Shown: positions 1-64,000 of the stretch, one piece after another
Numbering within the stretch: position 1 is the first letter of the stretch
How the letters are laid out: each line of letters begins with the position of its first letter
NCBI RefSeq assembly: GCF_003576595.1
Contig: NZ_NQOU01000002.1
Coordinates: forward strand, 496,001 to 560,000
DNA from: Neopusillimonas maritima
GTDB taxonomy: Bacteria > Pseudomonadota > Gammaproteobacteria > Burkholderiales > Burkholderiaceae_B
DNA: 64,000 nucleotides
Direction of reading: 5' to 3'
Translations under genes and position numbers: made by a program
The notes under the pieces: model-generated
What the model saw: the letters and a program-made list of their open reading frames with translations, nothing else
Told to the model about the DNA's origin: nothing
Database searches by the model: none

Positions 1-315
1 TGCCGCGCCGAGGGCCATGCCGAGGAGCACGCCCAATGGCTGGCCAAACACCGCATGCACACCGGCGGCCGGTCGTCGAACTTAATTGTCTTGCCCCGGC
101 TCTCGCCCTATACCTTGGGGGCGCTGCTGGCGCTATATGAGCATAAGGTGTTCACCCAAGCGGTAATCTGGGGCATTAACCCGTTCGACCAATGGGGCGT
201 GGAATACGGCAAGGTGCTGGCCAAGGGCATCACGCAGGAACTGAAGGGGCAAGCGCCCTTGAACGGCGGGCACGACGCGTCGACACGGTATTGGGTGGAG
301 GTGTTTCGGGGGTGA
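1..315 (+). CDS. pgi: Glucose-6-phosphate isomerase, C-terminal part
   Basis: The gene is cut by the window edge; the open frame runs from base 1 to a TGA at 313-315. The visible ~104 residues carry the conserved PGI tail, with the segments [13 protein letters not shown] and [12 protein letters not shown] (the latter contains the family Lys near the active site). The enzyme interconverts glucose-6-phosphate and fructose-6-phosphate in the cytosol. The following 90 bases hold a short GGTA/TACC dyad with a T run, possibly a weak terminator, and then the promoter region of the toxin-antitoxin island. Identification is firm from the C-terminal signature; the catalytic N-terminal part lies outside the window. 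Confidence 0.95.
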
Positions 316-348
316 AAGGGTAGGCCGGGGAACGGTATTTTTTACCTT

Positions 349-387
349 CATAGATTACGTTTTATGCGATACAATGCGTAATCTATG
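349..387. promoter_or_regulatory. Putative operator/promoter of the first hipBA operon
   Basis: An 11-bp perfect inverted repeat, CATAGATTACG at 349-359 and CGTAATCTATG at 377-387, flanks a 17-base centre. The centre contains TACAAT (370-375), a good -10 hexamer. The dyad lies 23 bases before hipB, so a HipB dimer bound here would cover the promoter. Assignment as HipB operator is inference from position and symmetry. Confidence 0.6.
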
Positions 388-409
388 ACAGTTATTATTA
401 TGGTTCTTG

Positions 410-730
410 ATGCCCAAGAAACTTCAGATATCACCTGTTCTTCATCCCAACGTCCTGGCCAGACTTAAGGTCTGGGGGCGCTGCATACGACTCCAGCGAG
501 TGCAGCAAAAAATCAAAGCCGCCGACTTTTGCCCAAGGATTGAGGTGTCCGAGAGCACTTTACGGCGGATCGAGGCCGGTGATCCATCTGTAAACGTAGG
601 AAGCTACCTTACTGCGCTAAATGCGCTTGGCTTAATGGATTTGGTTACTCCTATGCCAAAGCCTCAATGGTTCGAGGGCAACGTGAACGCTCGCGTTTAT
701 GCGCCCAAAGAAGATAATGATTACTTCTAG
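410..730 (+). CDS. HipB-like XRE-family antitoxin
   Basis: This is a 106-residue protein with a Cro/XRE helix-turn-helix (about residues 20-75; 'VSESTLRRIEAGDPSVNVGSY' region). It is the usual HipB partner of a HipA kinase: it binds its own operator and neutralises the toxin. The ATG at 410 is preferred over the TTG at 407, although no strong Shine-Dalgarno is visible. The 3' end overlaps the hipA start by 14 bases, which supports translational coupling. A long tail after the HTH (about residues 80-106) may contact HipA. The family is clear; specificity for the downstream kinase is inferred from the overlap. Confidence 0.8.
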   Translation: MPKKLQISPVLHPNVLARLKVWGRCIRLQRVQQKIKAADFCPRIEVSESTLRRIEAGDPSVNVGSYLTALNALGLMDLVTPMPKPQWFEGNVNARVYAPKEDNDYF

Positions 731-1973
731 CCCCCTTTATGTATACCTGCAGCGTCCCGACACTGGGCAATGGGTAACGGTCGGCCGCTATAGCCTAGAC
801 GCTTCGGGCCAGTTGGGCCGCTTTCTCTACGCACCCAGCTATCTGGAGGCAGGCTTCGGCTGGAGCATCGATCCCGTTAACCTGCCCTTAATCGCAGGAA
901 ATCCAATTAATGCTACGCGCTATGGTGGTTTACATGACGTGTTACGCGATGCCTGTCCGGATTCCTGGGGGCGCTTACTGATTCAACGTGAACATGGTTT
1001 GGGCGATACTGCGCATTCGAGCGCCTATCTTTTGCTTGCAAGCAATGCGGATAGATGGGGAGCGCTGGCCATTGGCAAATCACCCAAGCCCTCGATTGCA
1101 AAGCTGTCCACGCCTAAGCTTGCACAACTGCCCGAGCTTTCAGAGGAATTGCTCGCCATGTATGAACGACGGCCCGCTGTAAACCCGCAATTGCGCCGGC
1201 GCCTCATGGCGACGCCCAGTATGGGTGGGGCCAGGCCCAAAGTAACTGTTCAAGATGGCAACGCGTATTGGCTGGTCAAACCTGTTTTGCCTTCAGACAC
1301 GGTAGATATTCCGTTACTTGAACATGTGGTGCAGCGCTGGGGGAAAGCTGCAGGATTGAACTTTGCCCATACAGAGCACGAATCTGCGGGGTCTGGATCA
1401 GGGCTTAGTGTTGTTCGCTCGTTGCGATTTGACCGCAGCGGCGATCAACGCATTATGGCGGTAAGCGGTGCTTCACTTTTGCAAACAGAATACCCCGGAG
1501 CGGCCGGCAGTGCGTCCTGGAGTTATCCCGTGCTGGCTACCGTACTACGCCAGATCGGCGCTCCCCTTGAGGATTCAATCGAGCTCTTTAGTCGGATGGT
1601 TTTTAACGCGGTGATCGGAAATGATGATGATCATCCGCGTAATCACGCGATTCACTACAGCCATGAACAGCGTCGCTGGCGCCTTACGCCGGCGTTCGAT
1701 GTTGTCCCCAATCCGGATTTCACTCCTTCCCATCTTGCATTACAGGTCTGTTTTGGTGATCGATCCATCAGTACCCAGAACATCCTCCGTGACGCTCAGT
1801 CTTTTGGGTTCGAATCTCAAGATCATGCTAAACAACATCTGGAAACGCTGCTGAACGATATAGAAGCCGGATATGAGGTCGTTGAATCTATGTTTACTGA
1901 AGGTTTACGATCATTGATGGGTGCAAGGCTTAATGAGGGAATTCGAAGGTTGCGAGTCGATTATTCTCCGTAA
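717..1973 (+). CDS. HipA-family Ser/Thr kinase toxin
   Basis: The protein is 418 residues, close to E. coli HipA length. In order it has an N-terminal HipA subdomain (residues ~1-110), a Ser/Gly-rich phosphate loop 'TPSMGGARPK', the catalytic loop IGNDDDHPRN (residues 300-309, where D304 and N309 align with HipA D309/N314) and the metal-binding 'FDVVP' (D328). All kinase residues I can check are present, so it is probably active. HipA-type kinases inactivate aminoacyl-tRNA synthetases or similar targets and cause growth arrest; the target here is unknown. Start 717 (MITSSPLYVYL) is preferred over 699 because homology begins there. Confidence 0.85.
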   Translation: MITSSPLYVYLQRPDTGQWVTVGRYSLDASGQLGRFLYAPSYLEAGFGWSIDPVNLPLIAGNPINATRYGGLHDVLRDACPDSWGRLLIQREHGLGDTAHSSAYLLLASNADRWGALAIGKSPKPSIAKLSTPKLAQLPELSEELLAMYERRPAVNPQLRRRLMATPSMGGARPKVTVQDGNAYWLVKPVLPSDTVDIPLLEHVVQRWGKAAGLNFAHTEHESAGSGSGLSVVRSLRFDRSGDQRIMAVSGASLLQTEYPGAAGSASWSYPVLATVLRQIGAPLEDSIELFSRMVFNAVIGNDDDHPRNHAIHYSHEQRRWRLTPAFDVVPNPDFTPSHLALQVCFGDRSISTQNILRDAQSFGFESQDHAKQHLETLLNDIEAGYEVVESMFTEGLRSLMGARLNEGIRRLRVDYSP

Positions 1974-2135
1974 CGCCGGGCCATTTCCTGAATAATCAAA
2001 TGCAAAATGGCGCGCAGGCAGCGTAATTCGCCGGCCAGGGTGGCGGCCAGTTCAGGGCGGTGCACAAGCAACCCTTGGTTTTCAGCTTGGATATGTTCGT
2101 ACAGCCAATGCGCCTGCTTCAAGCGGTACCGGCTT
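1961..2135 (-). other. Unidentified coding-like remnant after the short hipA
   Basis: One minus-strand frame stays open here and ends in TAA at 1961-1963, overlapping the last codons of the convergent hipA. It reads as plausible protein (…LKQAHWLYEHIQAE… to …EMARRYGE), but it has no start codon of its own and lies just past the stop of the short hipA-like gene in another frame. I do not recognise it. It may be the 3' end of a gene whose front was lost when the neighbouring hipA was shortened, or chance. Confidence 0.25.
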
Positions 2136-2136
2136 G

Positions 2137-2454
2137 TTAATTTCCGAAAACCGTTGCACGCCCAGAATAGGCCAGCAGGCCAAAAGCATCGGCCGTGTCA
2201 ATTGTTGCATCTGCCGCCAATAAACTGCGCTGCCCTTCTTCGGGCAACAGGTTGTCGAAATACCATTGAACCGGGCGCTGTGTTGCACCATCCAGCAAAA
2301 GATTAGGTGTTAACGGCAACTGCGGGCTTAAGGCATAACGATTGGGGCTTTCAAGCCAGGCGCAACTATACTGAAACCCCCATAAACCATTGGTTTCGTG
2401 TAGCGTGCCCACTGGCACATCATTAATATAAGCTTGCAGGACACGGTCACTCAT
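2137..2454 (-). CDS. HipS-like protein or truncated HipA (N-terminal subdomain only)
   Basis: The 105-residue product matches only the first HipA subdomain: 'SPQLPLT' and 'WYFDNLLPEEGQRS' are typical, and the frame stops just after the 'AFGLLAYSGR' segment. No kinase domain follows on this strand. Its size and content equal HipS of the three-gene HipBST systems, in which HipS is a separate subunit and HipT is the kinase. The start (ATG, MSDRVLQ) overlaps the upstream hipB by 8 bases. Two readings are possible: a hipBST locus that lost hipT, or a full hipA cut by deletion. The convergent intact hipA next door could be its functional partner. Confidence 0.65.
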   Translation of the reverse strand: MSDRVLQAYINDVPVGTLHETNGLWGFQYSCAWLESPNRYALSPQLPLTPNLLLDGATQRPVQWYFDNLLPEEGQRSLLAADATIDTADAFGLLAYSGRATVFGN

Positions 2455-2734
2455 GGTCTTTACGCGCACCTGACCCATACGCACTAAACCCGCGCTCGCG
2501 TAACCAGGCGCCCACGTCTTCCGGCACATCGGCCTCTAAACGCACCCCCAGCCCCTCAAGCACCTGGAACAATTTGCCCCATTGAACGGTGTCGCTCCCC
2601 CGTTCGACCTTGCCCAGGAAGTTCTCGCTAACGCCGATACTGCCGGCGGCGTCGTCCTGGCGAATGTTCTGGGCTTTGCGCACGGCCCGAACAAGCCTGC
2701 CTAGTTCCGCAGCGTTATCAATGGCGATCTTCAT
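2447..2734 (-). CDS. HipB-like XRE antitoxin
   Basis: A 95-residue protein with an XRE helix-turn-helix over residues ~10-65 ('IRQDDAAGSIGVSENFLGKVERG'-type motif, described not quoted in full) and a short acidic tail. This is the canonical HipB layout. The ATG at 2734 has AAGGA as ribosome binding site, and that AAGGA lies inside the promoter-proximal operator at 2739-2760. It is cotranscribed with the HipS-like gene. It probably represses its own promoter through the three equally built operators upstream. Confidence 0.85.
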   Translation of the reverse strand: MKIAIDNAAELGRLVRAVRKAQNIRQDDAAGSIGVSENFLGKVERGSDTVQWGKLFQVLEGLGVRLEADVPEDVGAWLRERGFSAYGSGARKDHE

Positions 2735-2738
2735 GATT

Positions 2739-2861
2739 AATCCTTACGTTTATAAGGATTTTGATCCAAAAAAGGCTTTAAGGCAAGAAATCCTTTTGAT
2801 TGTGCGGATTTCTTGATGGCGAGCCGTTATTTTTACAAAAATCCTTACGTTTATAAGGATT
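2739..2861. promoter_or_regulatory. Three helically phased hipB operators (ATCC-N12-GGAT)
   Basis: Three palindromes with the same ATCC-N12-GGAT build occur upstream of the minus-strand hipB. Two are identical, AATCCTTA/TAAGGATT arms at 2739-2760 and 2840-2861. The middle one has 10-bp perfect arms, CAAGAAATCC at 2784-2793 and GGATTTCTTG at 2806-2815. The centres are at about 2749.5, 2799.5 and 2850.5, so the steps are 50 and 51 bp, close to five helical turns. The proximal one contains the hipB Shine-Dalgarno. E. coli HipB sites are TATCC-N8-GGATA, so the half-site core agrees but the spacer is longer. Operator function is inferred. Confidence 0.75.
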
Positions 2862-2993
2862 CTGAAGTGCGACTAAAGCAAAAAGCCACCACACAGTCTC
2901 CAGAAAACAAGTAATCGTGCAGAGCGGTGGCGCTAGCTAGCGCACAATTCAGTCAAATGATAAAATTAAAAATGTCATTTGAAAGGAAAAGAC

Positions 2994-3464
2994 ATGAGCG
3001 AGCCCCATATAGATTATGTGCGTAGTGCAAAAAGCAGCTCATCGCATCCGGCACCCGCTTTCTGGAAAATGGCACACCAGTTAAGCAAACTGGGCGAAAC
3101 CGAACGCGTTTATAAAATCAAAGCCGGCTTCCAGGTTAATTGGGCCGAGGCCACAAAAGTGGCGTTTAACCTCACCACACCCGGCATGGTGTCGTTGCTG
3201 AATGTGTCTCCCTCAACGTATGCCCGCCTGCGTAGCGGCAACAAGCAGCTTGATGCCGTCGCGTCGGAACGGCTCGACCGCGTTGTAGGGCTGGCCCTGC
3301 TGGCGGAAAACGTATTCGAAGACAAAACCGCCGCCACGCAGTGGATGTCCACGCCTAACGCAGCGTTAGGGGGCGTTTCACCCATTATGCATTGCGATAC
3401 GGAAATCGGCGCGCGTCAGGTTCGCCGCATACTGAATGCGCTGGAATGGGGCGGCGTGGTGTAA
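2994..3464 (+). CDS. Xre/ParS/MbcA-family antitoxin of a RES toxin
   Basis: The product is 156 residues: an N-terminal XRE-like region and a C-terminal Xre/MbcA/ParS toxin-binding domain (about residues 85-156, with 'SPSTYARLRSGNKQLD' and the terminal 'ALGGVSP' region and 'VRRILNALEWGGVV'). Such proteins neutralise RES-domain NAD+ phosphorylases and repress the operon. ATG 2994 is chosen over TTG 2979 because AAGGA at 2983-2987 sits six bases before it. The stop TAA shares one base with the toxin ATG (TAATG), typical of this operon. Confidence 0.88.
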   Translation: MSEPHIDYVRSAKSSSSHPAPAFWKMAHQLSKLGETERVYKIKAGFQVNWAEATKVAFNLTTPGMVSLLNVSPSTYARLRSGNKQLDAVASERLDRVVGLALLAENVFEDKTAATQWMSTPNAALGGVSPIMHCDTEIGARQVRRILNALEWGGVV

Positions 3465-3925
3465 TGATTGCCTACAGAATTACAAAGGCAAAACGGGCTA
3501 CCGATTTATCGGGCAAGGGGGCGGCCCTTGAGGGGGGGCGATGGAACAATATTGATATACCGGCAATATACATGGGCCTCAGCCCGGCCATTTGTTGCCT
3601 GGAAACCTTTGTGCACACTACGCACTACCCCACGCTACCGCTCATCATTACGCGGTTTGTTTTGCCCGCAAACAAAAACCTGTATTTTCAGCCCAACCCG
3701 AATGAACTGCCTGAAAACTGGGCCGCCCTTCCTGCGGATCAGGCCAGTATGGCCTACGGGTCGGCGTGGCTGAAAGCGAATCGGCAACTTGGGCTTATCG
3801 TCCCTTCCGCCGTCATGCCGCTGGAAAACAATATCGTCATCAACCCCGCCCACCCGGCGGTGGAGCGCATACAAGTCGATCAGCAGTTTAAGTTTATGTA
3901 CGACACAAGAATGTTTTTCGAGTAA
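3464..3925 (+). CDS. RES-domain toxin (NAD+-degrading)
   Basis: The product is 153 residues, the normal length for a single RES domain. It begins MIAYRITK and has 'GGRWN' near residue 26, 'YMGLSPAICCLETF' and 'VPSAVMPLENNIVINPAHP', the blocks that carry the Arg, Glu and Ser after which the family is named. RES toxins break down NAD+ by phosphorolysis. The one-base overlap with the upstream antitoxin fixes the start and supports coupling. Nothing suggests inactivation. Family and partner are well supported; biochemical activity is known from homologues only. Confidence 0.9.
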   Translation: MIAYRITKAKRATDLSGKGAALEGGRWNNIDIPAIYMGLSPAICCLETFVHTTHYPTLPLIITRFVLPANKNLYFQPNPNELPENWAALPADQASMAYGSAWLKANRQLGLIVPSAVMPLENNIVINPAHPAVERIQVDQQFKFMYDTRMFFE

Positions 3926-3980
3926 ATTCGTAAATTACGAACAAAAAACAGTAACAGCGACAATTTTTCGAGTACTTGGA

Positions 3981-5474
3981 ATGCATATCGGCTATGAATA
4001 CCTGATTGACCTGTACGATTTGCGCGTTACGGGCGTACTGCGCCCCTGCCGGGTCGACCGACGGGTCAACGCATCTGTACAAGACAATGCGCAATTACGC
4101 ATTCCACTTAGTATGGCTGTTCGCACCAACAACCCCGTTGATCATCTTGAGTTCGCACTTAAGCATCAGGGCATACAACTGGAAATTATTCAGGCGGCCT
4201 GCAAACAGATTGGGCCGGAGTTAATCCAGGCGGCGTTGGGCGCTCGGCCCAACGGCAAATACCTGCGCCAAATTGGCTTTCTGTACGAGTATTTCAGCGG
4301 TCACGAGATCCAGATACCAGCCATATCGGCCCGCTACGTGAAACTGTTTGATGACAACGCGTATGTTACCGGCCCTTCTCGCCTGAACGGAAAGTATCGA
4401 ATTGATCAGAACGGGCTGGGCGATTTAAGCTTTTGTCCGGTTGTGCGACGCACTGCTGCGCTTGAGTCACTCCTTAAACGCGATCTGTTTGCGGATTTAC
4501 AGGCTTTTATCGAAAAAGTGGGCGGCACCCAAAATCTTGATCGCGCCTTGGGTTGGGCTTATTTGTCTGAAACACGCAGCTCTTTCGACATTGAAGGGGA
4601 AGCCCCTTCCGAAGATAAGGCGCAACGGTTCGTGCAATTGTTACACCAGGCCCATAATGCACAAGACCTTACAGAAGACTACCTGGCCGGAATACAAAGT
4701 GCGCTGGTTAACAACCCTTACGCGCAAGAGCAGTCGTATCGCCGAAATCAGAACTGGCTGCAACGCGGATCCCGGCAGTTGCGCGCGACCGACGTAACTT
4801 ACTTGCCGCCTGCACCTGCCATGCTGGGTACGTTAATGGCCGACCTGCTGCAATTCGCCAACGCGCCCTACCCTGAAAATTCTCGCGAGTCGTTGCTTAA
4901 AAGCCTGCTGGTTTCCTTCCAGTTCGTGTTCAACCACCCGTTTAACGACGGTAACGGCCGAATTTCACGTTTTCTGATTCATCATGGCCTGTGTCGAGCC
5001 CACTTGCTGGAACAAGGCATGATTTTGCCGATATCGGTGGCATTTCACCGGCATGAGGCCGACTATTTAACTGCGCTGGAATCAGTGTCAAAACCCATAC
5101 GGAAACTTTGGCATATTCACAATTTGTCGGTCGACACGATTGATGCACACATGATTGCATCGGGCGACCCGTACCGTTACTGGGACGGCACCTTGATTGC
5201 CGAGTTTGGCCTGCGCATGGCGCATTACGCGCTAGACCATACTTTAATTGATGAGTTCAATTTCCTGGAAAAATTTGACCAGGCGTACAAGATTATTAAC
5301 AACGAGTTTGATGTGCCCGGCAAGGATTTAAACAACCTGATTCGGATGGCAATCAGCGAAAATGGCACGCTTTCAAAACGTCGACGCAAACAATACGCTT
5401 TGGTTGTTGATACTGCGGTAATGGACGCCATTGAAGACGTGGTTAGGGATATTTTCTTTAGCGAAACACGTTAA
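3981..5474 (+). CDS. Fic-domain protein with internal inhibitory motif
   Basis: The protein is about 497 residues. The Fic core carries the complete active-site motif HPFNDGNGR (H319 onward), so it should transfer AMP or another nucleotide moiety to a target protein. An inhibitory-helix signature S-x-x-x-E-G is present at S201-E205-G206, N-terminal to the core, which makes this a class II, self-inhibited Fic protein. A further ~130 residues follow the core. The start is uncertain: ATG 3981 has only GGA directly before it, and the frame is open upstream with no better start. It lies 55 bases after the RES toxin on the same strand and may be cotranscribed. Confidence 0.87.
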   Translation: MHIGYEYLIDLYDLRVTGVLRPCRVDRRVNASVQDNAQLRIPLSMAVRTNNPVDHLEFALKHQGIQLEIIQAACKQIGPELIQAALGARPNGKYLRQIGFLYEYFSGHEIQIPAISARYVKLFDDNAYVTGPSRLNGKYRIDQNGLGDLSFCPVVRRTAALESLLKRDLFADLQAFIEKVGGTQNLDRALGWAYLSETRSSFDIEGEAPSEDKAQRFVQLLHQAHNAQDLTEDYLAGIQSALVNNPYAQEQSYRRNQNWLQRGSRQLRATDVTYLPPAPAMLGTLMADLLQFANAPYPENSRESLLKSLLVSFQFVFNHPFNDGNGRISRFLIHHGLCRAHLLEQGMILPISVAFHRHEADYLTALESVSKPIRKLWHIHNLSVDTIDAHMIASGDPYRYWDGTLIAEFGLRMAHYALDHTLIDEFNFLEKFDQAYKIINNEFDVPGKDLNNLIRMAISENGTLSKRRRKQYALVVDTAVMDAIEDVVRDIFFSETR

Positions 5475-5511
5475 GCATTGAGTGGTCAGCCAATCCACTT
5501 ATCAATTGACC

Positions 5512-6012
5512 TTAAACATTACCGGCAAACCTTTGCAGGCGTCGCATTTCATCACGTGCCTCGGCAAGTAACTGATCCCAGTTATCGGGCGGGCGGCCGC
5601 TTTCCAACATCTTGCGAAACACCCTGTATGCGTCATCGCCGCTTTCGTAGGCACGCTTGGTGTTTTCATCGTTTACCCAAACGAACACAAGCACTTTGCC
5701 CGCTGCATGATAGCGAAAGAACAAACGATACTGCTGAAAAAATTTGGCTCGAAACCAATGCTTATGGTCATCGCCAAGTGTATTACCCTGGCGATATTCA
5801 GGGCGCGTTGGATCCTGCGGAATAATATCGAATGCCAGTCGCGTGATTGCAGCAAGCCGCTTTGTGGCATTTTTTTCTATAAACGCAACAGGATCTTTCT
5901 GCCTCAAGGTTTCAACCTGCTGCGCCAGTGCCTCAACTTGTGCAAGAAACAAAGGGTGCGCAAAAACCGTCCAGCCATGAATGACCAAAGGCACTGCCTG
6001 TTTGTCGGTCAT
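5512..6012 (-). CDS. yhaV: YhaV-family ribonuclease toxin
   Basis: The 166-residue product matches E. coli YhaV along its length, with the blocks 'GWTVFAHPLF', 'VEALAQQVETLRQKDP', 'YRLFFRYHAAGKV', 'WVNDENTKRAYESGDDAYRVFRKML' and 'GRPPDNWDQLL'. YhaV is a type II toxin, a ribosome-dependent RNase of the RelE group, neutralised by PrlF. The start overlaps the prlF stop by four bases (ATGA), the same order (antitoxin first) as in E. coli. The gene converges on the Fic gene with a 37-base gap and no obvious terminator. Confidence 0.92.
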   Translation of the reverse strand: MTDKQAVPLVIHGWTVFAHPLFLAQVEALAQQVETLRQKDPVAFIEKNATKRLAAITRLAFDIIPQDPTRPEYRQGNTLGDDHKHWFRAKFFQQYRLFFRYHAAGKVLVFVWVNDENTKRAYESGDDAYRVFRKMLESGRPPDNWDQLLAEARDEMRRLQRFAGNV

Positions 6013-6338
6013 TCATCGTCATCCGTCAGGGCGCAGTTAAGGTCTAGCTCAACACCCTCGGTTAACGTTTGCAGCTTTTGAACAAAGCTTGCATCCATCG
6101 CTTTCAGCCTTTCCGGGTGGTTGGCAATGTCAGCGGCCAGAAAGGTTAAGAAAGCGCCAAGCGCCGGGTCGCTATCACTGGATGTTGTATGACGTGTAAG
6201 CACCACTTCACCGTTTGAGCGAATGGTGTAATGAATTTTGTCTCCCTTGCCAAGCTTAAGCGCACGGCGCACTGTTTGCGGAACGGTGGTTTGATAACGT
6301 TCAGTAAGCGTGGAGTCGACTTCAAGAGTTGCAGACAT
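6009..6338 (-). CDS. prlF: PrlF (SohA) antitoxin, AbrB-type DNA-binding protein
   Basis: The 109-residue product has an N-terminal swapped-hairpin AbrB domain ('LTERYQTTVPQTVRRALKL', then 'GDKIHYTIRSNGEVVLTR') followed by an acidic C-terminal part (about 60-109) that likely wraps the toxin. It is the antitoxin of YhaV and the autorepressor of the operon. The start is ATG 6338. The tandem AATGCA-NN-TGCATT dyads 38-83 bases upstream are the likely binding sites. Confidence 0.92.
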   Translation of the reverse strand: MSATLEVDSTLTERYQTTVPQTVRRALKLGKGDKIHYTIRSNGEVVLTRHTTSSDSDPALGAFLTFLAADIANHPERLKAMDASFVQKLQTLTEGVELDLNCALTDDDE

Positions 6339-6375
6339 GGTGTGCTCACGATGAAAGATGAATATGCTTCATAAT

Positions 6376-6421
6376 AATGCATTTGCATTTATTTGGCAAT
6401 GCAAATGCATTGCCAAATAAA
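6376..6421. promoter_or_regulatory. Tandem palindromes, likely PrlF operator
   Basis: Two copies of AATGCA-NN-TGCATT are centred 22 bases apart (6376-6389 and 6398-6411). The second sits in a 16-bp perfect dyad, TTTATTTGGCAATGCA at 6388-6403 and its complement at 6406-6421 with two central bases. They lie upstream of prlF on the minus strand. The larger dyad could also act as a hairpin at the end of the neighbouring acyl-CoA ligase region, but that gene runs away from it on the opposite side of its stop with only 36 bases between. I favour an operator role. Confidence 0.65.
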
Positions 6422-6457
6422 AACAAAAACACCTCATCGAGGAACGCGCTAAGCCTT

Positions 6458-8170
6458 TTAACTGACCTCGGTTCGCGGCCGATTAGCCCGCCAGTGTACC
6501 GGTTCAGGCTTGAACTCGCCGGCCACCACTGCACGGGTGAGTTCGCGCTTCAGAATCTTGCCGCTGGCGGTCATGGGGAAGGCATCCACCACCAGAATGT
6601 ATTCCGGCATATCGTATTTCGACAGCCCGTTTTCATACAGATACTGCAGAATCGAAACGTAATCGGGCGCGGCTGTGCCTTCCCAGATTAAGGCCAGGCA
6701 GGCTTTTTCCCCCAGGCGGGGGTCGGGCACGGGGAATACGGCGGCTTTGCGAATCAGCGGGTAGCTGTGGGCCAGGTCTTCAATCAGGCCGGGGTAAATA
6801 TTGCGCCCGCCGCGAATAACCATTTCTTTTTTGCGGCCCACAATGCGCAGGCAGCCCGATTCATCAATGGTGCCCAGGTCGCCGGTTAGGAACCAGCCCT
6901 GGTTGTTGAATGAGGTTTCGGTGGCGGTTTGGTTGTCAAAGTAACCCAGCATTAGCAGGCCGCCGCGGCCGCCCAGTTCGCCGATTTCGCCGGTTTCGGC
7001 TTCAACGTCGGGGTTGTCCTGGCGCCAGATGCGGGTTTCATAGCCCTGGCAGCAACGCCCGCAGGTGCCTACAATAATGGGTTCGGAGTCGGCCGGTTGG
7101 GTGTAGTGGTGCGAGCCGTTTTCGCTCATGCCGAAGGTGTTTTGTGGTTTCACGCCCAGGTTGAAGAATTCCTGCGCCACCCAGGGGGGAATAACGGAGC
7201 CCGACAAATAAAACACTTCCACGTCGCCCAGTGATTTCAAATTGCGCGTGCGGGCTTCTTTCAAGAGGTCGATACCGTGGGTGGGCACGCCCAGCAAGTA
7301 CGTGGCTTTAGACACCAGGATCCAGTCCATCCATTTGGCCGGGTCCGACGAGTCGCTCACCACCAGTTCGGCGCCGGTCACAATCGATTGCTCCAGCGCC
7401 ACGGTGCCAATGTGGTGGCTCATGGCGCTTAGGGTGAGCATAATGGTGTCGGCGGTGTGGCCCCAGTCGGCCACCATGGCGCGGCCGTTGGCCAGCAAGG
7501 TGTTGTCGCTGTGCATCACCCCCTTGGGGTTGCCGGTAGTACCCGAGGTAAAGGCCAGGTACAGCACCTTGTCGGGGTCGTCATCCACGGGGCTTTCAAT
7601 AAGGGGAGCCTCGGGCGCGGGGTAGCCGGACACGGGCGCCGGCTCGGCCGAACCGGCGGCCGGGCCGGGTACGTTGGCCTGGGCGCCGTCTTCACCCACC
7701 AGCATAATTTGCTTCAGCGATGGAATATCGGCGATGCGATCGAGAATGGATTTGCCGGTGAGGTCCGCCGCGTAACCCGGCTGGGTAAACAAAACTTTAC
7801 AGCGCACCTGGTTCAGCAGGTTCACAATATCCTGCACCGTATGGTTTTTATGCAACGATGGGCAGCATACGTAGCCGTTTCTGGAACAGGCCAGAAAGAT
7901 CACCACGCTTTCAACGCAACTGGGCAACCACACGGCCACGCGGTCACCGCGCCGCAGGCCCAACTGGTGCAGGGCACCGGCCACACGGGTGACTTCTTCC
8001 TGAAATTGCGGCCAGGTTAGGCGCCGATGCTTGTCGCGCACGGCATACCCTTCAGGATACCGTTTGGCGTTACCTTCCAGCAGCGTGTAGAACGTGTCGT
8101 TTTGCCACACACCACTGGCATAGTATGCGCGTGTCTGACGCGGGTTGTGCATCGTTAATAAGGTATTCAT
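6458..8170 (-). CDS. AMP-dependent acyl-CoA ligase
   Basis: This 570-residue adenylate-forming enzyme has the P-loop 'LAFTSGTTGNPKGVMHS', the 'FGMSENG' A5-type motif, 'GWFLTGDLG' (A7) and 'GRKKEMVIRGGRNIYP' (A8), with the C-terminal catalytic Lys in 'MTASGKILKREL'. It should activate a carboxylic acid with ATP and load it on CoA. The overall look is that of the cyclohexanecarboxylate/medium-chain type ligases; the true substrate is unknown. It stands alone on its strand at the end of the catabolic island, and its promoter shares the TACTA-N4-TAGTA dyad with the other island promoters. No membrane segment is evident. Confidence 0.88.
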   Translation of the reverse strand: MNTLLTMHNPRQTRAYYASGVWQNDTFYTLLEGNAKRYPEGYAVRDKHRRLTWPQFQEEVTRVAGALHQLGLRRGDRVAVWLPSCVESVVIFLACSRNGYVCCPSLHKNHTVQDIVNLLNQVRCKVLFTQPGYAADLTGKSILDRIADIPSLKQIMLVGEDGAQANVPGPAAGSAEPAPVSGYPAPEAPLIESPVDDDPDKVLYLAFTSGTTGNPKGVMHSDNTLLANGRAMVADWGHTADTIMLTLSAMSHHIGTVALEQSIVTGAELVVSDSSDPAKWMDWILVSKATYLLGVPTHGIDLLKEARTRNLKSLGDVEVFYLSGSVIPPWVAQEFFNLGVKPQNTFGMSENGSHHYTQPADSEPIIVGTCGRCCQGYETRIWRQDNPDVEAETGEIGELGGRGGLLMLGYFDNQTATETSFNNQGWFLTGDLGTIDESGCLRIVGRKKEMVIRGGRNIYPGLIEDLAHSYPLIRKAAVFPVPDPRLGEKACLALIWEGTAAPDYVSILQYLYENGLSKYDMPEYILVVDAFPMTASGKILKRELTRAVVAGEFKPEPVHWRANRPRTEVS

Positions 8171-8233
8171 TGAAAATTGGATTCCTGGGCGCGTGGCGGC
8201 TACTATTTACGGAATGCAAGGCCGCTGATAAGA

Positions 8234-8247
8234 TACTATTTGTAGTA
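8234..8247. promoter_or_regulatory. Island operator copy 1 (TACTA-N4-TAGTA)
   Basis: TACTA (8234-8238) and TAGTA (8243-8247) flank TTTG in the divergent region between the acyl-CoA ligase (minus) and the CBS gene (plus). The right half continues into TAGTAAGACAGT, a 12-mer repeated exactly at 23472-23483 before livK. A partial direct copy, TACTATTT, lies at 8201-8208, 33 bases away. Operator function is inferred from recurrence at the other island promoters. Confidence 0.55.
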
Positions 8248-8300
8248 AGACAGTGCGCTTATTTTACACAGGAGTCATACGACTCACAACAGGAGGCATC

Positions 8301-8771
8301 ATGCGCGTCATCGACATACTTCGCACCAAACCGGGCGTGCTTTACACAACTTCCCCCGACACCCCTATTAGCAAAGCCCTGCTGAATATCGCCAACCACG
8401 ACGCCGGTTCGCTGATTGTGATGAAAGACAACCGCCTGGTGGGCTTGTTGTCGTTCCGCGAAATTATCAATATGCTGGCGCTTCAGCTTGCCCCGCAAGG
8501 TAGCGAGGCGGCCATTGACCTGCAATCGCTTAAGGTGAAAGACGTCATGAACACACAGCCTGTGGTAATTGACCCACAAATGGACCTGCATACGTTGCGC
8601 GGCCTGATGGTGAGTTTGCGCCAGCGCTTTATGCCGGTGGTGGAAAAAGACGTGGTGATTGGCGTGCTGTCGTTCTACGATGTGGCCAAAGCCGTTCATG
8701 AAAGCCAGGAAGCGGAAAACCGCTACCTGAAAGCCTACATTAACGACCAGCACGAAGCGCCCCAGCCTTAA
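8301..8771 (+). CDS. CBS-domain pair protein
   Basis: The product is 156 residues and consists of two CBS domains (about 5-60 and 75-140; 'VKDVMNTQPVVIDPQMDL', 'RFMPVVEKDVVIGVLSFYDVAKAV') and little else. CBS pairs bind adenosine nucleotides and usually regulate a partner, so this may be an energy sensor or a stand-alone regulator. ATG 8301 is chosen because AGGAGG (8291-8296) precedes it; longer frames lack a site. It is divergent from the acyl-CoA ligase and convergent with the carbonic anhydrase. Confidence 0.88.
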   Translation: MRVIDILRTKPGVLYTTSPDTPISKALLNIANHDAGSLIVMKDNRLVGLLSFREIINMLALQLAPQGSEAAIDLQSLKVKDVMNTQPVVIDPQMDLHTLRGLMVSLRQRFMPVVEKDVVIGVLSFYDVAKAVHESQEAENRYLKAYINDQHEAPQP

Positions 8772-8783
8772 TGGCGGCGTTGG

Positions 8784-9422
8784 TTATTCATTCACGCAGG
8801 GTTCGAATTTGCCGGTGTGCGGGTTGCGTACAAACAGCACACCGGTGGCCACGCCGAAGTATGCGGCGTGCAGCATGAGTTCACCGCTTTCCACACGGCG
8901 GCGAATAAACGGAAAGGTCAGCAGGTTGTTCATGCTTTCTTCGGCCACCGCCAATTCCAGGCGCTTCAGGTCTTGGGCGTAGTCGCCGGTTGACGGCCCC
9001 AGGCGCTGGGCCACCGGCTCGATTTGCGACATCCATTTACGAATGAATTCGCCCTGGCTTAAGGGGGCCGTCTGGTCGTGAAAGGCTTTTACGCCCCCAC
9101 ACGAGGCATGGCCCAGAATCACAATGTGCTTCACGTTCAGGCCGTTCACACCGAACTCGATGGCGGCGCTGGTGCCGTGATACGACGACTCGGTGTCGGG
9201 GTCGAACGGGGGCACCAGGTTGGCCACGTTACGCACCACAAACATTTCTCCCGGCCCCGCGTCGAAAATGGCTTCCGGCGATACGCGTGAATCGCAACAC
9301 CCAATGAGCATGATTTCCGGGCGCTGCCCTTTTTCAGCCAGTTGGTGGTAGCGGTTGCTTTCGGTTTGAAAGCGGCCGTCGAGAAACTGTTGATACCCTT
9401 CGGTGAGTCGTTGTGGAAACAT
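8784..9422 (-). CDS. can: Beta-class carbonic anhydrase
   Basis: The 212-residue protein has the beta-class zinc site: C42-x-D44-x-R46 in 'GCCDSR' and H105-x-x-C108 in 'GHASCGG'. It interconverts CO2 and bicarbonate in the cytosol. It lies 33 bases after pntB on the same strand, so it is probably the last gene of the operon that begins with the CoA-transferase. Supply of bicarbonate to the biotin carboxylase four genes upstream is the natural reading (inference). Confidence 0.93.
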   Translation of the reverse strand: MFPQRLTEGYQQFLDGRFQTESNRYHQLAEKGQRPEIMLIGCCDSRVSPEAIFDAGPGEMFVVRNVANLVPPFDPDTESSYHGTSAAIEFGVNGLNVKHIVILGHASCGGVKAFHDQTAPLSQGEFIRKWMSQIEPVAQRLGPSTGDYAQDLKRLELAVAEESMNNLLTFPFIRRRVESGELMLHAAYFGVATGVLFVRNPHTGKFEPCVNE

Positions 9423-9455
9423 AAAAGCCCAAGTCGTTTATTTTTAAAAGATCGG

Positions 9456-10886
9456 TCAGGTGGCTTTCAACATGTCTTCAATGACTTTCTTGGCATCGCC
9501 AAACACCATCATTGTTTTATCCATGTAGAACAGCTCGTTGTCGAGCCCGGCATAACCGGAAGCCATGGAGCGCTTGTTCACAATGACCGTACGCGCCTTG
9601 TAGGCTTCCAGAATCGGCATGCCGGCAATCGGCGAGGCCGGGTCGTTCTTGGCCGCCGGGTTTACGACGTCGTTCGCGCCCAGTACCAGTACCACATCGG
9701 CCTGGCTGAACTCGCCGTTAATGTCGTCCATTTCAAACACCTGTTCGTACGACACTTCCGCTTCGGCCAGCAACACATTCATGTGGCCCGGCATGCGGCC
9801 CGCTACAGGGTGAATGGCATATTTCACGGTGACGCCCTGTTCGGTGAGCTTGTCGGTCAGTTCTTTCAAGGCATGCTGGGCACGGGCAACGGCCAAACCA
9901 TAACCGGGAACAATAATAACCGTTTCCGCATTGCTGAGCATGAACGCGGCGTCGTCGGGGCTGCCCGACTTCACGTTGCGCTGCTCACCACTGCCCGCAG
10001 CCGCGGCCGAGGAATCATTACCAAAGCCGCCCAGAATCACGTTGAAGAATGAACGATTCATGGCCTTGCACATGATGTACGACAGAATGGCGCCGGAAGA
10101 GCCCACCAATGAACCGGCCACAATCAGCATGGGGTTCCCTAACGAGAAACCAATACCTGCTGCAGCCCAACCCGAATAGCTGTTCAGCATCGACACCACC
10201 ACCGGCATATCGGCCCCGCCGATGGGAATGATAATAAGCACACCCAGCAGGAACGACAGCAGCGTTAGTAGCACGAACGGGGTCCAGGCTTCCGTCATGA
10301 CGAACCAGACACCCAAACCAATGGTGACCAGGGCCATAAGCAGGTTGAAATAGTGCTGGCCGGGGAACACCACCGGGGCGCCCTGGAACAGGCGGAACTT
10401 ATACCGCCCCGACAGTTTCCCGAACGCAATCACGGAACCGGAAAACGTAATGGCACCAATGGCCGCACCCAGGAACAGTTCAACACGGTTGCCGGTGGGA
10501 ATGGCGCCGGCGGCATCCACAATACCGAAGGCAATGGGTTCAACCACAATGGCGCCGGCAATGGCCACGGCCGCCAAACCGATCATGCTGTGCATGAAGG
10601 CGACGAGTTCCGGCATTTTGGTCATTTCCACCCGGCGCGCCATGGTGGCGCCCACGAAGCCGCCAATCACCAGCCCAAGCAGTACCCACGCCAAACCGCC
10701 CACGGCGTTTTCCTGCGCTTGCGACCAGATTAAGGCGCCGGTGGTAAGCACGGCAATGGCCATACCCGCCATGCCGAATGTGTTGCCGATAATTGAAGTG
10801 GTGGGGTGCGATAAGCCTTTCAGCGATTGAATAAAGCACACCGAGGCAATGAGATACAGCAGTACCACAATATCCATTGAAATCAT
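9456..10886 (-). CDS. pntB: NAD(P) transhydrogenase subunit beta
   Basis: A 476-residue membrane protein with about eight or nine hydrophobic segments in residues 1-260, followed by the soluble NADP(H)-binding domain III (residues ~300-476; '[15 protein letters not shown]', '[16 protein letters not shown]', '[19 protein letters not shown]'). With PntA it uses the proton gradient to drive NADH + NADP+ to NAD+ + NADPH. It overlaps pntA2 by four bases. NADPH made here could feed NpdG for F420 reduction. Confidence 0.96.
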
Positions 10887-11197
10887 GATTGGCCCCCTTT
10901 GGCTTTTTTCTCTTTCTTCTTGAACATGGCCAGCATGCGCTTGGTAACCAGGAAACCGCCGAAGACATTCACGGAAGCCAGCGCCACCGCGAAAACGCCC
11001 ATGCCTTTGGCCAGGGGGTCAACCGTTAAAGCGCTGGCCAGCATGGCGCCCACAATCACAATGGCGGAAATGGCATTGGTAACCGCCATGAGCGGGGTGT
11101 GCAGTGCAGGTGTCACGTTCCACACCACGTGGTAACCCACATAAATGGCCAGCACAAAAATGACCAGGTTGATAATGGTTGGGTTAATCGCTTCCAT
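10883..11197 (-). CDS. pntA2: NAD(P) transhydrogenase subunit alpha part 2
   Basis: This 104-residue protein is the membrane-anchor portion of the alpha subunit, made as a separate polypeptide as in many alpha- and betaproteobacteria. It has three hydrophobic segments (about 8-25, 33-55, 60-85) and a Lys-rich C-terminus ([10 protein letters not shown]). It is directly adjacent to pntA1 upstream and overlaps pntB by four bases, so the three genes are translated as one unit. Confidence 0.93.
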
Positions 11198-12319
11198 TTA
11201 TTCCTTCCCCCACAAAATTTGCCCGTTTTCACATATCAGGCAGGCTTTGACGATGTCGTCGTCTTTTTGAATGGCGAGCTTGCCGTTTTCGTCCACAATC
11301 AGCTTCATGAAGTCGAGCAGGTTGCGGGCATATAACGCCGAGGCATCGGTGGCCAGCATGGAAGGCAGGTTGGTTAAACCCACAATTTTCACGCCGTGCT
11401 TTTCCACCACTTCGCCTGCCACGGTAAGGGGGCAGTTGCCGCCGCGTTCAATGGCCAGATCCACAATCACCGAACCGGGTGCCATGGCACGCACGGTGTC
11501 TTCGGTAATGAGGGTGGGCGCAGGGCGACCGGGAATTAAAGCGGTGGTAATGACGATATTGGCTTGTGCGCAGCGCTGTGCCGTTAAGGCCGCCTGGCGT
11601 TCCATCCACGCTTGCGGCATGGGCCGGGCGTAACCGCCCACGCCTTCGGCAATCTCGCGTTCTTCATCGGTTTCGAAGGGCACGTCGATAAACTTGCCGC
11701 CCAGCGATTCCACTTGCTCTTTGGCAGACGGCCGCACATCGGAGGCCCACACCACGGCGCCGAGCCTGCGGGCGGTGGCAATGGCCTGCAAACCGGCCAC
11801 GCCGGCCCCCATAATCACAACCTGGGTGGCCTTCAAGGTACCGGCCGCCGTCATCATCATGGGGAAAATGCGATCGTAGAATTGTGTGGCCAGCAACACC
11901 GATTTGTAGCCCGCCAGGTTGGCCTGGGACGACAACACATCCAGACTTTGGGCGCGTGTAATACGCGGCGCGGCTTCCAGGGCAAAGCCCGTGATACCGG
12001 CCTGCGCCATAGTTTGAAGGTGTTCGGCGTTGAAGGGGTCGAGCATGCCCAACACCACTTTGCCGGCACCCATGCTTTTCAGTTCTTCGCTTTGCGGCGC
12101 CCGAACTTTCAGAATGAGTTCGGCCGCAAATGCGTCTTGGGCCGAACCCAATGTGGCACCCGCCTCGGTATAGGCTTCGTCGGTATAGCTGGCTTCGCGG
12201 CCGGCCCCCTGCTGAACAATCACGCTGTGGCCGGCTTTAACGTACTTCTTTACCGTTTCGGGGGTGGCGGCAACCCGCCGCTCGCCCACTACCGTTTCTA
12301 ATGGAACTCCAATTTGCAT
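11198..12319 (-). CDS. pntA1: NAD(P) transhydrogenase subunit alpha part 1
   Basis: A 373-residue soluble NAD(H)-binding domain I, related to alanine dehydrogenase. It starts MQIGVPLET and has the Rossmann motif 'VVIMGAGVAGLQAIATARRLGA' region near residue 170. The start at 12319 is eight bases past the stop of the biotin carboxylase gene, with GAGG in the end of that gene as ribosome binding site; the frame extends further upstream, but that part is inside the previous gene. The position immediately after an acyl-CoA carboxylase gene is unusual for pnt and points to a dedicated supply of NADPH. Confidence 0.93.
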   Translation of the reverse strand: MQIGVPLETVVGERRVAATPETVKKYVKAGHSVIVQQGAGREASYTDEAYTEAGATLGSAQDAFAAELILKVRAPQSEELKSMGAGKVVLGMLDPFNAEHLQTMAQAGITGFALEAAPRITRAQSLDVLSSQANLAGYKSVLLATQFYDRIFPMMMTAAGTLKATQVVIMGAGVAGLQAIATARRLGAVVWASDVRPSAKEQVESLGGKFIDVPFETDEEREIAEGVGGYARPMPQAWMERQAALTAQRCAQANIVITTALIPGRPAPTLITEDTVRAMAPGSVIVDLAIERGGNCPLTVAGEVVEKHGVKIVGLTNLPSMLATDASALYARNLLDFMKLIVDENGKLAIQKDDDIVKACLICENGQILWGKE

Positions 12320-12326
12320 AATAGCC

Positions 12327-14339
12327 TCAGGCAAACTCCATGATGATATCGCCACTGGCGAGTTGATCACCTGGTTTAACTTCAATCCGGGAAATAACAA
12401 CGTCTTCTTCCGCGTCCATACTGACCTCCATTTTCATGGCCTCCAATATGCACAGAGGGCTTCCCGCCGAAACTTGATCGCCGACTTTCACCGCAATGGA
12501 AACCACCAATGCAGACATCGGACAAACAAGGCACCGCTTTTCCTGCTCTTCATTCACTGCCGGCATCACCGCCAACAGCGCATTTTCCGTGGGTGTTAAC
12601 ACCAAGGCGGTGGCCTGCGTACCGGCATGCGACAGCAAGTACGGCTCCTGGCCGATGTCGACACCAATGACCACCGCTTGCTCGTTAATGGTACCCCGCC
12701 AAACCGGTTCGTCGGTTTTCCAGCCCGACGCCACCGTGTGCACGGTAGGGTCGCCGTCGAATTGAATCTGCCACGAGTCAGGCGACACCGGGGTGAGCGT
12801 TAATGAGAATGCTTCGTCTCCCAAACGCACCACGCGCGATAGCGTGGAGGGGAAAGGCGCGGGCTCGTTTGCTTGGGCCACGTTTGCTTCCTGCTCGCCG
12901 GGGTGAATGCCGCATTCCATAATCGCAGCCGCCATCGCCACGCGGCGCGCCGTATCGCCCTGGGGCGCAACGGGCTTATAGCCGTTGGGATATTCTTCAG
13001 CAATAAAGTTGGTGGATAACGCGCCGCTTTGCCAGCGTGGGTGGTGCATTAACGCGGACAGGAACGACAGGTTGTTGGCAATCCCTTCCAGGGCAAAAGC
13101 GTCCAGCGCTTCACATTGGGCGTGAATGGCCTGCGCCCGCGTGGGGGCATGTGTTACCAGTTTGGCGATCATGGGGTCGTAGAAGCGGGCGATTTCGCCG
13201 CCTTCGTACACACCGGTATCGTTACGCACGGTAATACCGTTTGTATTCCCTTCTGCCGGCGGGCGATAGGTGCGCAAACGCCCTGCCGCGGGCATGAAGT
13301 TGTTGGCCGGGTCTTCGGCATACACCCGGCTTTCCACCGCCCAGCCGTTAATCTTGATGTCGTCTTGCTGAATCGACAGCGTTTCACCGGCGGCCACGCG
13401 AATCATTTGTTCCACCAGGTCAACCCCGGTAATCAGTTCGGTAACCGGGTGCTCAACCTGCAGGCGGGTGTTCATTTCCAGAAAATAGAATGACTTGTCT
13501 TGCCCGCATACAAACTCCACCGTACCGGCCGAGTCGTAGTTCACCGCACGCGCCAGGGCCACTGCCTGCTCGCCCATTTCACGGCGCGTATTGTCGTCGA
13601 GCAGGGCGGACGGTGCTTCTTCCAGCACTTTCTGGTTGCGGCGCTGAATAGAGCATTCGCGTTCCACCAGATACACCACATTGTCGTGCTTGTCGCCCAG
13701 CACCTGAATTTCAATATGGCGGGGGTTTTCAATAAACTTTTCAATAAAGACGCGGTCGTCGCCGAACGACGCGGCGGCTTCCGAACGGGCACGCTCAAAC
13801 CCTTGCGCCACCTCGCCGATGGCGCGCGCAATGCGCATGCCTTTGCCGCCGCCGCCCGCCGAGGCTTTAATCATGACCGGCAGACCGATTTCCTGCGCCA
13901 CCTGAACCGCGTGATCGCCGTCGTTAATCACGCCGAGGTAACCGGGAATGGTGGAGACTTTGGCCAGATTGGCAAATTTCTTCGAGGCGATTTTGTCGCC
14001 CATGACTTCAATGGCGTTTTCGTTCGGGCCAATGAAGACAATGCCCGCCTGCGACAATGCTTTTACAAACGAGGCGCGTTCCGATAAAAAGCCATAGCCG
14101 GGGTGAACCGCCTGAGCACCGGTTTTCAGGCAGGCATCAATAATTTTATCGACCACCAGATACGACTCAATGGCCGGTGCGGGCCCAATGTGTACGGCCT
14201 CGTCGGCCATTTGTACATGCAAGGCCCGACGATCGGCATCGGAATACACGGCAACCGTTGCAATACCCATCCGACGGGCGGTTTTAATAATTCTGCACGC
14301 GATCTCGCCGCGATTTGCAATAAGAATTTTTGAAAACAT
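12327..14339 (-). CDS. Acyl-CoA carboxylase alpha subunit (biotin carboxylase + biotin carrier)
   Basis: The 670-residue protein has the biotin carboxylase N-domain ('KILIANRGEIACRII'), the ATP-grasp region with 'KASAGGGGKGMRI' and 'FLEMNTRLQVEHPVTE', a ~100-residue linker, and a C-terminal biotinyl domain with EAMKM (biotin on K636). This is the layout of propionyl-, methylcrotonyl- and geranyl-CoA carboxylase alpha subunits. It carboxylates biotin with bicarbonate and ATP. ATG 14339 (MFSKILIAN) is preferred over TTG 14363. The carboxyltransferase lies 20 bases upstream; the acyl-CoA substrate is unknown. Confidence 0.93.
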   Translation of the reverse strand: MFSKILIANRGEIACRIIKTARRMGIATVAVYSDADRRALHVQMADEAVHIGPAPAIESYLVVDKIIDACLKTGAQAVHPGYGFLSERASFVKALSQAGIVFIGPNENAIEVMGDKIASKKFANLAKVSTIPGYLGVINDGDHAVQVAQEIGLPVMIKASAGGGGKGMRIARAIGEVAQGFERARSEAAASFGDDRVFIEKFIENPRHIEIQVLGDKHDNVVYLVERECSIQRRNQKVLEEAPSALLDDNTRREMGEQAVALARAVNYDSAGTVEFVCGQDKSFYFLEMNTRLQVEHPVTELITGVDLVEQMIRVAAGETLSIQQDDIKINGWAVESRVYAEDPANNFMPAAGRLRTYRPPAEGNTNGITVRNDTGVYEGGEIARFYDPMIAKLVTHAPTRAQAIHAQCEALDAFALEGIANNLSFLSALMHHPRWQSGALSTNFIAEEYPNGYKPVAPQGDTARRVAMAAAIMECGIHPGEQEANVAQANEPAPFPSTLSRVVRLGDEAFSLTLTPVSPDSWQIQFDGDPTVHTVASGWKTDEPVWRGTINEQAVVIGVDIGQEPYLLSHAGTQATALVLTPTENALLAVMPAVNEEQEKRCLVCPMSALVVSIAVKVGDQVSAGSPLCILEAMKMEVSMDAEEDVVISRIEVKPGDQLASGDIIMEFA

Positions 14340-14359
14340 AGCGTCCCCGTGTGTCAGTT

Positions 14360-15751
14360 TCAACGATCAGAAGCGTGGCCAAGAGCCGCCAGCTCTTGCC
14401 CCAACCAACGTCGGGTATCGCCGGGACGCAATACGGCGTCGAGGGCACCGTGTTGAAGCAAATGGGGTGCGGCCAGGGTTGGCAGCAAGGTTTGCGCCTG
14501 CGCCGGGGCAAGGTCTTCAATGCCCTTCGGGCCCGCCAACCCCATGGATGCGCTATCCCAAGCCACCACACGGGCGGCGGCCGTGGCGGCGGAACTTAAA
14601 GCCATGCCCGCCGCGCCATAGGCTTTGCCGATGACGACGGTAATTTTCGGCACATGACTTTTGGCATACCGTCGCAGCAGGTCGGCCACGGTATGGGCCA
14701 GCCCGCCGGACTCCTGTTCGAAACCGGGTACAAACCCCGGCGTGTCAACCAGCGTCACGATAGGCACGTTCATGGCATTGCATAAGCGCACAAAACGGGC
14801 GGCTTTGCGGCAAGCGGCGTTATCCAGCGCGCCGGCCAGGGTTTTGTTCTGGTTGGCAATCACCCCTGCCCAGTGGCCGCCGATAGGTACAAAGGCGGTG
14901 ACCATATTGTGGGCCACCCCGGCGCCCACTTCGTAAAAGGCCCGGGTATCGCTCACCTGGCGCAAGGCCTCGGTGACATCGTAACTTTGTGCCGGGTCAT
15001 CGGGAATCAAGGTGTCCAGCCCCACGCAATACCCCAATGACGCTACCTGAGGGGTGGCGCTGCTTGTGGCCGCTGTGCCCACACGCAATAATCGTTTAAT
15101 AGCTCGCAGGGCCAGTACTTCGTTGTTGAACACCAGGTCGGCCACGCCGCTTTCATCGGCATGCACCTTCCAGCCGCCCAAGTCATCGTCATTCAAGGAA
15201 GTGTGAGTGACCCGGTTGGTAATGTCTGCGTTGGTTAACGTTAGCGACGACCCGCTTCGCACCATAACGACCACATCGAACAAGCCTGCCAGAAAGGCGT
15301 TGGGGCCACTGTTATGCCCTACCACCAGCGCCACTTTCAGCGCGCGATGCGCCGCCAGCGTGCCGGCCAATCGGCCTAACGACGACCAGGCTGCAATGCC
15401 GCCGTCGAGGCGGGTTTGGGTGCCGTCGAACACCATAACCAAAGGCGCGTTTTCATTTTGTACATGTTGCGTGGCCTGCTCAACCTGCTGCCAGGCTGCG
15501 GCATCCATGCCATTACCCAGGTGTTGGGTGTCTTGCGACACGGCACAAATACGCCGGCCGCCCGCCATACCGGTGGCGGCCAGTAAATAGTCGGTGTTTT
15601 CGCCGATAAAGGACGGCTCGTGATCGAAAAGAAGTGACAACCGCTCACGCATTGTTAAATTGCGCTCGGCCTGTAGTGCATTCCGGCTACCGGAATTCGC
15701 CCCGGATGCGGCGACTGCAACGTTGTCTTCCTCGTTATTCTTGTCGATCAT
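14360..15751 (-). CDS. Acyl-CoA carboxylase carboxyltransferase subunit
   Basis: The 463-residue product is a crotonase-fold carboxyltransferase of the PccB/MmdA group, with both halves present. The oxyanion and acyl-CoA segments are visible ('TLVDTPGFVPGFEQESGG', 'VIGKAYGAAGMALSS'). It is shorter than typical PccB (~510), and the usual GAYDVM block reads AAGMAL, so the substrate may differ from propionyl-CoA. AAGGA seven bases before ATG 15751 supports the start. It is operonic with the biotin carboxylase downstream and the LLM oxidoreductase upstream. Confidence 0.88.
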   Translation of the reverse strand: MIDKNNEEDNVAVAASGANSGSRNALQAERNLTMRERLSLLFDHEPSFIGENTDYLLAATGMAGGRRICAVSQDTQHLGNGMDAAAWQQVEQATQHVQNENAPLVMVFDGTQTRLDGGIAAWSSLGRLAGTLAAHRALKVALVVGHNSGPNAFLAGLFDVVVMVRSGSSLTLTNADITNRVTHTSLNDDDLGGWKVHADESGVADLVFNNEVLALRAIKRLLRVGTAATSSATPQVASLGYCVGLDTLIPDDPAQSYDVTEALRQVSDTRAFYEVGAGVAHNMVTAFVPIGGHWAGVIANQNKTLAGALDNAACRKAARFVRLCNAMNVPIVTLVDTPGFVPGFEQESGGLAHTVADLLRRYAKSHVPKITVVIGKAYGAAGMALSSAATAAARVVAWDSASMGLAGPKGIEDLAPAQAQTLLPTLAAPHLLQHGALDAVLRPGDTRRWLGQELAALGHASDR

Positions 15752-15779
15752 GATCCATTCCTTGGAACCTATCGTTAAC

Positions 15780-15808
15780 GCCCGGCGCTTGAAGGGGTTG
15801 CGCCGGGC
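15780..15808 (-). other. Intercistronic GC-rich hairpin
   Basis: A 9-bp perfect stem, GCCCGGCGC at 15780-15788 and GCGCCGGGC at 15800-15808 with an 11-base loop, lies in the 72-base gap between the LLM gene and the carboxyltransferase gene. No T run follows on the minus strand, so it is not a standard terminator. It could attenuate or stabilise the mRNA and so set different levels for the genes on its two sides. Confidence 0.5.
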
Positions 15809-15823
15809 CCAGGTAAGGCCGAC

Positions 15824-16798
15824 TTAGCCTTTTTGCTTTTCTGCTGCGTAAGCACGCAGTTTGGGAACGATTTCTTTGGCAATGACTTCAACCTGATCCA
15901 TTTGGTACTTGTAAGGTACGAAGATCAGTTTTTGCACGCCGGCGTCGATGTGTTCTTTAAGCTGCTCGATACACTCGTCGACATTCCCCATAATGGCGCT
16001 GTCCATGGTTGACATACTGCCTTGGGCAATGTCGAAGTCCACATTCAACCAATCCATCATGGTTTTTTCTACGGCGGCACGCGACTCGCCCACCATAATC
16101 GGCAACTGGTTGCCGTTCAGTACGGTGTCGGGATCCCGGCCGTCTTCTTCGGCGTAGTTACGCACTTTCTGCCAGGACTCAATGAACGCGTCGGGCTTGT
16201 AGAAGTAGGTGAGCCAGCCATCGCCGTTGGTGGCCGCGCGCTTCAGTACGCGATCGGCATAACCGCCAATCAGAATGGGGAAGGGCTTTTGCACGGGCTT
16301 GGGGAACATCACGCCGGCAGGAATACGGTGGTTGGGCCAATCGCCCGAGACCAGGTCTTCGTTAAAGAAACGACGCATAATGTCGAGGTTGTCGTCCATG
16401 ATGCGGCCGCGTTTTTCGAACGGTACGCCGACCGCGTCGAACTCGCGCTTGTACCAGCCGGCAGCCATGGCCGGCAGCATGCGGCCGCCGGAAATTTGAT
16501 CCATGGTAGACAACTGCTTGGCCAGCGTAACGGGGTTACGCAGCGGCAAAACCAGAATGCCGGTGGAAAGTTTAATTTTCTTGGTGCGCGCCGCAATGGC
16601 GGTCAGCAGGGTCAGCGAGTCCAGAATCGGGAAGTGCGGGTCGACACCCAAAAGAATGTGGTCCCACACCCAGAGGGAATCAAAACCCAGTTCTTCCATC
16701 CGCACGCCGTATTCAACCAGTTCCTGCGCATCGGGAATGGTGGGGTAAGCGGTGAAGTTTCGGGCTGCAATGCCAAAAGTGCCGTGAAGCGTAGCCAT
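15824..16798 (-). CDS. LLM-class oxidoreductase, probable F420-dependent
   Basis: The 324-residue product is a luciferase-like (TIM-barrel) oxidoreductase. Visible family blocks are 'MEELGFDSLWVWDH' near residue 32, 'LSTGILVLPLRNPVTLAKQ', 'ISGGRMLPAMAAGWYKREFDAVGV' region and 'ILIGGYADRVLKRAA'. LLM enzymes use FMNH2 or F420H2; sequence alone does not decide. The same island makes F420 and has NADPH:F420 oxidoreductase, which favours F420. In this setting it could reduce a ring or C=C bond of a CoA ester or free heterocycle. It lies between the CoA-transferase and acyl-CoA carboxylase genes in one operon. Confidence 0.85.
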   Translation of the reverse strand: MATLHGTFGIAARNFTAYPTIPDAQELVEYGVRMEELGFDSLWVWDHILLGVDPHFPILDSLTLLTAIAARTKKIKLSTGILVLPLRNPVTLAKQLSTMDQISGGRMLPAMAAGWYKREFDAVGVPFEKRGRIMDDNLDIMRRFFNEDLVSGDWPNHRIPAGVMFPKPVQKPFPILIGGYADRVLKRAATNGDGWLTYFYKPDAFIESWQKVRNYAEEDGRDPDTVLNGNQLPIMVGESRAAVEKTMMDWLNVDFDIAQGSMSTMDSAIMGNVDECIEQLKEHIDAGVQKLIFVPYKYQMDQVEVIAKEIVPKLRAYAAEKQKG

Positions 16799-16836
16799 AG
16801 GTATTCTCCTTGAATAATCTGTTGGTGTGACCGGGG

Positions 16837-17652
16837 TTAAGCGATGTAACGTCTGTCGGGGTCCAGCTCTCGTAGGGCCTGCAACTCGCGTTCTGTTGGG
16901 GCCGCGGTCACACCCAATTCGTTTTTGTCGTAAAGCAAATCAAAACCGGTATTGTCTTGAACCTCTTCCAGCGTCACGCCGTCGTGCAACGCCAGCACTT
17001 TCATGGCGCGGGTTTTTTCATCGAACCCGAACACACCCAGGTTGGTAATGACCCGGAACATGCCGCCGGCACGCAGGCCGCTGTCGTAACGCGAGGTGCC
17101 GCCTTTCAGGAAGCCGGGGCTGGTGATGAAATCGACCTCTTCAACAAAGCGGCGTGACTCATGGCGCATGGCCACAATCATGTTGGTAAGGCTGGCGATA
17201 TCATTGCCGCCGCCGGTGCCGGGCAAACGTACCTTCGGGTTGCGTGGGTCATCGCCCAGGAACGAAGAGTTCAAGTTGCCGTATTTATCGATTTGCGCAC
17301 CGCCCATGAAGCCGATATCCACATGGCCGCGTTGCAGCAACAGAAGCACTTCCGTGCTGCTAATAACCATGTTGGCGCGTTTGGTGCAGCGTTGTTCGTT
17401 GGTAGACGGCGGCAACTTACCGGGCTCAACAAAGGGGCCCACCACGCCGCCTTCAAACAAAATCGTCAAGCCGGGGCAGCGCAGAATTTGGGCCAGTGTG
17501 GCCGCCAGCAGCGGAATGCCCACGCCGGCAAACACCACTTTGCCGTCGTCGAGCACACGCGAGCTCATGACGGTAAGGATTTCGGCGTCGGTGAAATCGC
17601 GTTTGCCCGCCTGGCTGCCTTGGGGCGATTGGGTAGCGGTTGTATTAGTCAT
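16837..17652 (-). CDS. CoA-transferase family I, beta subunit (GctB/IpdB-like)
   Basis: A 271-residue protein similar in pattern to glutaconate CoA-transferase beta: 'FAGVGIPLLAATLA', 'LFEGGVVGP', 'GFMGGAQIDKYGNLNSSF', 'GTGGGNDIASLTNMI' and 'VDFITSPGFLKGG'. E67 in the LFEGG block aligns with the catalytic glutamate of GctB, so CoA transfer is plausible. A ring-opening hydrolase role, as in IpdAB, cannot be excluded. It overlaps the alpha subunit gene by eight bases. Confidence 0.85.
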   Translation of the reverse strand: MTNTTATQSPQGSQAGKRDFTDAEILTVMSSRVLDDGKVVFAGVGIPLLAATLAQILRCPGLTILFEGGVVGPFVEPGKLPPSTNEQRCTKRANMVISSTEVLLLLQRGHVDIGFMGGAQIDKYGNLNSSFLGDDPRNPKVRLPGTGGGNDIASLTNMIVAMRHESRRFVEEVDFITSPGFLKGGTSRYDSGLRAGGMFRVITNLGVFGFDEKTRAMKVLALHDGVTLEEVQDNTGFDLLYDKNELGVTAAPTERELQALRELDPDRRYIA

Positions 17653-18601
17653 TTAACAGGCTCCTTCCTCGTTTGGCCGCGTCGAGCAACTCTTCCAAAC
17701 CGAGCAGCTTCAAGTATTCATTCCACGACTTCGGTTCGCGAATGTATTTTTCAATGTAGGCGTTCATGCCTTCCACCGGATCTTTGTTCACCAGGTCGGT
17801 GTAGTAATCCATGTGCGACAAGAAGGGTTCATACACGTTGGTGCACTCGTGCGGCGCGGAGCCGAAAGGCACTTCAACCACGGCATCGACATTGAAGAAA
17901 CCAATTTTGGTTTGATCAGGCGCACGGCGGATTTGGTCGTTCGACACAATGCGTTCGGTGGTTAGGATGACGCTGTCGGCCGCCATGGCCAGGTCGACGT
18001 CCATAAAGGGTAAACCGTCGATTTGCGCATTACCGTAGGCATCGGCACGCTGAACGTGGATAAGCGCTACGTCGGGATTCAACGCCGGCACCAGCAAAAT
18101 GGGCTCATCGGTGAAGGGGCAATTAATTTGCTTGGGCTCGGGGCGAAGCGCCAGTACGTCGGAACCCAGCATGGCACGCATGGGCAGGAACGGCACCCCC
18201 ATGGCACCGGCGCGAAAACGCATGCCCATGCCCAAATGAGACCATTCCTGAAAGCCGGCTTTTTTGGTTTCAGCGTAATGGCGCATGACTTTGGAAATGC
18301 CCCATACAATGCCCTGGCTGAACCAACTGGTTTCAATTTCCTTGCAGATACCCGAGCCGAAAAGCCAGTCGCCTTCGCTGGACACAATGCAGCGCGACAC
18401 CGACAAATCTTTTTTCTGGTCGCGAATCAGTTGCCAGATCATGGCCATGGGCGTACGCGACAAGGTACTGCCGCCAACCCCCACCCGACTGCCGTCGGCC
18501 ACCAGCGCCGAGGCCTCTTCAAGAGACATAACTTTTTCGCGCAGACTGCGGTCTCTTTTCTGGAGACGCTCGCGCAGTTGCAAATAAGGTGACGTTTCCA
18601 T
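17645..18601 (-). CDS. CoA-transferase family I, alpha subunit (GctA/IpdA-like)
   Basis: This is a 318-residue alpha subunit with the glycine-rich 'GSRVGVGGSTLSRTPMAMIW' block and 'ALIHVQRADAYGNAQIDG'. It pairs with the overlapping beta gene to move CoA between acids or to hydrolyse a ring CoA ester. The start METSPYL (18601) is preferred over 18622 because GGAGG sits directly before it. It is the first gene of the ten-kilobase operon. A 13-bp-arm dyad with the TACTA-N4-TAGTA core stands 62 bases upstream. Confidence 0.85.
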   Translation of the reverse strand: METSPYLQLRERLQKRDRSLREKVMSLEEASALVADGSRVGVGGSTLSRTPMAMIWQLIRDQKKDLSVSRCIVSSEGDWLFGSGICKEIETSWFSQGIVWGISKVMRHYAETKKAGFQEWSHLGMGMRFRAGAMGVPFLPMRAMLGSDVLALRPEPKQINCPFTDEPILLVPALNPDVALIHVQRADAYGNAQIDGLPFMDVDLAMAADSVILTTERIVSNDQIRRAPDQTKIGFFNVDAVVEVPFGSAPHECTNVYEPFLSHMDYYTDLVNKDPVEGMNAYIEKYIREPKSWNEYLKLLGLEELLDAAKRGRSLLND

Positions 18602-18662
18602 TTTTTCCTCCGAGCCAACCACGGTGAATGGTCGGGCAAATAGCGTATTCCGGCTTTGTTAA

Positions 18663-18692
18663 TATTATCGTACTAATGATAGTATGATAATA
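18663..18692. promoter_or_regulatory. Island operator copy 2 before the CoA-transferase operon
   Basis: The core TACTA (18671-18675), ATGA, TAGTA (18680-18684) is extended by TATTATC on the left and GATAATA on the right. This gives 13-base arms with one mismatch pair. It lies between the liv terminator and the CoA-transferase start. The same core stands before the acyl-CoA ligase. Role inferred. Confidence 0.65.
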
Positions 18693-18695
18693 CCT

Positions 18696-18736
18696 AAAAA
18701 AACATACTGCAAGCCCCGCCGTGAAGCAGGGCTTGC
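18696..18736 (-). terminator. Rho-independent terminator of the first liv operon
   Basis: Read on the minus strand, an 8-bp stem (GCAAGCCC/GGGCTTGC, 18709-18716 and 18729-18736) is followed after six bases by seven T (A run 18696-18702). It begins five bases after the livF stop, so it ends liv transcription and separates it from the CoA-transferase operon. Confidence 0.8.
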
Positions 18737-18740
18737 GGCT

Positions 18741-19445
18741 TTAACCACCCAGGTACGCGTGGCGTACGTGCGGATCGTTAATCATTTCCTTACCCGTGCC
18801 GGTAAGCGTCATATGACCTGACTCATACAAGTAGGCACGGTCACACATATCGAGCGCGGCGAACGCGTTCTGCTCAACCATTAAAACGGTTGTGCCGCTT
18901 TCTTTTACCTGCAGAATATTTTCAAAGACTTTTTCAACAATATTGGGCGCCAAACCCAGTGAAGGTTCATCGAACATAATCAGCTTGGGGCGCGACATAA
19001 GCGAACGGGCAATCGCCAACATTTGTTGCTCGCCCCCGGAAAGCGTCCCCGCCGCTTGCAGATGACGCTCTTTCAGGCGCGGAAACATGTCGTACATTTT
19101 TTCGTAATCATCGCTTACACCGTTACGATCTTTACGGGTATAGGCACCGATTTCCAGGTTCTCATGCACCGTCATTTCAGGGAACACACGCCGCCCTTCG
19201 GGGCAGTGCGAAATACCCATGGAAATAATCTGCTGGGCCGACGCATTGGTAATGTCTTCACCCATGAAATGAATGGTGCCTTCAACCGGATGCAACAACC
19301 CCGAAATGGCCTTCAAGGTGGTTGACTTGCCGGCACCGTTGGCCCCAATAATGGTGACCAGTTCATTCTGCTGTACCGACAACGAGACATCGACCAACGC
19401 ATTCACTTTGCCGTATCGGCAAACCACATTTTTAAGCTCAAGCAT
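18741..19445 (-). CDS. livF: Liv-type ABC transporter ATPase (LivF)
   Basis: The 234-residue ATPase has Walker A 'GANGAGKST', signature 'LSGGEQQMLAIAR' and Walker B 'LIMFDEPSLGLAP', and ends in the LivF-type '…HVRHAYLGG'. It energises import through LivH/LivM. It overlaps livG by eight bases and is the last gene of the set, followed by a terminator. The family is called branched-chain amino acid, but members in catabolic islands carry aromatic acids, amides and other small acids. Context suggests the island substrate. Confidence 0.92.
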   Translation of the reverse strand: MLELKNVVCRYGKVNALVDVSLSVQQNELVTIIGANGAGKSTTLKAISGLLHPVEGTIHFMGEDITNASAQQIISMGISHCPEGRRVFPEMTVHENLEIGAYTRKDRNGVSDDYEKMYDMFPRLKERHLQAAGTLSGGEQQMLAIARSLMSRPKLIMFDEPSLGLAPNIVEKVFENILQVKESGTTVLMVEQNAFAALDMCDRAYLYESGHMTLTGTGKEMINDPHVRHAYLGG

Positions 19446-20229
19446 GTTGTTTAACCCCTTGTCCTAGATAGGCCTCGATCACGTCAGGATTATTCTGAAC
19501 TTCTTGCGGTGTGCCGTTGGCAATGATTTTGCCGTAGTTCAGCACAATAACGCGATCGGAAACGCCCATGACCAGCGGCATGTCATGCTCGACCAGCAAA
19601 ATGGAAATGCCCCGCTTGCGGATCTTGGCGAGAATCTCCATGAACACATGGGTTTCCGCCGAGTTCATGCCTGCAGCCGGTTCATCAAGCAACAACAGCT
19701 TGGCCTTGGCCGCTAATGCAATGGCCACTCCCAGCAGCCGCTGTTCACCGTAAGCCAGGGAAACACTTTGCTCGTTTGCCCGGTGCGCCAGCCCCACGAA
19801 CTCCAGCAATTCCCAGGCTTGCTCGCGCAATGCCTTCTCTTCGCGTCGCATCGACGGCAACGACAGAATCGTTCCCAGAAACGATGCCTTGCCTTGCAAA
19901 TGCAAGCCTGTTAGCACGTTGTCGAAGGCGGTTTCATTCGAGAACAAACTGGTGCGCTGAAAGGTTCTCACCAAACCCATCGCCGCAATTTCATGCGTTT
20001 TATGGTCACCCAGGTTCACGCCCTGGAAATGCACCGTACCTTTGGTGGGCGGGAAAAAGCCGGTGACCACGTTGAACGCCGTGGTTTTCCCGGCGCCGTT
20101 GGGCCCGATCAGGCTTAACAATTCCCCGGGATACAAATCGAAAGACATGTCGGCAATGGCGACCAGGCCGCCGAAATGCACGGCCACGTTGCTGACTTTC
20201 AATAAGGGTTCTTGATTCTGCTGAGTCAT
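19438..20229 (-). CDS. livG: Liv-type ABC transporter ATPase (LivG)
   Basis: The 263-residue ATPase has Walker A 'GPNGAGKTT', the extended LivG insertion, 'VSLAYGEQRLLGVAIAL' in place of the classic LSGGQ (normal in LivG) and Walker B 'LLLLDEPAAGMN'. It forms the second nucleotide-binding subunit with LivF. It overlaps livM by four bases and livF by eight, so translation is coupled. Confidence 0.92.
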   Translation of the reverse strand: MTQQNQEPLLKVSNVAVHFGGLVAIADMSFDLYPGELLSLIGPNGAGKTTAFNVVTGFFPPTKGTVHFQGVNLGDHKTHEIAAMGLVRTFQRTSLFSNETAFDNVLTGLHLQGKASFLGTILSLPSMRREEKALREQAWELLEFVGLAHRANEQSVSLAYGEQRLLGVAIALAAKAKLLLLDEPAAGMNSAETHVFMEILAKIRKRGISILLVEHDMPLVMGVSDRVIVLNYGKIIANGTPQEVQNNPDVIEAYLGQGVKQHA

Positions 20230-21230
20230 GTTTCACTCCCGGTTCTACGTGTCCACCACTTTTGAATAGCCGGAACAATACCTTGTGGCAAGAACATCAC
20301 AATTAACACCATGGCCACGCCGTAAACAATCCACTGCACTTCCGGACCGGCCACTTCGCGCAAGCCAACCGGCAGGATGCCGAAGATAATGCCGCCGATA
20401 ATGGGGCCGATTAACGTGCCCTTGCCACCCGTGATCACCATAATGACCATCGTCACGGTATAGATGAACAGGAAGACGTCGGGGTCAATAATGCGGATGT
20501 AGTGTGCATACAGGCTGCCGGCCGCCCCCGCCATGGCCGCCGAGGTGGTGGCCGCGAAGTTCAGGTAACGGGTAACGTTAATACCGGCCGATACGGCAAG
20601 CGGTTCATTTTCACGCAACGCGATCATGGCGCGCCCAACGCGCGACTGAACAATGCGCCGGATAATGATGTAGCACACAATCGCCAGGGCCAGTACCAGG
20701 TAGTAGTTCGGCGTTTTAGACCAAAGCTCACCCTCGCCTAAAAATGGCAGGTTGTAGGCCATCGGGGGGATGTTGTTCAACGCCAGCGGCCCTTGCGTCA
20801 GATCAACCCAGTTCAGCGACACAAGGCGAGTAACCTCGGCAAAGCTGATTGTCACGATCACGAAGTAGGCGCCGCGAATCTTGAACGACAGCTTTCCGAT
20901 AATGAAGCCGAACAACCCGGCAATAATCGTGGCCAGCACAAACCCCAGGAACGGTGAGCTGGGCTCAACCACAATGGTTCCGTCACCGAACGGTGCGGCA
21001 ATTTCGAAACCCAGCGACGTGAGCGCGCTAACGTAAGCCCCGATACCGAAGAAGGCAATATGCCCCAGGTTCAGCTGCCCCGTGTAACCCAGCAACAGGT
21101 TCAGGCTCATGGCACCCACGATGAACAAGCCCGTGGTGATGACAATGTGCAAGTAGTACTGGTCTGCAAGCCAATAAGGCAGGGTCACTAAAACCAGTAG
21201 TACAACAAGTGTAAGTGCGAGCTTTTTCAT
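20226..21230 (-). CDS. livM: Liv-type ABC transporter permease (LivM)
   Basis: A 334-residue inner-membrane permease with about nine or ten hydrophobic helices. It has the LivM landmarks 'LLGYTGQLNLGHIAFFGIGAYVSA' region (near residue 48), 'RVGRAMIALRENEPLAVSAGINV' region and 'GGKGTLIGPIIGG'. It forms the translocation channel with LivH and overlaps the neighbouring genes by four bases on both sides. Confidence 0.92.
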   Translation of the reverse strand: MKKLALTLVVLLVLVTLPYWLADQYYLHIVITTGLFIVGAMSLNLLLGYTGQLNLGHIAFFGIGAYVSALTSLGFEIAAPFGDGTIVVEPSSPFLGFVLATIIAGLFGFIIGKLSFKIRGAYFVIVTISFAEVTRLVSLNWVDLTQGPLALNNIPPMAYNLPFLGEGELWSKTPNYYLVLALAIVCYIIIRRIVQSRVGRAMIALRENEPLAVSAGINVTRYLNFAATTSAAMAGAAGSLYAHYIRIIDPDVFLFIYTVTMVIMVITGGKGTLIGPIIGGIIFGILPVGLREVAGPEVQWIVYGVAMVLIVMFLPQGIVPAIQKWWTRRTGSET

Positions 21231-22102
21231 CCAATCCTCTCCCCACGTGGCTTGAACAGACCTGTGGGCCTAAACATCAGCACCAGAATAATCAAGATAA
21301 AACCAACGGCATCCCGGTATCCCGACGATATGTAGCCGGAGCCCAGTTCTTCCGCGAAGGCAAGAATGAAGCCGCCGATCATGGCGCCGGGCACACTACC
21401 CAGGCCACCCAGAATCACAATCGAGAACGCCTTCAGCGCAGCCAGGTTGCCCATGGTTGTCGTTACCACAAAGACGGGACCCAACAACGCACCCGCCGCC
21501 GCAGCCAGACCGGAGCCCAACGCAAAGGTAGCGGTGTAAATAAAATTAATATTGATGCCCATTAAGGAGGCAGTGGAAGAGTCCTGGAAGGTGGCACGCA
21601 TGGCTTTGCCCAGCGACGTGCGCTGCAACAGCACATACGAGGCAATAATGAGCCCGATGGCGGCTACCAGCACGAACAGGCGCAACCACGAAACGGCAAC
21701 CGATCCGATCATGAGCGGCTCAGTTGGGAAAGGTGTACTAACCGACTTGGCGACCCCGCCCCAAATAAGCAACGAGATGTTCTGCAACGCAATCCAGCAA
21801 CCAATCATGGCCACCATGGTTGAGTCGATGTCTGCCCCCCGCATACTGCGCAAGACAAGTCGCTCGATAAGCGCACCCAACAAAATGCCCAGCATAATGG
21901 CGGTCGGTAACGCTATAAAGAAGTTCCAGCCAAGATGAGACACGAAATAATAAGCCATGAAGCCGCCAAAGGCGTAGAGCTCTCCATGGGTAAAGTTCAC
22001 AACCTTCATAACGCCAAGAATCAGCGTTAGCCCAATACCCAGAAGCGCATACGTGCCCCCAAGTATCAGCGCATTGGCTATGTGCTGAAGAAACTGATCC
22101 AC
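21227..22102 (-). CDS. livH: Liv-type ABC transporter permease (LivH)
   Basis: A 291-residue permease with about eight hydrophobic segments and the LivH signatures 'GGTYALLGIGLTLILGVMKVVNF' region, 'HGELYAFGGF' and 'GGLGSVPGAMIGG'. GTG 22102 (VDQFLQHIANAL) is preferred to the ATG at 22159: homology begins there and GGGGAAG precedes it. The 115-base gap to livK has no clear terminator. Confidence 0.88.
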   Translation of the reverse strand: MDQFLQHIANALILGGTYALLGIGLTLILGVMKVVNFTHGELYAFGGFMAYYFVSHLGWNFFIALPTAIMLGILLGALIERLVLRSMRGADIDSTMVAMIGCWIALQNISLLIWGGVAKSVSTPFPTEPLMIGSVAVSWLRLFVLVAAIGLIIASYVLLQRTSLGKAMRATFQDSSTASLMGININFIYTATFALGSGLAAAAGALLGPVFVVTTTMGNLAALKAFSIVILGGLGSVPGAMIGGFILAFAEELGSGYISSGYRDAVGFILIILVLMFRPTGLFKPRGERIG

Positions 22103-22217
22103 TATCTTCCCCACCTGCGCGCCTGACCGGAAGCAAACAAGGAGGCGCATGACCCTCATTTGCCGTTACATACAAACAGTGCAGGCCGTGGCCTACACTG
22201 TTTGCGACTACATTGGC

Positions 22218-23384
22218 TTACTGAACCATGACGACTTTGCCGTCTTTAATTTCAACCAAATACGTATTGGCATCGTATTGGGCACTGGGTTTACCTGTTT
22301 CTACGCCGTCTTTGCGGAACGTGATGTCGCCGTTCAATGCAGGCAGGTCCACTTCCCAAAGTGCTTTGGTGATTTTTTCAGCAGTGGGCTCGCCTTCTAC
22401 TTTCTTAAGCGCAGCGGCAATGGTTTTAATACCATCGTATCCACGGAAGCTTTCGGTTAGGCCGGCCTTGTTCAAGCCACGCTTTTCCCATTCGGCAATA
22501 AACGCTTTTGCCATTTCAGGATTAGCCGTTTCTTCGGGTACCCAAGGCGTAAAGAACAGCAAGTGCTTGGAACCTTCAGCAGCGGAACCCGCATGGTCGA
22601 TCAGCTGATCGGGGTTTTGCGAACCGCCCGTGGTAATGATTTGGCGATCCATACCCAAAGATTGCGCCTGCTTGAGCAACAGTGTTAACTGTTCCACTGC
22701 CGTCGTTACGAAGAGCGTGTCGGCATCGGTGCCTTTAATTTCCGACAACTGCGAGGTCATGTCTTGTGCGGCGGCGTCCATAATGAGCTCTTTGCCCACT
22801 TCAACACCGTTCGCTTCCAGAACACGGCGAAACTCGGCTGCAGCACCACGGCCCCAGTCGTTGTTCACCACCAGCATGTCGGCTTTTTTAATGCCCAGCG
22901 GCTTGATCATTTCAACGAAGTTGTCGGCCTCAATGGCACTGGTGGGTGCAATACGGAAAACATAGGGGTTACCCGATTTGGTAATTTTCACCGAGCTGGA
23001 GGTTTCCACGACCATGGGAACTTTATATTCCATGAGCTTGGGCATGGCGGCCAAAGTTAACGTGGAGCCCCAGGCACCCAAAATGACGGGTACCTTGTCG
23101 CGCACGATCAGCTTTTCCGTTACGTTGGCTGACTCGGTGGGGTTGCCTTTGTTGTCTTCAACAACCAATTCGATTTTGTTGCCATTTACGCCCCCGGCGG
23201 CATTGATTTCGTCGGCGGCAATTTTTGCCCCTTCAAGAACATAGTTACCGGATGCGGCGATGGGGCCGGTTAGAGGCTGGTTCACACCGATTTTTACGGT
23301 GTCCGCGTTAGCGGCTCCCAGCATAGAAAAGGACATTGCAACTGCTGCAAGACCAGAAGCAAATATTTGACTTCTTCGTTTCAT
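22218..23384 (-). CDS. livK: Periplasmic substrate-binding protein of Liv-type transporter
   Basis: The 388-residue protein has a Sec signal peptide (residues 1-27, cleavage likely after AANA) and a type I periplasmic fold ('GVNQPLTGPIAASGNYVLEGAKIAADEINAAGG' region at the mature N-terminus). It delivers the solute to LivHM-FG, encoded just downstream. AAGGAG lies seven bases before the ATG. The solute is unknown; the pocket begins with the family 'G-x-x-x-P-L-T-G' segment. The upstream region is unusually rich in dyads. Confidence 0.92.
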   Translation of the reverse strand: MKRRSQIFASGLAAVAMSFSMLGAANADTVKIGVNQPLTGPIAASGNYVLEGAKIAADEINAAGGVNGNKIELVVEDNKGNPTESANVTEKLIVRDKVPVILGAWGSTLTLAAMPKLMEYKVPMVVETSSSVKITKSGNPYVFRIAPTSAIEADNFVEMIKPLGIKKADMLVVNNDWGRGAAAEFRRVLEANGVEVGKELIMDAAAQDMTSQLSEIKGTDADTLFVTTAVEQLTLLLKQAQSLGMDRQIITTGGSQNPDQLIDHAGSAAEGSKHLLFFTPWVPEETANPEMAKAFIAEWEKRGLNKAGLTESFRGYDGIKTIAAALKKVEGEPTAEKITKALWEVDLPALNGDITFRKDGVETGKPSAQYDANTYLVEIKDGKVVMVQ

Positions 23385-23432
23385 TGCACGACTCCTTAGA
23401 CATGTGTGTATGTGTGTGTGATGCTAGAACAG

Positions 23433-23569
23433 CTATATAGCGGAAGGTTTATCTTCCCGTCTATCTACTAATAGTAAGACAGTACCTAAACTTTTTTAGG
23501 CCGTATATAGTGGTTCTTACTAATATCTGAATAAACCGCTATATACCGCTGAAAGTCTTACTACTAGTC
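23433..23569. promoter_or_regulatory. Dyad-rich livK promoter region
   Basis: The 281-base gap between livK and coxS contains several short symmetrical elements. TATATAGCGG is at 23433-23442 and CCGCTATATA at 23537-23546, with CCGTATATAGTGG at 23501-23513 between them. TACTA-a-TAGTA (23466-23476) continues as TAGTAAGACAGT; TACTA-c-TAGTC is at 23559-23569. CCTAAA-cttt-TTTAGG is at 23485-23500. CTTACTA occurs at 23516 and 23557, 41 bases apart. At least two binding proteins seem likely. Role inferred. Confidence 0.5.
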
Positions 23570-23665
23570 ATGCAACCTGCAATCACGACAGCAACGCGCC
23601 ATTGCAGACTGAACCACAGGCAATAAGGCGATTGGGCGCCTTATTGCGCAATGCTTCCTGGTGAA

Positions 23666-24880
23666 TCAACGCCCCCCAAACAGGCGCTTGAAAAATGCAG
23701 TTACGCGGTTGCGCAATACAGAAAAAACCAGCGCACCGGCGTTCAGTTCCGTTACTTCGTTGGCCGTTGCCCCCGATTGGCCGCCGTTCGATAGGCGGGC
23801 GTGCAGATTCTGGGCGAAGGCGTCGGTCATGCGTTTGGCAATATCCTGAACAATGCCCGAGCGGCTGAATTGCGCCAGCGGGCCGGTTAACGCAAAGCCA
23901 ATTTCCACATCAACCCGGGTGCCCGCACCCTGGTTGATTTCCGACAAGACGTACTCCACTTCGCCGCGCGTGGCCGAGGGCGATTTGGTGTCGCGCGCAG
24001 AACCGTAAATCATGCCCTTATAGTTGGCGTCGTCGCGCTCAACATCGGCGGCGCCTTCAAAATCGGCCACAATGGGGCCGACCTTGACGCGCAACCGGGG
24101 TTCCACGTGCGTGGCGGTGGGCTCAGACAACAGCGACGCCCCCGGCAAGCAGGTGGTGACCTGGTCTAACCGGCCAAAGAACGCCCACACTTCGTCGCGT
24201 GGAAAATCGACGGTAAATGATTGCTGCATGCGGGTCATGGGTTTGCTGCTGTCGGGCGCCTTAACGGCCCCGGCAGGTGCACGCACCCGTTTTACTTCCG
24301 CCGCCATACCAGCGGGTACTGCAGCCGGCCCCGCAGACGCCGATTGCGTTTGCGCATGCCCGGCGCCCGCAGGCCCCAGACTCGTACGAACGTTAACCGG
24401 CTCGGTAATGCCTTCGGCGCGACGTTTCTCAATAACGCTTTGAATGGCTTTGGTAATGCCTACATAACCCGTACAACGACACAGGTTGCCGCTCATGGCG
24501 TAACGAATGTCTTGCTCGGTGGCATGGGGCATACGCATCACGACATCGTGCGCGGAAGCCAGCATGCCCGGCGTGCAAAAGCCGCATTGCAAGCCGTGCT
24601 CTTGGGAAAAAGCCGTACGCAATGCTTCCATAACATCATCGTTCATGCCTTCGATGGTGACCACTTCGGCGTTGTCGCAAGCGGCCGCCAGCGAAATGCA
24701 GGAACGTGTGGGCACGCCGTCGACAAACACCGTGCACGCACCGCACACGCCATGCTCGCAACCCAAATGGGTGCCCGTCAGGCTTAACGATTCACGCAAA
24801 ACGTCACCCAAATGCGTTCTGGGTTCGATTTGAACGTTGTCGTACTTTTTTCCGTTAACCGTAAGAGAAATCGTATTCAT
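23666..24880 (-). CDS. Molybdenum hydroxylase [2Fe-2S] subunit fused to a CoxG-like domain
   Basis: The 404-residue protein begins as a normal CoxS: plant-type 2Fe-2S (C41, C46, C49, C61) and the second cluster (C99, C102, C134, C136). After a ~60-residue Ala/Pro-rich linker a SRPBCC/CoxG domain follows (residues ~215-360; 'SFTVDFPRDEVWAFFGRLDQV' region, 'CLPGASLL') and then a basic C-terminus. CoxG normally is separate and helps place CO dehydrogenase at the membrane. The fusion would tether the enzyme near its electron acceptor. The stop of the coxM-like gene overlaps this start by four bases. Confidence 0.9.
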   Translation of the reverse strand: MNTISLTVNGKKYDNVQIEPRTHLGDVLRESLSLTGTHLGCEHGVCGACTVFVDGVPTRSCISLAAACDNAEVVTIEGMNDDVMEALRTAFSQEHGLQCGFCTPGMLASAHDVVMRMPHATEQDIRYAMSGNLCRCTGYVGITKAIQSVIEKRRAEGITEPVNVRTSLGPAGAGHAQTQSASAGPAAVPAGMAAEVKRVRAPAGAVKAPDSSKPMTRMQQSFTVDFPRDEVWAFFGRLDQVTTCLPGASLLSEPTATHVEPRLRVKVGPIVADFEGAADVERDDANYKGMIYGSARDTKSPSATRGEVEYVLSEINQGAGTRVDVEIGFALTGPLAQFSRSGIVQDIAKRMTDAFAQNLHARLSNGGQSGATANEVTELNAGALVFSVLRNRVTAFFKRLFGGR

Positions 24881-25695
24881 AGTTGAGCTCGCTGAACTGC
24901 ACGCGTAAGCGCAGTCATATGAATTTTGTTGGCGATGGGGTCTTTCAGCCCCGACTCGGCAAATAACGTTTCAATTTTGTCGGTATTCAAATGACCTGCC
25001 GAATCGAAATAAGCCGAGGCGTCGGCAATGACGATGGGTTTGGCTTCAATCGCGCCAATCACAAGACGGCACACATTTCTGGCCGGATCTTTTAACAAGA
25101 CAGCCATCGCGTGGGCGAACTCGCCGGTTTTACGTGTGATCTTGTAATGCCCCCAACGCGCATCCGCCGAAAAACGCGGAATGTGCACCGAAGCCAGTAT
25201 TTCGCCCGGCTCGAGCGAGGTTTCAAAGACACTGACCATGAGGTCTTCCACCGGTACCCGGCGCGTGCCTGAAGGGCCGGCAATGGTAACCGTTGCGCCT
25301 ACGGCGGCCAGGGTGCTCACCCAATCGGCGGCCGGGTCGGCATGCACCAAACTTCCACCCACCGTGCCGCGATTGCGCACCGCGCGGTAGGCAATCCCCC
25401 GGGCCACGGCGGGCAGTGCGCCGCGCGTCACGTCGGGCACACGCAGGTCTTCTATGTCGGCGTGAGTCACACAGGCGCCGAACGTAATGCCTTCATCGTT
25501 TTCATCAACCTGAGTCAGCTCGGGAATGTGCGTGATATCGACCAGCAAATCGGGCTGTACCAAACGCAAATTCAACATGGGGCCCAGCGATTGACTGCCT
25601 GCCAGAAACTTCACAACCACATCGTCTTGCTGCGCCAGCTTAACCGCCGACTGAACATCGGATGCACGCTCGTACGCTAAGGGTGCCGGCTTCAT
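24877..25695 (-). CDS. Molybdenum hydroxylase FAD subunit (CoxM-like)
   Basis: The 272-residue FAD subunit has 'KFLAGSQSLGPMLNLRLVQPDLLVDI' (FAD site near residue 32; the usual A-G-G-T/Q-S-L block) and 'RNRGTVGGSLVHADPAADW' (second FAD motif). It passes electrons from the Fe-S subunit to an acceptor. It overlaps coxL upstream and coxS downstream by four bases each, giving the order L-M-S. Confidence 0.92.
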   Translation of the reverse strand: MKPAPLAYERASDVQSAVKLAQQDDVVVKFLAGSQSLGPMLNLRLVQPDLLVDITHIPELTQVDENDEGITFGACVTHADIEDLRVPDVTRGALPAVARGIAYRAVRNRGTVGGSLVHADPAADWVSTLAAVGATVTIAGPSGTRRVPVEDLMVSVFETSLEPGEILASVHIPRFSADARWGHYKITRKTGEFAHAMAVLLKDPARNVCRLVIGAIEAKPIVIADASAYFDSAGHLNTDKIETLFAESGLKDPIANKIHMTALTRAVQRAQL

Positions 25696-28076
25696 ACTTC
25701 CTCCATAGCCATCTTGGAACCTGAACCCGTGCCGGTGCCGTCACCACCACGGGCATTCATGATTGCTTCAAGAACGCGATGCGGCGTCACGGGCGACACA
25801 TACAGCGTTGCCCCTAATGGGCGTAACGCATCGTTTACCGCGTTCACAATGGTGGCGGGCGGCGCAATGGCCCCGCTTTCACCAATTCCCTTGACACCAA
25901 ACTCGGTGTAAGGCGATAGCGTTTCCATGTGTATTAGGCGCGGCTCGGGCACCTCGGTTGGCCCGGGCAGCAGGTAGTCGGCAAAGGTGGAGGCCAAAGG
26001 CTGGCCCGAGGCGTCGAACGGCATTTCCTCATATAGCGCCGTACCGATACCCTGGGCGGTGCCGCCATAGATCTGGCCGTCGACCACCATGGGGTTCACC
26101 AGTTTGCCGCCGTCTTCCACAATCACGTAATCAAGAATTTCAACGTTGCCGCATTCGGGATCGACCGCCACCAGGGCAACGTGGGCGCCGTAACCGAATG
26201 TGCCTGTATCGCGGCCGGGCTTATAGCCCACGGTAACTTCAAGACCGCCTGAATTGGCTTCGGGCGGTAAATCTTGCGGACGGCGATACCACACGTGCGC
26301 CACCTGGCTAATGGACACACTCTTGTCGCCCGCATGCACCATGCCGTCGGAAACAGTGACTTTGTCGGGCTCGGTGCCCAGCATGAACGCACCAATATGC
26401 CCCAGCCGTTTCACCAGCTCATCGCCGCCGCGCGCCACGGCGCCGCCCGACATCACCATGCTGCGCGAGCCCCAGGTACCGGTGGAATAAGGGGTGTACT
26501 CGGTGTCGCCGTGAATGAGTTTGATGCGGTCGATATCGATGCCCAGCTTTTCATTTGCCACCTGAGCCAACGTGGTTTCCATACTTTGGCCATGCGAGTG
26601 TGCGCCGATGCGAATTTCCAAACCGCCGTCGGGCGTGATGCGCATGGTGGCCAACTCATGACCCGGCACCATGGGGATACCCCAACCGGCGTACACCGAG
26701 GTACCGTGCGCGGCTTGCTCGCAATACACCGCCATGCCCACCCCAATAAGGCGGCCGTCGGGCTCACCCTTTTTCTGGCGTTCACGAATGGCGGGCAGGT
26801 CTATAGCCTCGACCGCCTGGCGCAGTGCCTCGGGATAGTCGCCGCTGTCGAAGTGTTTGTTGGTAATGTTGTCGAACGGCATTTGCTCGGGGCGAACCAA
26901 CGACTGCATGCGCAATTCGTAGGGTTCAACACCGGCGGCGTGCGCCAAGTCGTCGAGCAACAGTTCAAGCGCAAAACACACACCGGTTCGCGCCACGCCC
27001 CGGTAAGGCAGAATGGGGCATTTGTTGGTGGCTACCGAATACGTTTTGCAGTGGTACGACGGGAAGTCGTAAGGGCCGGGCAAAATACTGCCTACCTGGC
27101 CGGCCTCAAGGCACGCCGAGAAAGGGTATGAGGAATAGGCACCCGAGTCGATGGTGGCTTCGCACTCAATGCCCAACAACCGGCCTTCCTTCGAGGCGTA
27201 ACCGGTAATCTCGTAATAGTGTTCGCGACAATTGGCCGTGGCGGCAATGTGTTCGCGACGATCCTCAAGCCAGCGTACCGGGCGACCCAGCTTCATGCAC
27301 AGCCAGGCAACGGCCAGTTCCTCGGGCAAAAAGATACCTTTGTAGCCAAACCCGCCGCCCACGTCGGGGGTAATCACACGTACCTGCCCCTCGGGCAAAC
27401 CCAGACACTCGGCCAGGCCCGTGCGCACAATGTGCGGAATTTGCGTGGCGGTGTAAACAATGAGTTGCTCAACCCGTGAATCCCAGTAGGCCAGCACGCC
27501 TCGCCCTTCCATGGGCGCCATCACTTGTCGGGAGGTACGGATTTTACGGCTGACTTTCACCGGGGCGTCTTTCACGCCGTCGAAGTTCACCGTAATGTTG
27601 GTCTTCAAAAACAGGTTGTCGGGCCAATGGTCGTGCACCCTGGGCGCATCGGCCTGACGGCCTTGCAGCATTTCATGAACCACGTCTTGCTCTTCGTAGT
27701 CCAACTGAACGGCAGCGGCGATATCTTCGGCGCCGGCGCGGGTGGGGGCAACGCACATCGCCACCAGTTCACCCACATAACGCACCTTGCCTTCGGCCAG
27801 CGCAGGCTGTTCGGATGAGCGAAAGCCTTCCAGGGCGGTGTCGGCCACAATGGGTTTCACGCCGGCGTTTCTAAGGTCGGCCGCCGTGAAAACCTGTTCA
27901 CGCAATGGTTCGGGGATATGAATATCGAGCAGCTTGGCATGTGCAACCGGGCTGCGCACAAAAGCCACATCTTGCATGTTGGCCAGTTTTATGTCTGCGA
28001 CATACTGGCCTTTGCCCCGCATATAACGATCGTCTTCTTTGCGAAGCACACGTTTACCGACACCTTGACTCGACAT
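25692..28076 (-). CDS. Molybdenum hydroxylase large subunit, form II CoxL-like
   Basis: The 794-residue Mo-molybdopterin cytosine dinucleotide subunit shows 'DVGGGFGYKG' (residue ~238), the substrate loop PYRGVAR (residues ~355-361) and the catalytic glutamate in 'KGIGESGAIAPPA' (~730). The loop is of the form II type (AYRGAGR in family), not AYxCSFR of true CO dehydrogenase, so hydroxylation of an organic ring or aldehyde with water is expected. It is the first gene of the L-M-S operon, 64 bases from a perfect 10-bp dyad. The substrate is unknown. Confidence 0.9.
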   Translation of the reverse strand: MSSQGVGKRVLRKEDDRYMRGKGQYVADIKLANMQDVAFVRSPVAHAKLLDIHIPEPLREQVFTAADLRNAGVKPIVADTALEGFRSSEQPALAEGKVRYVGELVAMCVAPTRAGAEDIAAAVQLDYEEQDVVHEMLQGRQADAPRVHDHWPDNLFLKTNITVNFDGVKDAPVKVSRKIRTSRQVMAPMEGRGVLAYWDSRVEQLIVYTATQIPHIVRTGLAECLGLPEGQVRVITPDVGGGFGYKGIFLPEELAVAWLCMKLGRPVRWLEDRREHIAATANCREHYYEITGYASKEGRLLGIECEATIDSGAYSSYPFSACLEAGQVGSILPGPYDFPSYHCKTYSVATNKCPILPYRGVARTGVCFALELLLDDLAHAAGVEPYELRMQSLVRPEQMPFDNITNKHFDSGDYPEALRQAVEAIDLPAIRERQKKGEPDGRLIGVGMAVYCEQAAHGTSVYAGWGIPMVPGHELATMRITPDGGLEIRIGAHSHGQSMETTLAQVANEKLGIDIDRIKLIHGDTEYTPYSTGTWGSRSMVMSGGAVARGGDELVKRLGHIGAFMLGTEPDKVTVSDGMVHAGDKSVSISQVAHVWYRRPQDLPPEANSGGLEVTVGYKPGRDTGTFGYGAHVALVAVDPECGNVEILDYVIVEDGGKLVNPMVVDGQIYGGTAQGIGTALYEEMPFDASGQPLASTFADYLLPGPTEVPEPRLIHMETLSPYTEFGVKGIGESGAIAPPATIVNAVNDALRPLGATLYVSPVTPHRVLEAIMNARGGDGTGTGSGSKMAMEEV

Positions 28077-28139
28077 TTCAATCTCCTGTTAATAAACGTC
28101 ATGAACCCCTTTTCAGGATGGCTCAAGGTTCGTTCTTTC

Positions 28140-28163
28140 CATCATTCTAAATATAGAATGATG
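28140..28163. promoter_or_regulatory. Island operator copy 3 before the Mo-hydroxylase operon
   Basis: Perfect 10-bp arms CATCATTCTA (28140-28149) and TAGAATGATG (28154-28163) surround AATA. The centre reads TTCTA-AATA-TAGAA and fits TNCTA-N4-TAGNA. It lies between gntR and coxL on the minus strand, in position to control coxLMS separately from gntR. Confidence 0.7.
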
Positions 28164-28239
28164 GTGAGGATATTCTGGTTTACGCGTAGACCAGAAAAAA
28201 AGAAACTAATTACGCCAAAAGATATCGACCCGTATTGAG

Positions 28240-29046
28240 TCAGGCCGCTTTTTTGCTACGACGACGCGGCTTGGGTGAACTCAACTCAACCTCGCTTGAA
28301 GCGGAGGTTTCGTCTTCCAGAAGATCCATATGCAAACGGATGCAATCACTGGGGTAGGTAATTTCACCGACGTAAATCACCACATCGTCTTTCGATGTTA
28401 CGACACAGCGGCACTCTGCGATAGGTGCGCTTAGTGAAACCCCCAATAAATTGGCCACTTCAGGATCGGCCGTGCCGATTGTCATGGTTTGGTGCGCTCG
28501 CTTAACAACCGTTCCACGCAATGTATCGAACACCGCCAGCGCGGTGTGCTCCATGAATTCGTCGTAGTACTTGTCGAAAATGCCTTTTTCAATATGCACG
28601 TTCACAACGGCATAGGGCAGGCCGTCGCGCAACTGAAGGCTGCGCAGGAAACCGTACTCTTCGGCCAGCTTGCCTTCATCGGGCGCAAGCCTGGGGTGCG
28701 AGGGCGGGTTGGCCACTTCAATAAAACGCGGGACGTTTCGTTTAATGGAACGAATAATCGCCGACCACGACGTTTCCAGTGTGAGCCAACGTCGATCGTT
28801 AACTTGCTCGGCCACAAACGTACCGCGCCCCTGCTGGCGTTTCAGCAACCCTTCTTTTTCCAGCAGACCCACCGCCTGGCGAACCGTGACGCGCGCACGC
28901 TGGAACTCTTCTTCAAGCTCCTCAAGCGTAGAGATTTTTTCCCCCGGCAACCACTCGCCCGTTTCAATACGCCGTCTTAGCGCCGAGGCCACTTGAATAT
29001 AAGCCGGGATATGGCCACTCAAACTCTCTGCTTGTCCTTTTTGCAT
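28240..29046 (-). CDS. GntR-family (HutC/UTRA) transcriptional regulator
   Basis: The 268-residue protein has an N-terminal winged helix ('IPAYIQVASALRRRIETGEWLPGEKI' region; 'ARVTVRQAVGLLEKEGLLKRQQGRGTFV' region) and a C-terminal UTRA ligand domain (~95-245), ending in a basic tail (PKPRRRSKKAA). It is the only regulator in the 6.4-39.5 kb island and lies between the Mo-hydroxylase and pxp genes, so it is the candidate for the TNCTA-N4-TAGNA sites. Its own promoter lacks that site; it has a TGCCC-N7-GGGCA dyad near 29088-29104. Confidence 0.88.
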   Translation of the reverse strand: MQKGQAESLSGHIPAYIQVASALRRRIETGEWLPGEKISTLEELEEEFQRARVTVRQAVGLLEKEGLLKRQQGRGTFVAEQVNDRRWLTLETSWSAIIRSIKRNVPRFIEVANPPSHPRLAPDEGKLAEEYGFLRSLQLRDGLPYAVVNVHIEKGIFDKYYDEFMEHTALAVFDTLRGTVVKRAHQTMTIGTADPEVANLLGVSLSAPIAECRCVVTSKDDVVIYVGEITYPSDCIRLHMDLLEDETSASSEVELSSPKPRRRSKKAA

Positions 29047-29173
29047 GCCCTGTTCTCTTTAAGTCAAATTAACTAACAAATTTACTTTGCTGCCCCATAT
29101 TAGGGCAAACTTCGTCCAATTTCAGCAACGCAAGCAAGCGACCACCCCTATTTTTATAACGCATGCCGGGGCA

Positions 29174-30199
29174 TTAGTTCACACCGCTGCTTAAATTTTC
29201 CAGCCTTAACGCCTCAAGATCAATCACCCCGCCGGGCGCAAAGCTGCGCATGCCGTGGCTTTCCAGCTGCTCCAGCCACGCTTGAGTTTCACACGCGATA
29301 CTTTCGGCCTGGTCAAGCGTGACCTGTTTGAAATGCACCTGCGCTCCGGGACGACGACGCCCCAAAATGGGGATATCGGTGGAAATCACGGTGGCGATTT
29401 TGGGATACCCCCCGGTTGTTTGTGCATCGGCCAACAATACAATAGGCAGCCCCGAACCGGGCACCTGAATGGCCCCGCTTACAATGCCATCGGAAACCAG
29501 ATCATAACCTTCTGCATGCTGAATGACCGGGCCGTCAAGACGAAACCCCATGCGATCGGCCTGTCCCGACACGACATACGGCTGCGTGAGAAAGCCTTCT
29601 ATGGCGCTGTCGGTGAAATAATTATGTTGCGGCCCAAGCACCACACGAACCGGTTGTTCATAGCCGTAATCGAAAGGCTCCAGCAACGCCTTTTCATCTC
29701 GAATGTCGACACTGGATTGCACCAACGGAAGGCCATCGCCGCGCTTTAGGGTACGTCCTTCCAGCCCCCCGATTGCGCCCCGTACATACGTGGACACACT
29801 GCCCAGCTGCACCGGCAGGTTGAAGCCGCCCTCAACCGCCAAGTAGGCACTCAGCGATTGACCCAGCGCACCCACCTTCACCTTATCGCCTTTCATCAGC
29901 CGAACGCTGCGCCCCGCCGGCACGGTGAACTTGCGTGCGCCTTCCACAGTAAGATCGGCCTCGCAACCGAACAGCGCAACACGCACGGAATCGGCCTGCA
30001 CCTCCAGGGCCACGCCCTGCAGCAACATCTCCAACACCGGGCAATGGCGGTCATTACCCACCAGCATGTTGGCGACGCCTGCGCTGATCTTGTCCAGCGC
30101 CCCCGACACCGGCACGCCGACGTCTTGATAACCCATGCGCCCCATATCCTGAATCGTGGAATAAGGCCCGGCGTCCAGCACCTTCAACCCGTTACTCAT
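29174..30199 (-). CDS. pxpC: 5-oxoprolinase subunit C (PxpC, KipA-like)
   Basis: The 341-residue protein belongs to the biotin-dependent carboxyltransferase-like family: 'KVLDAGPYSTIQDMGRMGYQDVGVPVSGALD' region at the N-terminus, 'FLTQPYVVSGQADRMGFRLDG' region and 'SGLPIVLLADAQTTGGYPKIATVIS' region. With PxpA and PxpB it opens 5-oxoproline to glutamate using ATP. It overlaps pxpB by four bases. The location beside F420 and Mo-hydroxylase genes suggests it may act on a related lactam rather than only on 5-oxoproline (inference). Confidence 0.92.
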   Translation of the reverse strand: MSNGLKVLDAGPYSTIQDMGRMGYQDVGVPVSGALDKISAGVANMLVGNDRHCPVLEMLLQGVALEVQADSVRVALFGCEADLTVEGARKFTVPAGRSVRLMKGDKVKVGALGQSLSAYLAVEGGFNLPVQLGSVSTYVRGAIGGLEGRTLKRGDGLPLVQSSVDIRDEKALLEPFDYGYEQPVRVVLGPQHNYFTDSAIEGFLTQPYVVSGQADRMGFRLDGPVIQHAEGYDLVSDGIVSGAIQVPGSGLPIVLLADAQTTGGYPKIATVISTDIPILGRRRPGAQVHFKQVTLDQAESIACETQAWLEQLESHGMRSFAPGGVIDLEALRLENLSSGVN

Positions 30200-30918
30200 A
30201 CCGTCACCTCTTCACACTTAACCTCGTATTCGTCGGCTGCAACCGCGTCGCGAATGCGTTGATATTCATTTGAATCCACCGGCTTGAAACGCACCTTGTC
30301 GCCCGGCTTGAACAAAGCGGGCGCCTCATGACGTATATCGAACAAACGAATAGGTGTTGCGCCGATAAGATGCCACCCCCCCGGACTTTCAATGGGGTAG
30401 ACGGCCGTCATGCTTGACGCAATGGCGACAGAACCCGGCGGCACGCGCGTACGGGGATTGCTGCGCCGAGGCAGCACCAGTTGCTTGGGCAAATCTCCCA
30501 TATAGGGGTAGCCCGGCACGAAACCAATCATGTATACGTGAAACTGCGTGTCGGCGTGCAGTTGAACCACCTGTTCCGTCGTTAAGCCCGCAGTTTGCGC
30601 CACTTCCTGCAAATCGGGCGCGTACTCGCCGTCGTAGCATACCGGCACCGACCACTGGCGCACCGCCTGCGGTTCCGTGTCTTCACTTTCCAGCAAGTCC
30701 TTAAGGGTTTCCTGCAACTGCGCACCACGTACTTGCGTGGGATCATAATTAATAAGCAGGGAACGAAACGTGGGCACCAAATCGACCACGCCGGGCACGT
30801 TCAGCGCGCGAATCCGCCGACTTAAAGCCAGCACCTGATCGCTTAATACACGATCAATCACCTCGCCAAACTGCACCACCATTGCGGTGTCGCCGGCACT
30901 TAGAAACTGCACTGTCAT
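30196..30918 (-). CDS. pxpB: 5-oxoprolinase subunit B (PxpB, KipI-like)
   Basis: The 240-residue KipI/allophanate-hydrolase-subunit-1 fold protein shows 'FLSAGDTAMVVQFGEVID', 'PVCYDGEYAPDLQEVA' and 'GFVPGYPYMGDLPKQLVLPRR' region with 'PGSVAIAS' and 'SPGGWHLIG'. It partners PxpC, encoded with a four-base overlap. It is the first gene of the minus-strand pxpBC pair and divergent from pxpA across a 169-base regulatory region. Confidence 0.92.
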   Translation of the reverse strand: MTVQFLSAGDTAMVVQFGEVIDRVLSDQVLALSRRIRALNVPGVVDLVPTFRSLLINYDPTQVRGAQLQETLKDLLESEDTEPQAVRQWSVPVCYDGEYAPDLQEVAQTAGLTTEQVVQLHADTQFHVYMIGFVPGYPYMGDLPKQLVLPRRSNPRTRVPPGSVAIASSMTAVYPIESPGGWHLIGATPIRLFDIRHEAPALFKPGDKVRFKPVDSNEYQRIRDAVAADEYEVKCEEVTV

Positions 30919-30999
30919 CAGTCTTCTCCAAAGGTTGCCGCCCTTACAGACGCTCAGAAAACGGCTTGATTCGAATTAGGGTTTTCGATTGATGGAATC

Positions 31000-31028
31000 A
31001 TATTGTCTTTCTATCTATAGTACAATAT
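31000..31028. promoter_or_regulatory. Island operator copy 4 in the pxpB/pxpA divergent region
   Basis: TTCTA (31009-31013), TCTA, TAGTA (31018-31022) fits TNCTA-N4-TAGNA. An overlapping outer dyad, ATATTGT at 31000-31006 and ACAATAT at 31022-31028, is not concentric with it. The sites lie 60-88 bases before the pxpA ATG, so they can control the whole pxpA-F420 operon and possibly pxpBC. Confidence 0.6.
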
Positions 31029-31087
31029 ACTGGTCGCAACAGAAAGATCAAAAAAAGTTTTATCCATTCAACCCGAAGGAAAACAAA

Positions 31088-31864
31088 ATGACTTTATCGG
31101 TAAATCTTAATGCAGATATGGGCGAGGGGTTTGGTGCATACGACATCGGAGACGACAACGCCATTCTGAAAATCATCCGCTCTGCAAACATTGCTTGCGG
31201 CTTCCACGCGGGCGACGCCAACACCATGCGGCGCGTTGTGGAAAATGCCAAAAAAGAAGGCGTCAGCATCGGTGCACATACGGGCTTTAACGACCTGTGG
31301 GGCTTTGGCCGCCGCCGCATTCAAATGAAAGCGAGCGACCTGGAAAACATGATCGCCTACCAAATTGGCGCATTGCAAGCCATGGCCGCGTATGCCGGTG
31401 AGAAAGTCACCCACGTGAAACCCCACGGCGCACTGAATAACATGGCCGCCGAAGACGAAGACTACGCCATGGCCATTGGTCGTGCGCTTAAAACGGTAGA
31501 CCCTAACCTTATTTACGTTGCGCTATCGGGTTCCGAAATGGAAAAAGCCGCAGAGCGTTTGAATTTGCCGCTGGCACGCGAAGGTTTCTGTGACCGCTTG
31601 TACGACGACAACGGCAACCTGGTGTCACGCGCAGTGGCCGGGTCGGTGATTAAAGATCCGAAAGTGGCCACCGAACAGGTGGTGCGCATGGTGACCGAAG
31701 GTGAAATTATTTCGATGTCGGGCAAGCGCGTAAAACGTCGGGTTGATTCTTTATGTGTGCATGGCGACGAGCCCACGGCAGTTGCGTTGGCCGCCATGGT
31801 GCGCGAAGGTTTGGAAGCTGCCGGAGTCAAAATTCTGCCGCTGACTGAAATGAAGCTTAACTAA
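31088..31864 (+). CDS. pxpA: 5-oxoprolinase subunit A (PxpA, LamB/YcsF family)
   Basis: The 258-residue protein has the LamB/YcsF motifs 'LNADMGEGFGAYDIGDD' (N-terminus), 'ANIACGFHAGDANTM', 'HTGFNDLWGFGRR' and 'HVKPHGALNNM', plus 'SLCVHGDEPTAVALA'. It is the lactam-phosphorylating or -hydrolysing partner of PxpBC. AAGGA precedes ATG 31088; the longer frame to 30989 crosses the operator and is rejected. It leads the plus-strand F420 operon, 18 bases before npdG. Confidence 0.93.
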   Translation: MTLSVNLNADMGEGFGAYDIGDDNAILKIIRSANIACGFHAGDANTMRRVVENAKKEGVSIGAHTGFNDLWGFGRRRIQMKASDLENMIAYQIGALQAMAAYAGEKVTHVKPHGALNNMAAEDEDYAMAIGRALKTVDPNLIYVALSGSEMEKAAERLNLPLAREGFCDRLYDDNGNLVSRAVAGSVIKDPKVATEQVVRMVTEGEIISMSGKRVKRRVDSLCVHGDEPTAVALAAMVREGLEAAGVKILPLTEMKLN

Positions 31865-31882
31865 CCTATCCAGGAGCTCCAA

Positions 31883-32545
31883 ATGGAAAACCAACCTAAA
31901 ATTGCGATTCTTGGCGGCACGGGAGCCTTGGGTTCCGGGCTTGCAAAACGTTGGGTGCAAGCCGGCTTTCCGGTTATTGTCGGTTCAAGAACGGCGGAAA
32001 AGGCACAAGAAGCAGCCAACGCCTTAACGCCTGCTGCAGGCGGCCCCGCTCCCACCGGCATGAGCAACTACGACGCCGCCAAAGCGGCCGACGTTGTCGT
32101 GCTTACCGTACCGTTTTCAAATCACGATGCCATTCTCGACGAAATCAAAGACGTTGTTGAAGGCAAAATTGTTGTTGATGCGGTCGTGCCGCTGGTACCA
32201 CCCAAAGTAGCGGTTGTGCAACTGCCGCCTGAAGGCTCGGCCGGCATGATTGCGCATAACAAAATTGGCGATAAAGCCCGTGTCGTTTCCGCTTTTCAAA
32301 ACGTGGGTGCCAACAAGCTGCAAGCCGAAGGCCCGATTGCCTGCGATATTCTGGTTACCGGCAACGACGTTGAATCGCGCAAAACCGTTATTTCTTTAAT
32401 TGAGCCCATTGGTATGCGCGGCATTGATGCCGGGGCCATTGCCAACGCCGCCGCGGCGGAAGCCATGACCTCATTGCTGATCGGCATCAACAAACGTTAC
32501 AAGGTCGATTGCGCGGGCATTCAAATTACCGGCATTAACGGCTAA
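31883..32545 (+). CDS. npdG: NADPH:F420 oxidoreductase (FNO/NpdG family)
   Basis: The 220-residue protein has the FNO Rossmann motif 'IAILGGTGALGSGLAKRW', 'VGSRTAEKA' (NADP 2'-phosphate site) and 'SAFQNVGANKL'. It carries hydride between NADPH and F420; in bacteria it usually makes F420H2. AGGAG precedes the ATG. In the picrate (npd) gene clusters of actinobacteria the same enzyme supplies F420H2 to hydride transferases, a useful parallel for this island. Confidence 0.92.
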   Translation: MENQPKIAILGGTGALGSGLAKRWVQAGFPVIVGSRTAEKAQEAANALTPAAGGPAPTGMSNYDAAKAADVVVLTVPFSNHDAILDEIKDVVEGKIVVDAVVPLVPPKVAVVQLPPEGSAGMIAHNKIGDKARVVSAFQNVGANKLQAEGPIACDILVTGNDVESRKTVISLIEPIGMRGIDAGAIANAAAAEAMTSLLIGINKRYKVDCAGIQITGING

Positions 32546-32555
32546 GGCACGCGTT

Positions 32556-33335
32556 ATGCCCCACCTGCCTCATACGTCGATTCACCTGAACGCGCTGGCC
32601 GACTTCCCCATGATTGAGCCAAACAATGATTTGGCCACGGTTCTGATTCAAAGCCTGCAGCACAACGGCATTGCATTGGAAACGCGGGATGTGGTCGTGC
32701 TGGCGCAGAAAATCGTCTCGAAGGCAGAGGGGCGGCTTGTGCGCCTGGCCGATGTGCAACCGTCTGCCCGGGCGCTTGAGGTTGCCGAAGAAATCAACAA
32801 AGACAGCCGCATGATTGAGCTGATTTTGTCTGAAAGTCGGGAGATCGTTGCGCAGCGCCCCGGTGTATTAATTGTTGAGCACCGCCTGGGCTACATCATG
32901 GCCAATGCGGGTATCGATCAGTCGAATATCGATCACCCCAACGATGAAGAATACGCCCTGCTGCTGCCGGAAAACCCGGATCAAACATGCGCCCAACTTA
33001 AAAGTGCACTCGACCGCCACTTCAATGCCGATGTGGGGGTCATTATTAACGACAGTTTCGGGCGCCCATGGAGAATGGGTGTGACGGGCGTCGCGCTTGG
33101 GTCGGCGGGCTTGCCCAGCTTGCTGAGCTTAATTGGAAAGCCCGACCTCTATGGCCGTGCAATGCGCGTATCGGAAATTGCTTTTGCCGATGAAATTGCC
33201 GCCGCTGCCTCTTTAATTATGGGGCAAACCAGCGCCGGGCAACCCGTGGTTCACGTGCGCGGGCTTCAGTGGGAAGAGCCAAGCAATTCCGCCCAAACCT
33301 TATTACGCCCCAGACATCAAGATTTATTTCGTTAG
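32556..33335 (+). CDS. cofE: F420-0:gamma-glutamyl ligase
   Basis: The 259-residue stand-alone CofE shows 'VVVLAQKIVSKAEGRLV', 'IVEHRLGYIMANAGIDQSNID' region, 'GVIINDSFGRPWRMGVTGVALG' region and 'AFADEIAAAASLIMGQ'. It adds glutamates to F420-0 with GTP and divalent metal. In actinobacteria it is the N-terminal half of FbiB; here the reductase half appears to be a separate gene (37540-38235). It lies ten bases after npdG. Confidence 0.94.
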   Translation: MPHLPHTSIHLNALADFPMIEPNNDLATVLIQSLQHNGIALETRDVVVLAQKIVSKAEGRLVRLADVQPSARALEVAEEINKDSRMIELILSESREIVAQRPGVLIVEHRLGYIMANAGIDQSNIDHPNDEEYALLLPENPDQTCAQLKSALDRHFNADVGVIINDSFGRPWRMGVTGVALGSAGLPSLLSLIGKPDLYGRAMRVSEIAFADEIAAAASLIMGQTSAGQPVVHVRGLQWEEPSNSAQTLLRPRHQDLFR

Positions 33336-33352
33336 GAATGAGGCCCAGCGCA

Positions 33353-34345
33353 ATGACCGATCACCGCCCACCTTCCCTTCACTCATCCAAACGTGTGCTG
33401 GCCCTGTGTGGCGGTGTCGGCGGCGCCAAACTTGCCCGTGGCCTGAACGATCTTATTACGCAACCCGGCAACCTCACTATTACGGTCAACACCGGCGACG
33501 ACTTTGAGCACCTGGGCCTCAACATATGCCCGGATCTGGACTCGGTTGTATACGCCTTGGCCGACAAGAACGACCGCGAGCGCGGCTGGGGGCGGGCCGA
33601 CGAAACCTGGCATTGCCTTGAGTCACTCAAAGAACTGGGCGCAGAAAGCTGGTTTGCGCTGGGCGACCGCGACCTGGCCATGCACCTTGAACGCAGCCAC
33701 CGCTTGCGCTCGGGGCAAACGTTGTCTGACGTTACCGCGCATATCTGCCGGCAACTGGGCATTCGCGCCCAAGTCATCCCCATGAGCAACAACCCGGTGC
33801 GTACGGTGCTTCACACCAACGAGGGTGCCCTGGCTTTTCAGGATTACTTTGTCCGCAAAATGGGTAAGCCCAAAGTGGAAAGCCTCTCTTATACCGGGGC
33901 CGACATCGCGCAGCCGCAAGCCGATTTAATGGCGCGTCTGGCCGACCCCGAACTGGACGCCATTGTTATTTGCCCGTCGAACCCGCAGCTCAGTATCGAA
34001 CCCATACTGGCCTTGAACGGTGTGCGCGAGGCATTGCGTCTTTCAAAAGTACCGGTTGTGGCGGTGTCCCCGCTCATTGGCGGCAAAGCAGTGAAAGGGC
34101 CGGCCGCAAAAATAATGCAAGAGCTCGAAATCCCGGTTGACTCCACCGGTATCGCACAGGTTTATCTCGACTTCATCAAGGGCTTGGTCATCGATCAGGC
34201 CGATGAGCTCGACGCAGCATACGTATCGGTTCCCACTGTAGTGACACAAACGTTGATGAAAAGCCCGGAAGACGCCTTGAGTCTTGCGCAAGCAACACTT
34301 GAATTTGCTGACAAATTGCGTCTTGAGGCCACTCAAACAAAGTAG
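33353..34345 (+). CDS. cofD: 2-phospho-L-lactate-type transferase (CofD/FbiA)
   Basis: The 330-residue product has 'VLALCGGVGGAKLARGLND', 'TVNTGDDFEHLGLNICPDLDSVVYALA' region, 'GWGRADETW' and 'ICPSNPQLSIEPILAL' with 'VAVSPLIGGKAVKGPAAKIM'. It joins Fo to the activated three-carbon acid to make (dehydro)F420-0. The start MTDHRPP (33353, GAGG nine bases before) is preferred over the longer GTG at 33269, which would run deep into cofE. Confidence 0.94.
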   Translation: MTDHRPPSLHSSKRVLALCGGVGGAKLARGLNDLITQPGNLTITVNTGDDFEHLGLNICPDLDSVVYALADKNDRERGWGRADETWHCLESLKELGAESWFALGDRDLAMHLERSHRLRSGQTLSDVTAHICRQLGIRAQVIPMSNNPVRTVLHTNEGALAFQDYFVRKMGKPKVESLSYTGADIAQPQADLMARLADPELDAIVICPSNPQLSIEPILALNGVREALRLSKVPVVAVSPLIGGKAVKGPAAKIMQELEIPVDSTGIAQVYLDFIKGLVIDQADELDAAYVSVPTVVTQTLMKSPEDALSLAQATLEFADKLRLEATQTK

Positions 34346-34356
34346 AGCGAGGATGT

Positions 34357-35106
34357 ATGACAGCTCACCGCCTGGCGGCAGTTATACCCGTTAAAAGTTT
34401 CAGCTATGCCAAACAACGGCTGCAGCCGGTATTGTCGGGCAGCGAGCGGCGGCTTCTTGCCCAAGCCATGTTTGAAGATGTCATGGACACGCTCACGCAG
34501 TGCCGGGCACTAAGCGGCGTCTATGTGATGACCAGCGACCCCGAGGCGGTGCAGCTTGCCGCCGATAGAGGAGTAAACACACTTCACGACCCGATTATCG
34601 GCGGGCTTTCAGGCGCCGTGGCTAGCGCTGCGCAAACCCTTAAAAGCGTTGGTTTTGAAGGCATGCTGGTGGTGCCGGCAGACGTACCGGGTATCGACAC
34701 ACGAAGTGTTGACCGCATTATCAACCAGCATGGCGCACCGCGATCAGTCACCCTGGTGCCGGCCTTGCGAGACGGTGGCACCAACGCCATGCTGTGTTCG
34801 CCACCCGATGTTATTCCGAACTGTTTCGGCCACAACAGTTTCCGGGCGCACTGCCAGTTGGCGGCCTCGTCGGGCGCGCAATTGAACACGTTAAGCCTGC
34901 CCCAACTTCAATACGACATCGACCGGCCCCTTGATTTGCTTTCCTTCCTGCAACAGGAAAGCCCGACCCGCACGTACCGCTTTTTAATTCAAAGCGGCAT
35001 TGCCGACCGTTTACACCAAACTTCGCGCTCCGTTTTTTCATTGGCGAGTACGTTTTTTCCGTATGCCGAACAAACGCCGGCCATTTCGAGCATTCACAAA
35101 GGATGA
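34357..35106 (+). CDS. cofC: Phospholactate/PEP guanylyltransferase
   Basis: This 249-residue nucleotidyltransferase has 'AVIPVKSFSYAKQRLQPVL', 'VVPADVPGID', 'DGGTNAMLCSPP' and 'GHNSFRAHC' with 'YDIDRPLDL'. It activates phosphoenolpyruvate, 2-phospholactate or 3-phosphoglycerate with GTP for CofD; the choice cannot be read safely by eye. About 45 C-terminal residues extend past the conserved core. It overlaps the longer possible fbiC start by four bases. Confidence 0.92.
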   Translation: MTAHRLAAVIPVKSFSYAKQRLQPVLSGSERRLLAQAMFEDVMDTLTQCRALSGVYVMTSDPEAVQLAADRGVNTLHDPIIGGLSGAVASAAQTLKSVGFEGMLVVPADVPGIDTRSVDRIINQHGAPRSVTLVPALRDGGTNAMLCSPPDVIPNCFGHNSFRAHCQLAASSGAQLNTLSLPQLQYDIDRPLDLLSFLQQESPTRTYRFLIQSGIADRLHQTSRSVFSLASTFFPYAEQTPAISSIHKG

Positions 35107-35114
35107 TTATTGCT

Positions 35115-37547
35115 ATGCAAAACTCAAACTCCCGCATGCACACGCCTCTTTCTGAAAGCGCGGCCTACGACCTGATTAACCAACCGATTTCGTCGCTGTG
35201 CAAGACAGCGGCCCAATTGCGCGACGCCGGCCACGGCGAAGTTGTTTCCTATTCTCGTAAGGTTTTTATTCCGCTTACCCAGTTGTGCCGCGATGTGTGC
35301 CATTACTGCACCTTTGCGCAAACACCGCGCAAAATGCCCGCGCCCTACTTAAGCATTCAACAGGTTGTTGATATCGCCCGCCAGGGCGCCAAAACGCAGT
35401 GCAAGGAAGCTTTGTTCACTCTGGGTGACAAACCCGAGTTACGCTACCGCGCTGCGCGCGAAGCGCTCGACGAAATGGGTTACGACAGCACCATCAGTTA
35501 CCTGATTGCGGCCTGCAAGGCGGTGTACGAGGAAACCGGGCTTATTCCGCATGTGAACCCGGGCCTGCTCACGCGCGACGATTTACTGCAATTGCGCACG
35601 GTTTCTGCGTCGCAGGGCATTATGCTCGAGAACGTTTCGCCCCGTTTGTGCGAACCGGGCCAAGCCCATTACGGCTCGCCCGACAAGCACCCCGAGGCAC
35701 GCCTGGAAACCCTTCGACTGGCCGGTGAAACCCGGGTTCCGTTCACGTCGGGCATTCTGATTGGCATCGGCGAAACCCGGCGCGAGCGCATCGACTCACT
35801 GCTGGCTTTGCGCAAGCTGGATCAGGAATTCGGGCACATTCAGGAAATCATTGTTCAGAATTTCCGCCCCAAGCCCGGCACCCTCATGGCCAACGCCGAA
35901 GCGCCGTCGCTTGAAGAGCACCTATGGACAATCGCCGCAGCACGTTTGATTTTCGGGCCGGACGCCAACATTCAGGCCCCGCCCAACCTTCAGCCTGAAG
36001 GCCTGAAGCAATTAATCGATGCCGGCATTAACGACTGGGGCGGCGTCTCGCCCATTACGCCCGACCACGTGAACCCGGAAGCGCCCTGGCCGCACCTTGA
36101 GGCGCTGTCGGTGGCAACGGAAAAAGCCGGCAAGGTTCTGGCCGAACGTTTAACTGTTTATCCCAAATACGTACGCGAACTGGCCGACTGGGTCGACCCC
36201 GGTTTCCATACCCGTATTCTGCAATTAAGCGACGGCCATGGCCTGGCTTACACCGACGCCTGGACGGCCGGCAGCCAAACTCCGCCCCCTGAAAAAATCG
36301 TTCGGCAAGCCAAACAGGCCCCTTGCAGCGGCCCGGCCGTGCACAGCGAAGTCAGCGCCATTCTGAGCCGCGCACAAGCGGGAAGAACCTTAACCGAGCG
36401 TCACATTGAACGCCTGTTTCAGGCCCATGGCAGCGCCTTTTCCACCATTTGTCAGGCCGCCGATGAGGTACGCCGTCACGTGAACGGCAACGACGTCACG
36501 TTTGTGGTGAATCGCAATATCAACTACACCAACATCTGCGGTTACCGCTGCCAGTTTTGTGCATTCGCAAAAGGCAAGGGCGCGGAAGATTTGCGCGGCA
36601 AGCCTTATGACTTGCCGTTAGAGGAAATTCAACGGCGTGTGCTGGAAGCGTGGGAGCGTGGCGCTACCGAAGTGTGCATGCAAGGCGGCATTCACCCCTC
36701 GTACACCGGTGAAACCTATAAGGAAATTTGCGAGACCGTGAAAGCGGTGGTGCCGGAAATGCATATTCATGCGTTTTCGCCGCTGGAGATCTGGCAAGGC
36801 GCCGAAACCTTGAACATGCCGCTGAAAGACTACCTGTTGATGCTGAAGGAAAGCGGACTGTCGACACTGCCGGGCACGGCGGCTGAAATTCTCGACGACG
36901 AAATCCGCAAGATTATTTGTGTCGATAAGGTCACCACAGACCAATGGATGCAGGTAATGCGCTCGGCCCATCAGGTTGGCCTGAAAAGCACGTCAACGAT
37001 TATGTTTGGCCACATTGAAGGCTACAAACATTGGGCGCGCCACTTGCTGCTGCTGCGCGAACTGCAAATGGAAACCGGCGGCATTACCGAGTTCGTGCCG
37101 CTGCCGTTCGTTCATATGGAGTCGCCCATTTACAGAAAAGGGCGCGCACGCAAAGGCCCCACTTTCCGCGAGGCGATTCTGATGCACGCGGTGGGGCGTT
37201 TGGCGCTGCACCCGCACATACCGAACATTCAGGCTTCGTGGGTGAAAATGGGCGTAACCGGTGTTGAGCTGTGCCTGAACGCCGGCGCCAACGACCTGGG
37301 CGGCACGCTGATGAACGAAACCATTTCACGCTCGGCCGGCGCGTCGCACGGCCAGGAAATGACGGCGCCCACGTTAGAGTCGCTGTTGATTTCAATGGGG
37401 CGTACGCCGCGCCAACGTTCCACTGCCTACGGCTCCGTTCCCGAGCATTTGCAACAACGGGCGCGGGAAGCCAAGCCCCCCATTCAGGCCATCGTGCCGC
37501 TTATGCGCAAACATGCCAAACGCCCCCGGGAAGTGGCTCATGTATAG
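35115..37547 (+). CDS. fbiC: Fo synthase, fused CofG-CofH radical SAM enzyme
   Basis: The ~810-residue protein has two radical SAM domains. The N-terminal one (CofG type) has CRDVCHYC (C58, C62, C65) and the C-terminal one (CofH type) has CGYRCQFC (C475, C479, C482). It makes the deazaflavin Fo from tyrosine and the flavin precursor. The fused form is typical of actinobacteria and some other bacteria, whereas archaea and cyanobacteria have two proteins. ATG 35115 is preferred (AAAGGA 11 bases before); ATG 35103 overlaps that site. Confidence 0.95.
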   Translation: MQNSNSRMHTPLSESAAYDLINQPISSLCKTAAQLRDAGHGEVVSYSRKVFIPLTQLCRDVCHYCTFAQTPRKMPAPYLSIQQVVDIARQGAKTQCKEALFTLGDKPELRYRAAREALDEMGYDSTISYLIAACKAVYEETGLIPHVNPGLLTRDDLLQLRTVSASQGIMLENVSPRLCEPGQAHYGSPDKHPEARLETLRLAGETRVPFTSGILIGIGETRRERIDSLLALRKLDQEFGHIQEIIVQNFRPKPGTLMANAEAPSLEEHLWTIAAARLIFGPDANIQAPPNLQPEGLKQLIDAGINDWGGVSPITPDHVNPEAPWPHLEALSVATEKAGKVLAERLTVYPKYVRELADWVDPGFHTRILQLSDGHGLAYTDAWTAGSQTPPPEKIVRQAKQAPCSGPAVHSEVSAILSRAQAGRTLTERHIERLFQAHGSAFSTICQAADEVRRHVNGNDVTFVVNRNINYTNICGYRCQFCAFAKGKGAEDLRGKPYDLPLEEIQRRVLEAWERGATEVCMQGGIHPSYTGETYKEICETVKAVVPEMHIHAFSPLEIWQGAETLNMPLKDYLLMLKESGLSTLPGTAAEILDDEIRKIICVDKVTTDQWMQVMRSAHQVGLKSTSTIMFGHIEGYKHWARHLLLLRELQMETGGITEFVPLPFVHMESPIYRKGRARKGPTFREAILMHAVGRLALHPHIPNIQASWVKMGVTGVELCLNAGANDLGGTLMNETISRSAGASHGQEMTAPTLESLLISMGRTPRQRSTAYGSVPEHLQQRAREAKPPIQAIVPLMRKHAKRPREVAHV

Positions 37548-38235
37548 AACGGACACCCTCGAACGGCCGTGGCAAGACCCTGCCGACGTCGGTGAAGCAT
37601 CGCCCGATGCTCGCTTCACCGACGTTGTATTGAACCGGCGATCGGTGCGGCGCTACCTGCCCGAGCAGCCCCCTTTGGCAGCAATTAACCGGCTGCTGGA
37701 AATGGCTGTTACCGCGCCGTCGGCGCATAATCGGCAACCCTGGCGATTTGTGGTGATTCGCAGCTACCAGGAAAAAGCCAGGCTGGCCAAAGCCATGGGC
37801 GACAAGCTTGAACGCGACCGCATGGCCGACAACGACGACCCCGTCGACATCAAGAACGACGTTGCGCGTTCTTTCGCCCGCATTACCGGCGCGCCCACGC
37901 TCATTCTGCTGTGCGTCACGATGGCGGAGATGGACAGCTACCGCGACGCCGACCGAAGCCGACATGAATTCTGCATGGCAACGCAAAGTGTTGCCATGGC
38001 GGGCCAGAACATCATGCTGGCTGCGCAAGCATCCGGGCTTTCATCGTGCTGGATGTGCGCCCCCATGTTTTGCCCGACACTGGTTCAAACAACGCTGAAC
38101 CTGCCTGAAGACTGGGTTCCGCAAGGCATGCTTACAGTGGGATATCCGGCAAATACAGGCAAGCCTTTTGTTCGCAAGCCGATACAAGATGTTGTCGTTT
38201 ATCTCGACGAGGCACCCCATGCCACGTCCCAATAA
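37540..38235 (+). CDS. Nitroreductase-family protein, FbiB C-terminal-like
   Basis: The 231-residue product is an FMN-dependent nitroreductase fold: 'RRSVRRYLPEQPP', 'TAPSAHNRQPWRFVVI', 'SVAMAGQNIMLAAQASGLSSCWM' region and 'LPEDWVPQGMLTVGYP'. It resembles the C-terminal half of FbiB, which reduces dehydro-F420-0. It overlaps the fbiC stop by eight bases, so it is part of the F420 operon. If it has this role, the pathway here uses PEP. The alternative is an unrelated nitro or enoate reductase. Confidence 0.82.
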   Translation: MYRTDTLERPWQDPADVGEASPDARFTDVVLNRRSVRRYLPEQPPLAAINRLLEMAVTAPSAHNRQPWRFVVIRSYQEKARLAKAMGDKLERDRMADNDDPVDIKNDVARSFARITGAPTLILLCVTMAEMDSYRDADRSRHEFCMATQSVAMAGQNIMLAAQASGLSSCWMCAPMFCPTLVQTTLNLPEDWVPQGMLTVGYPANTGKPFVRKPIQDVVVYLDEAPHATSQ

Positions 38236-38268
38236 TTTTCTTAATTACAACGCATTACAGGAGACGTC

Positions 38269-39489
38269 ATGTTCACCCACAACAAAAACGCAACCCGTTC
38301 CGACTACCCCGCCGAGTTGCAGCACATCATGAATCTTGAGCGAGCAAATGAATCGCGCGAATGGCTTTCAAGCTGGCGCATGCTAAGCGTGGAACCCACC
38401 CCCCTTGTCTCCATGAAACACCTGGCCCAAAAACTGGGGGTGGGTGCCGTTTTCCTGAAAGACGAATCGAAACGCTCTCCTTTAGGCAGTTTCAAAGCGT
38501 TAGGTGCGTCAATTGCACTGGTCAGACTCATCTTGCGTAAATTCCCCGACGCAGGCTTCACCGCCCAATCGCTTTTCAAAGGCGAACACGCGCAAACACT
38601 TAAAGACTTCACGGTTGTCAGCGCCACTGCCGGGAACCACGGTTCTTCATTGGCTGCGGCCGCGCGGGATATTGGATGCCGCTGTGTGATTGTTTTAAGC
38701 AGCCAGGTGAGTGCCGACCGCGAAAACGCCATTGCCTCGAACGGCGCGGAAATTGTGCGCGTTGCGGGCGACTACGATGACTCGGTTGAACATGCCGAGT
38801 CTTTATCGAAAACAGAAGGCTGGCTGGTGGTGTCGGACACTTCTTACGAAGGCTATGAAGAGATCCCCCGCGACGTGATGCAAGGTTACGCCACGATTCC
38901 GTCGGAAGTCATCGACCAGCTGGATGCAAAGAACGCCGATACTCCCCCGTTTACCCACGTGTTTTTGCAAGGCGGCGTGGGCGGCATGGCAGCCGGTATT
39001 ACCGCATACTTGTGGGAGCGCTACGGTAAAAAACGCCCCACCCTGATTGTGGTGGAACCGAACCAGGCCGATTGCCTTTACCAAAGTGCGCTTGCCGGGC
39101 ATGCGGCCAGCGCAACCGGTGATATCGACTCTTTAATGGCCGGCCTGGCGTGCGGCGAAGCGTCTCCGCTGGCGTGGCGTTTCCTGCAACCCGCCTGCGA
39201 TTATTTCATTACCGTATCCGATACGAAAGCCGTTGAAGCCATGAAGATATTGGCGGAAGGACAATACGGCGATGTACCGATTGTGAGCGGCGGCTCCGGT
39301 GCGGCAGGCCTGGCGGCCCTTGTTGAACTCACCGAAAACGCCGCGCAAGGTAAAGAAGCCGGCATCAACGAAACATCCAAAATATTGTTGATTAATACCG
39401 AAGGGGCCACCGCGCCCACCGATTATCTGAAGCAAGTAGGTAAAACTGCGGAAGAAGTGCTTGCCGCCGCAGCCAAGGTGCAGGCCTGA
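38269..39489 (+). CDS. Diaminopropionate ammonia-lyase-like PLP enzyme
   Basis: A 406-residue fold type II PLP enzyme of the DpaL/YgeX family: 'SPLGSFKALGAS' with the Schiff-base K76, 'SATAGNHGSSLAAAAR', 'FLQGGVGGMAAGITAYLW' and the phosphate loop 'SGGSGAAGLAAL'. Known members turn 2,3-diaminopropionate into pyruvate and ammonia. AGGAG precedes the ATG. It ends the pxpA-F420 operon and is followed by a terminator. In the island it could deaminate an amino acid produced by ring opening (inference). Confidence 0.87.
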   Translation: MFTHNKNATRSDYPAELQHIMNLERANESREWLSSWRMLSVEPTPLVSMKHLAQKLGVGAVFLKDESKRSPLGSFKALGASIALVRLILRKFPDAGFTAQSLFKGEHAQTLKDFTVVSATAGNHGSSLAAAARDIGCRCVIVLSSQVSADRENAIASNGAEIVRVAGDYDDSVEHAESLSKTEGWLVVSDTSYEGYEEIPRDVMQGYATIPSEVIDQLDAKNADTPPFTHVFLQGGVGGMAAGITAYLWERYGKKRPTLIVVEPNQADCLYQSALAGHAASATGDIDSLMAGLACGEASPLAWRFLQPACDYFITVSDTKAVEAMKILAEGQYGDVPIVSGGSGAAGLAALVELTENAAQGKEAGINETSKILLINTEGATAPTDYLKQVGKTAEEVLAAAAKVQA

Positions 39490-39538
39490 TCTAAAAAAAA
39501 CAATTTAAGAAACCTGAACCCCGGCATGACAGGCCAAG

Positions 39539-39574
39539 TAAAAAGGGCGGCGAAGGAATTCGTCGCCCTTTTAC
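39539..39574 (+). terminator. Rho-independent terminator after the F420 operon
   Basis: A stem with 14-base arms (AAAAGGGCGGCGAA and TTCGTCGCCCTTTT, one G-T pair, loop GGAA) lies 50 bases after the ammonia-lyase stop and ends in a T-rich stretch. Its symmetric A and T ends allow it to stop the convergent ccdAB transcript also. Confidence 0.85.
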
Positions 39575-39597
39575 TATCACGTGCGCAACGCACCGCA

Positions 39598-39915
39598 TCA
39601 ATAACCGTGAAACAAAAAATCGAGCGCAGCCGTAATTCTTGCGTGCTCATGCGTTAATGAAGCAACAGCACGCTTCAAAACACGCCGTGGTATGGCACCC
39701 ATCTTAGGCGTTTCCAGTAAATAGCTTTCACCGTTAATTTCAAATACGGGCGTAAGATGCGTTGACAACTTCACATTCGGAAAGTCGCTTAAACGGCGCA
39801 ACGGTATCACAACGCAACTGCCTAAGTCGTCCAGAAGATCGCTTTGCACATTAAGCAAATAAGGCGTGGTTGTGGCGTGCTTGCCTGGGTTGGCATAAAC
39901 ATCGAAACGCGCCAT
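39598..39915 (-). CDS. ccdB: CcdB-family toxin
   Basis: The 105-residue product shows 'MARFDVYANPGK', 'TPYLLNVQSDLLDDLGSCVVIPL' region, 'LTPVFEINGESYLLETPKMGAIP' region and a short hydrophobic end (ALDFLFHGY). CcdB poisons DNA gyrase. The C-terminus is …HGY, not the W-G-I end that contacts gyrase in plasmid F CcdB, so activity is uncertain. The start shares one base with the ccdA stop (TAATG), which excludes the ATG at 39930. Confidence 0.88.
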   Translation of the reverse strand: MARFDVYANPGKHATTTPYLLNVQSDLLDDLGSCVVIPLRRLSDFPNVKLSTHLTPVFEINGESYLLETPKMGAIPRRVLKRAVASLTHEHARITAALDFLFHGY

Positions 39916-40151
39916 TAGAAACTTTTCCACTCATCGAGCGGTAATCCTTCATTTTCAATGGTTTCGTTATAGGCGTTTATAAAGCCCGCATGCTCGTTAC
40001 GCCAACGACGCGCTTGCTCAAGACGAACAATTTCCCGCAAATGTGCATCGCACACTTGCGAAATATTGATCCCCAATTGCTTTGCTTGCTTTAAAACGTC
40101 GACACTGAGGCTTAAATTGGTCGCACGCTTGGCGGAGTGCGTAGTTATCAT
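39915..40151 (-). CDS. ccdA: CcdA-family antitoxin
   Basis: The 78-residue product has an N-terminal ribbon-helix-helix ('KRATNLSLSVDVLKQAKQLGINIS' region) and an acidic tail ('NAYNETIENEGLPLDEWKSF') that matches the CcdA toxin-wrapping end, where …DEWxxF is typical. The start MITTHS (40151) has AAGGA six bases before it; longer starts at 40157 or 40190 are less likely. It is located between the F420 operon and cysNC. Confidence 0.88.
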   Translation of the reverse strand: MITTHSAKRATNLSLSVDVLKQAKQLGINISQVCDAHLREIVRLEQARRWRNEHAGFINAYNETIENEGLPLDEWKSF

Positions 40152-40163
40152 TTCCATTCCTTT

Positions 40164-40182
40164 TGCGCACTTAATATGCGCA
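40164..40182. promoter_or_regulatory. Putative CcdA operator
   Basis: Two copies of the self-complementary TGCGCA (40164-40169 and 40177-40182), centres 13 bases apart, lie just upstream of ccdA with a TTAATA between them. Paired short palindromes of this type suit a ribbon-helix-helix repressor. Role inferred. Confidence 0.4.
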
Positions 40183-40233
40183 TAAATCATAGCCCTATAT
40201 TAATATTGGAATGGAACTTGCGCAACGCACCGC

Positions 40234-42189
40234 TTACAACAGCCCCGCCAACCTAGTCACAATCGCACCCATTTCTTCGCTTTCGGTTTTCACCAATACA
40301 TCGGGTCGTTCCGGCGCTTCGTACGCACTGTTGATACCGGTCATGTTGGGAATTTCACCTTTACGGGCACGTTTGTACAAGCCTTTGGGATCGCGGGCTT
40401 CACACACTTCCAGCGGCGTATCCACGAACACTTCCATAAAACGCTCTTCGCCAATGAGTTCGCGCGCCATGTCACGCTCGCGACGGTAGGGCGAAATAAA
40501 CGCGGTCATGACGATTAAACCGGCGTCCATCATGAGCTTGGCCACTTCAGCAATGCGGCGGATATTTTCCACTCGGTCGGCTTCGGTAAAGCCCAGGTCT
40601 TTGTTCAGGCCCTGGCGAATATTGTCGCCGTCCAGAATGTAGGTGCGGCGGCCCTGTTCGTGCAATTGCTTTTCCAGGACATTGGCAATAGTGGATTTAC
40701 CCGAGCCCGACAGGCCGGTGAACCAAATGACTTTACCGGGGTGGCCGTTCAGGCGTTCGCGGTCTTCACGCGTAATGCTTAGCGCCTGGCGATGCACGTT
40801 CTGGGCGCGTCGCAGGCTGTGGGTAATCATGCCCGCCGCAACGGTGGCATGGGTGAAGCGGTCGACCAGAATAAAGCCGCCCAGCGCGGGCAGATTGGCA
40901 TACGTATCGAACGCCACCGGACGGCTCAGCGCCACATTACACACGCTAATGTCATTCAGGCCCAACTGCCTTGCGGCCTCATGGGCCAGGGTGTTCACGT
41001 TAATGCGATGTTTAATAGTCGTTAGCGTGGCGCCGGCCCACTGATTGGCCAGCTTCATTTCATAGCTGCGCCCCACCAGGCCGGGGTCGTCGTGCATCCA
41101 GACAATGGTGGCTTCGAATTGGTCGGTTGTGTTTAACGGCGTGTCGGCGCGCGTAAGAATGTCGCCCCGCGAGGCATCGATTTCGGTGTCCAGCGTGAGC
41201 GTAATGGCATCGCCGGCCTGGGCCTTGTTCAGATCGCCGTCCATGGTGACGATGCGCGCGACATTGGCGGTTTGGCCCGAGGCGGTGACGCGCACGGTTT
41301 CGCCGGGTTCAATATGCCCGGCCACGACGGTACCGCTGAAACCACGGAAGTCGGCGTCGGGCCGGTTCACCCATTGCACCGGCAGCACAAACTGTTGGTC
41401 GTTTCGGCGCGTAACCGGTACGGTTTCCAGATAGCCCAATAAAGTGGGGCCGGTATACCAGCCCGTATGGGCGGAGCGCTCCACCATGTTGTCGCCCTTC
41501 AGCGCCGACACGGGAATCGCGGTGATGCTTTCAAACCCCAACGCTTGAGCAAAGGTTTTGAAGGTTTCTTCTATTTCATTGAATGTGGCCTGGTTGTAGT
41601 TGACCAGATCCATTTTGTTCACTGCCAGCACCACGTGGCGAATGCCCACCAGCGACGTTAAGAAGGCGTGACGCCGGGTTTGGGTTAACACGCCCTGGCG
41701 CGCATCGGCCAGCAACACGGCCACGTCGGCTGTTGAGGCACCCGTGACCATATTGCGAGTGTACTGCTCGTGACCGGGGGTGTCGGCCACAATGAATTTG
41801 CGATGCTGCGTGGCAAAGAAACGATAGGCCACGTCAATCGTAATACCCTGTTCGCGCTCGGCCGCCAGGCCATCCACCAACAGCGCGAAGTCGATCTCTT
41901 CGCCTTGCGTGCCGTGGCGGCGTGAATCGGCTTCCAGCGTGGCAAGCTGGTCATCAAACAGTTGCTTGGACTCCCACAGCAGGCGACCGATCAGGGTGCT
42001 TTTACCGTCATCGACACTGCCGCAGGTAATAAAGCGCAACAGGTCGTGGCCCGATTGCTGGGCGATCCAATCGGCGGCGCTGGTGTATTCCACCGGCGTA
42101 TGTGTCGTTGTTTGCTTTCGCGCTTTTGCCGTTTCAGATGCACCGTCGGACACTTTCTGTTGAGCGGAATTTGTATTCGAGCGAGCCAT
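40234..42189 (-). CDS. cysNC: Sulfate adenylyltransferase subunit 1 / APS kinase fusion
   Basis: The 651-residue protein starts with a ~30-residue polar leader, then the EF-Tu-like GTPase of CysN ('[16 protein letters not shown]', '[12 protein letters not shown]', 'NKMDLV'), beta-barrel domains, and a C-terminal APS kinase ('[18 protein letters not shown]' near residue 470, '[15 protein letters not shown]'). It drives ATP sulfurylase with GTP and then phosphorylates APS to PAPS. This agrees with the PAPS-type CysH encoded at 51.9 kb. It overlaps cysD by one base. Confidence 0.95.
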
Positions 42190-43748
42190 TAGAAATATCC
42201 TTCCTGTTTTTTCTTTTCCATGCTGCCGGCGCTGTCGGTGTCAATTTTGCGACCCTGACGTTCGGATGTGCGCGCGTTAATGAGTTCCAGCAAAATGTCG
42301 TCGAGCGAGTCGGCCTGAGACTCGACCGCACCGGTAAGGGGGTAGCAGCCCAGGGTACGGAAACGCACCGGTTTCATTTGAATGTCTTCACCGGGCAACA
42401 GGCGGCAGCGGTCGTCGTCAACCATCATGATCATGTCGTCGCGCACCACCACCGGACGCGGCTCGGAAAAATACAAGGGCACCACGGGAATGTCTTCCTG
42501 GTATATGTATTGCCAAATGTCCAGCTCGGTCCAGTTCGACAACGGAAAGACGCGAATACTCTCGCCGGGGTTTTTCTTGGTGTTGTACAAGTTCCAAAGT
42601 TCAGGGCGCTGGTTTTTTGGGTCCCAACGGTGGGTGGCGGTGCGGAACGAAAACACGCGTTCCTTGGCGCGCGACTTTTCTTCATCGCGCCGGGCACCGC
42701 CGAACACCACGTCGAATTTGTATTTATCCAGCGCTTGCTTCAGGCCTTCGGTTTTGGTGATGTCGGTATGCAGAGCGGAACCGTGATCGAACGGGTTAAT
42801 GTCTTTTTCAATGGCCTCCGGATTAATGTGTACCAGCAAATCCATGCCCGATTCAGCCGCCATGTAGTCGCGAAACAGGTACATTTCCTGAAACTTCCAG
42901 CGGGTGTCCACATGGAGCAGCGGAAACGGCGGCGGTGCAGGGTAGAAGGCCTTGCGCGCCAGGTGTAACATGACCCCGCTGTCTTTGCCCACGGAATACA
43001 ACATGGCGGGGTTCTGTGCTTCGGCCACCGCTTCACGAATAATATGAATGCTTTCCGCTTCCAGGCGCTTTAAGTGAGGCGACACACCAATGCCCTGGGC
43101 CTTGCGGCGCGGACGCAGGTTCAACACGGGTTGATAGGCTTGAAGAAGCAGGGTTACGCCGTTGGGTATGAGGGTGGGCGTGGCGCCAGGGGCAATGCCG
43201 GTGTCTGTTTGAGAGGATGATACGTTGCGCAATAGGCCCACCAGTTCACCGTGCGGAAATACGGCAATGTCTTTGCCAATATGCTGTTGCAGTTGCGCCA
43301 GAGCGGCGAGTATTACACTTAGGGTTGCCTCTACATCAACCTCACCCTGATCGGCCTCACATGCCCTACCGGGCGCGGCGGCACCTAACGGCACCCAGAA
43401 ACGGGCGCCGCGCGGGTCGTTGGCGTGCAGGCAAGGCAGGCCGTTGGGTAAATTGGCCAGTTGCGCGAACAGAATGCGTTTACGCTGGCTGCGCATTTTT
43501 TCCAGCGCCCAGTTCAGCACCACGGTGCGAGGTACGCGGCCTTGCTCGTCACGCAAATTATCAGCGTTCAGTTCCGCCGGCAGCAGTTTAAGTTCATGCA
43601 AGCGCCGTTCAGTGGTGCGCCGGGTATGCGCGGCGTTGTCGCCGGCCAAATGGGCATGGGCCAGGTCGATATCCCACACCTGGGGTTGATCGAGCCCTTG
43701 CACAGAAGTGGCCGGATGGGTTTTAGAGGCAACAGTTGATTCAGGCAT
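42189..43748 (-). CDS. cysD: Sulfate adenylyltransferase subunit 2 with ~220-residue N-terminal extension
   Basis: The last ~298 residues (from V222, '[23 protein letters not shown]' region) are a complete CysD: '[21 protein letters not shown]' region (PP-loop), '[20 protein letters not shown]' and '[12 protein letters not shown]'. The first ~220 residues are an added segment that I do not recognise ('[18 protein letters not shown]', '[13 protein letters not shown]', '[16 protein letters not shown]'). A GTG at V222 is a possible internal start, but the extension is one long open frame of normal composition. It forms ATP sulfurylase with CysN. Confidence 0.88.
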
Positions 43749-43836
43749 TGTCGTAATTTGCAGTTATTAGCTTAGTATTGTGATTATCAAGGCACACTGC
43801 TAGCATTTCAACTCCCTAATTCGCTATAAGCAAATA

Positions 43837-44778
43837 ATGCGACACATTAACGCCGGGCTGGAATTGGCCCCATTACTAGAAAAAATCGCCTACGACGCAG
43901 GTAAACAAATTCTGCGTGTGTATGCGCAGGCAAACATTAATGCCGACAGCAAAGCTGACAAGAGCCCGGTAACAGCGGCCGATTTGCTGGCTCATGAAAG
44001 CATAGTGCGTGGTTTGAACGCTACATTTCCCGGCGTACCGGTGGTTTCCGAGGAAGACGAAGCGTCGCTGGCGTGGCGCTTACCCACGGGTTGCTATTGG
44101 CTGGTGGACCCGCTGGACGGCACAAAAGAATTTCTGAACCGCAACGGCGACTTCACGGTCAACATTGCATTAATTGAAAACGGTCAGACCACGTTCGGCA
44201 TGGTGTATGCCCCGGCACACGATACGTTCTATTGGGGTGGAGCGAGACTAGGGGCGGCTATGCGTGAAAAAGGCGTGGTAACGGTTTTGCTGGGCCTACG
44301 TAGTGAAGACGAGGAAGACGAAGGCAGCTACCCCTCGGGCGAAAGCGCCGACGCCAATGAAAGCCGTAGCCTCAACGAGGGGGGAGCGGCACACTTGGGC
44401 CGCTTGCGCGTGGTGGCCAGCAAAAGCCATCTGAACGAAGAAACTCAAACGTTCATTCAGCAGTTGGGCGACGCTGAGCTGGTGCAAGCCGGTAGTTCAC
44501 TGAAATTTTGCACTATTGTGCGCGGCCAGGCCGACCTTTACCCACGCCTGGGACCCACCTGCGAATGGGATACGGCTGCCGCCCACGCGGTACTGGAAGG
44601 CGCCGGTGGCGTGGTACTGGACATACACGGCCAACCTTTACATTACGGGAAGGCAAATGTACTGAACCCATGGTTCGTCGCGGCCGCCCGTGCTGAAAAT
44701 GCCCGTTCGGCGTTACGGTTGAACGCGGCAAACTTACCCTTACCCCAGCCGGCAGCAAAGAAGCCCGACCATGATTGA
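43837..44778 (+). CDS. cysQ: 3'(2'),5'-bisphosphate nucleotidase
   Basis: The 313-residue FIG/IMP-family phosphatase has metal-site motifs 'VVSEED', 'WLVDPLDGTKEFLNRNGDFTVNIAL' region and 'CEWDTAAAHAVLEGAGG'. It hydrolyses PAP, the by-product of PAPS reduction, to AMP. An acidic, low-complexity insert (residues ~155-185, rich in E, D and S) interrupts the usual chain and makes the protein longer than E. coli CysQ (~246). It is divergent from cysD across 88 bases and overlaps the exporter gene by eight bases. Confidence 0.92.
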   Translation: MRHINAGLELAPLLEKIAYDAGKQILRVYAQANINADSKADKSPVTAADLLAHESIVRGLNATFPGVPVVSEEDEASLAWRLPTGCYWLVDPLDGTKEFLNRNGDFTVNIALIENGQTTFGMVYAPAHDTFYWGGARLGAAMREKGVVTVLLGLRSEDEEDEGSYPSGESADANESRSLNEGGAAHLGRLRVVASKSHLNEETQTFIQQLGDAELVQAGSSLKFCTIVRGQADLYPRLGPTCEWDTAAAHAVLEGAGGVVLDIHGQPLHYGKANVLNPWFVAAARAENARSALRLNAANLPLPQPAAKKPDHD

Positions 44779-45550
44779 CCTAAGTTACACCGTCGCCGGG
44801 GCGTTAACCGGTTTTGTGGTGGGTATTACCGGCGTGGGCGGCGGCGCGTTGATGACCCCTATTCTGGTTTTGTTTTTTGGCGTTGCGCCCACTACCGCCA
44901 TTGCCACCGACTTATGGTTTGCCGCCATTACCAAACTGGTGGGTGCCCGCATTCACCAACGATCCGGCAAGGTCGACTGGCAAGTCGTGCGGCGCTTATG
45001 GTGGGGCAGCCTACCGGTAGCATTGGCCGTCGTCGCATGGGTAAGCTTGGGCGCCAAAATACACAAGTTCGATTGGCTGACCGCCGCCATTGGCGTTGTA
45101 GTGGGCATTACCGCCCTGGGCATGCTGGCGGCACCGAAACTACAAGCCGCAGCCCTCCATCGCCGCCTGGATCATCCTTTGAAATTCAAAGCCTGGCAAC
45201 CCGGCCTGACCATAACAGGGGGTGCAATATTGGGTTTGTGTGTGGCCTTAACGTCGGTGGGCGCGGGTGCTTTGGGCAGCATTATGCTGTTGTATTTATA
45301 CCCCTTGCGCATGACCCCGCATAAACTGGTGGCCACCGACATTGTGCACGCCATTCCGCTGGCAATTGCAGCCGGGTTGGGCTATTTGTTCGCGGGGATG
45401 GTGAACTGGCCCATGCTGCATAGCCTGTTAATCGGCTCGGTGCCCGCCATTGTGCTGGGCAGCTTGCTGGCCGGAAAGTTGCCGGGGCGGGCGATACAAA
45501 TTGCGCTGGCGGTGGTGTTGCTGGTTACTGCGGTTAAGTTGCTGGCTTGA
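44771..45550 (+). CDS. TauE/SafE (TSUP) family sulfite/sulfonate exporter
   Basis: The 259-residue membrane protein has about eight hydrophobic segments and the duplicated TSUP motif: 'GFVVGITGVGGGALMTPIL' near the N-terminus and 'GLCVALTSVGAGALGSIML' in the middle. Members export sulfite, sulfoacetate or similar anions. The gene overlaps cysQ by eight bases, between sulfate activation and sulfite reduction genes, so sulfite or sulfate traffic is likely. Direction and substrate are inference. Confidence 0.88.
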   Translation: MIDLSYTVAGALTGFVVGITGVGGGALMTPILVLFFGVAPTTAIATDLWFAAITKLVGARIHQRSGKVDWQVVRRLWWGSLPVALAVVAWVSLGAKIHKFDWLTAAIGVVVGITALGMLAAPKLQAAALHRRLDHPLKFKAWQPGLTITGGAILGLCVALTSVGAGALGSIMLLYLYPLRMTPHKLVATDIVHAIPLAIAAGLGYLFAGMVNWPMLHSLLIGSVPAIVLGSLLAGKLPGRAIQIALAVVLLVTAVKLLA

Positions 45551-45572
45551 GTTAATCGCTCTTAAAGAGACA

Positions 45573-45945
45573 CTAAATTAACTCCGATGCGTCTCTTAAT
45601 CGTCCCGCAGTTGTTGGCAAGCCGCCCCTTTCCAGAGCATCGGCAAATTCGGCCGGCGTAGACCCCGGCTTTCTGCGTCGCTGGCGCATACGTTTAAAAG
45701 CGGCGATTGCATTTACCGGGTCTAAATCCCACTGATTCACGCATGGCATCGCGGCGAACATTCAGTTTTCCGACCAGATCAGGTCGATTTCGTTCGATAG
45801 CTCTAATCCATTCATCCTCAATTCTTGTTGTCCACTTCGCTGCGAAGAACCCAGCCGTCGCCAGACTCATTAAGGAATCAGCCATTGCTAATGGATACAA
45901 AACACAAGCATCTAACAATGCGGTGTAACGAACGTGGCCCGCCAT
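45573..45945 (-). pseudogene. Decayed PIN-domain toxin (internal deletion and frameshift)
   Basis: The first frame (45945 down to ~45760) encodes a PIN start, 'TALLDACVLYPLAMADSLMSLA' region and 'WTTRIEDEWIRAIERNRPDLVGKL' region, then leaves the family and stops at 45694. A second frame (to 45573) gives a typical PIN-protein end: 'NQWDLDPVNAIAAFKRMRQRR' region, 'PGSTPAEFADALERGGLPTTAGRLR' region. The middle, with the later acidic residues of the active site, is missing. So a deletion of several tens of codons with frame change has inactivated the toxin. The start shares one base with the antitoxin stop. Confidence 0.8.
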
Positions 45946-46412
45946 TAGTAATCTAAACCAAGCTCACGGGCATTTTCTGCCATTCTCTTTAGAGCATTTG
46001 CTTGTCGGGCACGCATATTTCGACCGTACTCAACCAAATCGTCCAACGCAATTCGTCGATGCGAACCAACCTTCCTATACGGCAACCTGCCGGCCTCTAT
46101 TTCTTTAATAACGAAAGGCCGCGAAACATTCAAAAAATTCGCTGCTTCAACCGTTGTGAATTCTTGATCTGTTGGCATCAAAACAACCGGACGACCCTCG
46201 CTCATTACCCCTAACAGTTGACCAATCAATTTTAATGCAGCAGGCGGTACATCAACCGTTGGGTGTTCCCCCTTATCCGTCGTTAATGTAATCGACGCCG
46301 CTCTTGAATGATCAAGCGCGGCCATAATGCACCGCTGAGCAACTCGCACCATTTCTTTGTCTTTAGGGCTCAGCGGCGGCGAAACCTCACGAACCCTGTC
46401 AATAGCACGCAT
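45945..46412 (-). CDS. Antitoxin with excisionase-type helix-turn-helix
   Basis: The 155-residue protein has a middle helix-turn-helix of the excisionase/MerR-like class ('EFTTVEAANFLNVSRPFVIKEI' region, residues ~88-130, ending 'YRKVGSHRRIALDDLVEYG') and a helical C-terminus. Such genes precede PIN toxins and form the antitoxin. The frame is intact although the toxin is not. It may still repress its own promoter. Confidence 0.82.
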   Translation of the reverse strand: MRAIDRVREVSPPLSPKDKEMVRVAQRCIMAALDHSRAASITLTTDKGEHPTVDVPPAALKLIGQLLGVMSEGRPVVLMPTDQEFTTVEAANFLNVSRPFVIKEIEAGRLPYRKVGSHRRIALDDLVEYGRNMRARQANALKRMAENARELGLDY

Positions 46413-46666
46413 ATGTTTCTCCTTGCATACTTATCCATAACCCACAGGCCAGAAAGAAATCTGACCCCAAACTCAATAATACACTAAGTGAAATAAATGA
46501 AATAAACGAAGCAAATTGCCATTTAATTTCTACATTTTGCATTGTTTCAAAAACACATAAACAAATAACCTGCGCAGGAATAAGAATATAACCAGCACAA
46601 AAATATAAACATAACGATTCAGTTGTTTGGTTGGGCGCCAACGGTTCCTAGAATGAAAGCACTTTC
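46413..46666. promoter_or_regulatory. AT-rich divergent region before cysJ, with two dyads
   Basis: This 254-base, AT-rich gap holds the antitoxin promoter (minus) and the cysJ promoter (plus). Visible dyads are GTTGG-gcg-CCAAC (46630-46642) and ATGAAAG-ca-CTTTCAT (46653-46668), the second reaching into the cysJ start codon. A CysB site is expected, but its consensus is too loose to place by eye. I see no gene in it. Confidence 0.45.
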
Positions 46667-48616
46667 ATGGAATCAGCCCAACTTATGTTATCGACCTCTT
46701 TGCTTTCCACCGCACAACGCAGCCAGGTGGACGACTTAACAACCGAACTGGACCCCAATGCGCTGACCTGGCTTTCCGGCTACTTTGCCGGCATAGCACA
46801 GGAACGCGACCGGCAGGGGCACGCACGCCTGGAGGGCAATGGTAATGCGGTTGAAACAGCAGGTGCCGCCGTCGTCGCCCCGCTTATCGCATCTGCCGTG
46901 GCGCAACCCGAGCCGCAAACGTCGCTTACCGTCACCGTGCTGTACGGCAGCCAAACGGGTAATGCACAACGTCAGGCCGAGCAGCTGGCCGCCGACCTGC
47001 AAACAGCCGGGTTTGCGGTCAACCTGGTTCGGGCCGATCAATACAACGTGCGCGATCTGAAAAATGAACGCTTGCTGTACGTGGTCATCAGTACACAGGG
47101 CGACGGCGATCCGCCGGACGACTCAATGGGATTTGTTGAATTTCTAAGTGGTCGCCGTGCACCGAAGCTGCCCGAACTGCAGTATGCCGTACTGGGGCTG
47201 GGTGACTCCAGCTACCCCGAGTTCTGCGGCATTGCCAAAACCCTTGATGCCCGCTTCGCGGAATTGGGTGCGCAGCGTTTGCAAGCCGTAGGCACGGCCG
47301 ACCTGGACATTGAAACCGTTAGCGACCCATGGCGTGAAAGCGCGGTAACACATGCGCGGGAACAGGCCGGCAACGATTTGGCGCCGAATGAACGCCCTAC
47401 GGGCGCCACTGTGACACCGCTGCATCCGGTTCCACGCACTCTCGCCTATTCCCGCAATCATCCATTCCAGGCAGAGCTGTTGTTGAATCAGCCGATTATC
47501 GGGCGTGGCAGTGTGAAAGACATTCGCCATATTGAGTTGTCGCTGGAAGGCAGCGGGCTGCACTACGAACCCGGCGATGCACTGGGCATCTGGCCCAAGC
47601 AGGATCCCGCATTGGTTCAGGCGGTGTTGCAGGCTACAGGCCTGAAAGGCGAGGAAACCGTCACATTTGGGGGCGACACCCGCTCTGTGTACGACTGGTT
47701 GCGTCAACACCGTGAACTAACCGTATTAACACGCCCGTTTCTGGAAGCGCATGCAGCGCGTGTTGTTGAAAATGGAACAAGCCCACGTAAACCACGCGCA
47801 CGCATACAGCAAAGCACCCCCGAGGGTCTTGGTTTAAGCACTCTGCTGGCTCCGGAAAACAGTGCCGACCTGCGCGCCTGGCTCACCTCCAATCAACTAT
47901 TGGATGTGTTGCAACAATTCCCGGCGCAATGGACGGCACAGGATTTCATTCAGGCCCTTCGGCCACTTACTCCCCGCTTGTATTCCATTGCCTCGGCGCA
48001 ATCAGTAGTGGACGAAGAAGTGCATTTAACCGTTGCCAATATCGCGTACGACACGAACGGAGAGCCGCGCTGGGGCGTCACCACCCGTTTCCTGAGCCAG
48101 CTTGAGGAAGGTGAATCGGTGCCGTTGTTTATAGAAAAGAACGAGCGCTTTCGCCTGCCGGCTGACTCGCAACGCGACATCATCATGATTGGGCCGGGCA
48201 CCGGTGTGGCGCCCTTCCGCGCGTTTGTACAGGCCCGCACCGAGGCGGGTGCCGCCGGGCGCAACTGGCTGTTCTTCGGGAACCCGCATTTTCAAACCGA
48301 CTTCCTGTACCAAACGGAATGGCAGCAGGCCGTGGCCAAGGGCGAACTGCACCGGCTTGACCTGGCCTTTTCCCGCGACCAGGCCCAGCGCATCTATGTA
48401 CAAGACCGCTTGCGCGAACACGCTGCCGATGTGTATGACTGGATTGAAAACGGCGCCCATGTCTATGTGTGCGGCGACGCCACGCGGATGGCCAAAGATG
48501 TACATCAAACATTGCTGGACATTGCCCGCGAGCAGGGCGGTCGCACGCAAGAGCAGGCATCCGAATGGCTGAACAACCTGGCCGCCCAGGGCCGCTACGC
48601 ACGCGATGTTTATTAA
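46667..48616 (+). CDS. cysJ: NADPH-sulfite reductase flavoprotein subunit
   Basis: The 649-residue protein has a flavodoxin domain ('VLYGSQTGNAQRQAEQLAADL' region, residues ~88-230), then an FAD/NADPH ferredoxin-reductase module ('RLYSIASAQSVVDEEVHLTV' region; 'MIGPGTGVAPFRAFVQAR'; end 'RYARDVY'). It passes electrons from NADPH to CysI. GAAAG seven bases upstream is a weak ribosome site inside a dyad. It is the first gene of the plus-strand cysJ-cysI-cysG-cysH operon. Confidence 0.94.
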   Translation: MESAQLMLSTSLLSTAQRSQVDDLTTELDPNALTWLSGYFAGIAQERDRQGHARLEGNGNAVETAGAAVVAPLIASAVAQPEPQTSLTVTVLYGSQTGNAQRQAEQLAADLQTAGFAVNLVRADQYNVRDLKNERLLYVVISTQGDGDPPDDSMGFVEFLSGRRAPKLPELQYAVLGLGDSSYPEFCGIAKTLDARFAELGAQRLQAVGTADLDIETVSDPWRESAVTHAREQAGNDLAPNERPTGATVTPLHPVPRTLAYSRNHPFQAELLLNQPIIGRGSVKDIRHIELSLEGSGLHYEPGDALGIWPKQDPALVQAVLQATGLKGEETVTFGGDTRSVYDWLRQHRELTVLTRPFLEAHAARVVENGTSPRKPRARIQQSTPEGLGLSTLLAPENSADLRAWLTSNQLLDVLQQFPAQWTAQDFIQALRPLTPRLYSIASAQSVVDEEVHLTVANIAYDTNGEPRWGVTTRFLSQLEEGESVPLFIEKNERFRLPADSQRDIIMIGPGTGVAPFRAFVQARTEAGAAGRNWLFFGNPHFQTDFLYQTEWQQAVAKGELHRLDLAFSRDQAQRIYVQDRLREHAADVYDWIENGAHVYVCGDATRMAKDVHQTLLDIAREQGGRTQEQASEWLNNLAAQGRYARDVY

Positions 48617-48670
48617 TTAACCGTGCAGCGTTCGCAACGTCAACGTAAATACAGATTGGACTCAAGAATC

Positions 48671-50356
48671 ATGACCGCCCCTTTATCACCGCTGGAACAA
48701 CTGAAGGCCGATAGCCGGCTCCTGCGTGGCACTATTCAAGAAGGACTGGCCGACCCATTAACGGGCGCCATTTCGGAAGACGACAACAAATTGTTGAAAT
48801 TTCACGGTAGCTATCAGCAAGACGACCGCGATTTGCGCGACGAGCGCCGTAAACAAAAACTGGAGCCGGCGTATTCGTTCATGATTCGTGCGCGTCTGGC
48901 GGGCGGCGTGGTGTCACCCGCGCAATGGCTGGCTTTCGACGACCTGGCGCGCCAGTATGCCGGCCGCGGCTTGCGCATTACGACCCGGCAAACCTTTCAA
49001 TGGCATGGCGTCATAAAGCGCAACTTGAAGCCCACTTTGCGTGCGATTAACGATGCGTTGGCCACCACCATAGCGGCCTGCGGCGACGTCAACCGGCAAG
49101 TGGTGTGCTCGGTTAATCCATGGCTATCAAACACGCATGCTGAAATTGCGCAATGGGCGCAAAAGCTATCGGACTATTTTCTACCGAAAACCCGGGCCTA
49201 CCACGAGATATGGCTGGACGGCGAAAAGGTGGAATTTAATGCCGCCGAACCCGAGGCGGAGCCGCTTTACGGCCCCACTTACTTGCCTCGCAAATTCAAA
49301 ATCGGTATTGCCGTGCCGCCCTTCAACGACGTCGACGTCTTCGCGCAAGACGTCGGCCTGATTGCCATTGTGAACAACGGCAAGCTGGAAGGCTTCAATT
49401 TAAGTATCGGCGGCGGCATGGGCGCCTCACACGGCGACGCCACCACCTACCCGCGCGTGGGTAGCGTCGTAGGGTTTGTGACGCCGGAACAGGTCATTGC
49501 CGCCGTGGAGTCGGTAATGATTCTGCAACGCGACTTGGGTAATCGCGATGAGCGCCGCTACGCGCGCCTGAAGTACACCATTGACCGCATTGGCCTGACG
49601 GCGTTTGTGGAAAAGCTGCAGGCCCTGGCGGGGTTCACTCTGGCCCCTGCGCGCGAATTCACGTTTCAAAGCAATCACGATCACTACGGCTGGTTCAAGG
49701 GTGACAACGATTTGTGGCATCTGGGTTTGCATGTGGAGTCAGGACGGTTGTGGGATGCCGATACGCAAGCACAAAATACGCAGCGACTGTGGCAAACCGG
49801 CTTGCGGGAAATAGCCAAAATTCATACAGGAGAGTTTCTGCTCACGTGCAACCAGAACGTAGTCATTGCCAACGTGAAAAACGCCGACCGCAAACGCATT
49901 AACGCCTTGATTAAAAAACACGGCCTGAACACCGGCGAAACATTCAGTGCCCTGCGCCAACACAGTATTGCCTGCGTAGCCTTGCCCACATGCGGCCTGG
50001 CCATGGCGGAAAGCGAACGCTATCTGCCAGAATTGTTGCCCAAGATGGAGGCTTTGCTAGACAAGCATGGCCTGCGCAACACGCCCATTACGCTGCGCCT
50101 GTCGGGGTGCCCAAATGGTTGCTCCCGGCCATATTTGGCTGAAATTGCTTTAGTGGGTCGCGCGCCCGGCCGCTACGATTTGCGCCTGGGGGCCAATGCC
50201 CAAGGCAGCCGACTGAACCGCATTTATGCTGAAAACATCGACGAGCCTCAAATTCTGGCGACGCTGGATGAGCTGCTGGGTCGCTATGCTGCTGAACGCG
50301 CATCTAACGAAGGTTTCGGTGACTTTATCGCGCGGACTCAAGAGGTGACGGCATGA
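48671..50356 (+). CDS. cysI: Sulfite reductase hemoprotein subunit
   Basis: The 561-residue hemoprotein has the siroheme/4Fe-4S ligands C435 and C441 ('CVALPTC') and C480 and C484 ('GCPNGC'), almost the same positions as in E. coli. It reduces sulfite to sulfide with six electrons from CysJ. ATG 48671 (MTAPLSPLEQL) is preferred over the longer frame at 48623. It overlaps cysG by four bases, a fit with its need for siroheme. Confidence 0.95.
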   Translation: MTAPLSPLEQLKADSRLLRGTIQEGLADPLTGAISEDDNKLLKFHGSYQQDDRDLRDERRKQKLEPAYSFMIRARLAGGVVSPAQWLAFDDLARQYAGRGLRITTRQTFQWHGVIKRNLKPTLRAINDALATTIAACGDVNRQVVCSVNPWLSNTHAEIAQWAQKLSDYFLPKTRAYHEIWLDGEKVEFNAAEPEAEPLYGPTYLPRKFKIGIAVPPFNDVDVFAQDVGLIAIVNNGKLEGFNLSIGGGMGASHGDATTYPRVGSVVGFVTPEQVIAAVESVMILQRDLGNRDERRYARLKYTIDRIGLTAFVEKLQALAGFTLAPAREFTFQSNHDHYGWFKGDNDLWHLGLHVESGRLWDADTQAQNTQRLWQTGLREIAKIHTGEFLLTCNQNVVIANVKNADRKRINALIKKHGLNTGETFSALRQHSIACVALPTCGLAMAESERYLPELLPKMEALLDKHGLRNTPITLRLSGCPNGCSRPYLAEIALVGRAPGRYDLRLGANAQGSRLNRIYAENIDEPQILATLDELLGRYAAERASNEGFGDFIARTQEVTA

Positions 50357-51864
50357 GCGATAACCCGAAATTATTTCCGGTCTTCATGAATCTGGCCGGC
50401 AAGAAGGTATTGGTCGTGGGTGCGGGTGAAGTGGCCGCACGCAAGATACGCCTGCTGCTTGGAACGGATGCCGAGATTCATATTGGGGCGATTCATTTCA
50501 GCGAAACGGTGCTGGCATTAACGCAAACGACATTCACGTTGCATCACGGACCTTATCAAACGGAATGGCTGAATGACGCCTGGTTGGTGATCGCTGCCAC
50601 GCAAGACCGCGAGCTGAATGAACGCATTGCCCGCGAGGCTGAGCAACAGCGTATTCCAGTCAACGTCGTGGACACCCGTGAACTCTGCGCCTTTCAGGTA
50701 CCGGCCATGGTTGAGCGAGGTGATTTAAGGGTCGCGATATCGTCGGGCGGCCATGCCCCCGTCATTGCCCGACGCATACGCGAACGTATTGAAACCTTGC
50801 TCGACCCAAGCCTGGGCACACTGATGGCCATGACTGAACGCTATCGCCCGGCCATTCGCCGCGCGCGCCCATCATTGCCGCAAAGGCGGCAGTTTTATAA
50901 CTGGTTGCTCGACGGCCCGGTAAGCCACGAGTTGCGTTCGGGCAACCTGGCGCAAGCCGAATTTATGTTGCTGTCGGCGTTGAAACAAGCGGAAGAGTCG
51001 GCCCAAGGCCTGGTAACCCTGGTGGGCGCCGGCCCCGGCGACCCCGGATTACTCACCCTGAACGCCCAACGCGCGCTAAATGAAGCCGATGTCATTCTGC
51101 ACGACCGGTTGGTGGGTGCCGATGTTCTGGCGTTGGCCCGCCGCGACGCGCAGTGCATTTCCGTCGGAAAGAAGGCGGGTGAGAACCAGAATGCGACGCA
51201 GGATCGTATTCACACCCTAATGAAACACTACGCCGAACAAGGCCTGCACGTGGTGCGCCTGAAAGGCGGCGACCCCTTTATATTCGGTCGCGGCGGGGAA
51301 GAACTGCAATTCCTGCGCGAGCACGGTATTGCCTACCGGGTCGTACCAGGTTTAACGGCTGCGCTGGCCGGTGCCGCATACGCCGGCATTCCCTTAACTC
51401 ACCGCGATCACGCACAGTCGGTTCGGCTGCTAACCGCCCACCGTCGCCCTGGGCACGATATAGAAAACTGGCCCGCTTTGACCCAACCGGGTCAAACGCT
51501 GGTGTTCTACATGGGGGTGAAGCAAATTGCAGCACTGCAAACGCAATTGCTGCATCACGGGCAGTCGCCCGACACCGCCGTCGCTTTTATTGAAAACGCC
51601 ACGATGAAAACACAACGCGTCATACATGCACGCGTTGCAAACATGGCGGAACAGGCCGGCGAATACAACCTGCAATCGCCCGCACTGATTGTGGTGGGTG
51701 ATGTCGTTGCGCTTGGAAAAGACCTGGCATGGTTTAAATCGGTTATGAACCAAGATACCAATGCACCGTATGCTTCGCCGTCAACCCCCGAGCACCCGCT
51801 TCACGCTCCCCTGCACCGCACCGCCTCGCTTCAGCCTGAACACACAAGCGCTAAACTTAATTAA
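50353..51864 (+). CDS. cysG: Siroheme synthase (multifunctional CysG)
   Basis: The 503-residue protein combines the dehydrogenase/ferrochelatase half ('FMNLAGKKVLVVGAGEVAARKI' region; 'LRVAISSGGHAPVIARRIRE' region) with the uroporphyrinogen III methyltransferase half (from ~residue 215: 'VGAGPGDPGLLTLNAQRAL', 'RLKGGDPFIFGRGGEE'). It makes siroheme for CysI and is translated with it through an ATGA overlap. About 30 extra polar residues follow the methyltransferase at the C-terminus. Confidence 0.95.
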   Translation: MSDNPKLFPVFMNLAGKKVLVVGAGEVAARKIRLLLGTDAEIHIGAIHFSETVLALTQTTFTLHHGPYQTEWLNDAWLVIAATQDRELNERIAREAEQQRIPVNVVDTRELCAFQVPAMVERGDLRVAISSGGHAPVIARRIRERIETLLDPSLGTLMAMTERYRPAIRRARPSLPQRRQFYNWLLDGPVSHELRSGNLAQAEFMLLSALKQAEESAQGLVTLVGAGPGDPGLLTLNAQRALNEADVILHDRLVGADVLALARRDAQCISVGKKAGENQNATQDRIHTLMKHYAEQGLHVVRLKGGDPFIFGRGGEELQFLREHGIAYRVVPGLTAALAGAAYAGIPLTHRDHAQSVRLLTAHRRPGHDIENWPALTQPGQTLVFYMGVKQIAALQTQLLHHGQSPDTAVAFIENATMKTQRVIHARVANMAEQAGEYNLQSPALIVVGDVVALGKDLAWFKSVMNQDTNAPYASPSTPEHPLHAPLHRTASLQPEHTSAKLN

Positions 51865-51879
51865 ATTGGAGCACCTTTC

Positions 51880-52569
51880 ATGTACGACACCATGACCCTT
51901 GACTCTCCAGAACAACTTGAATCCTGGTCCGCCGCGGAGCGTGTTCACTGGGCCCTGGAAAACCTGCCCGGCCAGTTCATCCTGACCTCCAGCTTCGGTA
52001 TTCAATCGGCCGTTCTGCTGCATTTGGTTAAACAGATTCGGCCCGAAATGCCCGTACTGTTTATCGACACCGGTTACCTTTTCCCCGAAACCTACCAGTT
52101 CGCCAAAACCTTAACCGAACGCCTGAAACTGAACCTGAAAGTGGTGGCGCCGGCCTGGACGCCGGCCCGCCTGGAAAGCGTTCACGGCAAGCTATGGGAA
52201 AACGGTGTGGAAGGGCTGGACCACTACAACCGCCTGATGAAAGTAGAACCCATGGAACGGGCCTTGAACGACCTAAACGTGGGCACCTGGTTCGCCGGCC
52301 TGCGCCGTGAGCAAGCCAAATCACGCGCCGACCGGCCGGTGGTGGAACAGCGCAAAGACGGCCGCTACAAGGTGTACCCGTTAATCGACTGGACCAACCG
52401 CGATATTCATCGCTACCTGACTGAACACGACTTGCCCTACCACCCGTTGTGGGAACAAGGCTATGTGTCGGTAGGCGACTGGCACACCAGCGTTCCCCTT
52501 ACGGGCGACATGACCGAAGAGGAAACGCGGTTCTTTGGATTAAAGCGGGAGTGCGGGTTGCATGATTGA
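51880..52569 (+). CDS. cysH: Phosphoadenylyl-sulfate (PAPS) reductase
   Basis: The 229-residue protein has the PP-loop fold with '[15 protein letters not shown]', '[13 protein letters not shown]' and the C-terminal catalytic 'ECGLH' (C225). The two Cys pairs that bind 4Fe-4S in APS reductases are absent, and 'KVEPMERAL' matches E. coli CysH. So it should use PAPS with thioredoxin, in line with the APS kinase domain of CysNC. It ends the cys operon, convergent with the monooxygenase gene. Confidence 0.93.
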
Positions 52570-52578
52570 GGGGCGCGG

Positions 52579-53718
52579 TTAGGCTACCGCCTCCCCCGTT
52601 AATGCTTCATAGCGGGCTATAAAGCCTGGATCGCGCTCTTTCAAGTCTTCATGGCTAACACGCCCGGTTCGGCGCATATAGTCGTAGGCAAACACCACCG
52701 GATCCAGATGCATTTTCCGATCAACCGACTCATACCAATCCAGACTTCTTGCCGCTGCCGTTTGAAAATTGGCTGACGAAGTACGACGCAGTTTTTCGAA
52801 GTGGGTGAAGGCGGACGGCAAATCTTTCCCGTGTAAATTCACGGCTTCATACAACGCAATGGCATCCTGCATGGCCATGCGAGTACCCGACCCCAAAGAA
52901 AAATGCACGGTTCGCAAGGCATCGCCCAACAGCACAATATTCTTGTAAGACCAATTTTCGTTGCTGACGATATTGGCAGAGAACCAAGTCGAACGATTGG
53001 ATAGTAAGCCGTTACTTCCTAAATCCCTGGCAAATACCTGCTCGCAAAAACGCCGGCTATCTTCATCCGACATGGCATCGAGCCCGGCCCGCTTCCAGGT
53101 GTCAGGATCCACCTCAATCAGGAAGGTGCTTAAGTCTTTACTGTACTGATAACAATGCGCAATGAAGACCCCATGCTCCGTTTCCCGAAAGATTAATGAA
53201 ACCGCATGGAAAAGCTGGCGTGTGCCATACCATGCAAATTTGTTGCGCCGCTTTTCAAAATGCGGTTTGAAATGCTCAGCGAACTGGGTTCGAACGCCGC
53301 TGTTTGCGCCGTCGGCACCCACAATTAAATCGGCCTCGTCCAGTACGCCAATATCATCCACCCGCGTATCGAATTTGAAATTAACCCCAACCGACTTGCA
53401 TTCGTCTTGCAAGACCTTAAGCAAGTCGATACGGGAGGCGCGCGAAAAATGGTTGTTGCGCAGCTGCACGTGCACGTCTTTATGCACTACTTCCATATAA
53501 TCACAACGCTCGTGGCTTGCCGTAAATTTTTGATAAAACTCTGCGTCGGCTTGCTTCAGAAAACTTAAAGCAACATCGGAAAAGACAACGCCCCAACCGT
53601 ACGTTGCACCTGCCGGATTCTGTTCATATACGGTAATGTCGTGACTTGCATCGCGCTTTTTCATCAACAACGAAAAATACATACCAGCGGGTCCGCCGCC
53701 CACAACTGCAATCTTCAT
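52579..53718 (-). CDS. FAD-dependent aryl-CoA-type hydroxylase
   Basis: This 379-residue group A flavoprotein has 'VVGGGPAGMYFSLLMKK' (GxGxxG), 'ADLIVGADGANSGVR' (DG motif) and 'IVLLGDALRTVHFSLGSGTRMAMQDA' region (GD motif). The 'YGWGVVFSD' and 'HFSLGSGT' blocks resemble salicylyl-CoA 5-hydroxylase and the first half of anthraniloyl-CoA monooxygenase. Neighbouring ligase and thioesterase genes fit hydroxylation of an aromatic CoA ester. ATG 53718 has GAGGG before it. It is the last gene of the second catabolic operon. Confidence 0.82.
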   Translation of the reverse strand: MKIAVVGGGPAGMYFSLLMKKRDASHDITVYEQNPAGATYGWGVVFSDVALSFLKQADAEFYQKFTASHERCDYMEVVHKDVHVQLRNNHFSRASRIDLLKVLQDECKSVGVNFKFDTRVDDIGVLDEADLIVGADGANSGVRTQFAEHFKPHFEKRRNKFAWYGTRQLFHAVSLIFRETEHGVFIAHCYQYSKDLSTFLIEVDPDTWKRAGLDAMSDEDSRRFCEQVFARDLGSNGLLSNRSTWFSANIVSNENWSYKNIVLLGDALRTVHFSLGSGTRMAMQDAIALYEAVNLHGKDLPSAFTHFEKLRRTSSANFQTAAARSLDWYESVDRKMHLDPVVFAYDYMRRTGRVSHEDLKERDPGFIARYEALTGEAVA

Positions 53719-53732
53719 AAAAGCCCTCTCAA

Positions 53733-54464
53733 TCAAACACCCACATAACGCTGAACGCGTTGCGTATCGGCCATTAGCATTTCTGTATCTCCTTGCCAGG
53801 CAATACGGCCCTTTTCAATCATGTAATGCCTGTCAGCCAATTTCGATAACGCCTTTACATCTTTATCGACCACCAGAATCGATTGCCCGGTGTTCTTTAC
53901 CTGCGCCAGCGTCTGCCAAATTTCCTGTCGAATCTTGGGCGCCAACCCTTCCGTCGCCTCGTCAAGAATCAACAACCTGGGATTCGTCATGAGTGCGCGC
54001 CCAATCGCCAGCATTTGCTGTTCGCCGCCCGACAATTGGCCACCGCCGTTAAAGCGTCGTTCACGCAGTCGCGGGAACAACTCATACACCGAATCCAGCG
54101 TCCAACTATGGTTTAAGCCTTTGCGCTTAACCGCCGTGGCAACCAGATTTTCTTCAACACTCAAACTGGGAAAGATCAACCGCCCTTCAGGCACCCAACC
54201 TAAACCCATGGCGGCAATACGATGCATGGCCATACCACGCGTTAAGCGCGAATTAAAATGGATCTCGCCCTTGCGCACCGTGAGCATGCCCATAATGGTG
54301 CGAATCAATGTTGTTTTCCCCATGCCGTTTTTACCCATGAGCGAAACAACTTCACCTTCACCAATCGTTAACGACACATCGAACAGCACTTGTCCGCGAC
54401 CATACCCGCTGTCAACCTCCTTGACAGACAACATCGCTTTTGCTCGCGTTTGCGGATTATTCAT
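53733..54464 (-). CDS. Liv-type ABC transporter ATPase (LivF), second system
   Basis: The 243-residue ATPase has 'GKNGMGKTT' (Walker A), 'LSGGEQQMLAIGRAL' and 'LLILDEATEGLAP' (Walker B; the E-A-T-E-G form occurs in aromatic-acid systems). The frame is open far upstream, but homology begins at ATG 54464, which overlaps livG by eight bases. It powers uptake with LivG and the two permeases encoded upstream. Confidence 0.9.
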   Translation of the reverse strand: MNNPQTRAKAMLSVKEVDSGYGRGQVLFDVSLTIGEGEVVSLMGKNGMGKTTLIRTIMGMLTVRKGEIHFNSRLTRGMAMHRIAAMGLGWVPEGRLIFPSLSVEENLVATAVKRKGLNHSWTLDSVYELFPRLRERRFNGGGQLSGGEQQMLAIGRALMTNPRLLILDEATEGLAPKIRQEIWQTLAQVKNTGQSILVVDKDVKALSKLADRHYMIEKGRIAWQGDTEMLMADTQRVQRYVGV

Positions 54465-55212
54465 CGTTATCCCCCAGGTAAGCACGCTGCACCACCTCGC
54501 TTTCGCGTACTTCATCAACCGAACCACTAAATACAACGCGGCCGGATACCAAAACGGAAATGCGGTCCGCCAGGGAAAACACGGCATCCATATCGTGCTC
54601 AATCAGCAACACCCCATAATGCTGCTTTAGCTCGGCTAATAGTTGAACCATTTGCTGAGACTCGGTCGGCCCCAAGCCCGCCATTGGCTCATCAAGGACG
54701 AGCAGTTGCGGGTTGGCCGCCAATGCCATGGCCAGTTCAAGTTGCCTTAACTCACCGTGCGCAAGCTCAGCACAGGGGCCGTCACCGGCTTGTGCCAAGC
54801 CTACTTTGGCCAACCACTCAGATGCTTTTTTCTGCGCCGCTTCGTACCGATGCGCAGCCTTCCAGAAATGAAAGCCAAGCCCGGCATGTGCGCGAACCAC
54901 TAGCGCAACATTTTCAAGCGCGCTTAATGTGGGGAATACGCTGGTAATCTGAAACGAGCGTCCCAAACCCAATTGGGCACGTTCAGCAGTCGTCAGGCCT
55001 GTAATATCCTTGCCTTCGAAATAGATGCGCCCGGAATCTGACGGCACCAGACCTGACAACTGTCCAACCAGGGTGGTTTTCCCTGCACCGTTAGGCCCAA
55101 TCAAGGCGTGAATTTCACCTTTTTCAACGGTTAACGAAACATCATCGGTAACACTCAAAGCACCATAAGATTTCTTCAGGTTCTTAATTTCAAGCAATGG
55201 TGTCGTATTCAT
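54457..55212 (-). CDS. Liv-type ABC transporter ATPase (LivG), second system
   Basis: The 251-residue ATPase shows 'IGPNGAGKTTLVGQLSG', 'LAHGELRQLELAMALA' and 'LLVLDEPMAGLGPTE'. ATG 55212 (MNTTPLLEIKNL) is at the livM stop with a one-base overlap; the longer frame lies inside livM and is rejected. It pairs with the LivF product. Confidence 0.9.
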   Translation of the reverse strand: MNTTPLLEIKNLKKSYGALSVTDDVSLTVEKGEIHALIGPNGAGKTTLVGQLSGLVPSDSGRIYFEGKDITGLTTAERAQLGLGRSFQITSVFPTLSALENVALVVRAHAGLGFHFWKAAHRYEAAQKKASEWLAKVGLAQAGDGPCAELAHGELRQLELAMALAANPQLLVLDEPMAGLGPTESQQMVQLLAELKQHYGVLLIEHDMDAVFSLADRISVLVSGRVVFSGSVDEVRESEVVQRAYLGDNDE

Positions 55213-56192
55213 CAGTGGCCTCCCGAAGCCGCTCGATCTGCCGACAGCTCGGCACTTCGCGTGCGGGAAAACAAACCATAGATTCCGTTCTTCAGGAACA
55301 ACACCCGAAACACAATCAAGGGTCCGAAAATCAGCATCCAATGCTCGGTAAGGTCGGACAGCATATGTTCAAAGCCCACAAAGACAGCCGCACCCAGAAT
55401 AGGCCCCACCAACGTACCCACTGAACCCAGAATCACCATTACCAGCAACTCACCGGATACCAGCCAATTCACATAACCCGGAGCAATGTATGACGTTAAA
55501 TTCGCCATGAGCGCCCCGGCCAGAGTTGCCACCGCGCCCGACACAACGAACATCACCAGCTTGTAGGGATAAGGGTCGACCCCCACCGCGTGAACACGCG
55601 TTTCGTTATCGCGCGTGGCCACCGCGATACGCCCAAAAGGCGAATTCACCAAACGTCGACTAAGGTAAAGACATGCCAGCAAAATGACCAAGCTGGCATA
55701 AAACAACGTAATGGGGTTCGATAGTGCCACACTGGGAAGAAGCGTACTTGCGGTCTCAAGGGGAAAGCCGTCGTCGCCGCCGTAAGCACGCAGGCTTTGC
55801 GCGCCGTAGAACACCATTTGCGCAAAAGCCAGCGTAATGAAAATAAAGTACAAACCGCTGCAACGCAAAGAAATAAAGCCCACGAACAAGGCGAACAAAG
55901 CGCCTAGCAGCATGGCTAAAGGCCATACGATCCAGACCGATGCATAGCCCATTGAAGCCATGATGCCCACGGTATAGGCACCAATAGCCATGAACGCCGC
56001 ATGCCCGAAACTGACCAGGCCCAAATAACCCACCAGAAGGTCGAGGCTTAATGCCGCAATGGCAAAAATCAACATCCGGGTCACGAGCTTGATGTAGTAC
56101 GTTTCACCCGAAAAAGGCAACAACACCACCAGCGCCAATAGCAACCAAAGAATCCAGCTTCGCCTGAATGCAGTATTGAATATTTTGCTCAT
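55212..56192 (-). CDS. Liv-type ABC transporter permease (LivM), second system
   Basis: A 326-residue membrane protein with about nine hydrophobic segments and the LivM blocks 'LLVGYLGLVSFGHAAFMAIGAY' region, 'PFGRIAVATRDNETRVHAVGV' region and 'GSVGTLVGPILGAAVFVG'. ATG 56192 overlaps livH by four bases. It forms the inner-membrane channel with LivH. Confidence 0.9.
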   Translation of the reverse strand: MSKIFNTAFRRSWILWLLLALVVLLPFSGETYYIKLVTRMLIFAIAALSLDLLVGYLGLVSFGHAAFMAIGAYTVGIMASMGYASVWIVWPLAMLLGALFALFVGFISLRCSGLYFIFITLAFAQMVFYGAQSLRAYGGDDGFPLETASTLLPSVALSNPITLFYASLVILLACLYLSRRLVNSPFGRIAVATRDNETRVHAVGVDPYPYKLVMFVVSGAVATLAGALMANLTSYIAPGYVNWLVSGELLVMVILGSVGTLVGPILGAAVFVGFEHMLSDLTEHWMLIFGPLIVFRVLFLKNGIYGLFSRTRSAELSADRAASGGH

Positions 56193-57088
56193 GAGTGGCC
56201 TCCCCGCGTGGTGAAAAGCCCCGCAGGGCGGTAATACAAAACGGCCGCCATCAATACATACACCAGCATGTTGGCCAAGGCATTGCCTGCAGCGCCAAAC
56301 CATTGTGGTGCGAAAATGCGGCCAAACGTGTCAAGCAAGCCCACCAGCAACGACGCCACCAAAGCCCCTTTCAACGACCCAAAGCCACCAATGCACACAA
56401 CGGTTAACGTTAAGATAAGGATGGGGTCGCCCACCCCCGGCTGCATGGCGATAAGCGGGCCCGACATCATGCCGGCCAAGGCGGCCAGAAGCGCTGCCAG
56501 CGCAAACACAAGCGTGTACAGCACCGTTACGTTTACACCCAGGCCTGCCACCATCGTACGGTTGTCGGCGCCTGCACGAACCAACATGCCAAAACGGGTT
56601 TTGGCAACCAGCCACATCAGGATCAGCCCAGCCAAAATCGCCACCCCGGTAATCGCCAGTCGATAAACCGGGTAAGGAAAACCGAGCATTTCAGTATGCC
56701 CGTCCAGTATGTCGGGAATGCTCACAAATACCGGCGCACGCCCCCAAATCACGACAATGAGTTCGTTCAGCGTTAACGTCACGCCGAACGTTGCCAACAG
56801 TTGATCCAGATGTCCGCGCCGGTATAGGGGACGAACAATCAATATCTCGATAACGGCCGCCATAATGGCCGCCCCTACCAGGGCACACAAGGCGGCCAGC
56901 CAAAATGAACCGGTGGCTTGCGCAGCAGCGCCGGCAAGGTACCCCCCCACCATGAACATGGAACCGTGGGCCAGGTTCACCAGCCGCATCACACCAAACA
57001 CCAGCGTGACCCCAATAGCCATCAAGAACAGCAACATGCCATACTGAAAGCCATTAAATAACTGCTCGAGCAGTATCGAGAAACTCAT
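56189..57088 (-). CDS. Liv-type ABC transporter permease (LivH), second system
   Basis: The 299-residue permease has about eight hydrophobic segments and 'MLLFLMAIGVTLVFGVMRLVNLAHG' region near the N-terminus and 'GGFGSLKGALVASLLVGLLDT' region. It begins 21 bases after the binding-protein gene. It is the partner of the overlapping livM. Confidence 0.9.
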   Translation of the reverse strand: MSFSILLEQLFNGFQYGMLLFLMAIGVTLVFGVMRLVNLAHGSMFMVGGYLAGAAAQATGSFWLAALCALVGAAIMAAVIEILIVRPLYRRGHLDQLLATFGVTLTLNELIVVIWGRAPVFVSIPDILDGHTEMLGFPYPVYRLAITGVAILAGLILMWLVAKTRFGMLVRAGADNRTMVAGLGVNVTVLYTLVFALAALLAALAGMMSGPLIAMQPGVGDPILILTLTVVCIGGFGSLKGALVASLLVGLLDTFGRIFAPQWFGAAGNALANMLVYVLMAAVLYYRPAGLFTTRGGHS

Positions 57089-57109
57089 TGCCGATCCCCT
57101 AAGCCGCCG

Positions 57110-58276
57110 TTATTTGCCCATTGGGCATTCGGCGGCGTAGCGATCTTCCACATTCTCGGATGCCACGCCAATCAAGTTCAGAGCGAGTTTTCCATCTTCA
57201 CCCTTTTCGATCCTCTGGGCGTAGATGTTCTGAATAGGCATATGATTGTGGTTGAATTTGAAATCGCCGCGAACGCTGGTAAACGGCGTAGAGCCGATTA
57301 GTTCCTGCAGCTTTTTGCGATCGATTTCTCCGGCTGGGAGCTGGGCAACGACCTTATCCAGCAGCATGATTGCGTCGTACTGTGAAGCGGCATACAAAGA
57401 AGGCTTACGACCGAACTCTTTGGTGAAATCCGCTACAAATTGCTTGTTGGCTTCATTTTCAATTCCCGCGTTGTAGTGACTTGAGAACACCGAACCTATG
57501 GCTGCATCATCGAACGCAGGCAAGAATAAGGTATCAACCCCCGCGCTGGAGAACAAAGGAATATCCAGGCCCGACTGTGCGTACTGCTTTACAAATGCAA
57601 CGGCCGCGCTACCGGGATAGAACGCGAATACAGCTTCAGGTTTGGCCGCACGAATTTGTGCCAACTCGGCCGAGAAATCAAGTTGCGACTGGGGTGTGAA
57701 AATCTTCCCGAGGTTTTCACCTTTAAAGGTGCGTTCGGCACCGCCAACGTGATCCCAGCCTGCCTGGTAATCCATGCCGATAAAGTAGGCGCGCTTGATT
57801 CCCTGCTCATTCATGTAACGACCCATGGCTTCGCTCCACTGATCGTTCTGAAACGCAATGCTGTAGTAGTTAGGCGTGCAGTCTTTGCCCGCTAAAGGGG
57901 AAGGCCCCCCATTCGTGCCCAACAACGTCAGCCCGGCAGCTTCAATAGGTTTGACCATTGCCATAATTTCATTCGACGCGGTGCCGCCGGTAATAACGTC
58001 GACATTTTCTTTATCAACCAGTTTGGAGATTTCCTGCACCGCCACGCCGGGTACGGCGCGAGAATCGGCCGTATAGAGCTCCACCTCACGACCACCCAAC
58101 CGATTATTCAAATGCTCAAGCGCCAGGTCGAGGCCTCGTTGTTGTTCCGCACCCAACACGCCCAACGGCCCGCTTAGCGCAGCGATGAATCCAAGTTTGA
58201 TCTTGTCTTCAGCATGTGCCTGAAAGGCCAGAGCGGCCAGCGACACAGCCAATACGGCTTTTAAATTTCTTTTCAT
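57110..58276 (-). CDS. Periplasmic substrate-binding protein, second Liv system
   Basis: The 388-residue protein has a signal peptide (MKRNLKAVLAVSLAALAFQAHA, described as residues 1-22; cleavage after AHA) and the type I periplasmic fold ('GFIAALSGPLGVLGAEQQRGL'-like start, 'GGTASNEIMAMV'). It resembles binding proteins for aromatic acids more than LivK of the first system. ATG 58276 is chosen at the signal peptide; the longer frame runs into the thioesterase gene. Confidence 0.87.
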   Translation of the reverse strand: MKRNLKAVLAVSLAALAFQAHAEDKIKLGFIAALSGPLGVLGAEQQRGLDLALEHLNNRLGGREVELYTADSRAVPGVAVQEISKLVDKENVDVITGGTASNEIMAMVKPIEAAGLTLLGTNGGPSPLAGKDCTPNYYSIAFQNDQWSEAMGRYMNEQGIKRAYFIGMDYQAGWDHVGGAERTFKGENLGKIFTPQSQLDFSAELAQIRAAKPEAVFAFYPGSAAVAFVKQYAQSGLDIPLFSSAGVDTLFLPAFDDAAIGSVFSSHYNAGIENEANKQFVADFTKEFGRKPSLYAASQYDAIMLLDKVVAQLPAGEIDRKKLQELIGSTPFTSVRGDFKFNHNHMPIQNIYAQRIEKGEDGKLALNLIGVASENVEDRYAAECPMGK

Positions 58277-58314
58277 GGTTTGTCTCCTCATATAGGGAAT
58301 ATCAACTGCAAGGA

Positions 58315-58767
58315 TTACGGTGCATCGGAAGTTTGATGCGCCTTCAGTTTTTCTTTGAAGTATTCGGGTATGGGTATCGACTCGCGCTGCCCTCTTACAA
58401 TGCAAATAGGGGTTAAACACGCGGTGAAGACGGTGTCGCCCTCCATATCGCGGGCATGCATTAATAGCTGATAAGTACTGGTGCCGATTCGCCCTACACG
58501 CACCTCGGTATCGAACTGCTGATCGGGGCGCAGCGATTTGCGAAAATCAAATGTCAGGCCGCGTGTGGGCGTACCGAACTGATATTTGTCTTTTGCCTGT
58601 TGCGGCCCTTGCCCGAACAAACAGCCATAAAAAAGCTCGGCTGTTGAAATAACGTATTCGGCGAAGACCACCGTATACACCACCCCGGCGGGATCACACT
58701 GGCCCCACTTCACCGTTCGACGCACCGTGAAAGGCTGCTCTGAAACAACGTACTCAGTGCTAATCAC
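58315..58767 (-). CDS. 4-hydroxybenzoyl-CoA thioesterase-family hotdog protein
   Basis: The ~150-residue hotdog protein has 'VKWGQCDPAGVVYTVVFAEYV' region, with the catalytic-type Asp of the 4HBT family in GQCDPAG. It should release CoA from an aryl-CoA such as the hydroxylated product. GTG 58767 gives an eight-base overlap with the ligase gene and is preferred over 58815, which lies deep in that gene. It suits a ligase-hydroxylase-thioesterase scheme. Confidence 0.85.
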   Translation of the reverse strand: MISTEYVVSEQPFTVRRTVKWGQCDPAGVVYTVVFAEYVISTAELFYGCLFGQGPQQAKDKYQFGTPTRGLTFDFRKSLRPDQQFDTEVRVGRIGTSTYQLLMHARDMEGDTVFTACLTPICIVRGQRESIPIPEYFKEKLKAHQTSDAP

Positions 58768-60445
58768 TTTGCACCCCGTCGTTTGCTGTTTGTTCTGCGG
58801 CCAGCTTGTCGGCAATGTCTTTGCGCATGGCGACTTTGTCGACCTTGCCTACGCGCGTGACGGGGTAAGAATCAACAATTTCAATACGCTCGGGACACTT
58901 GAACTTTGCCAGGCCTTGCCCGGTAAGAAATTCGGCCAGCGATTTCACGCTTGGCGCATCGTACCCCTCATGCAGAATCAGATACGCACAGGCTTTTTCT
59001 CCGTAGAAAGGATCGGGCATGGCCACCAGTTTTGCGTCGGACACCGAAGGATGGCGACTAATGAACCCTTCCACTTCTTCGCAGCCAATTTTTTCACCGC
59101 CACGATTAATGTTGTCGCGCAAGCGACCCTGGAACGCGAAGTAGGATTTACCATCTACAACATGCTCAATCACCATGTCGCCGGTACGGAAGAATCCATC
59201 GGAGGTCAGTGATTTCGCAGTTGCCTCGTCGTCGCCATAATAAGCAAGCAAGCTGGACGGCCCACGAAAGCAAAGCTCACCCATCGTGCCGGGCTCGATC
59301 GGTTTTTCACTTTCAGGATCCAGCACACGAACTTCATCGAACGGGCAGCCGGAGGCGCCTTGGGTGTGATGGCGCGCAAACTCGGGCTCGTCTGGCGCGC
59401 AGCCCATCAATAAACCTTCCGTAATACCAAAAAGGTTTGAGCACGGTATACCCAAATGCTCTTCCAGTTTGCCTGAACGACTCATCGTGACGAACAACTG
59501 TAACGATGAAATGTTGTGTTGCCGGATGTTTTTATAGGCAATCAGCTGCGGTGCAATAGGACCAATAGACAGCCCATGCGTTACCTTGTGTTCCTCGATC
59601 AGCTGCAACATACGCTCGATATCGACTTTAGGCATCAATACCGACGTCAGGCCCAACACAACAGGGGGCATGAGCGCATATAACTGGCCTGCGTTATGAA
59701 TAATCGGAAGCGACCAGATAATGCGCGAGTCACTGCTTATTTTGTAGCAATGAGAAAAAGCTGCACTATGGCCCAAATACTCACCGTGAAACCGGGGAAT
59801 AATTTTTGGCAAACCGGTGGACCCGCCGGACAACTGGAAAGTCAGCACGTCTCGGGAGCCCAGATTAACGGCCTTTAATCGCTCGCGAGCGTCGCTTAAC
59901 GGCATTCGACCGAGCAGCGTATCGAATGCGGTTGTACCCTGAGGCGCCTTGCCCCGAACCACCACTATGTGCTCGATTGCCGGATTCTCTTCGCGCATCC
60001 TTAGGGCAAACTCAACCAGATCGAACTGACTGAAATCCGCCTGCACAAAATGCGCTTTGGCCCCGCTTTTTCGGCCCAGTGCACCTATTTCCACTTCACG
60101 ATATTGTGGAATAGTACAAACGGGGATGATCCCCGCTTTATGGCAGGCATGGGCCACTAAAACCGTTTCAATATTCGTGCCCAACTGGAACATGGCCCGG
60201 TCTCCCGGCGTTAGCCCCATGTCCAGTAGTGCCGCCCCAATCAGGTCGGTTTTTTCATCCAACTCCTGAAAGGTAATGGTTTGCTCATCGCTGATGAAAG
60301 CGGGCCGATTCGGGTAACGCGCCGCAGTGGCGCGTAATGCGTCACCCACTGTACTGTTCATCCAGGCGCCATTGTCCAGGTAATAAGCCGCTTTCTCATC
60401 GCTCTGATAAACCACCCCGGCAATAGGATTACGTATCTCTTGCAC
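58760..60445 (-). CDS. Aryl-AMP/aryl-CoA ligase (EntE/DhbE-like)
   Basis: The 561-residue adenylate-forming enzyme has the P-loop 'LSGGSTGLPKIIPR', which is the form seen in 2,3-dihydroxybenzoate- and salicylate-activating enzymes. Other landmarks are 'FGITEGLLM', 'FFRTGDMV', 'GRLRDNINRGGEKIGCEEVE' and the final catalytic Lys in 'RVGKVDKVAMR'. It probably activates salicylate, anthranilate or a similar ortho-substituted benzoate. No carrier-protein gene lies nearby, so CoA is the probable acceptor. Confidence 0.87.
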   Translation of the reverse strand: MQEIRNPIAGVVYQSDEKAAYYLDNGAWMNSTVGDALRATAARYPNRPAFISDEQTITFQELDEKTDLIGAALLDMGLTPGDRAMFQLGTNIETVLVAHACHKAGIIPVCTIPQYREVEIGALGRKSGAKAHFVQADFSQFDLVEFALRMREENPAIEHIVVVRGKAPQGTTAFDTLLGRMPLSDARERLKAVNLGSRDVLTFQLSGGSTGLPKIIPRFHGEYLGHSAAFSHCYKISSDSRIIWSLPIIHNAGQLYALMPPVVLGLTSVLMPKVDIERMLQLIEEHKVTHGLSIGPIAPQLIAYKNIRQHNISSLQLFVTMSRSGKLEEHLGIPCSNLFGITEGLLMGCAPDEPEFARHHTQGASGCPFDEVRVLDPESEKPIEPGTMGELCFRGPSSLLAYYGDDEATAKSLTSDGFFRTGDMVIEHVVDGKSYFAFQGRLRDNINRGGEKIGCEEVEGFISRHPSVSDAKLVAMPDPFYGEKACAYLILHEGYDAPSVKSLAEFLTGQGLAKFKCPERIEIVDSYPVTRVGKVDKVAMRKDIADKLAAEQTANDGVQSD

Positions 60446-60465
60446 GTGTCTCTTCCTTACATTTT

Positions 60466-61332
60466 TTAAGGCTCAATGCGCACAATGTCGCGATCAAAAA
60501 CGGTAATGTTGCCGTGAATCCCACTTGTAAAAAGGCCGTACCAAAGAGCCGGCTTCAAACCCAATGCTTTGCGTCCGAACTCGATGGGGCCACTCGATTT
60601 GATTAACCAATATTCCTCGCTGAAATCCGTAAGCTCACAATCGGGATTTTCTTTTGCCGCCTGAACCAACGGCTCGAACTCCGGCACTTTAAGCACGGGC
60701 AGACAAACGCTGTTGTCCGGCGCAGTCTTTAGTAAATTCCTCGCCTTACGATGCCAAACCTCATCAATAGAGGCAATGTCCGCAACCCCACCCTGGCGCT
60801 CGGTTTCCAGTTCAATAGCGGCTTCCAGGGTACGTGCTGCATCGTTGTAATCGCCTGAGTCCAGGGGACGCAATTTGCGACTGATTTCCAGGAAGTAGCC
60901 GTTGGGGTCACGAAAGTAAATAGACTCAATCACCTCATGTCGCGTTTCCACCGACACCTCAACACCCTTTTCTTGCAGTTGCTCTTTCCACGCATGTAAC
61001 TCTTCTTCGGTTTCAACCAACCAGGCAGTGTGTGTGGCATCGGTCACAAAGTCCTCCGGCCACGGCTTGGCATGCTCACGGCCTTGCATGGTTTCAGGGG
61101 CCCGCGTGCCGAGGTAGTAGAAAAAGGCGATGGTGCTGCCTTGTCCGCTATCGAAAAAGAAATGCAGAAAATCGGGGTGCGTGCTGGGACCCCACCCTCG
61201 GGCCGAGATTGTGTGAATTAAAGGCAAACCCAACTTGTCGCGATAGAACTCGACCGTTTCCTTTAGTTTCCAGGTGGGTCGTGCCGTGTGGTCAACGCCT
61301 TTGAGAACCAGACGGTTTAATGCTGTGCTCAT
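60466..61332 (-). CDS. VOC-superfamily protein (glyoxalase/extradiol dioxygenase fold)
   Basis: The 288-residue protein has a clear VOC domain at the N-terminus (residues ~8-150): 'LKGVDHTARPTWKLKETVEFYRDKLGLPL' region, with His in VDHTA, and 'SIYFRDPNGYFLEIS' with the metal-type Glu. The remaining half is less typical. It could be a ring-cleaving dioxygenase or a lyase/isomerase for the product of the hydroxylase. It lies 20 bases before the ligase gene in the same operon. Substrate unknown. Confidence 0.8.
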   Translation of the reverse strand: MSTALNRLVLKGVDHTARPTWKLKETVEFYRDKLGLPLIHTISARGWGPSTHPDFLHFFFDSGQGSTIAFFYYLGTRAPETMQGREHAKPWPEDFVTDATHTAWLVETEEELHAWKEQLQEKGVEVSVETRHEVIESIYFRDPNGYFLEISRKLRPLDSGDYNDAARTLEAAIELETERQGGVADIASIDEVWHRKARNLLKTAPDNSVCLPVLKVPEFEPLVQAAKENPDCELTDFSEEYWLIKSSGPIEFGRKALGLKPALWYGLFTSGIHGNITVFDRDIVRIEP

Positions 61333-61394
61333 TGATCTATTCCTTACTTGAATCGTGAATCACTTCAACGAAGACTCATGTTTGCGATTGGGCT

Positions 61395-62690
61395 TTACGC
61401 TTTTCGGGGAAAGCGTGCTTTCAACCAATCCTGAATTAAGCGGCCGGCAATATAGCGGCCCGCTTCATCTTCTGAGCTCAACGCGCGGCCGTGATGGTCG
61501 CCTTTAACACGCTCATGCTGTTTATCAGTTGCCGCGATGTCATTGAAAATTTTCCTGATAGTTGACGGGAAACAAGCCTGGTCGCCCGTGTACTCAATTA
61601 ACAACGTTGGCTGAGTCAAGGCCGGTAAGGTTTTTTCCAGTAATGCGTTCGAAGAGATACCCGACCAGGTCGATAGCCAGCTTTCCGGTGAGCACAAACG
61701 GGCGAACCCCACCGAACCGTAATTGGACGCCAAAGGATTGTTACCCCATAGAGAGCCCGGCTTTCTGTCGGATGGATCAAGCGACAAATCGAAGCAGTTA
61801 AGGTCGGCATCGGTGCGCCATACAGTCATAACGGGCGTATGAGCAGCCATTTTCTTGTCATGCTGCGTCGCGCCCGCTGACTTAACTCTCTTTCTGGCCG
61901 CCATCCGCTGCGCTACAAGTTCGTGTGCAATGGCATCAAGCCGCTGCACTCGCTCATACTGCGCCTGGCGATATCGTTCTATGAATTCAGGCGCATACGT
62001 GGCGCCTTCCTTGGGTGAGCGGTAACCGTTTTTATCGCTAAAAGGGTCAAGCGCAGAATCAACGGAAAAAGGGTCTTTCTCATCGGTAACCGATGGGTCG
62101 ATGCACTGCATCAGCAACGCACCTTGGCCCGGATGCGGCGCAACGAAAATCATGCCCTGGGCTTGCGGCATTTCCAATTCAGCTAGGCCCGTGGGTCGGC
62201 CTGCCGGTGTTCCGGCGATGCGTTCCGAAGGCGGCAAGGCAGCTTGTTGAATGTAAAGACTGTAAAGACCACTTCCGCCCGAGTTGCCCAGGAACACGAC
62301 ATTGCGAAAACCGGCTTCGCGCAGATAAGCCATGGAGGCCGCCACATCGAAAAGCGCAATTTCGTGCTCAAGGCGCAAGTCGTTACCCACGGAACGCGGC
62401 CACTGCGACCACGCGGCATAGCCTGCCGAAACAATGTCGGGAACCAGATAATGACACGCCATGAATTCACGCGGATGCATGATGCACACCACGGTATCAG
62501 CACCGTTTGGCGGGCAATACAACGCGCCGCCTGTAGCGGCTTGGTCTTGCGTGCGCAACACTACATTGCGCGTGCTTGCATCGGCAGGCAAGTCACGCGG
62601 GGTCCAGTCCGTATTCAGAAACCCTGCTGTCACCTGCCCCGCCCCATGCACAGGCGCTTTTGATGCATCGCGATCTTTGTTCGAGTCCAT
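61395..62690 (-). CDS. Alpha/beta hydrolase
   Basis: The 431-residue alpha/beta-hydrolase has the nucleophile elbow G-N-S-G-G-S-G near residue 135 and a later 'TQPTLLIEYTGDQACFPS' strand with the acid residue, then 'GDHHGRALSSE' with the catalytic His. The N-terminal ~60 residues are polar and poorly conserved. It is the first gene of the second catabolic operon, divergent from the TetR regulator, so it may act on the entering ester or amide or on a ring-cleavage product. Confidence 0.8.
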   Translation of the reverse strand: MDSNKDRDASKAPVHGAGQVTAGFLNTDWTPRDLPADASTRNVVLRTQDQAATGGALYCPPNGADTVVCIMHPREFMACHYLVPDIVSAGYAAWSQWPRSVGNDLRLEHEIALFDVAASMAYLREAGFRNVVFLGNSGGSGLYSLYIQQAALPPSERIAGTPAGRPTGLAELEMPQAQGMIFVAPHPGQGALLMQCIDPSVTDEKDPFSVDSALDPFSDKNGYRSPKEGATYAPEFIERYRQAQYERVQRLDAIAHELVAQRMAARKRVKSAGATQHDKKMAAHTPVMTVWRTDADLNCFDLSLDPSDRKPGSLWGNNPLASNYGSVGFARLCSPESWLSTWSGISSNALLEKTLPALTQPTLLIEYTGDQACFPSTIRKIFNDIAATDKQHERVKGDHHGRALSSEDEAGRYIAGRLIQDWLKARFPRKA

Positions 62691-62704
62691 ACCTTGTCTC
62701 CTTC

Positions 62705-62721
62705 TGATTAAATTCTAATCA
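62705..62721. promoter_or_regulatory. Putative TetR operator in the divergent region
   Basis: TGATTA (62705-62710), five bases and TAATCA (62716-62721) form a perfect 6-bp-arm dyad 15 bases before the hydrolase ATG. The 146-base gap also has TTGACA at 62729 and a looser AGTG-N5-CACT. The position suits repression of the operon by the divergent TetR protein. Inferred. Confidence 0.45.
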
Positions 62722-62836
62722 AAAAATTTGACATATGTGTGAAATAATTGTCTTTATAGTGGAAAACACTTAGATGAAGCACTCGGCTCGACTTCTATAA
62801 TCAAACTTCTTATTGATCTAAAACTGCGATTAACTT

Positions 62837-63553
62837 ATGCCCAAACCCCCTCGTGTCAGTGCAAAATCCTCCCGCAGGGAGCTGTTGCAAGAGTCGATAC
62901 TGGAAGCCGCATCTACGTTGTTTATTCAACGTGGTTTCCAAGGCACCAGCATGGGTGATATTGCGGAAGCAATGGGGGTCACACGCACAGCCATTTATTA
63001 CTACTTTCGTAACAAAGGCGATATTCTTCGCGCGCTTACCTCGGAAATCACGGAAATGGCGGGAAAAATTGCCGCCAACACACTTGAACAGCAACGCGAC
63101 CCCAGCGACGCATTGGCTGAACTGGTTCGTGGCCACGCCAGGCTGGTGCTGAGCCACCCTTTACAGTTTCGGGTTGTCGAACGCAACGAAGAACACCTAA
63201 CTCCCACGTTGCGCAAGAAGGCGGAAGCCTCGCGGCGTCTGGTACTGGACCGTTTCGTAACGGCCATTGAAGCGGGCATTAAAGCCGGACAGTTTCGCGA
63301 CGTTGAGCCCAAAGTGACCGCGTTTGCGCTTTTGGGCATGTGCAACTGGGGGGCCTGGTGGTTCAACCCGAAAGGGGCCATTTCCCTTGAGCAAGTGGTA
63401 AACGGCATTGCCAACCTGGCCCTGAACGCCGTGGTAAGGGGCGAGGAGCGACGACTGCGCAACGACAGCATCGACGAAACGATGCGTCAATTGCGCGAAG
63501 ACCTGAACTTGCTGGAAAAACGGTTAGACGTAAAAGCGGTTAAGCGGGGCTGA
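62837..63553 (+). CDS. TetR-family transcriptional regulator
   Basis: The 238-residue protein has a TetR helix-turn-helix (residues ~15-60; 'TSMGDIAEAMGVTRTAIYYYFRNKGDILRAL' region) and a helical ligand domain with the KstR2/FadR-type pattern 'MCNWGAWWFNPKG'. TetR proteins with this segment often bind acyl-CoA esters. It is divergent from the hydrolase-ligase-transporter operon and likely controls it, released by an aryl-CoA (inference). Confidence 0.88.
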   Translation: MPKPPRVSAKSSRRELLQESILEAASTLFIQRGFQGTSMGDIAEAMGVTRTAIYYYFRNKGDILRALTSEITEMAGKIAANTLEQQRDPSDALAELVRGHARLVLSHPLQFRVVERNEEHLTPTLRKKAEASRRLVLDRFVTAIEAGIKAGQFRDVEPKVTAFALLGMCNWGAWWFNPKGAISLEQVVNGIANLALNAVVRGEERRLRNDSIDETMRQLREDLNLLEKRLDVKAVKRG

Positions 63554-63626
63554 TTAGCCGGTTAAGCAAATCGCGAAAACGTAGCCCTTTTTCCTCACGA
63601 CACTTGCGCCCAACCGGCATGACAAC

Positions 63627-63661
63627 TATATTAGTTAAAGGTAGTACTTTTAACTAATATA
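63627..63661. promoter_or_regulatory. 13-bp inverted repeat, operator of the RHH gene
   Basis: Perfect 13-base arms TATATTAGTTAAA (63627-63639) and TTTAACTAATATA (63649-63661) surround nine bases, GGTAGTACT. The dyad ends eight bases before the ATG of the ribbon-helix-helix gene and leaves little room for a ribosome site, so binding would block both transcription and translation start. Confidence 0.7.
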
Positions 63662-63669
63662 TAAATATC

Positions 63670-63915
63670 ATGGCCACGACAGTAAAGTTGGATGACGACC
63701 TAAAGGATCGCATTCAAAATCTTGCAAAAGCACGGCATCGCTCTGCCCACTGGATCATGCGCGAGGCAATTCGACATTATGTCGATCAAGAGGAAAAACG
63801 TGAAGCCTTCAAACAAGATGCCTTGCGTGCCTGGCAAAACTATCAAGAAAATGGACAACACTTAACATCCGATGAGGCCGACGCATGGCTGGAAAAACTT
63901 GAAGCGGGTTATTAA
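63670..63915 (+). CDS. Ribbon-helix-helix (CopG/ParD-like) antitoxin-type protein
   Basis: The 81-residue protein has an N-terminal RHH ('TVKLDDDLKDRIQNLAKARHRSAHWIMREAIRHYV' region, residues 3-40) and a helical acidic end ('LTSDEADAWLEKLEAGY') as in ParD/StbD-type antitoxins. No toxin frame follows in the remaining 85 bases. The next element is another dyad, so the toxin, if any, is not directly coupled within the window. It may be an orphan regulator. Confidence 0.85.
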   Translation: MATTVKLDDDLKDRIQNLAKARHRSAHWIMREAIRHYVDQEEKREAFKQDALRAWQNYQENGQHLTSDEADAWLEKLEAGY

Positions 63916-63943
63916 GCTGTCCAAACCAAAAAGTCTTGTATTT

Positions 63944-63981
63944 GTCACTTTTAAAGTTAATAATATGAATAAGTGACTTAT
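63944..63981. promoter_or_regulatory. Dyads at the window edge
   Basis: GTCACTT (63944-63950) pairs with AAGTGAC (63971-63977), and the latter also forms ATAAGT-G-ACTTAT (63969-63981). The stretch is AT-rich and looks like an operator or promoter for a gene beyond the edge. Confidence 0.35.
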
Positions 63982-64000
63982 TTAGGACATTAATGTTGGA

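Follow-up and report, generated by a model that had tools for sequence, protein, structure and literature searches.

In Rhodococcus and Nocardioides, the npd genes for picrate and 2,4-dinitrophenol place F420H2-dependent ring reduction, together with NpdG, in a catabolic setting, with nitroaromatic substrates and a cofactor that derives from the host's own genes rather than from the cluster. Production of F420 has been published for Alpha- and Betaproteobacteria, and a 2021 review states, in the section cited, that among bacteria other than actinobacteria no F420H2-dependent reductase and no F420-reducing dehydrogenase had yet been studied by experiment (PMC8498797). F420 synthesis in betaproteobacteria is in itself not new, and with FbiC above cut-off in 24 of 399 genomes of the order, the cofactor is not exceptional there; a sequence-only reading of this DNA had described it as best known from archaea and actinobacteria, with some proteobacteria known to carry it. 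In Sinorhizobium meliloti GR4, KH35c and KH46, a pSymA cluster was tagged by a genome-wide association study (GWAS) of nodulation competitiveness which, in the sections that we cite, reports an association and names no pathway or substrate (PMC8407117).

Here, we describe a locus of Neopusillimonas maritima in a window of 64,000 nucleotides, the whole stretch that was analyzed. We interpret the region from about 8.8 to 39.5 kb, with a probability near 0.65, as a self-contained catabolic island in which an N-heterocyclic acid would be opened reductively and F420 would be made for that pathway.

An F420 operon in a larger island

The operon runs in the order pxpA-npdG-cofE-cofD-cofC-fbiC-nitroreductase-dpaL, with successive intergenic gaps of 18, 10, 17, 11, −4, −35 and 33 bases (Table 1). 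The eight genes, their tight packing and their common strand are all as the sequence-only reading had placed them, and its single closing terminator corresponds to a strong hairpin of −24.8 kcal/mol (z = −6.0, equalled by none of 200 shuffles) that is absent from the list given by a consensus terminator scan. For cofD we take the ATG at position 33353 as the start, whereas the mechanically called ORF begins at 33269. The bounds of 31088–39489, although right for these eight genes, enclose only half of the island. The divergent strand, from about 8.8 to 30.9 kb, encodes the luciferase-like (LLM) oxidoreductase, the molybdenum hydroxylase, a glutaconate-type CoA-transferase, a liv-type importer and the transhydrogenase PntAB, as well as PxpB/PxpC, a GntR regulator and biotin carboxylase. 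We compared 14 such islands, including that of the window, from beta- and alphaproteobacteria and Sinorhizobium plasmids.

Table 1. Features of the island in window coordinates.
Feature	Position	Strand	Evidence
Carbonic anhydrase	8784–9422	−	Profile scan
Proton-translocating transhydrogenase, PntA (11198–12400) and PntB (9456–10886)	9456–12400	−	Profile scan
Biotin carboxylase + BCCP	12327–14363	−	In the 5/14 islands that carry the carboxyltransferase subunit
Carboxyltransferase subunit (propionyl-CoA carboxylase beta-like)	14360–15751	−	In 5/14 islands, all beta
LLM oxidoreductase of the F420-dependent family TIGR03619, predicted F420H2 user	15824–16798	−	196.1 vs cut-off 166.9
CoA-transferase subunits A (17645–18622) and B (16837–17652), glutaconate CoA-transferase-like	16837–18622	−	Glu conserved
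liv-type ABC importer, five genes	18741–23384	−	Pfam for substrate-binding protein, 22218–23384
Molybdenum hydroxylase 2Fe-2S subunit fused to CoxG domain	23666–24880	−	Domain scan
Molybdenum hydroxylase FAD subunit	24877–25695	−	Profile scan
Molybdenum hydroxylase large subunit	25692–28076	−	Active-site loop PYRGVAR, GxGE motif
GntR/UTRA regulator	28240–29046	−	Domain scan
pxpC-like, CT_A_B family	29174–30199	−	TIGR00724 above cut-off
pxpB, 5-oxoprolinase subunit B	30196–30918	−	TIGR00370 above cut-off
pxpA (LamB/YcsF), 5-oxoprolinase subunit A	31088–31864	+	Profile scores
npdG, NADPH:F420 oxidoreductase (Fno type)	31883–32545	+	TIGR01915 above cut-off
cofE, F420-0:glutamate ligase	32556–33335	+	TIGR01916 above cut-off
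cofD, phospholactate transferase	33353–34345	+	TIGR01819 above cut-off
cofC, guanylyltransferase	34357–35106	+	TIGR03552 above cut-off
fbiC, fused cofG-cofH FO synthase	35103–37547	+	NF006687 above cut-off, both CxxxCxxC motifs
FbiB-C-like nitroreductase, probable dehydro-F420-0 reductase	37513–38235	+	Below family cut-off
dpaL, diaminopropionate ammonia-lyase family (PLP fold II)	38269–39489	+	NF006058; SFKALG motif kept
Intrinsic terminator 3' of the operon	39537–39575	+	Folding energy vs shuffles

Genes for F420 synthesis

Families were called by comparing scores with curated NCBIfam cut-offs. Judged by its genes, the F420 biosynthesis pathway is complete, as FbiC (NF006687, 1149.8 vs 1018), CofC (TIGR03552, 143.7 vs 105), CofD (TIGR01819, 297.1 vs 257.45) and CofE (TIGR01916, 252.4 vs 180.65) each pass a curated cut-off. 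NpdG does so as well (TIGR01915, 198.4 vs 149.8), and CofE falls under a further one, NF009809 (241.6 vs 274). The earlier reading had named the catalytic residues of FbiC as a check, and the protein retains both of its radical-SAM motifs, CxxxCxxC, which begin at residues 62 and 479. The nitroreductase misses the cut-off of the FbiB C-terminal model TIGR03553 (132.3 vs 249.55), which is still its best-scoring family; it is probably the dehydro-F420 reductase that serves cofactor synthesis, a reading that suits it better than a catabolic role.

In the part of the published work on which we draw, a serine at the position of S162 in Mycetohabitans CofC is the mark of the 3PG-F420 type (PMC8764529). 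The CofC of the window instead aligns a glycine at this site, the column being placed from the S162/S165 spacing, so that we reject the 3PG-F420 variant and predict a CofC of the PEP/2-PL type.

A predicted route to pyruvate

In the scheme that we propose, the acid would be imported by the liv-type importer, activated as a CoA thioester and oxidized in its ring by the molybdenum hydroxylase. The resulting ring double bond would be reduced with F420H2 via the LLM oxidoreductase, the saturated cyclic amide or ureide would be opened by the 5-oxoprolinase-like PxpABC, and the released amino acid would be converted by the DpaL ammonia-lyase to pyruvate and ammonia. The gene content, the catalytic motifs, the terminator and the conserved linkage are read directly from sequence, whereas we infer F420 use by the LLM, this order of steps, aerobic life and the carboxylic-acid nature of the substrate. 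Proton motive force would keep NADPH high through PntAB, and NpdG would pass hydride from NADPH to F420, providing an aerobe with a low-potential hydride donor. As no other use for F420 is evident in the host, the cofactor would be made within the island itself. The scheme gives no role to the biotin carboxylase and the carbonic anhydrase of the beta islands; in strain PBA and two Cupriavidus, a relative of the carbonic anhydrase (30–33% identity) follows fbiC.

The importer permeases and ATPases are named after annotated S. meliloti orthologues, the Pfam scan having covered the substrate-binding protein only. CoaB retains in all 14 islands a glutamate that aligns with glutaconate CoA-transferase 1poi_B and that we take to be the catalytic residue of class I CoA-transferase B subunits, GctB Glu54. 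Aerobic CO dehydrogenase was rejected for the molybdenum hydroxylase, whose large subunit scores under the CoxL cut-offs (TIGR02416, 448.3 vs 991.15; NF040766, 543.4 vs 950) and has the loop PYRGVAR.

PxpA passes the subfamily model NF003814 (351.5 vs 226) and lies under the cut-offs of all three PxpA equivalog models (e.g. NF003813, 281.8 vs 392), while the pxpC-like protein misses that of PxpC (248.8 vs 500). ATP-dependent hydrolysis of a lactam or ureide is the likely activity of the island PxpABC. DpaL passes NF006058 (487 vs 276), lies under TIGR03528 (332 vs 532.25) and has 5ygr and 4d9g as relatives among solved structures. The adjacency of pxpA and dpaL, to which the sequence-only reading had attached a catabolic meaning, is neither unique nor random, though each gene was found in only 11 of the 14 islands. 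The alpha islands yielded neither PxpB nor PxpC, four of them having PxpA alone, and no Pxp gene was found in the two Sinorhizobium islands read (S. fredii SMH12 and S. meliloti R28), so the 5-oxoprolinase chemistry appears to vary among islands. No biotin carboxylase was found in those two islands. DpaL was not found in two genomes of the order, G356 and G100, or in the LacPavin contigs; that of S. meliloti R28 is split over two frames.

Each of the 14 islands carries at least one gene from the PLP- or Fe-S-lyase families whose members act on C3 amino acids: DpaL in 11, a CysK-like PLP protein in nine and L-serine ammonia-lyase in two. This constancy, the presence of a dihydroorotase and an M20 deacylase in the Sinorhizobium islands, in which no PxpA was found, and the conversion of 2-oxothiazolidine-4-carboxylate to cysteine by 5-oxoprolinase, as given in the cited portion of PMC6257297, lead us to a tentative guess that the island degrades an azole-4-carboxylate with a five-membered imidazole, oxazole or thiazole ring. 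Once hydroxylated at C2 and reduced, such an acid would be an isostere of 5-oxoproline and would open to 2,3-diaminopropionate, serine or cysteine, from which pyruvate would follow. More speculatively still, the islands could represent a mobile pathway for aerobic reductive dearomatization and opening of azole-4-carboxylates, with the cofactor pathway aboard, a role in rhizobial nutrition near legume roots and a lyase that depends on the heteroatom, DpaL where it is N, serine ammonia-lyase where it is O and a CysK-like enzyme where it is S.

Pyrrole-2-carboxylate or a related pyrrole would pass instead from a 5-oxo-pyrroline, formed by the molybdenum hydroxylase, through F420H2-dependent reduction to 5-oxoproline and by PxpABC to glutamate, with DpaL as a side gene. 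Hydroxylation, reduction and hydrolysis of a lactam are just the steps that this route calls for, and it would explain PxpABC; pxpA, the only LamB/YcsF gene found in the genome, lies 18 bases before npdG. We nonetheless regard it as unlikely, as the C3-type lyase genes of all 14 islands would be superfluous for glutamate and the Sinorhizobium islands pair dihydroorotase and deacylase with no detected PxpA.

Linkage across genomes

In all but one of the 14 islands, F420 genes and the same catabolic genes are linked; the exception has FbiC on another contig. This count of 13 is biased by the discovery of 11 of the 13 relatives via FbiC. The two other relatives (G100 and G356), found via CoaB alone among the 399 genomes of the order, carry FbiC too, although it is above its cut-off in only 24 of those 399. 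Importer, molybdenum hydroxylase, GntR, CoA-transferase and LLM genes recur with the F420 genes in P. caeni, strain PBA, two Cupriavidus, two Afipia, two Bradyrhizobium, G356 and the S. fredii and S. meliloti plasmids. The LacPavin MAG carries the set as well, split over two contigs with the importer seen only in part, and the importer is not in the stretch taken from B. altum. Identity to the window orthologues in 12 relatives is 59–91% for the LLM and 68–84% for CoaB. The recurrence in other genomes that the sequence-only reading had proposed to look for is thus borne out, and chance does not account for the arrangement. Twelve plasmid records have CoaB of at least 60%, and these are exactly the records with LLM of at least 60% and exactly the 12 Sinorhizobium records that carry FbiC; in the GR4 record NC_019848, the three lie at 67659–73013.

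In the FbiC tree, G356 and G100 fall outside the island clade, though their catabolic genes are orthologous, suggesting that the pairing arose more than once or that F420 genes were replaced; the clade uniting the islands has an SH-aLRT of only 80. A further genome, G405, has FbiC within the clade, yet a different molybdenum hydroxylase and LLM; its coordinates and sequences are the same as those of G355. A 6.9-kb contig of the Alcaligenaceae MAG bin108 holds the genes from cofE to dpaL, yet this assembly, of unstated completeness, gave no LLM match and a CoaB match of only 28%.

Housekeeping or detoxification genes that lie by chance beside an unrelated catabolic island would fit the other neighbors seen at other F420 loci, 69 of 80 of which have no match of at least 40% to the island catabolic genes, many of these stretches being short. 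We consider this improbable given the linkage in 13 islands over two classes and plasmids, the pairings with different FbiC lineages and the lack of any other LLM above the F420-family cut-off in the genome. Comparison of these sequences supports the assignment of F420 synthesis here to the catabolic island rather than to housekeeping, and the linkage and the single LLM past the cut-off suggest that F420 is most likely made for one pathway. The dedicated catabolic use proposed earlier gains from both, and from FbiC above cut-off in none of 12 same-family genomes sampled; it does not extend to the nitroreductase.

The LLM oxidoreductase as candidate F420 user

Only the island LLM, among the four LLM proteins of the genome, passes the TIGR03619 cut-off. 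The solved sequence nearest to it is annotated as an alkanal monooxygenase chain, and its next resemblance is to methylenetetrahydromethanopterin reductases, which use F420; its AlphaFold model (mean pLDDT 61.1) is too poor for use. LLM folds serve both cofactors, and FMN may bind instead of F420. If the nearest structure were the better guide, the protein would be a flavin monooxygenase and F420 would serve another island enzyme, but besides NpdG and the nitroreductase we see no other candidate in the island. Against the TIGR03619 score and the reductase likeness, the flavin assignment is also improbable, and the island LLM is probably the F420H2 user.

Comparison with known systems

The island names one predicted F420 user in proteobacteria amid a pathway that can be tested, its hosts include named strains of Pusillimonas, Cupriavidus, Bradyrhizobium and Sinorhizobium, and matching islands occur in distantly related bacteria, including nodule-forming rhizobia. 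If the reading of a self-contained island is right, a cofactor pathway would be moving together with its single client. With other proteobacterial F420 operons it shares the fbiC/cofG-H, cofC, cofD, cofE and npdG enzymes, each past a curated cut-off; it differs in that the set lies within a conserved catabolic island that also encodes a candidate user. The island proteins resemble 5-oxoprolinase in passing the PxpA subfamily and PxpB models and differ in missing the PxpA and PxpC equivalog cut-offs and in their linkage to genes of ring oxidation and reduction.

The reductive uric acid cluster of E. coli and C. difficile (xdhD, ygfK, ssnA, hyuA, ygeW, ygeY and ygeX), in the portion of the work cited, has a similar outline, consisting of a xanthine-dehydrogenase-family enzyme, a reductive ring step, hydrolytic opening and a DpaL-family lyase that leads to pyruvate (PMC12507026). 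The island adds a CoA-transferase, PxpABC, a transhydrogenase and the cofactor pathway, and its hosts, unlike the setting of that cluster, are probably aerobic. A variant of this purine pathway that ends in diaminopropionate, with the F420 LLM in place of YgfK, is the least probable reading, for although YgeX, the last enzyme of the E. coli pathway, is a DpaL (PMC12507026, same portion), the molybdenum hydroxylase recurs and an alpha-island M20 protein matches YgeY below cut-off (133.3 vs 321), no SsnA is above cut-off in the whole genome (best 142.3 vs 455.5), no amidohydrolase, carbamoyltransferase or carbamate kinase is among the window genes scanned, and a CoA-transferase is conserved instead.

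The GWAS-tagged pSymA cluster shares with the island FbiC, CofD, LivF, PntA/B, the molybdenum hydroxylase, a GctA/B-like CoA-transferase, the F420 LLM, diaminopropionate ammonia-lyase and GntR, together with the dihydroorotase and M20 deacylase of the Sinorhizobium islands, in the sections cited (PMC8407117). Our proposed pathway thereby offers a concrete hypothesis for this S. meliloti cluster associated with nodulation competitiveness.

An F420 operon and a divergent set of catabolic genes

The sequence-only reading had proposed a complete F420 operon closed by a single terminator, and both elements are borne out. The pxpA, npdG, cofE, cofD, cofC, fbiC, nitroreductase and dpaL genes occupy positions 31088-39489 of the forward strand with small gaps or overlaps between them, and downstream of dpaL comes a strong U-tailed hairpin (39537-39575, z = -6.0). 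FbiC, whose catalytic residues had been named as a point to check, has both of its radical-SAM motifs. Seven of the eight operon proteins reach a curated NCBIfam cut-off; the nitroreductase scores below it, its best family still being the FbiB C-terminal domain. Because CofC carries a glycine where 3PG-type enzymes have a serine, the nitroreductase fits reduction of dehydro-F420-0, and the 3PG-F420 variant was set aside for lack of this diagnostic residue. The npd genes are otherwise familiar from picrate degradation. Neither tRNAs nor Rfam families at gathering score were found in the window.

Genes of the divergent strand and flanks of the island
Feature	Position	Strand	Location
PxpB, PxpC		-	divergent strand
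GntR/UTRA regulator		-	divergent strand
Molybdenum hydroxylase, three genes		-	divergent strand
Mo-hydroxylase 2Fe-2S subunit fused to CoxG domain	23666-24880	-	
liv-type importer		-	divergent strand
CoA-transferase pair		-	divergent strand
TIGR03619 F420-type LLM oxidoreductase		-	divergent strand
Carboxyltransferase	14360-15751	-	
Biotin carboxylase		-	divergent strand
PntA, PntB		-	divergent strand
Carbonic anhydrase		-	divergent strand
HipA-like protein	699-1973	+	left of island
Fic-domain protein	3789-5474	+	left of island
YhaV-toxin protein	5512-6012	-	left of island
CcdB-family gene	39598-39930	-	directly right of island

An AMP-dependent ligase lies 613 bases beyond the carbonic anhydrase; it is unmatched in other islands and was left out of the parts. 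Toxin-antitoxin-type genes flank the island on both sides, and no repeats of at least 40 bases mark its borders within the window. The adjoining region at 40234-48616 holds sulfate-assimilation-like genes (CysN/CysD-like and CysQ-like, named by eye) and a flavodoxin/FAD/NAD reductase domain protein. One PNPOx_N protein was seen; a PF04075 scan gave no match, its control being equally silent.

The predicted F420 user is the luciferase-like oxidoreductase (LLM). Among the four LLM-family proteins of this genome, only the island copy reaches the TIGR03619 cut-off (196.1 against 166.9); of the other three, two score 82.9 and 87.3 and one is MsnO8-type. A 13-row alignment puts the orthologues of the island LLM at 59-91% identity to the window protein, and the AlphaFold model of that LLM is of poor quality.

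Related islands and their gene content

We read the best 80 of 392 relatives from an FbiC scan of species genomes with the window proteins. An island catabolic gene matched at 40% identity or more at 11 of these 80 FbiC loci and none that close at the other 69; longer stretches and two plasmid records brought the set to 14 islands, the window included. F420 genes stand beside catabolic genes in 13 of the 14, the LacPavin MAG having its gene set split over two contigs and Afipia SCN18 its fbiC on a second contig. CoaB, a CoA-transferase subunit, is at least 72% identical in 10 of 14 handles compared (window included; G355 and G405 seem to be the same genome), that level being absent from G399, G355/G405 and G409. 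PxpA is present in 11 islands, PxpB and PxpC in seven, PntAB in eight (some stretches end early), M20 deacylase in six, biotin carboxylase with carboxyltransferase in five, and dihydroorotase in three (S. meliloti, S. fredii and C. numazuensis). As for lyases, DpaL occurs in 11 of 14, counting strain PBA and the S. meliloti R28 copy split over two frames, a CysK-like PLP protein in nine and L-serine ammonia-lyase in two.

Several details accompany these counts. The conserved CysK-like protein (498 aa) adjoins the CoA-transferase or fbiC (for example, L155 11967-13463) and nothing closely similar to it is encoded in the window genome (29% over 135 aa at best). In R28, cofE as well as dpaL is split (L113 17378-18176, 35851-37044), through decay or sequencing errors. 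The carboxyltransferase is 34-50% identical between window and islands, against 62-76% for its partner biotin carboxylase, as if its substrate might differ between islands. Burkholderiaceae MAG DTUPRO3 (L038 505-6563) has another F420 cluster with a different Mo-hydroxylase, LLM protein and amidase, possibly a second heterocycle route that uses F420.

Linkage and history of the F420 genes

FbiC had led us to 11 of the 13 relatives, and the linkage was tested against this selection bias with other queries. With CoaB as the query at 1e-60, three of 399 order genomes matched (the own genome, G100 and G356), and G100 and G356 both carry FbiC, whose cut-off is reached in 24 of the 399; across the phylum genomes (n = 398) it matched nothing but the own genome. 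In the plasmid set (72,556 records), CoaB and LLM, each at 60% or more, retrieved the identical 12 records, all with FbiC. Being closely related to one another (10 S. meliloti, 2 S. fredii), these records represent few independent events.

Of 113 sequences tried for the FbiC tree, 111 could be extracted and 110 entered it (L018, L021 and L028 dropped out). The tree is without the island FbiC of Afipia 64-13 (L165); a further FbiC of this strain, encoded on a different contig (L080), falls outside the island clade. Alpha- and betaproteobacterial island copies form one clade of 15 rows with a weak SH-aLRT of 80, the next larger grouping, of 18 rows, reaching 96. The clade also includes G355/G405, with a different Mo-hydroxylase and LLM and an amidase beside the F420 genes, and locus L032 of the Alcaligenaceae MAG G399, where no LLM was found. 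FbiC of G356 and of G100 lies outside it in this 110-protein tree; their CoxL (Mo-hydroxylase large subunit), CoaA, CoaB and LLM are orthologues of those in other islands, 59-75% identical to the window. In the G356 island, the F420 genes thus belong to a different lineage. No F420 genes lie on the 40-kb contig that carries the G100 island, and FbiC of G100 is on a separate contig of 6.4 kb; among the matches listed, G005, G055 and G140 of the same genus also have FbiC. We read this as the F420 need probably being met in different ways.

A proposed pathway and candidate substrate

We interpret the island as a catabolic pathway with its own F420 supply, with a probability of about 0.65, a figure tempered by the weak support for the clade that joins the island FbiC copies and by several missed model cut-offs. 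Judging by family membership, the liv importer would take up the substrate, CoaAB would transfer CoA to it, the Mo-hydroxylase would hydroxylate its ring and the LLM would pass an F420H2 hydride to a ring double bond. PxpABC, or in Sinorhizobium perhaps dihydroorotase and M20, would open the ring, and DpaL or another lyase would remove ammonia. F420H2 would come from PntAB and NpdG, PntAB serving physiologically on the NADPH side. Two enzymes of the beta islands, biotin carboxylase and carbonic anhydrase, have no role in this scheme.

An IpdAB-like ring-cleaving hydrolase in place of the CoA-transferase was set aside, as the CoaAB glutamate is kept in all 14 islands and GctAB is closest. The catalytic glutamate of GctB is Glu54; for DpaL the corresponding residue is a lysine. 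Distant CoA-transferase relatives (~43%) on one Halorientalis and one Rubrobacter plasmid have beta-oxidation and protocatechuate surroundings that give no hint of substrate. Mo-hydroxylases use a glutamate base, and CoxG is associated with quinone; in G356, the iron-sulfur part alone matched the CoxG-fused subunit (L173 10875-11339). A CO dehydrogenase identity was rejected on scores below the family cut-offs.

The island lyases suggest a beta-substituted C3 amino acid, and the 5-oxoprolinase genes suggest a five-membered ring (a cyclic amide, carbamate or ureide) bearing a carboxylate. An azole-4-carboxylate would be compatible with both hints, a guess that we consider doubtful. A compound of this kind, 2-imidazolidone-4-carboxylate, is described as a 5-oxoprolinase ligand. 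5-Oxoprolinase accepts 2-oxothiazolidine-4-carboxylate, according to the accessible part of PMC6257297.

Comparison with known systems

F420 in betaproteobacteria was already known and its users there were unstudied as of 2021, as the accessible text of PMC8498797 states. The portion available of a nodule-competitiveness GWAS lists this cluster's genes in S. meliloti GR4, KH35c and KH46, its authors remarking that what F420 does there merits attention (PMC8407117). Searches of open-licence PubMed Central articles, covering no preprints and few subscription papers, yielded no description of the proposed pathway, PMC12542777 being a false lead as far as its accessible part goes. The uric acid pathway itself was set aside as the function of the island, with no SsnA above cut-off. 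In the sections available, its description mentions a luciferase-family reductase of Chloroflexota, putatively F420-dependent, and its logic is the nearest to that of the pathway proposed here (PMC12507026).
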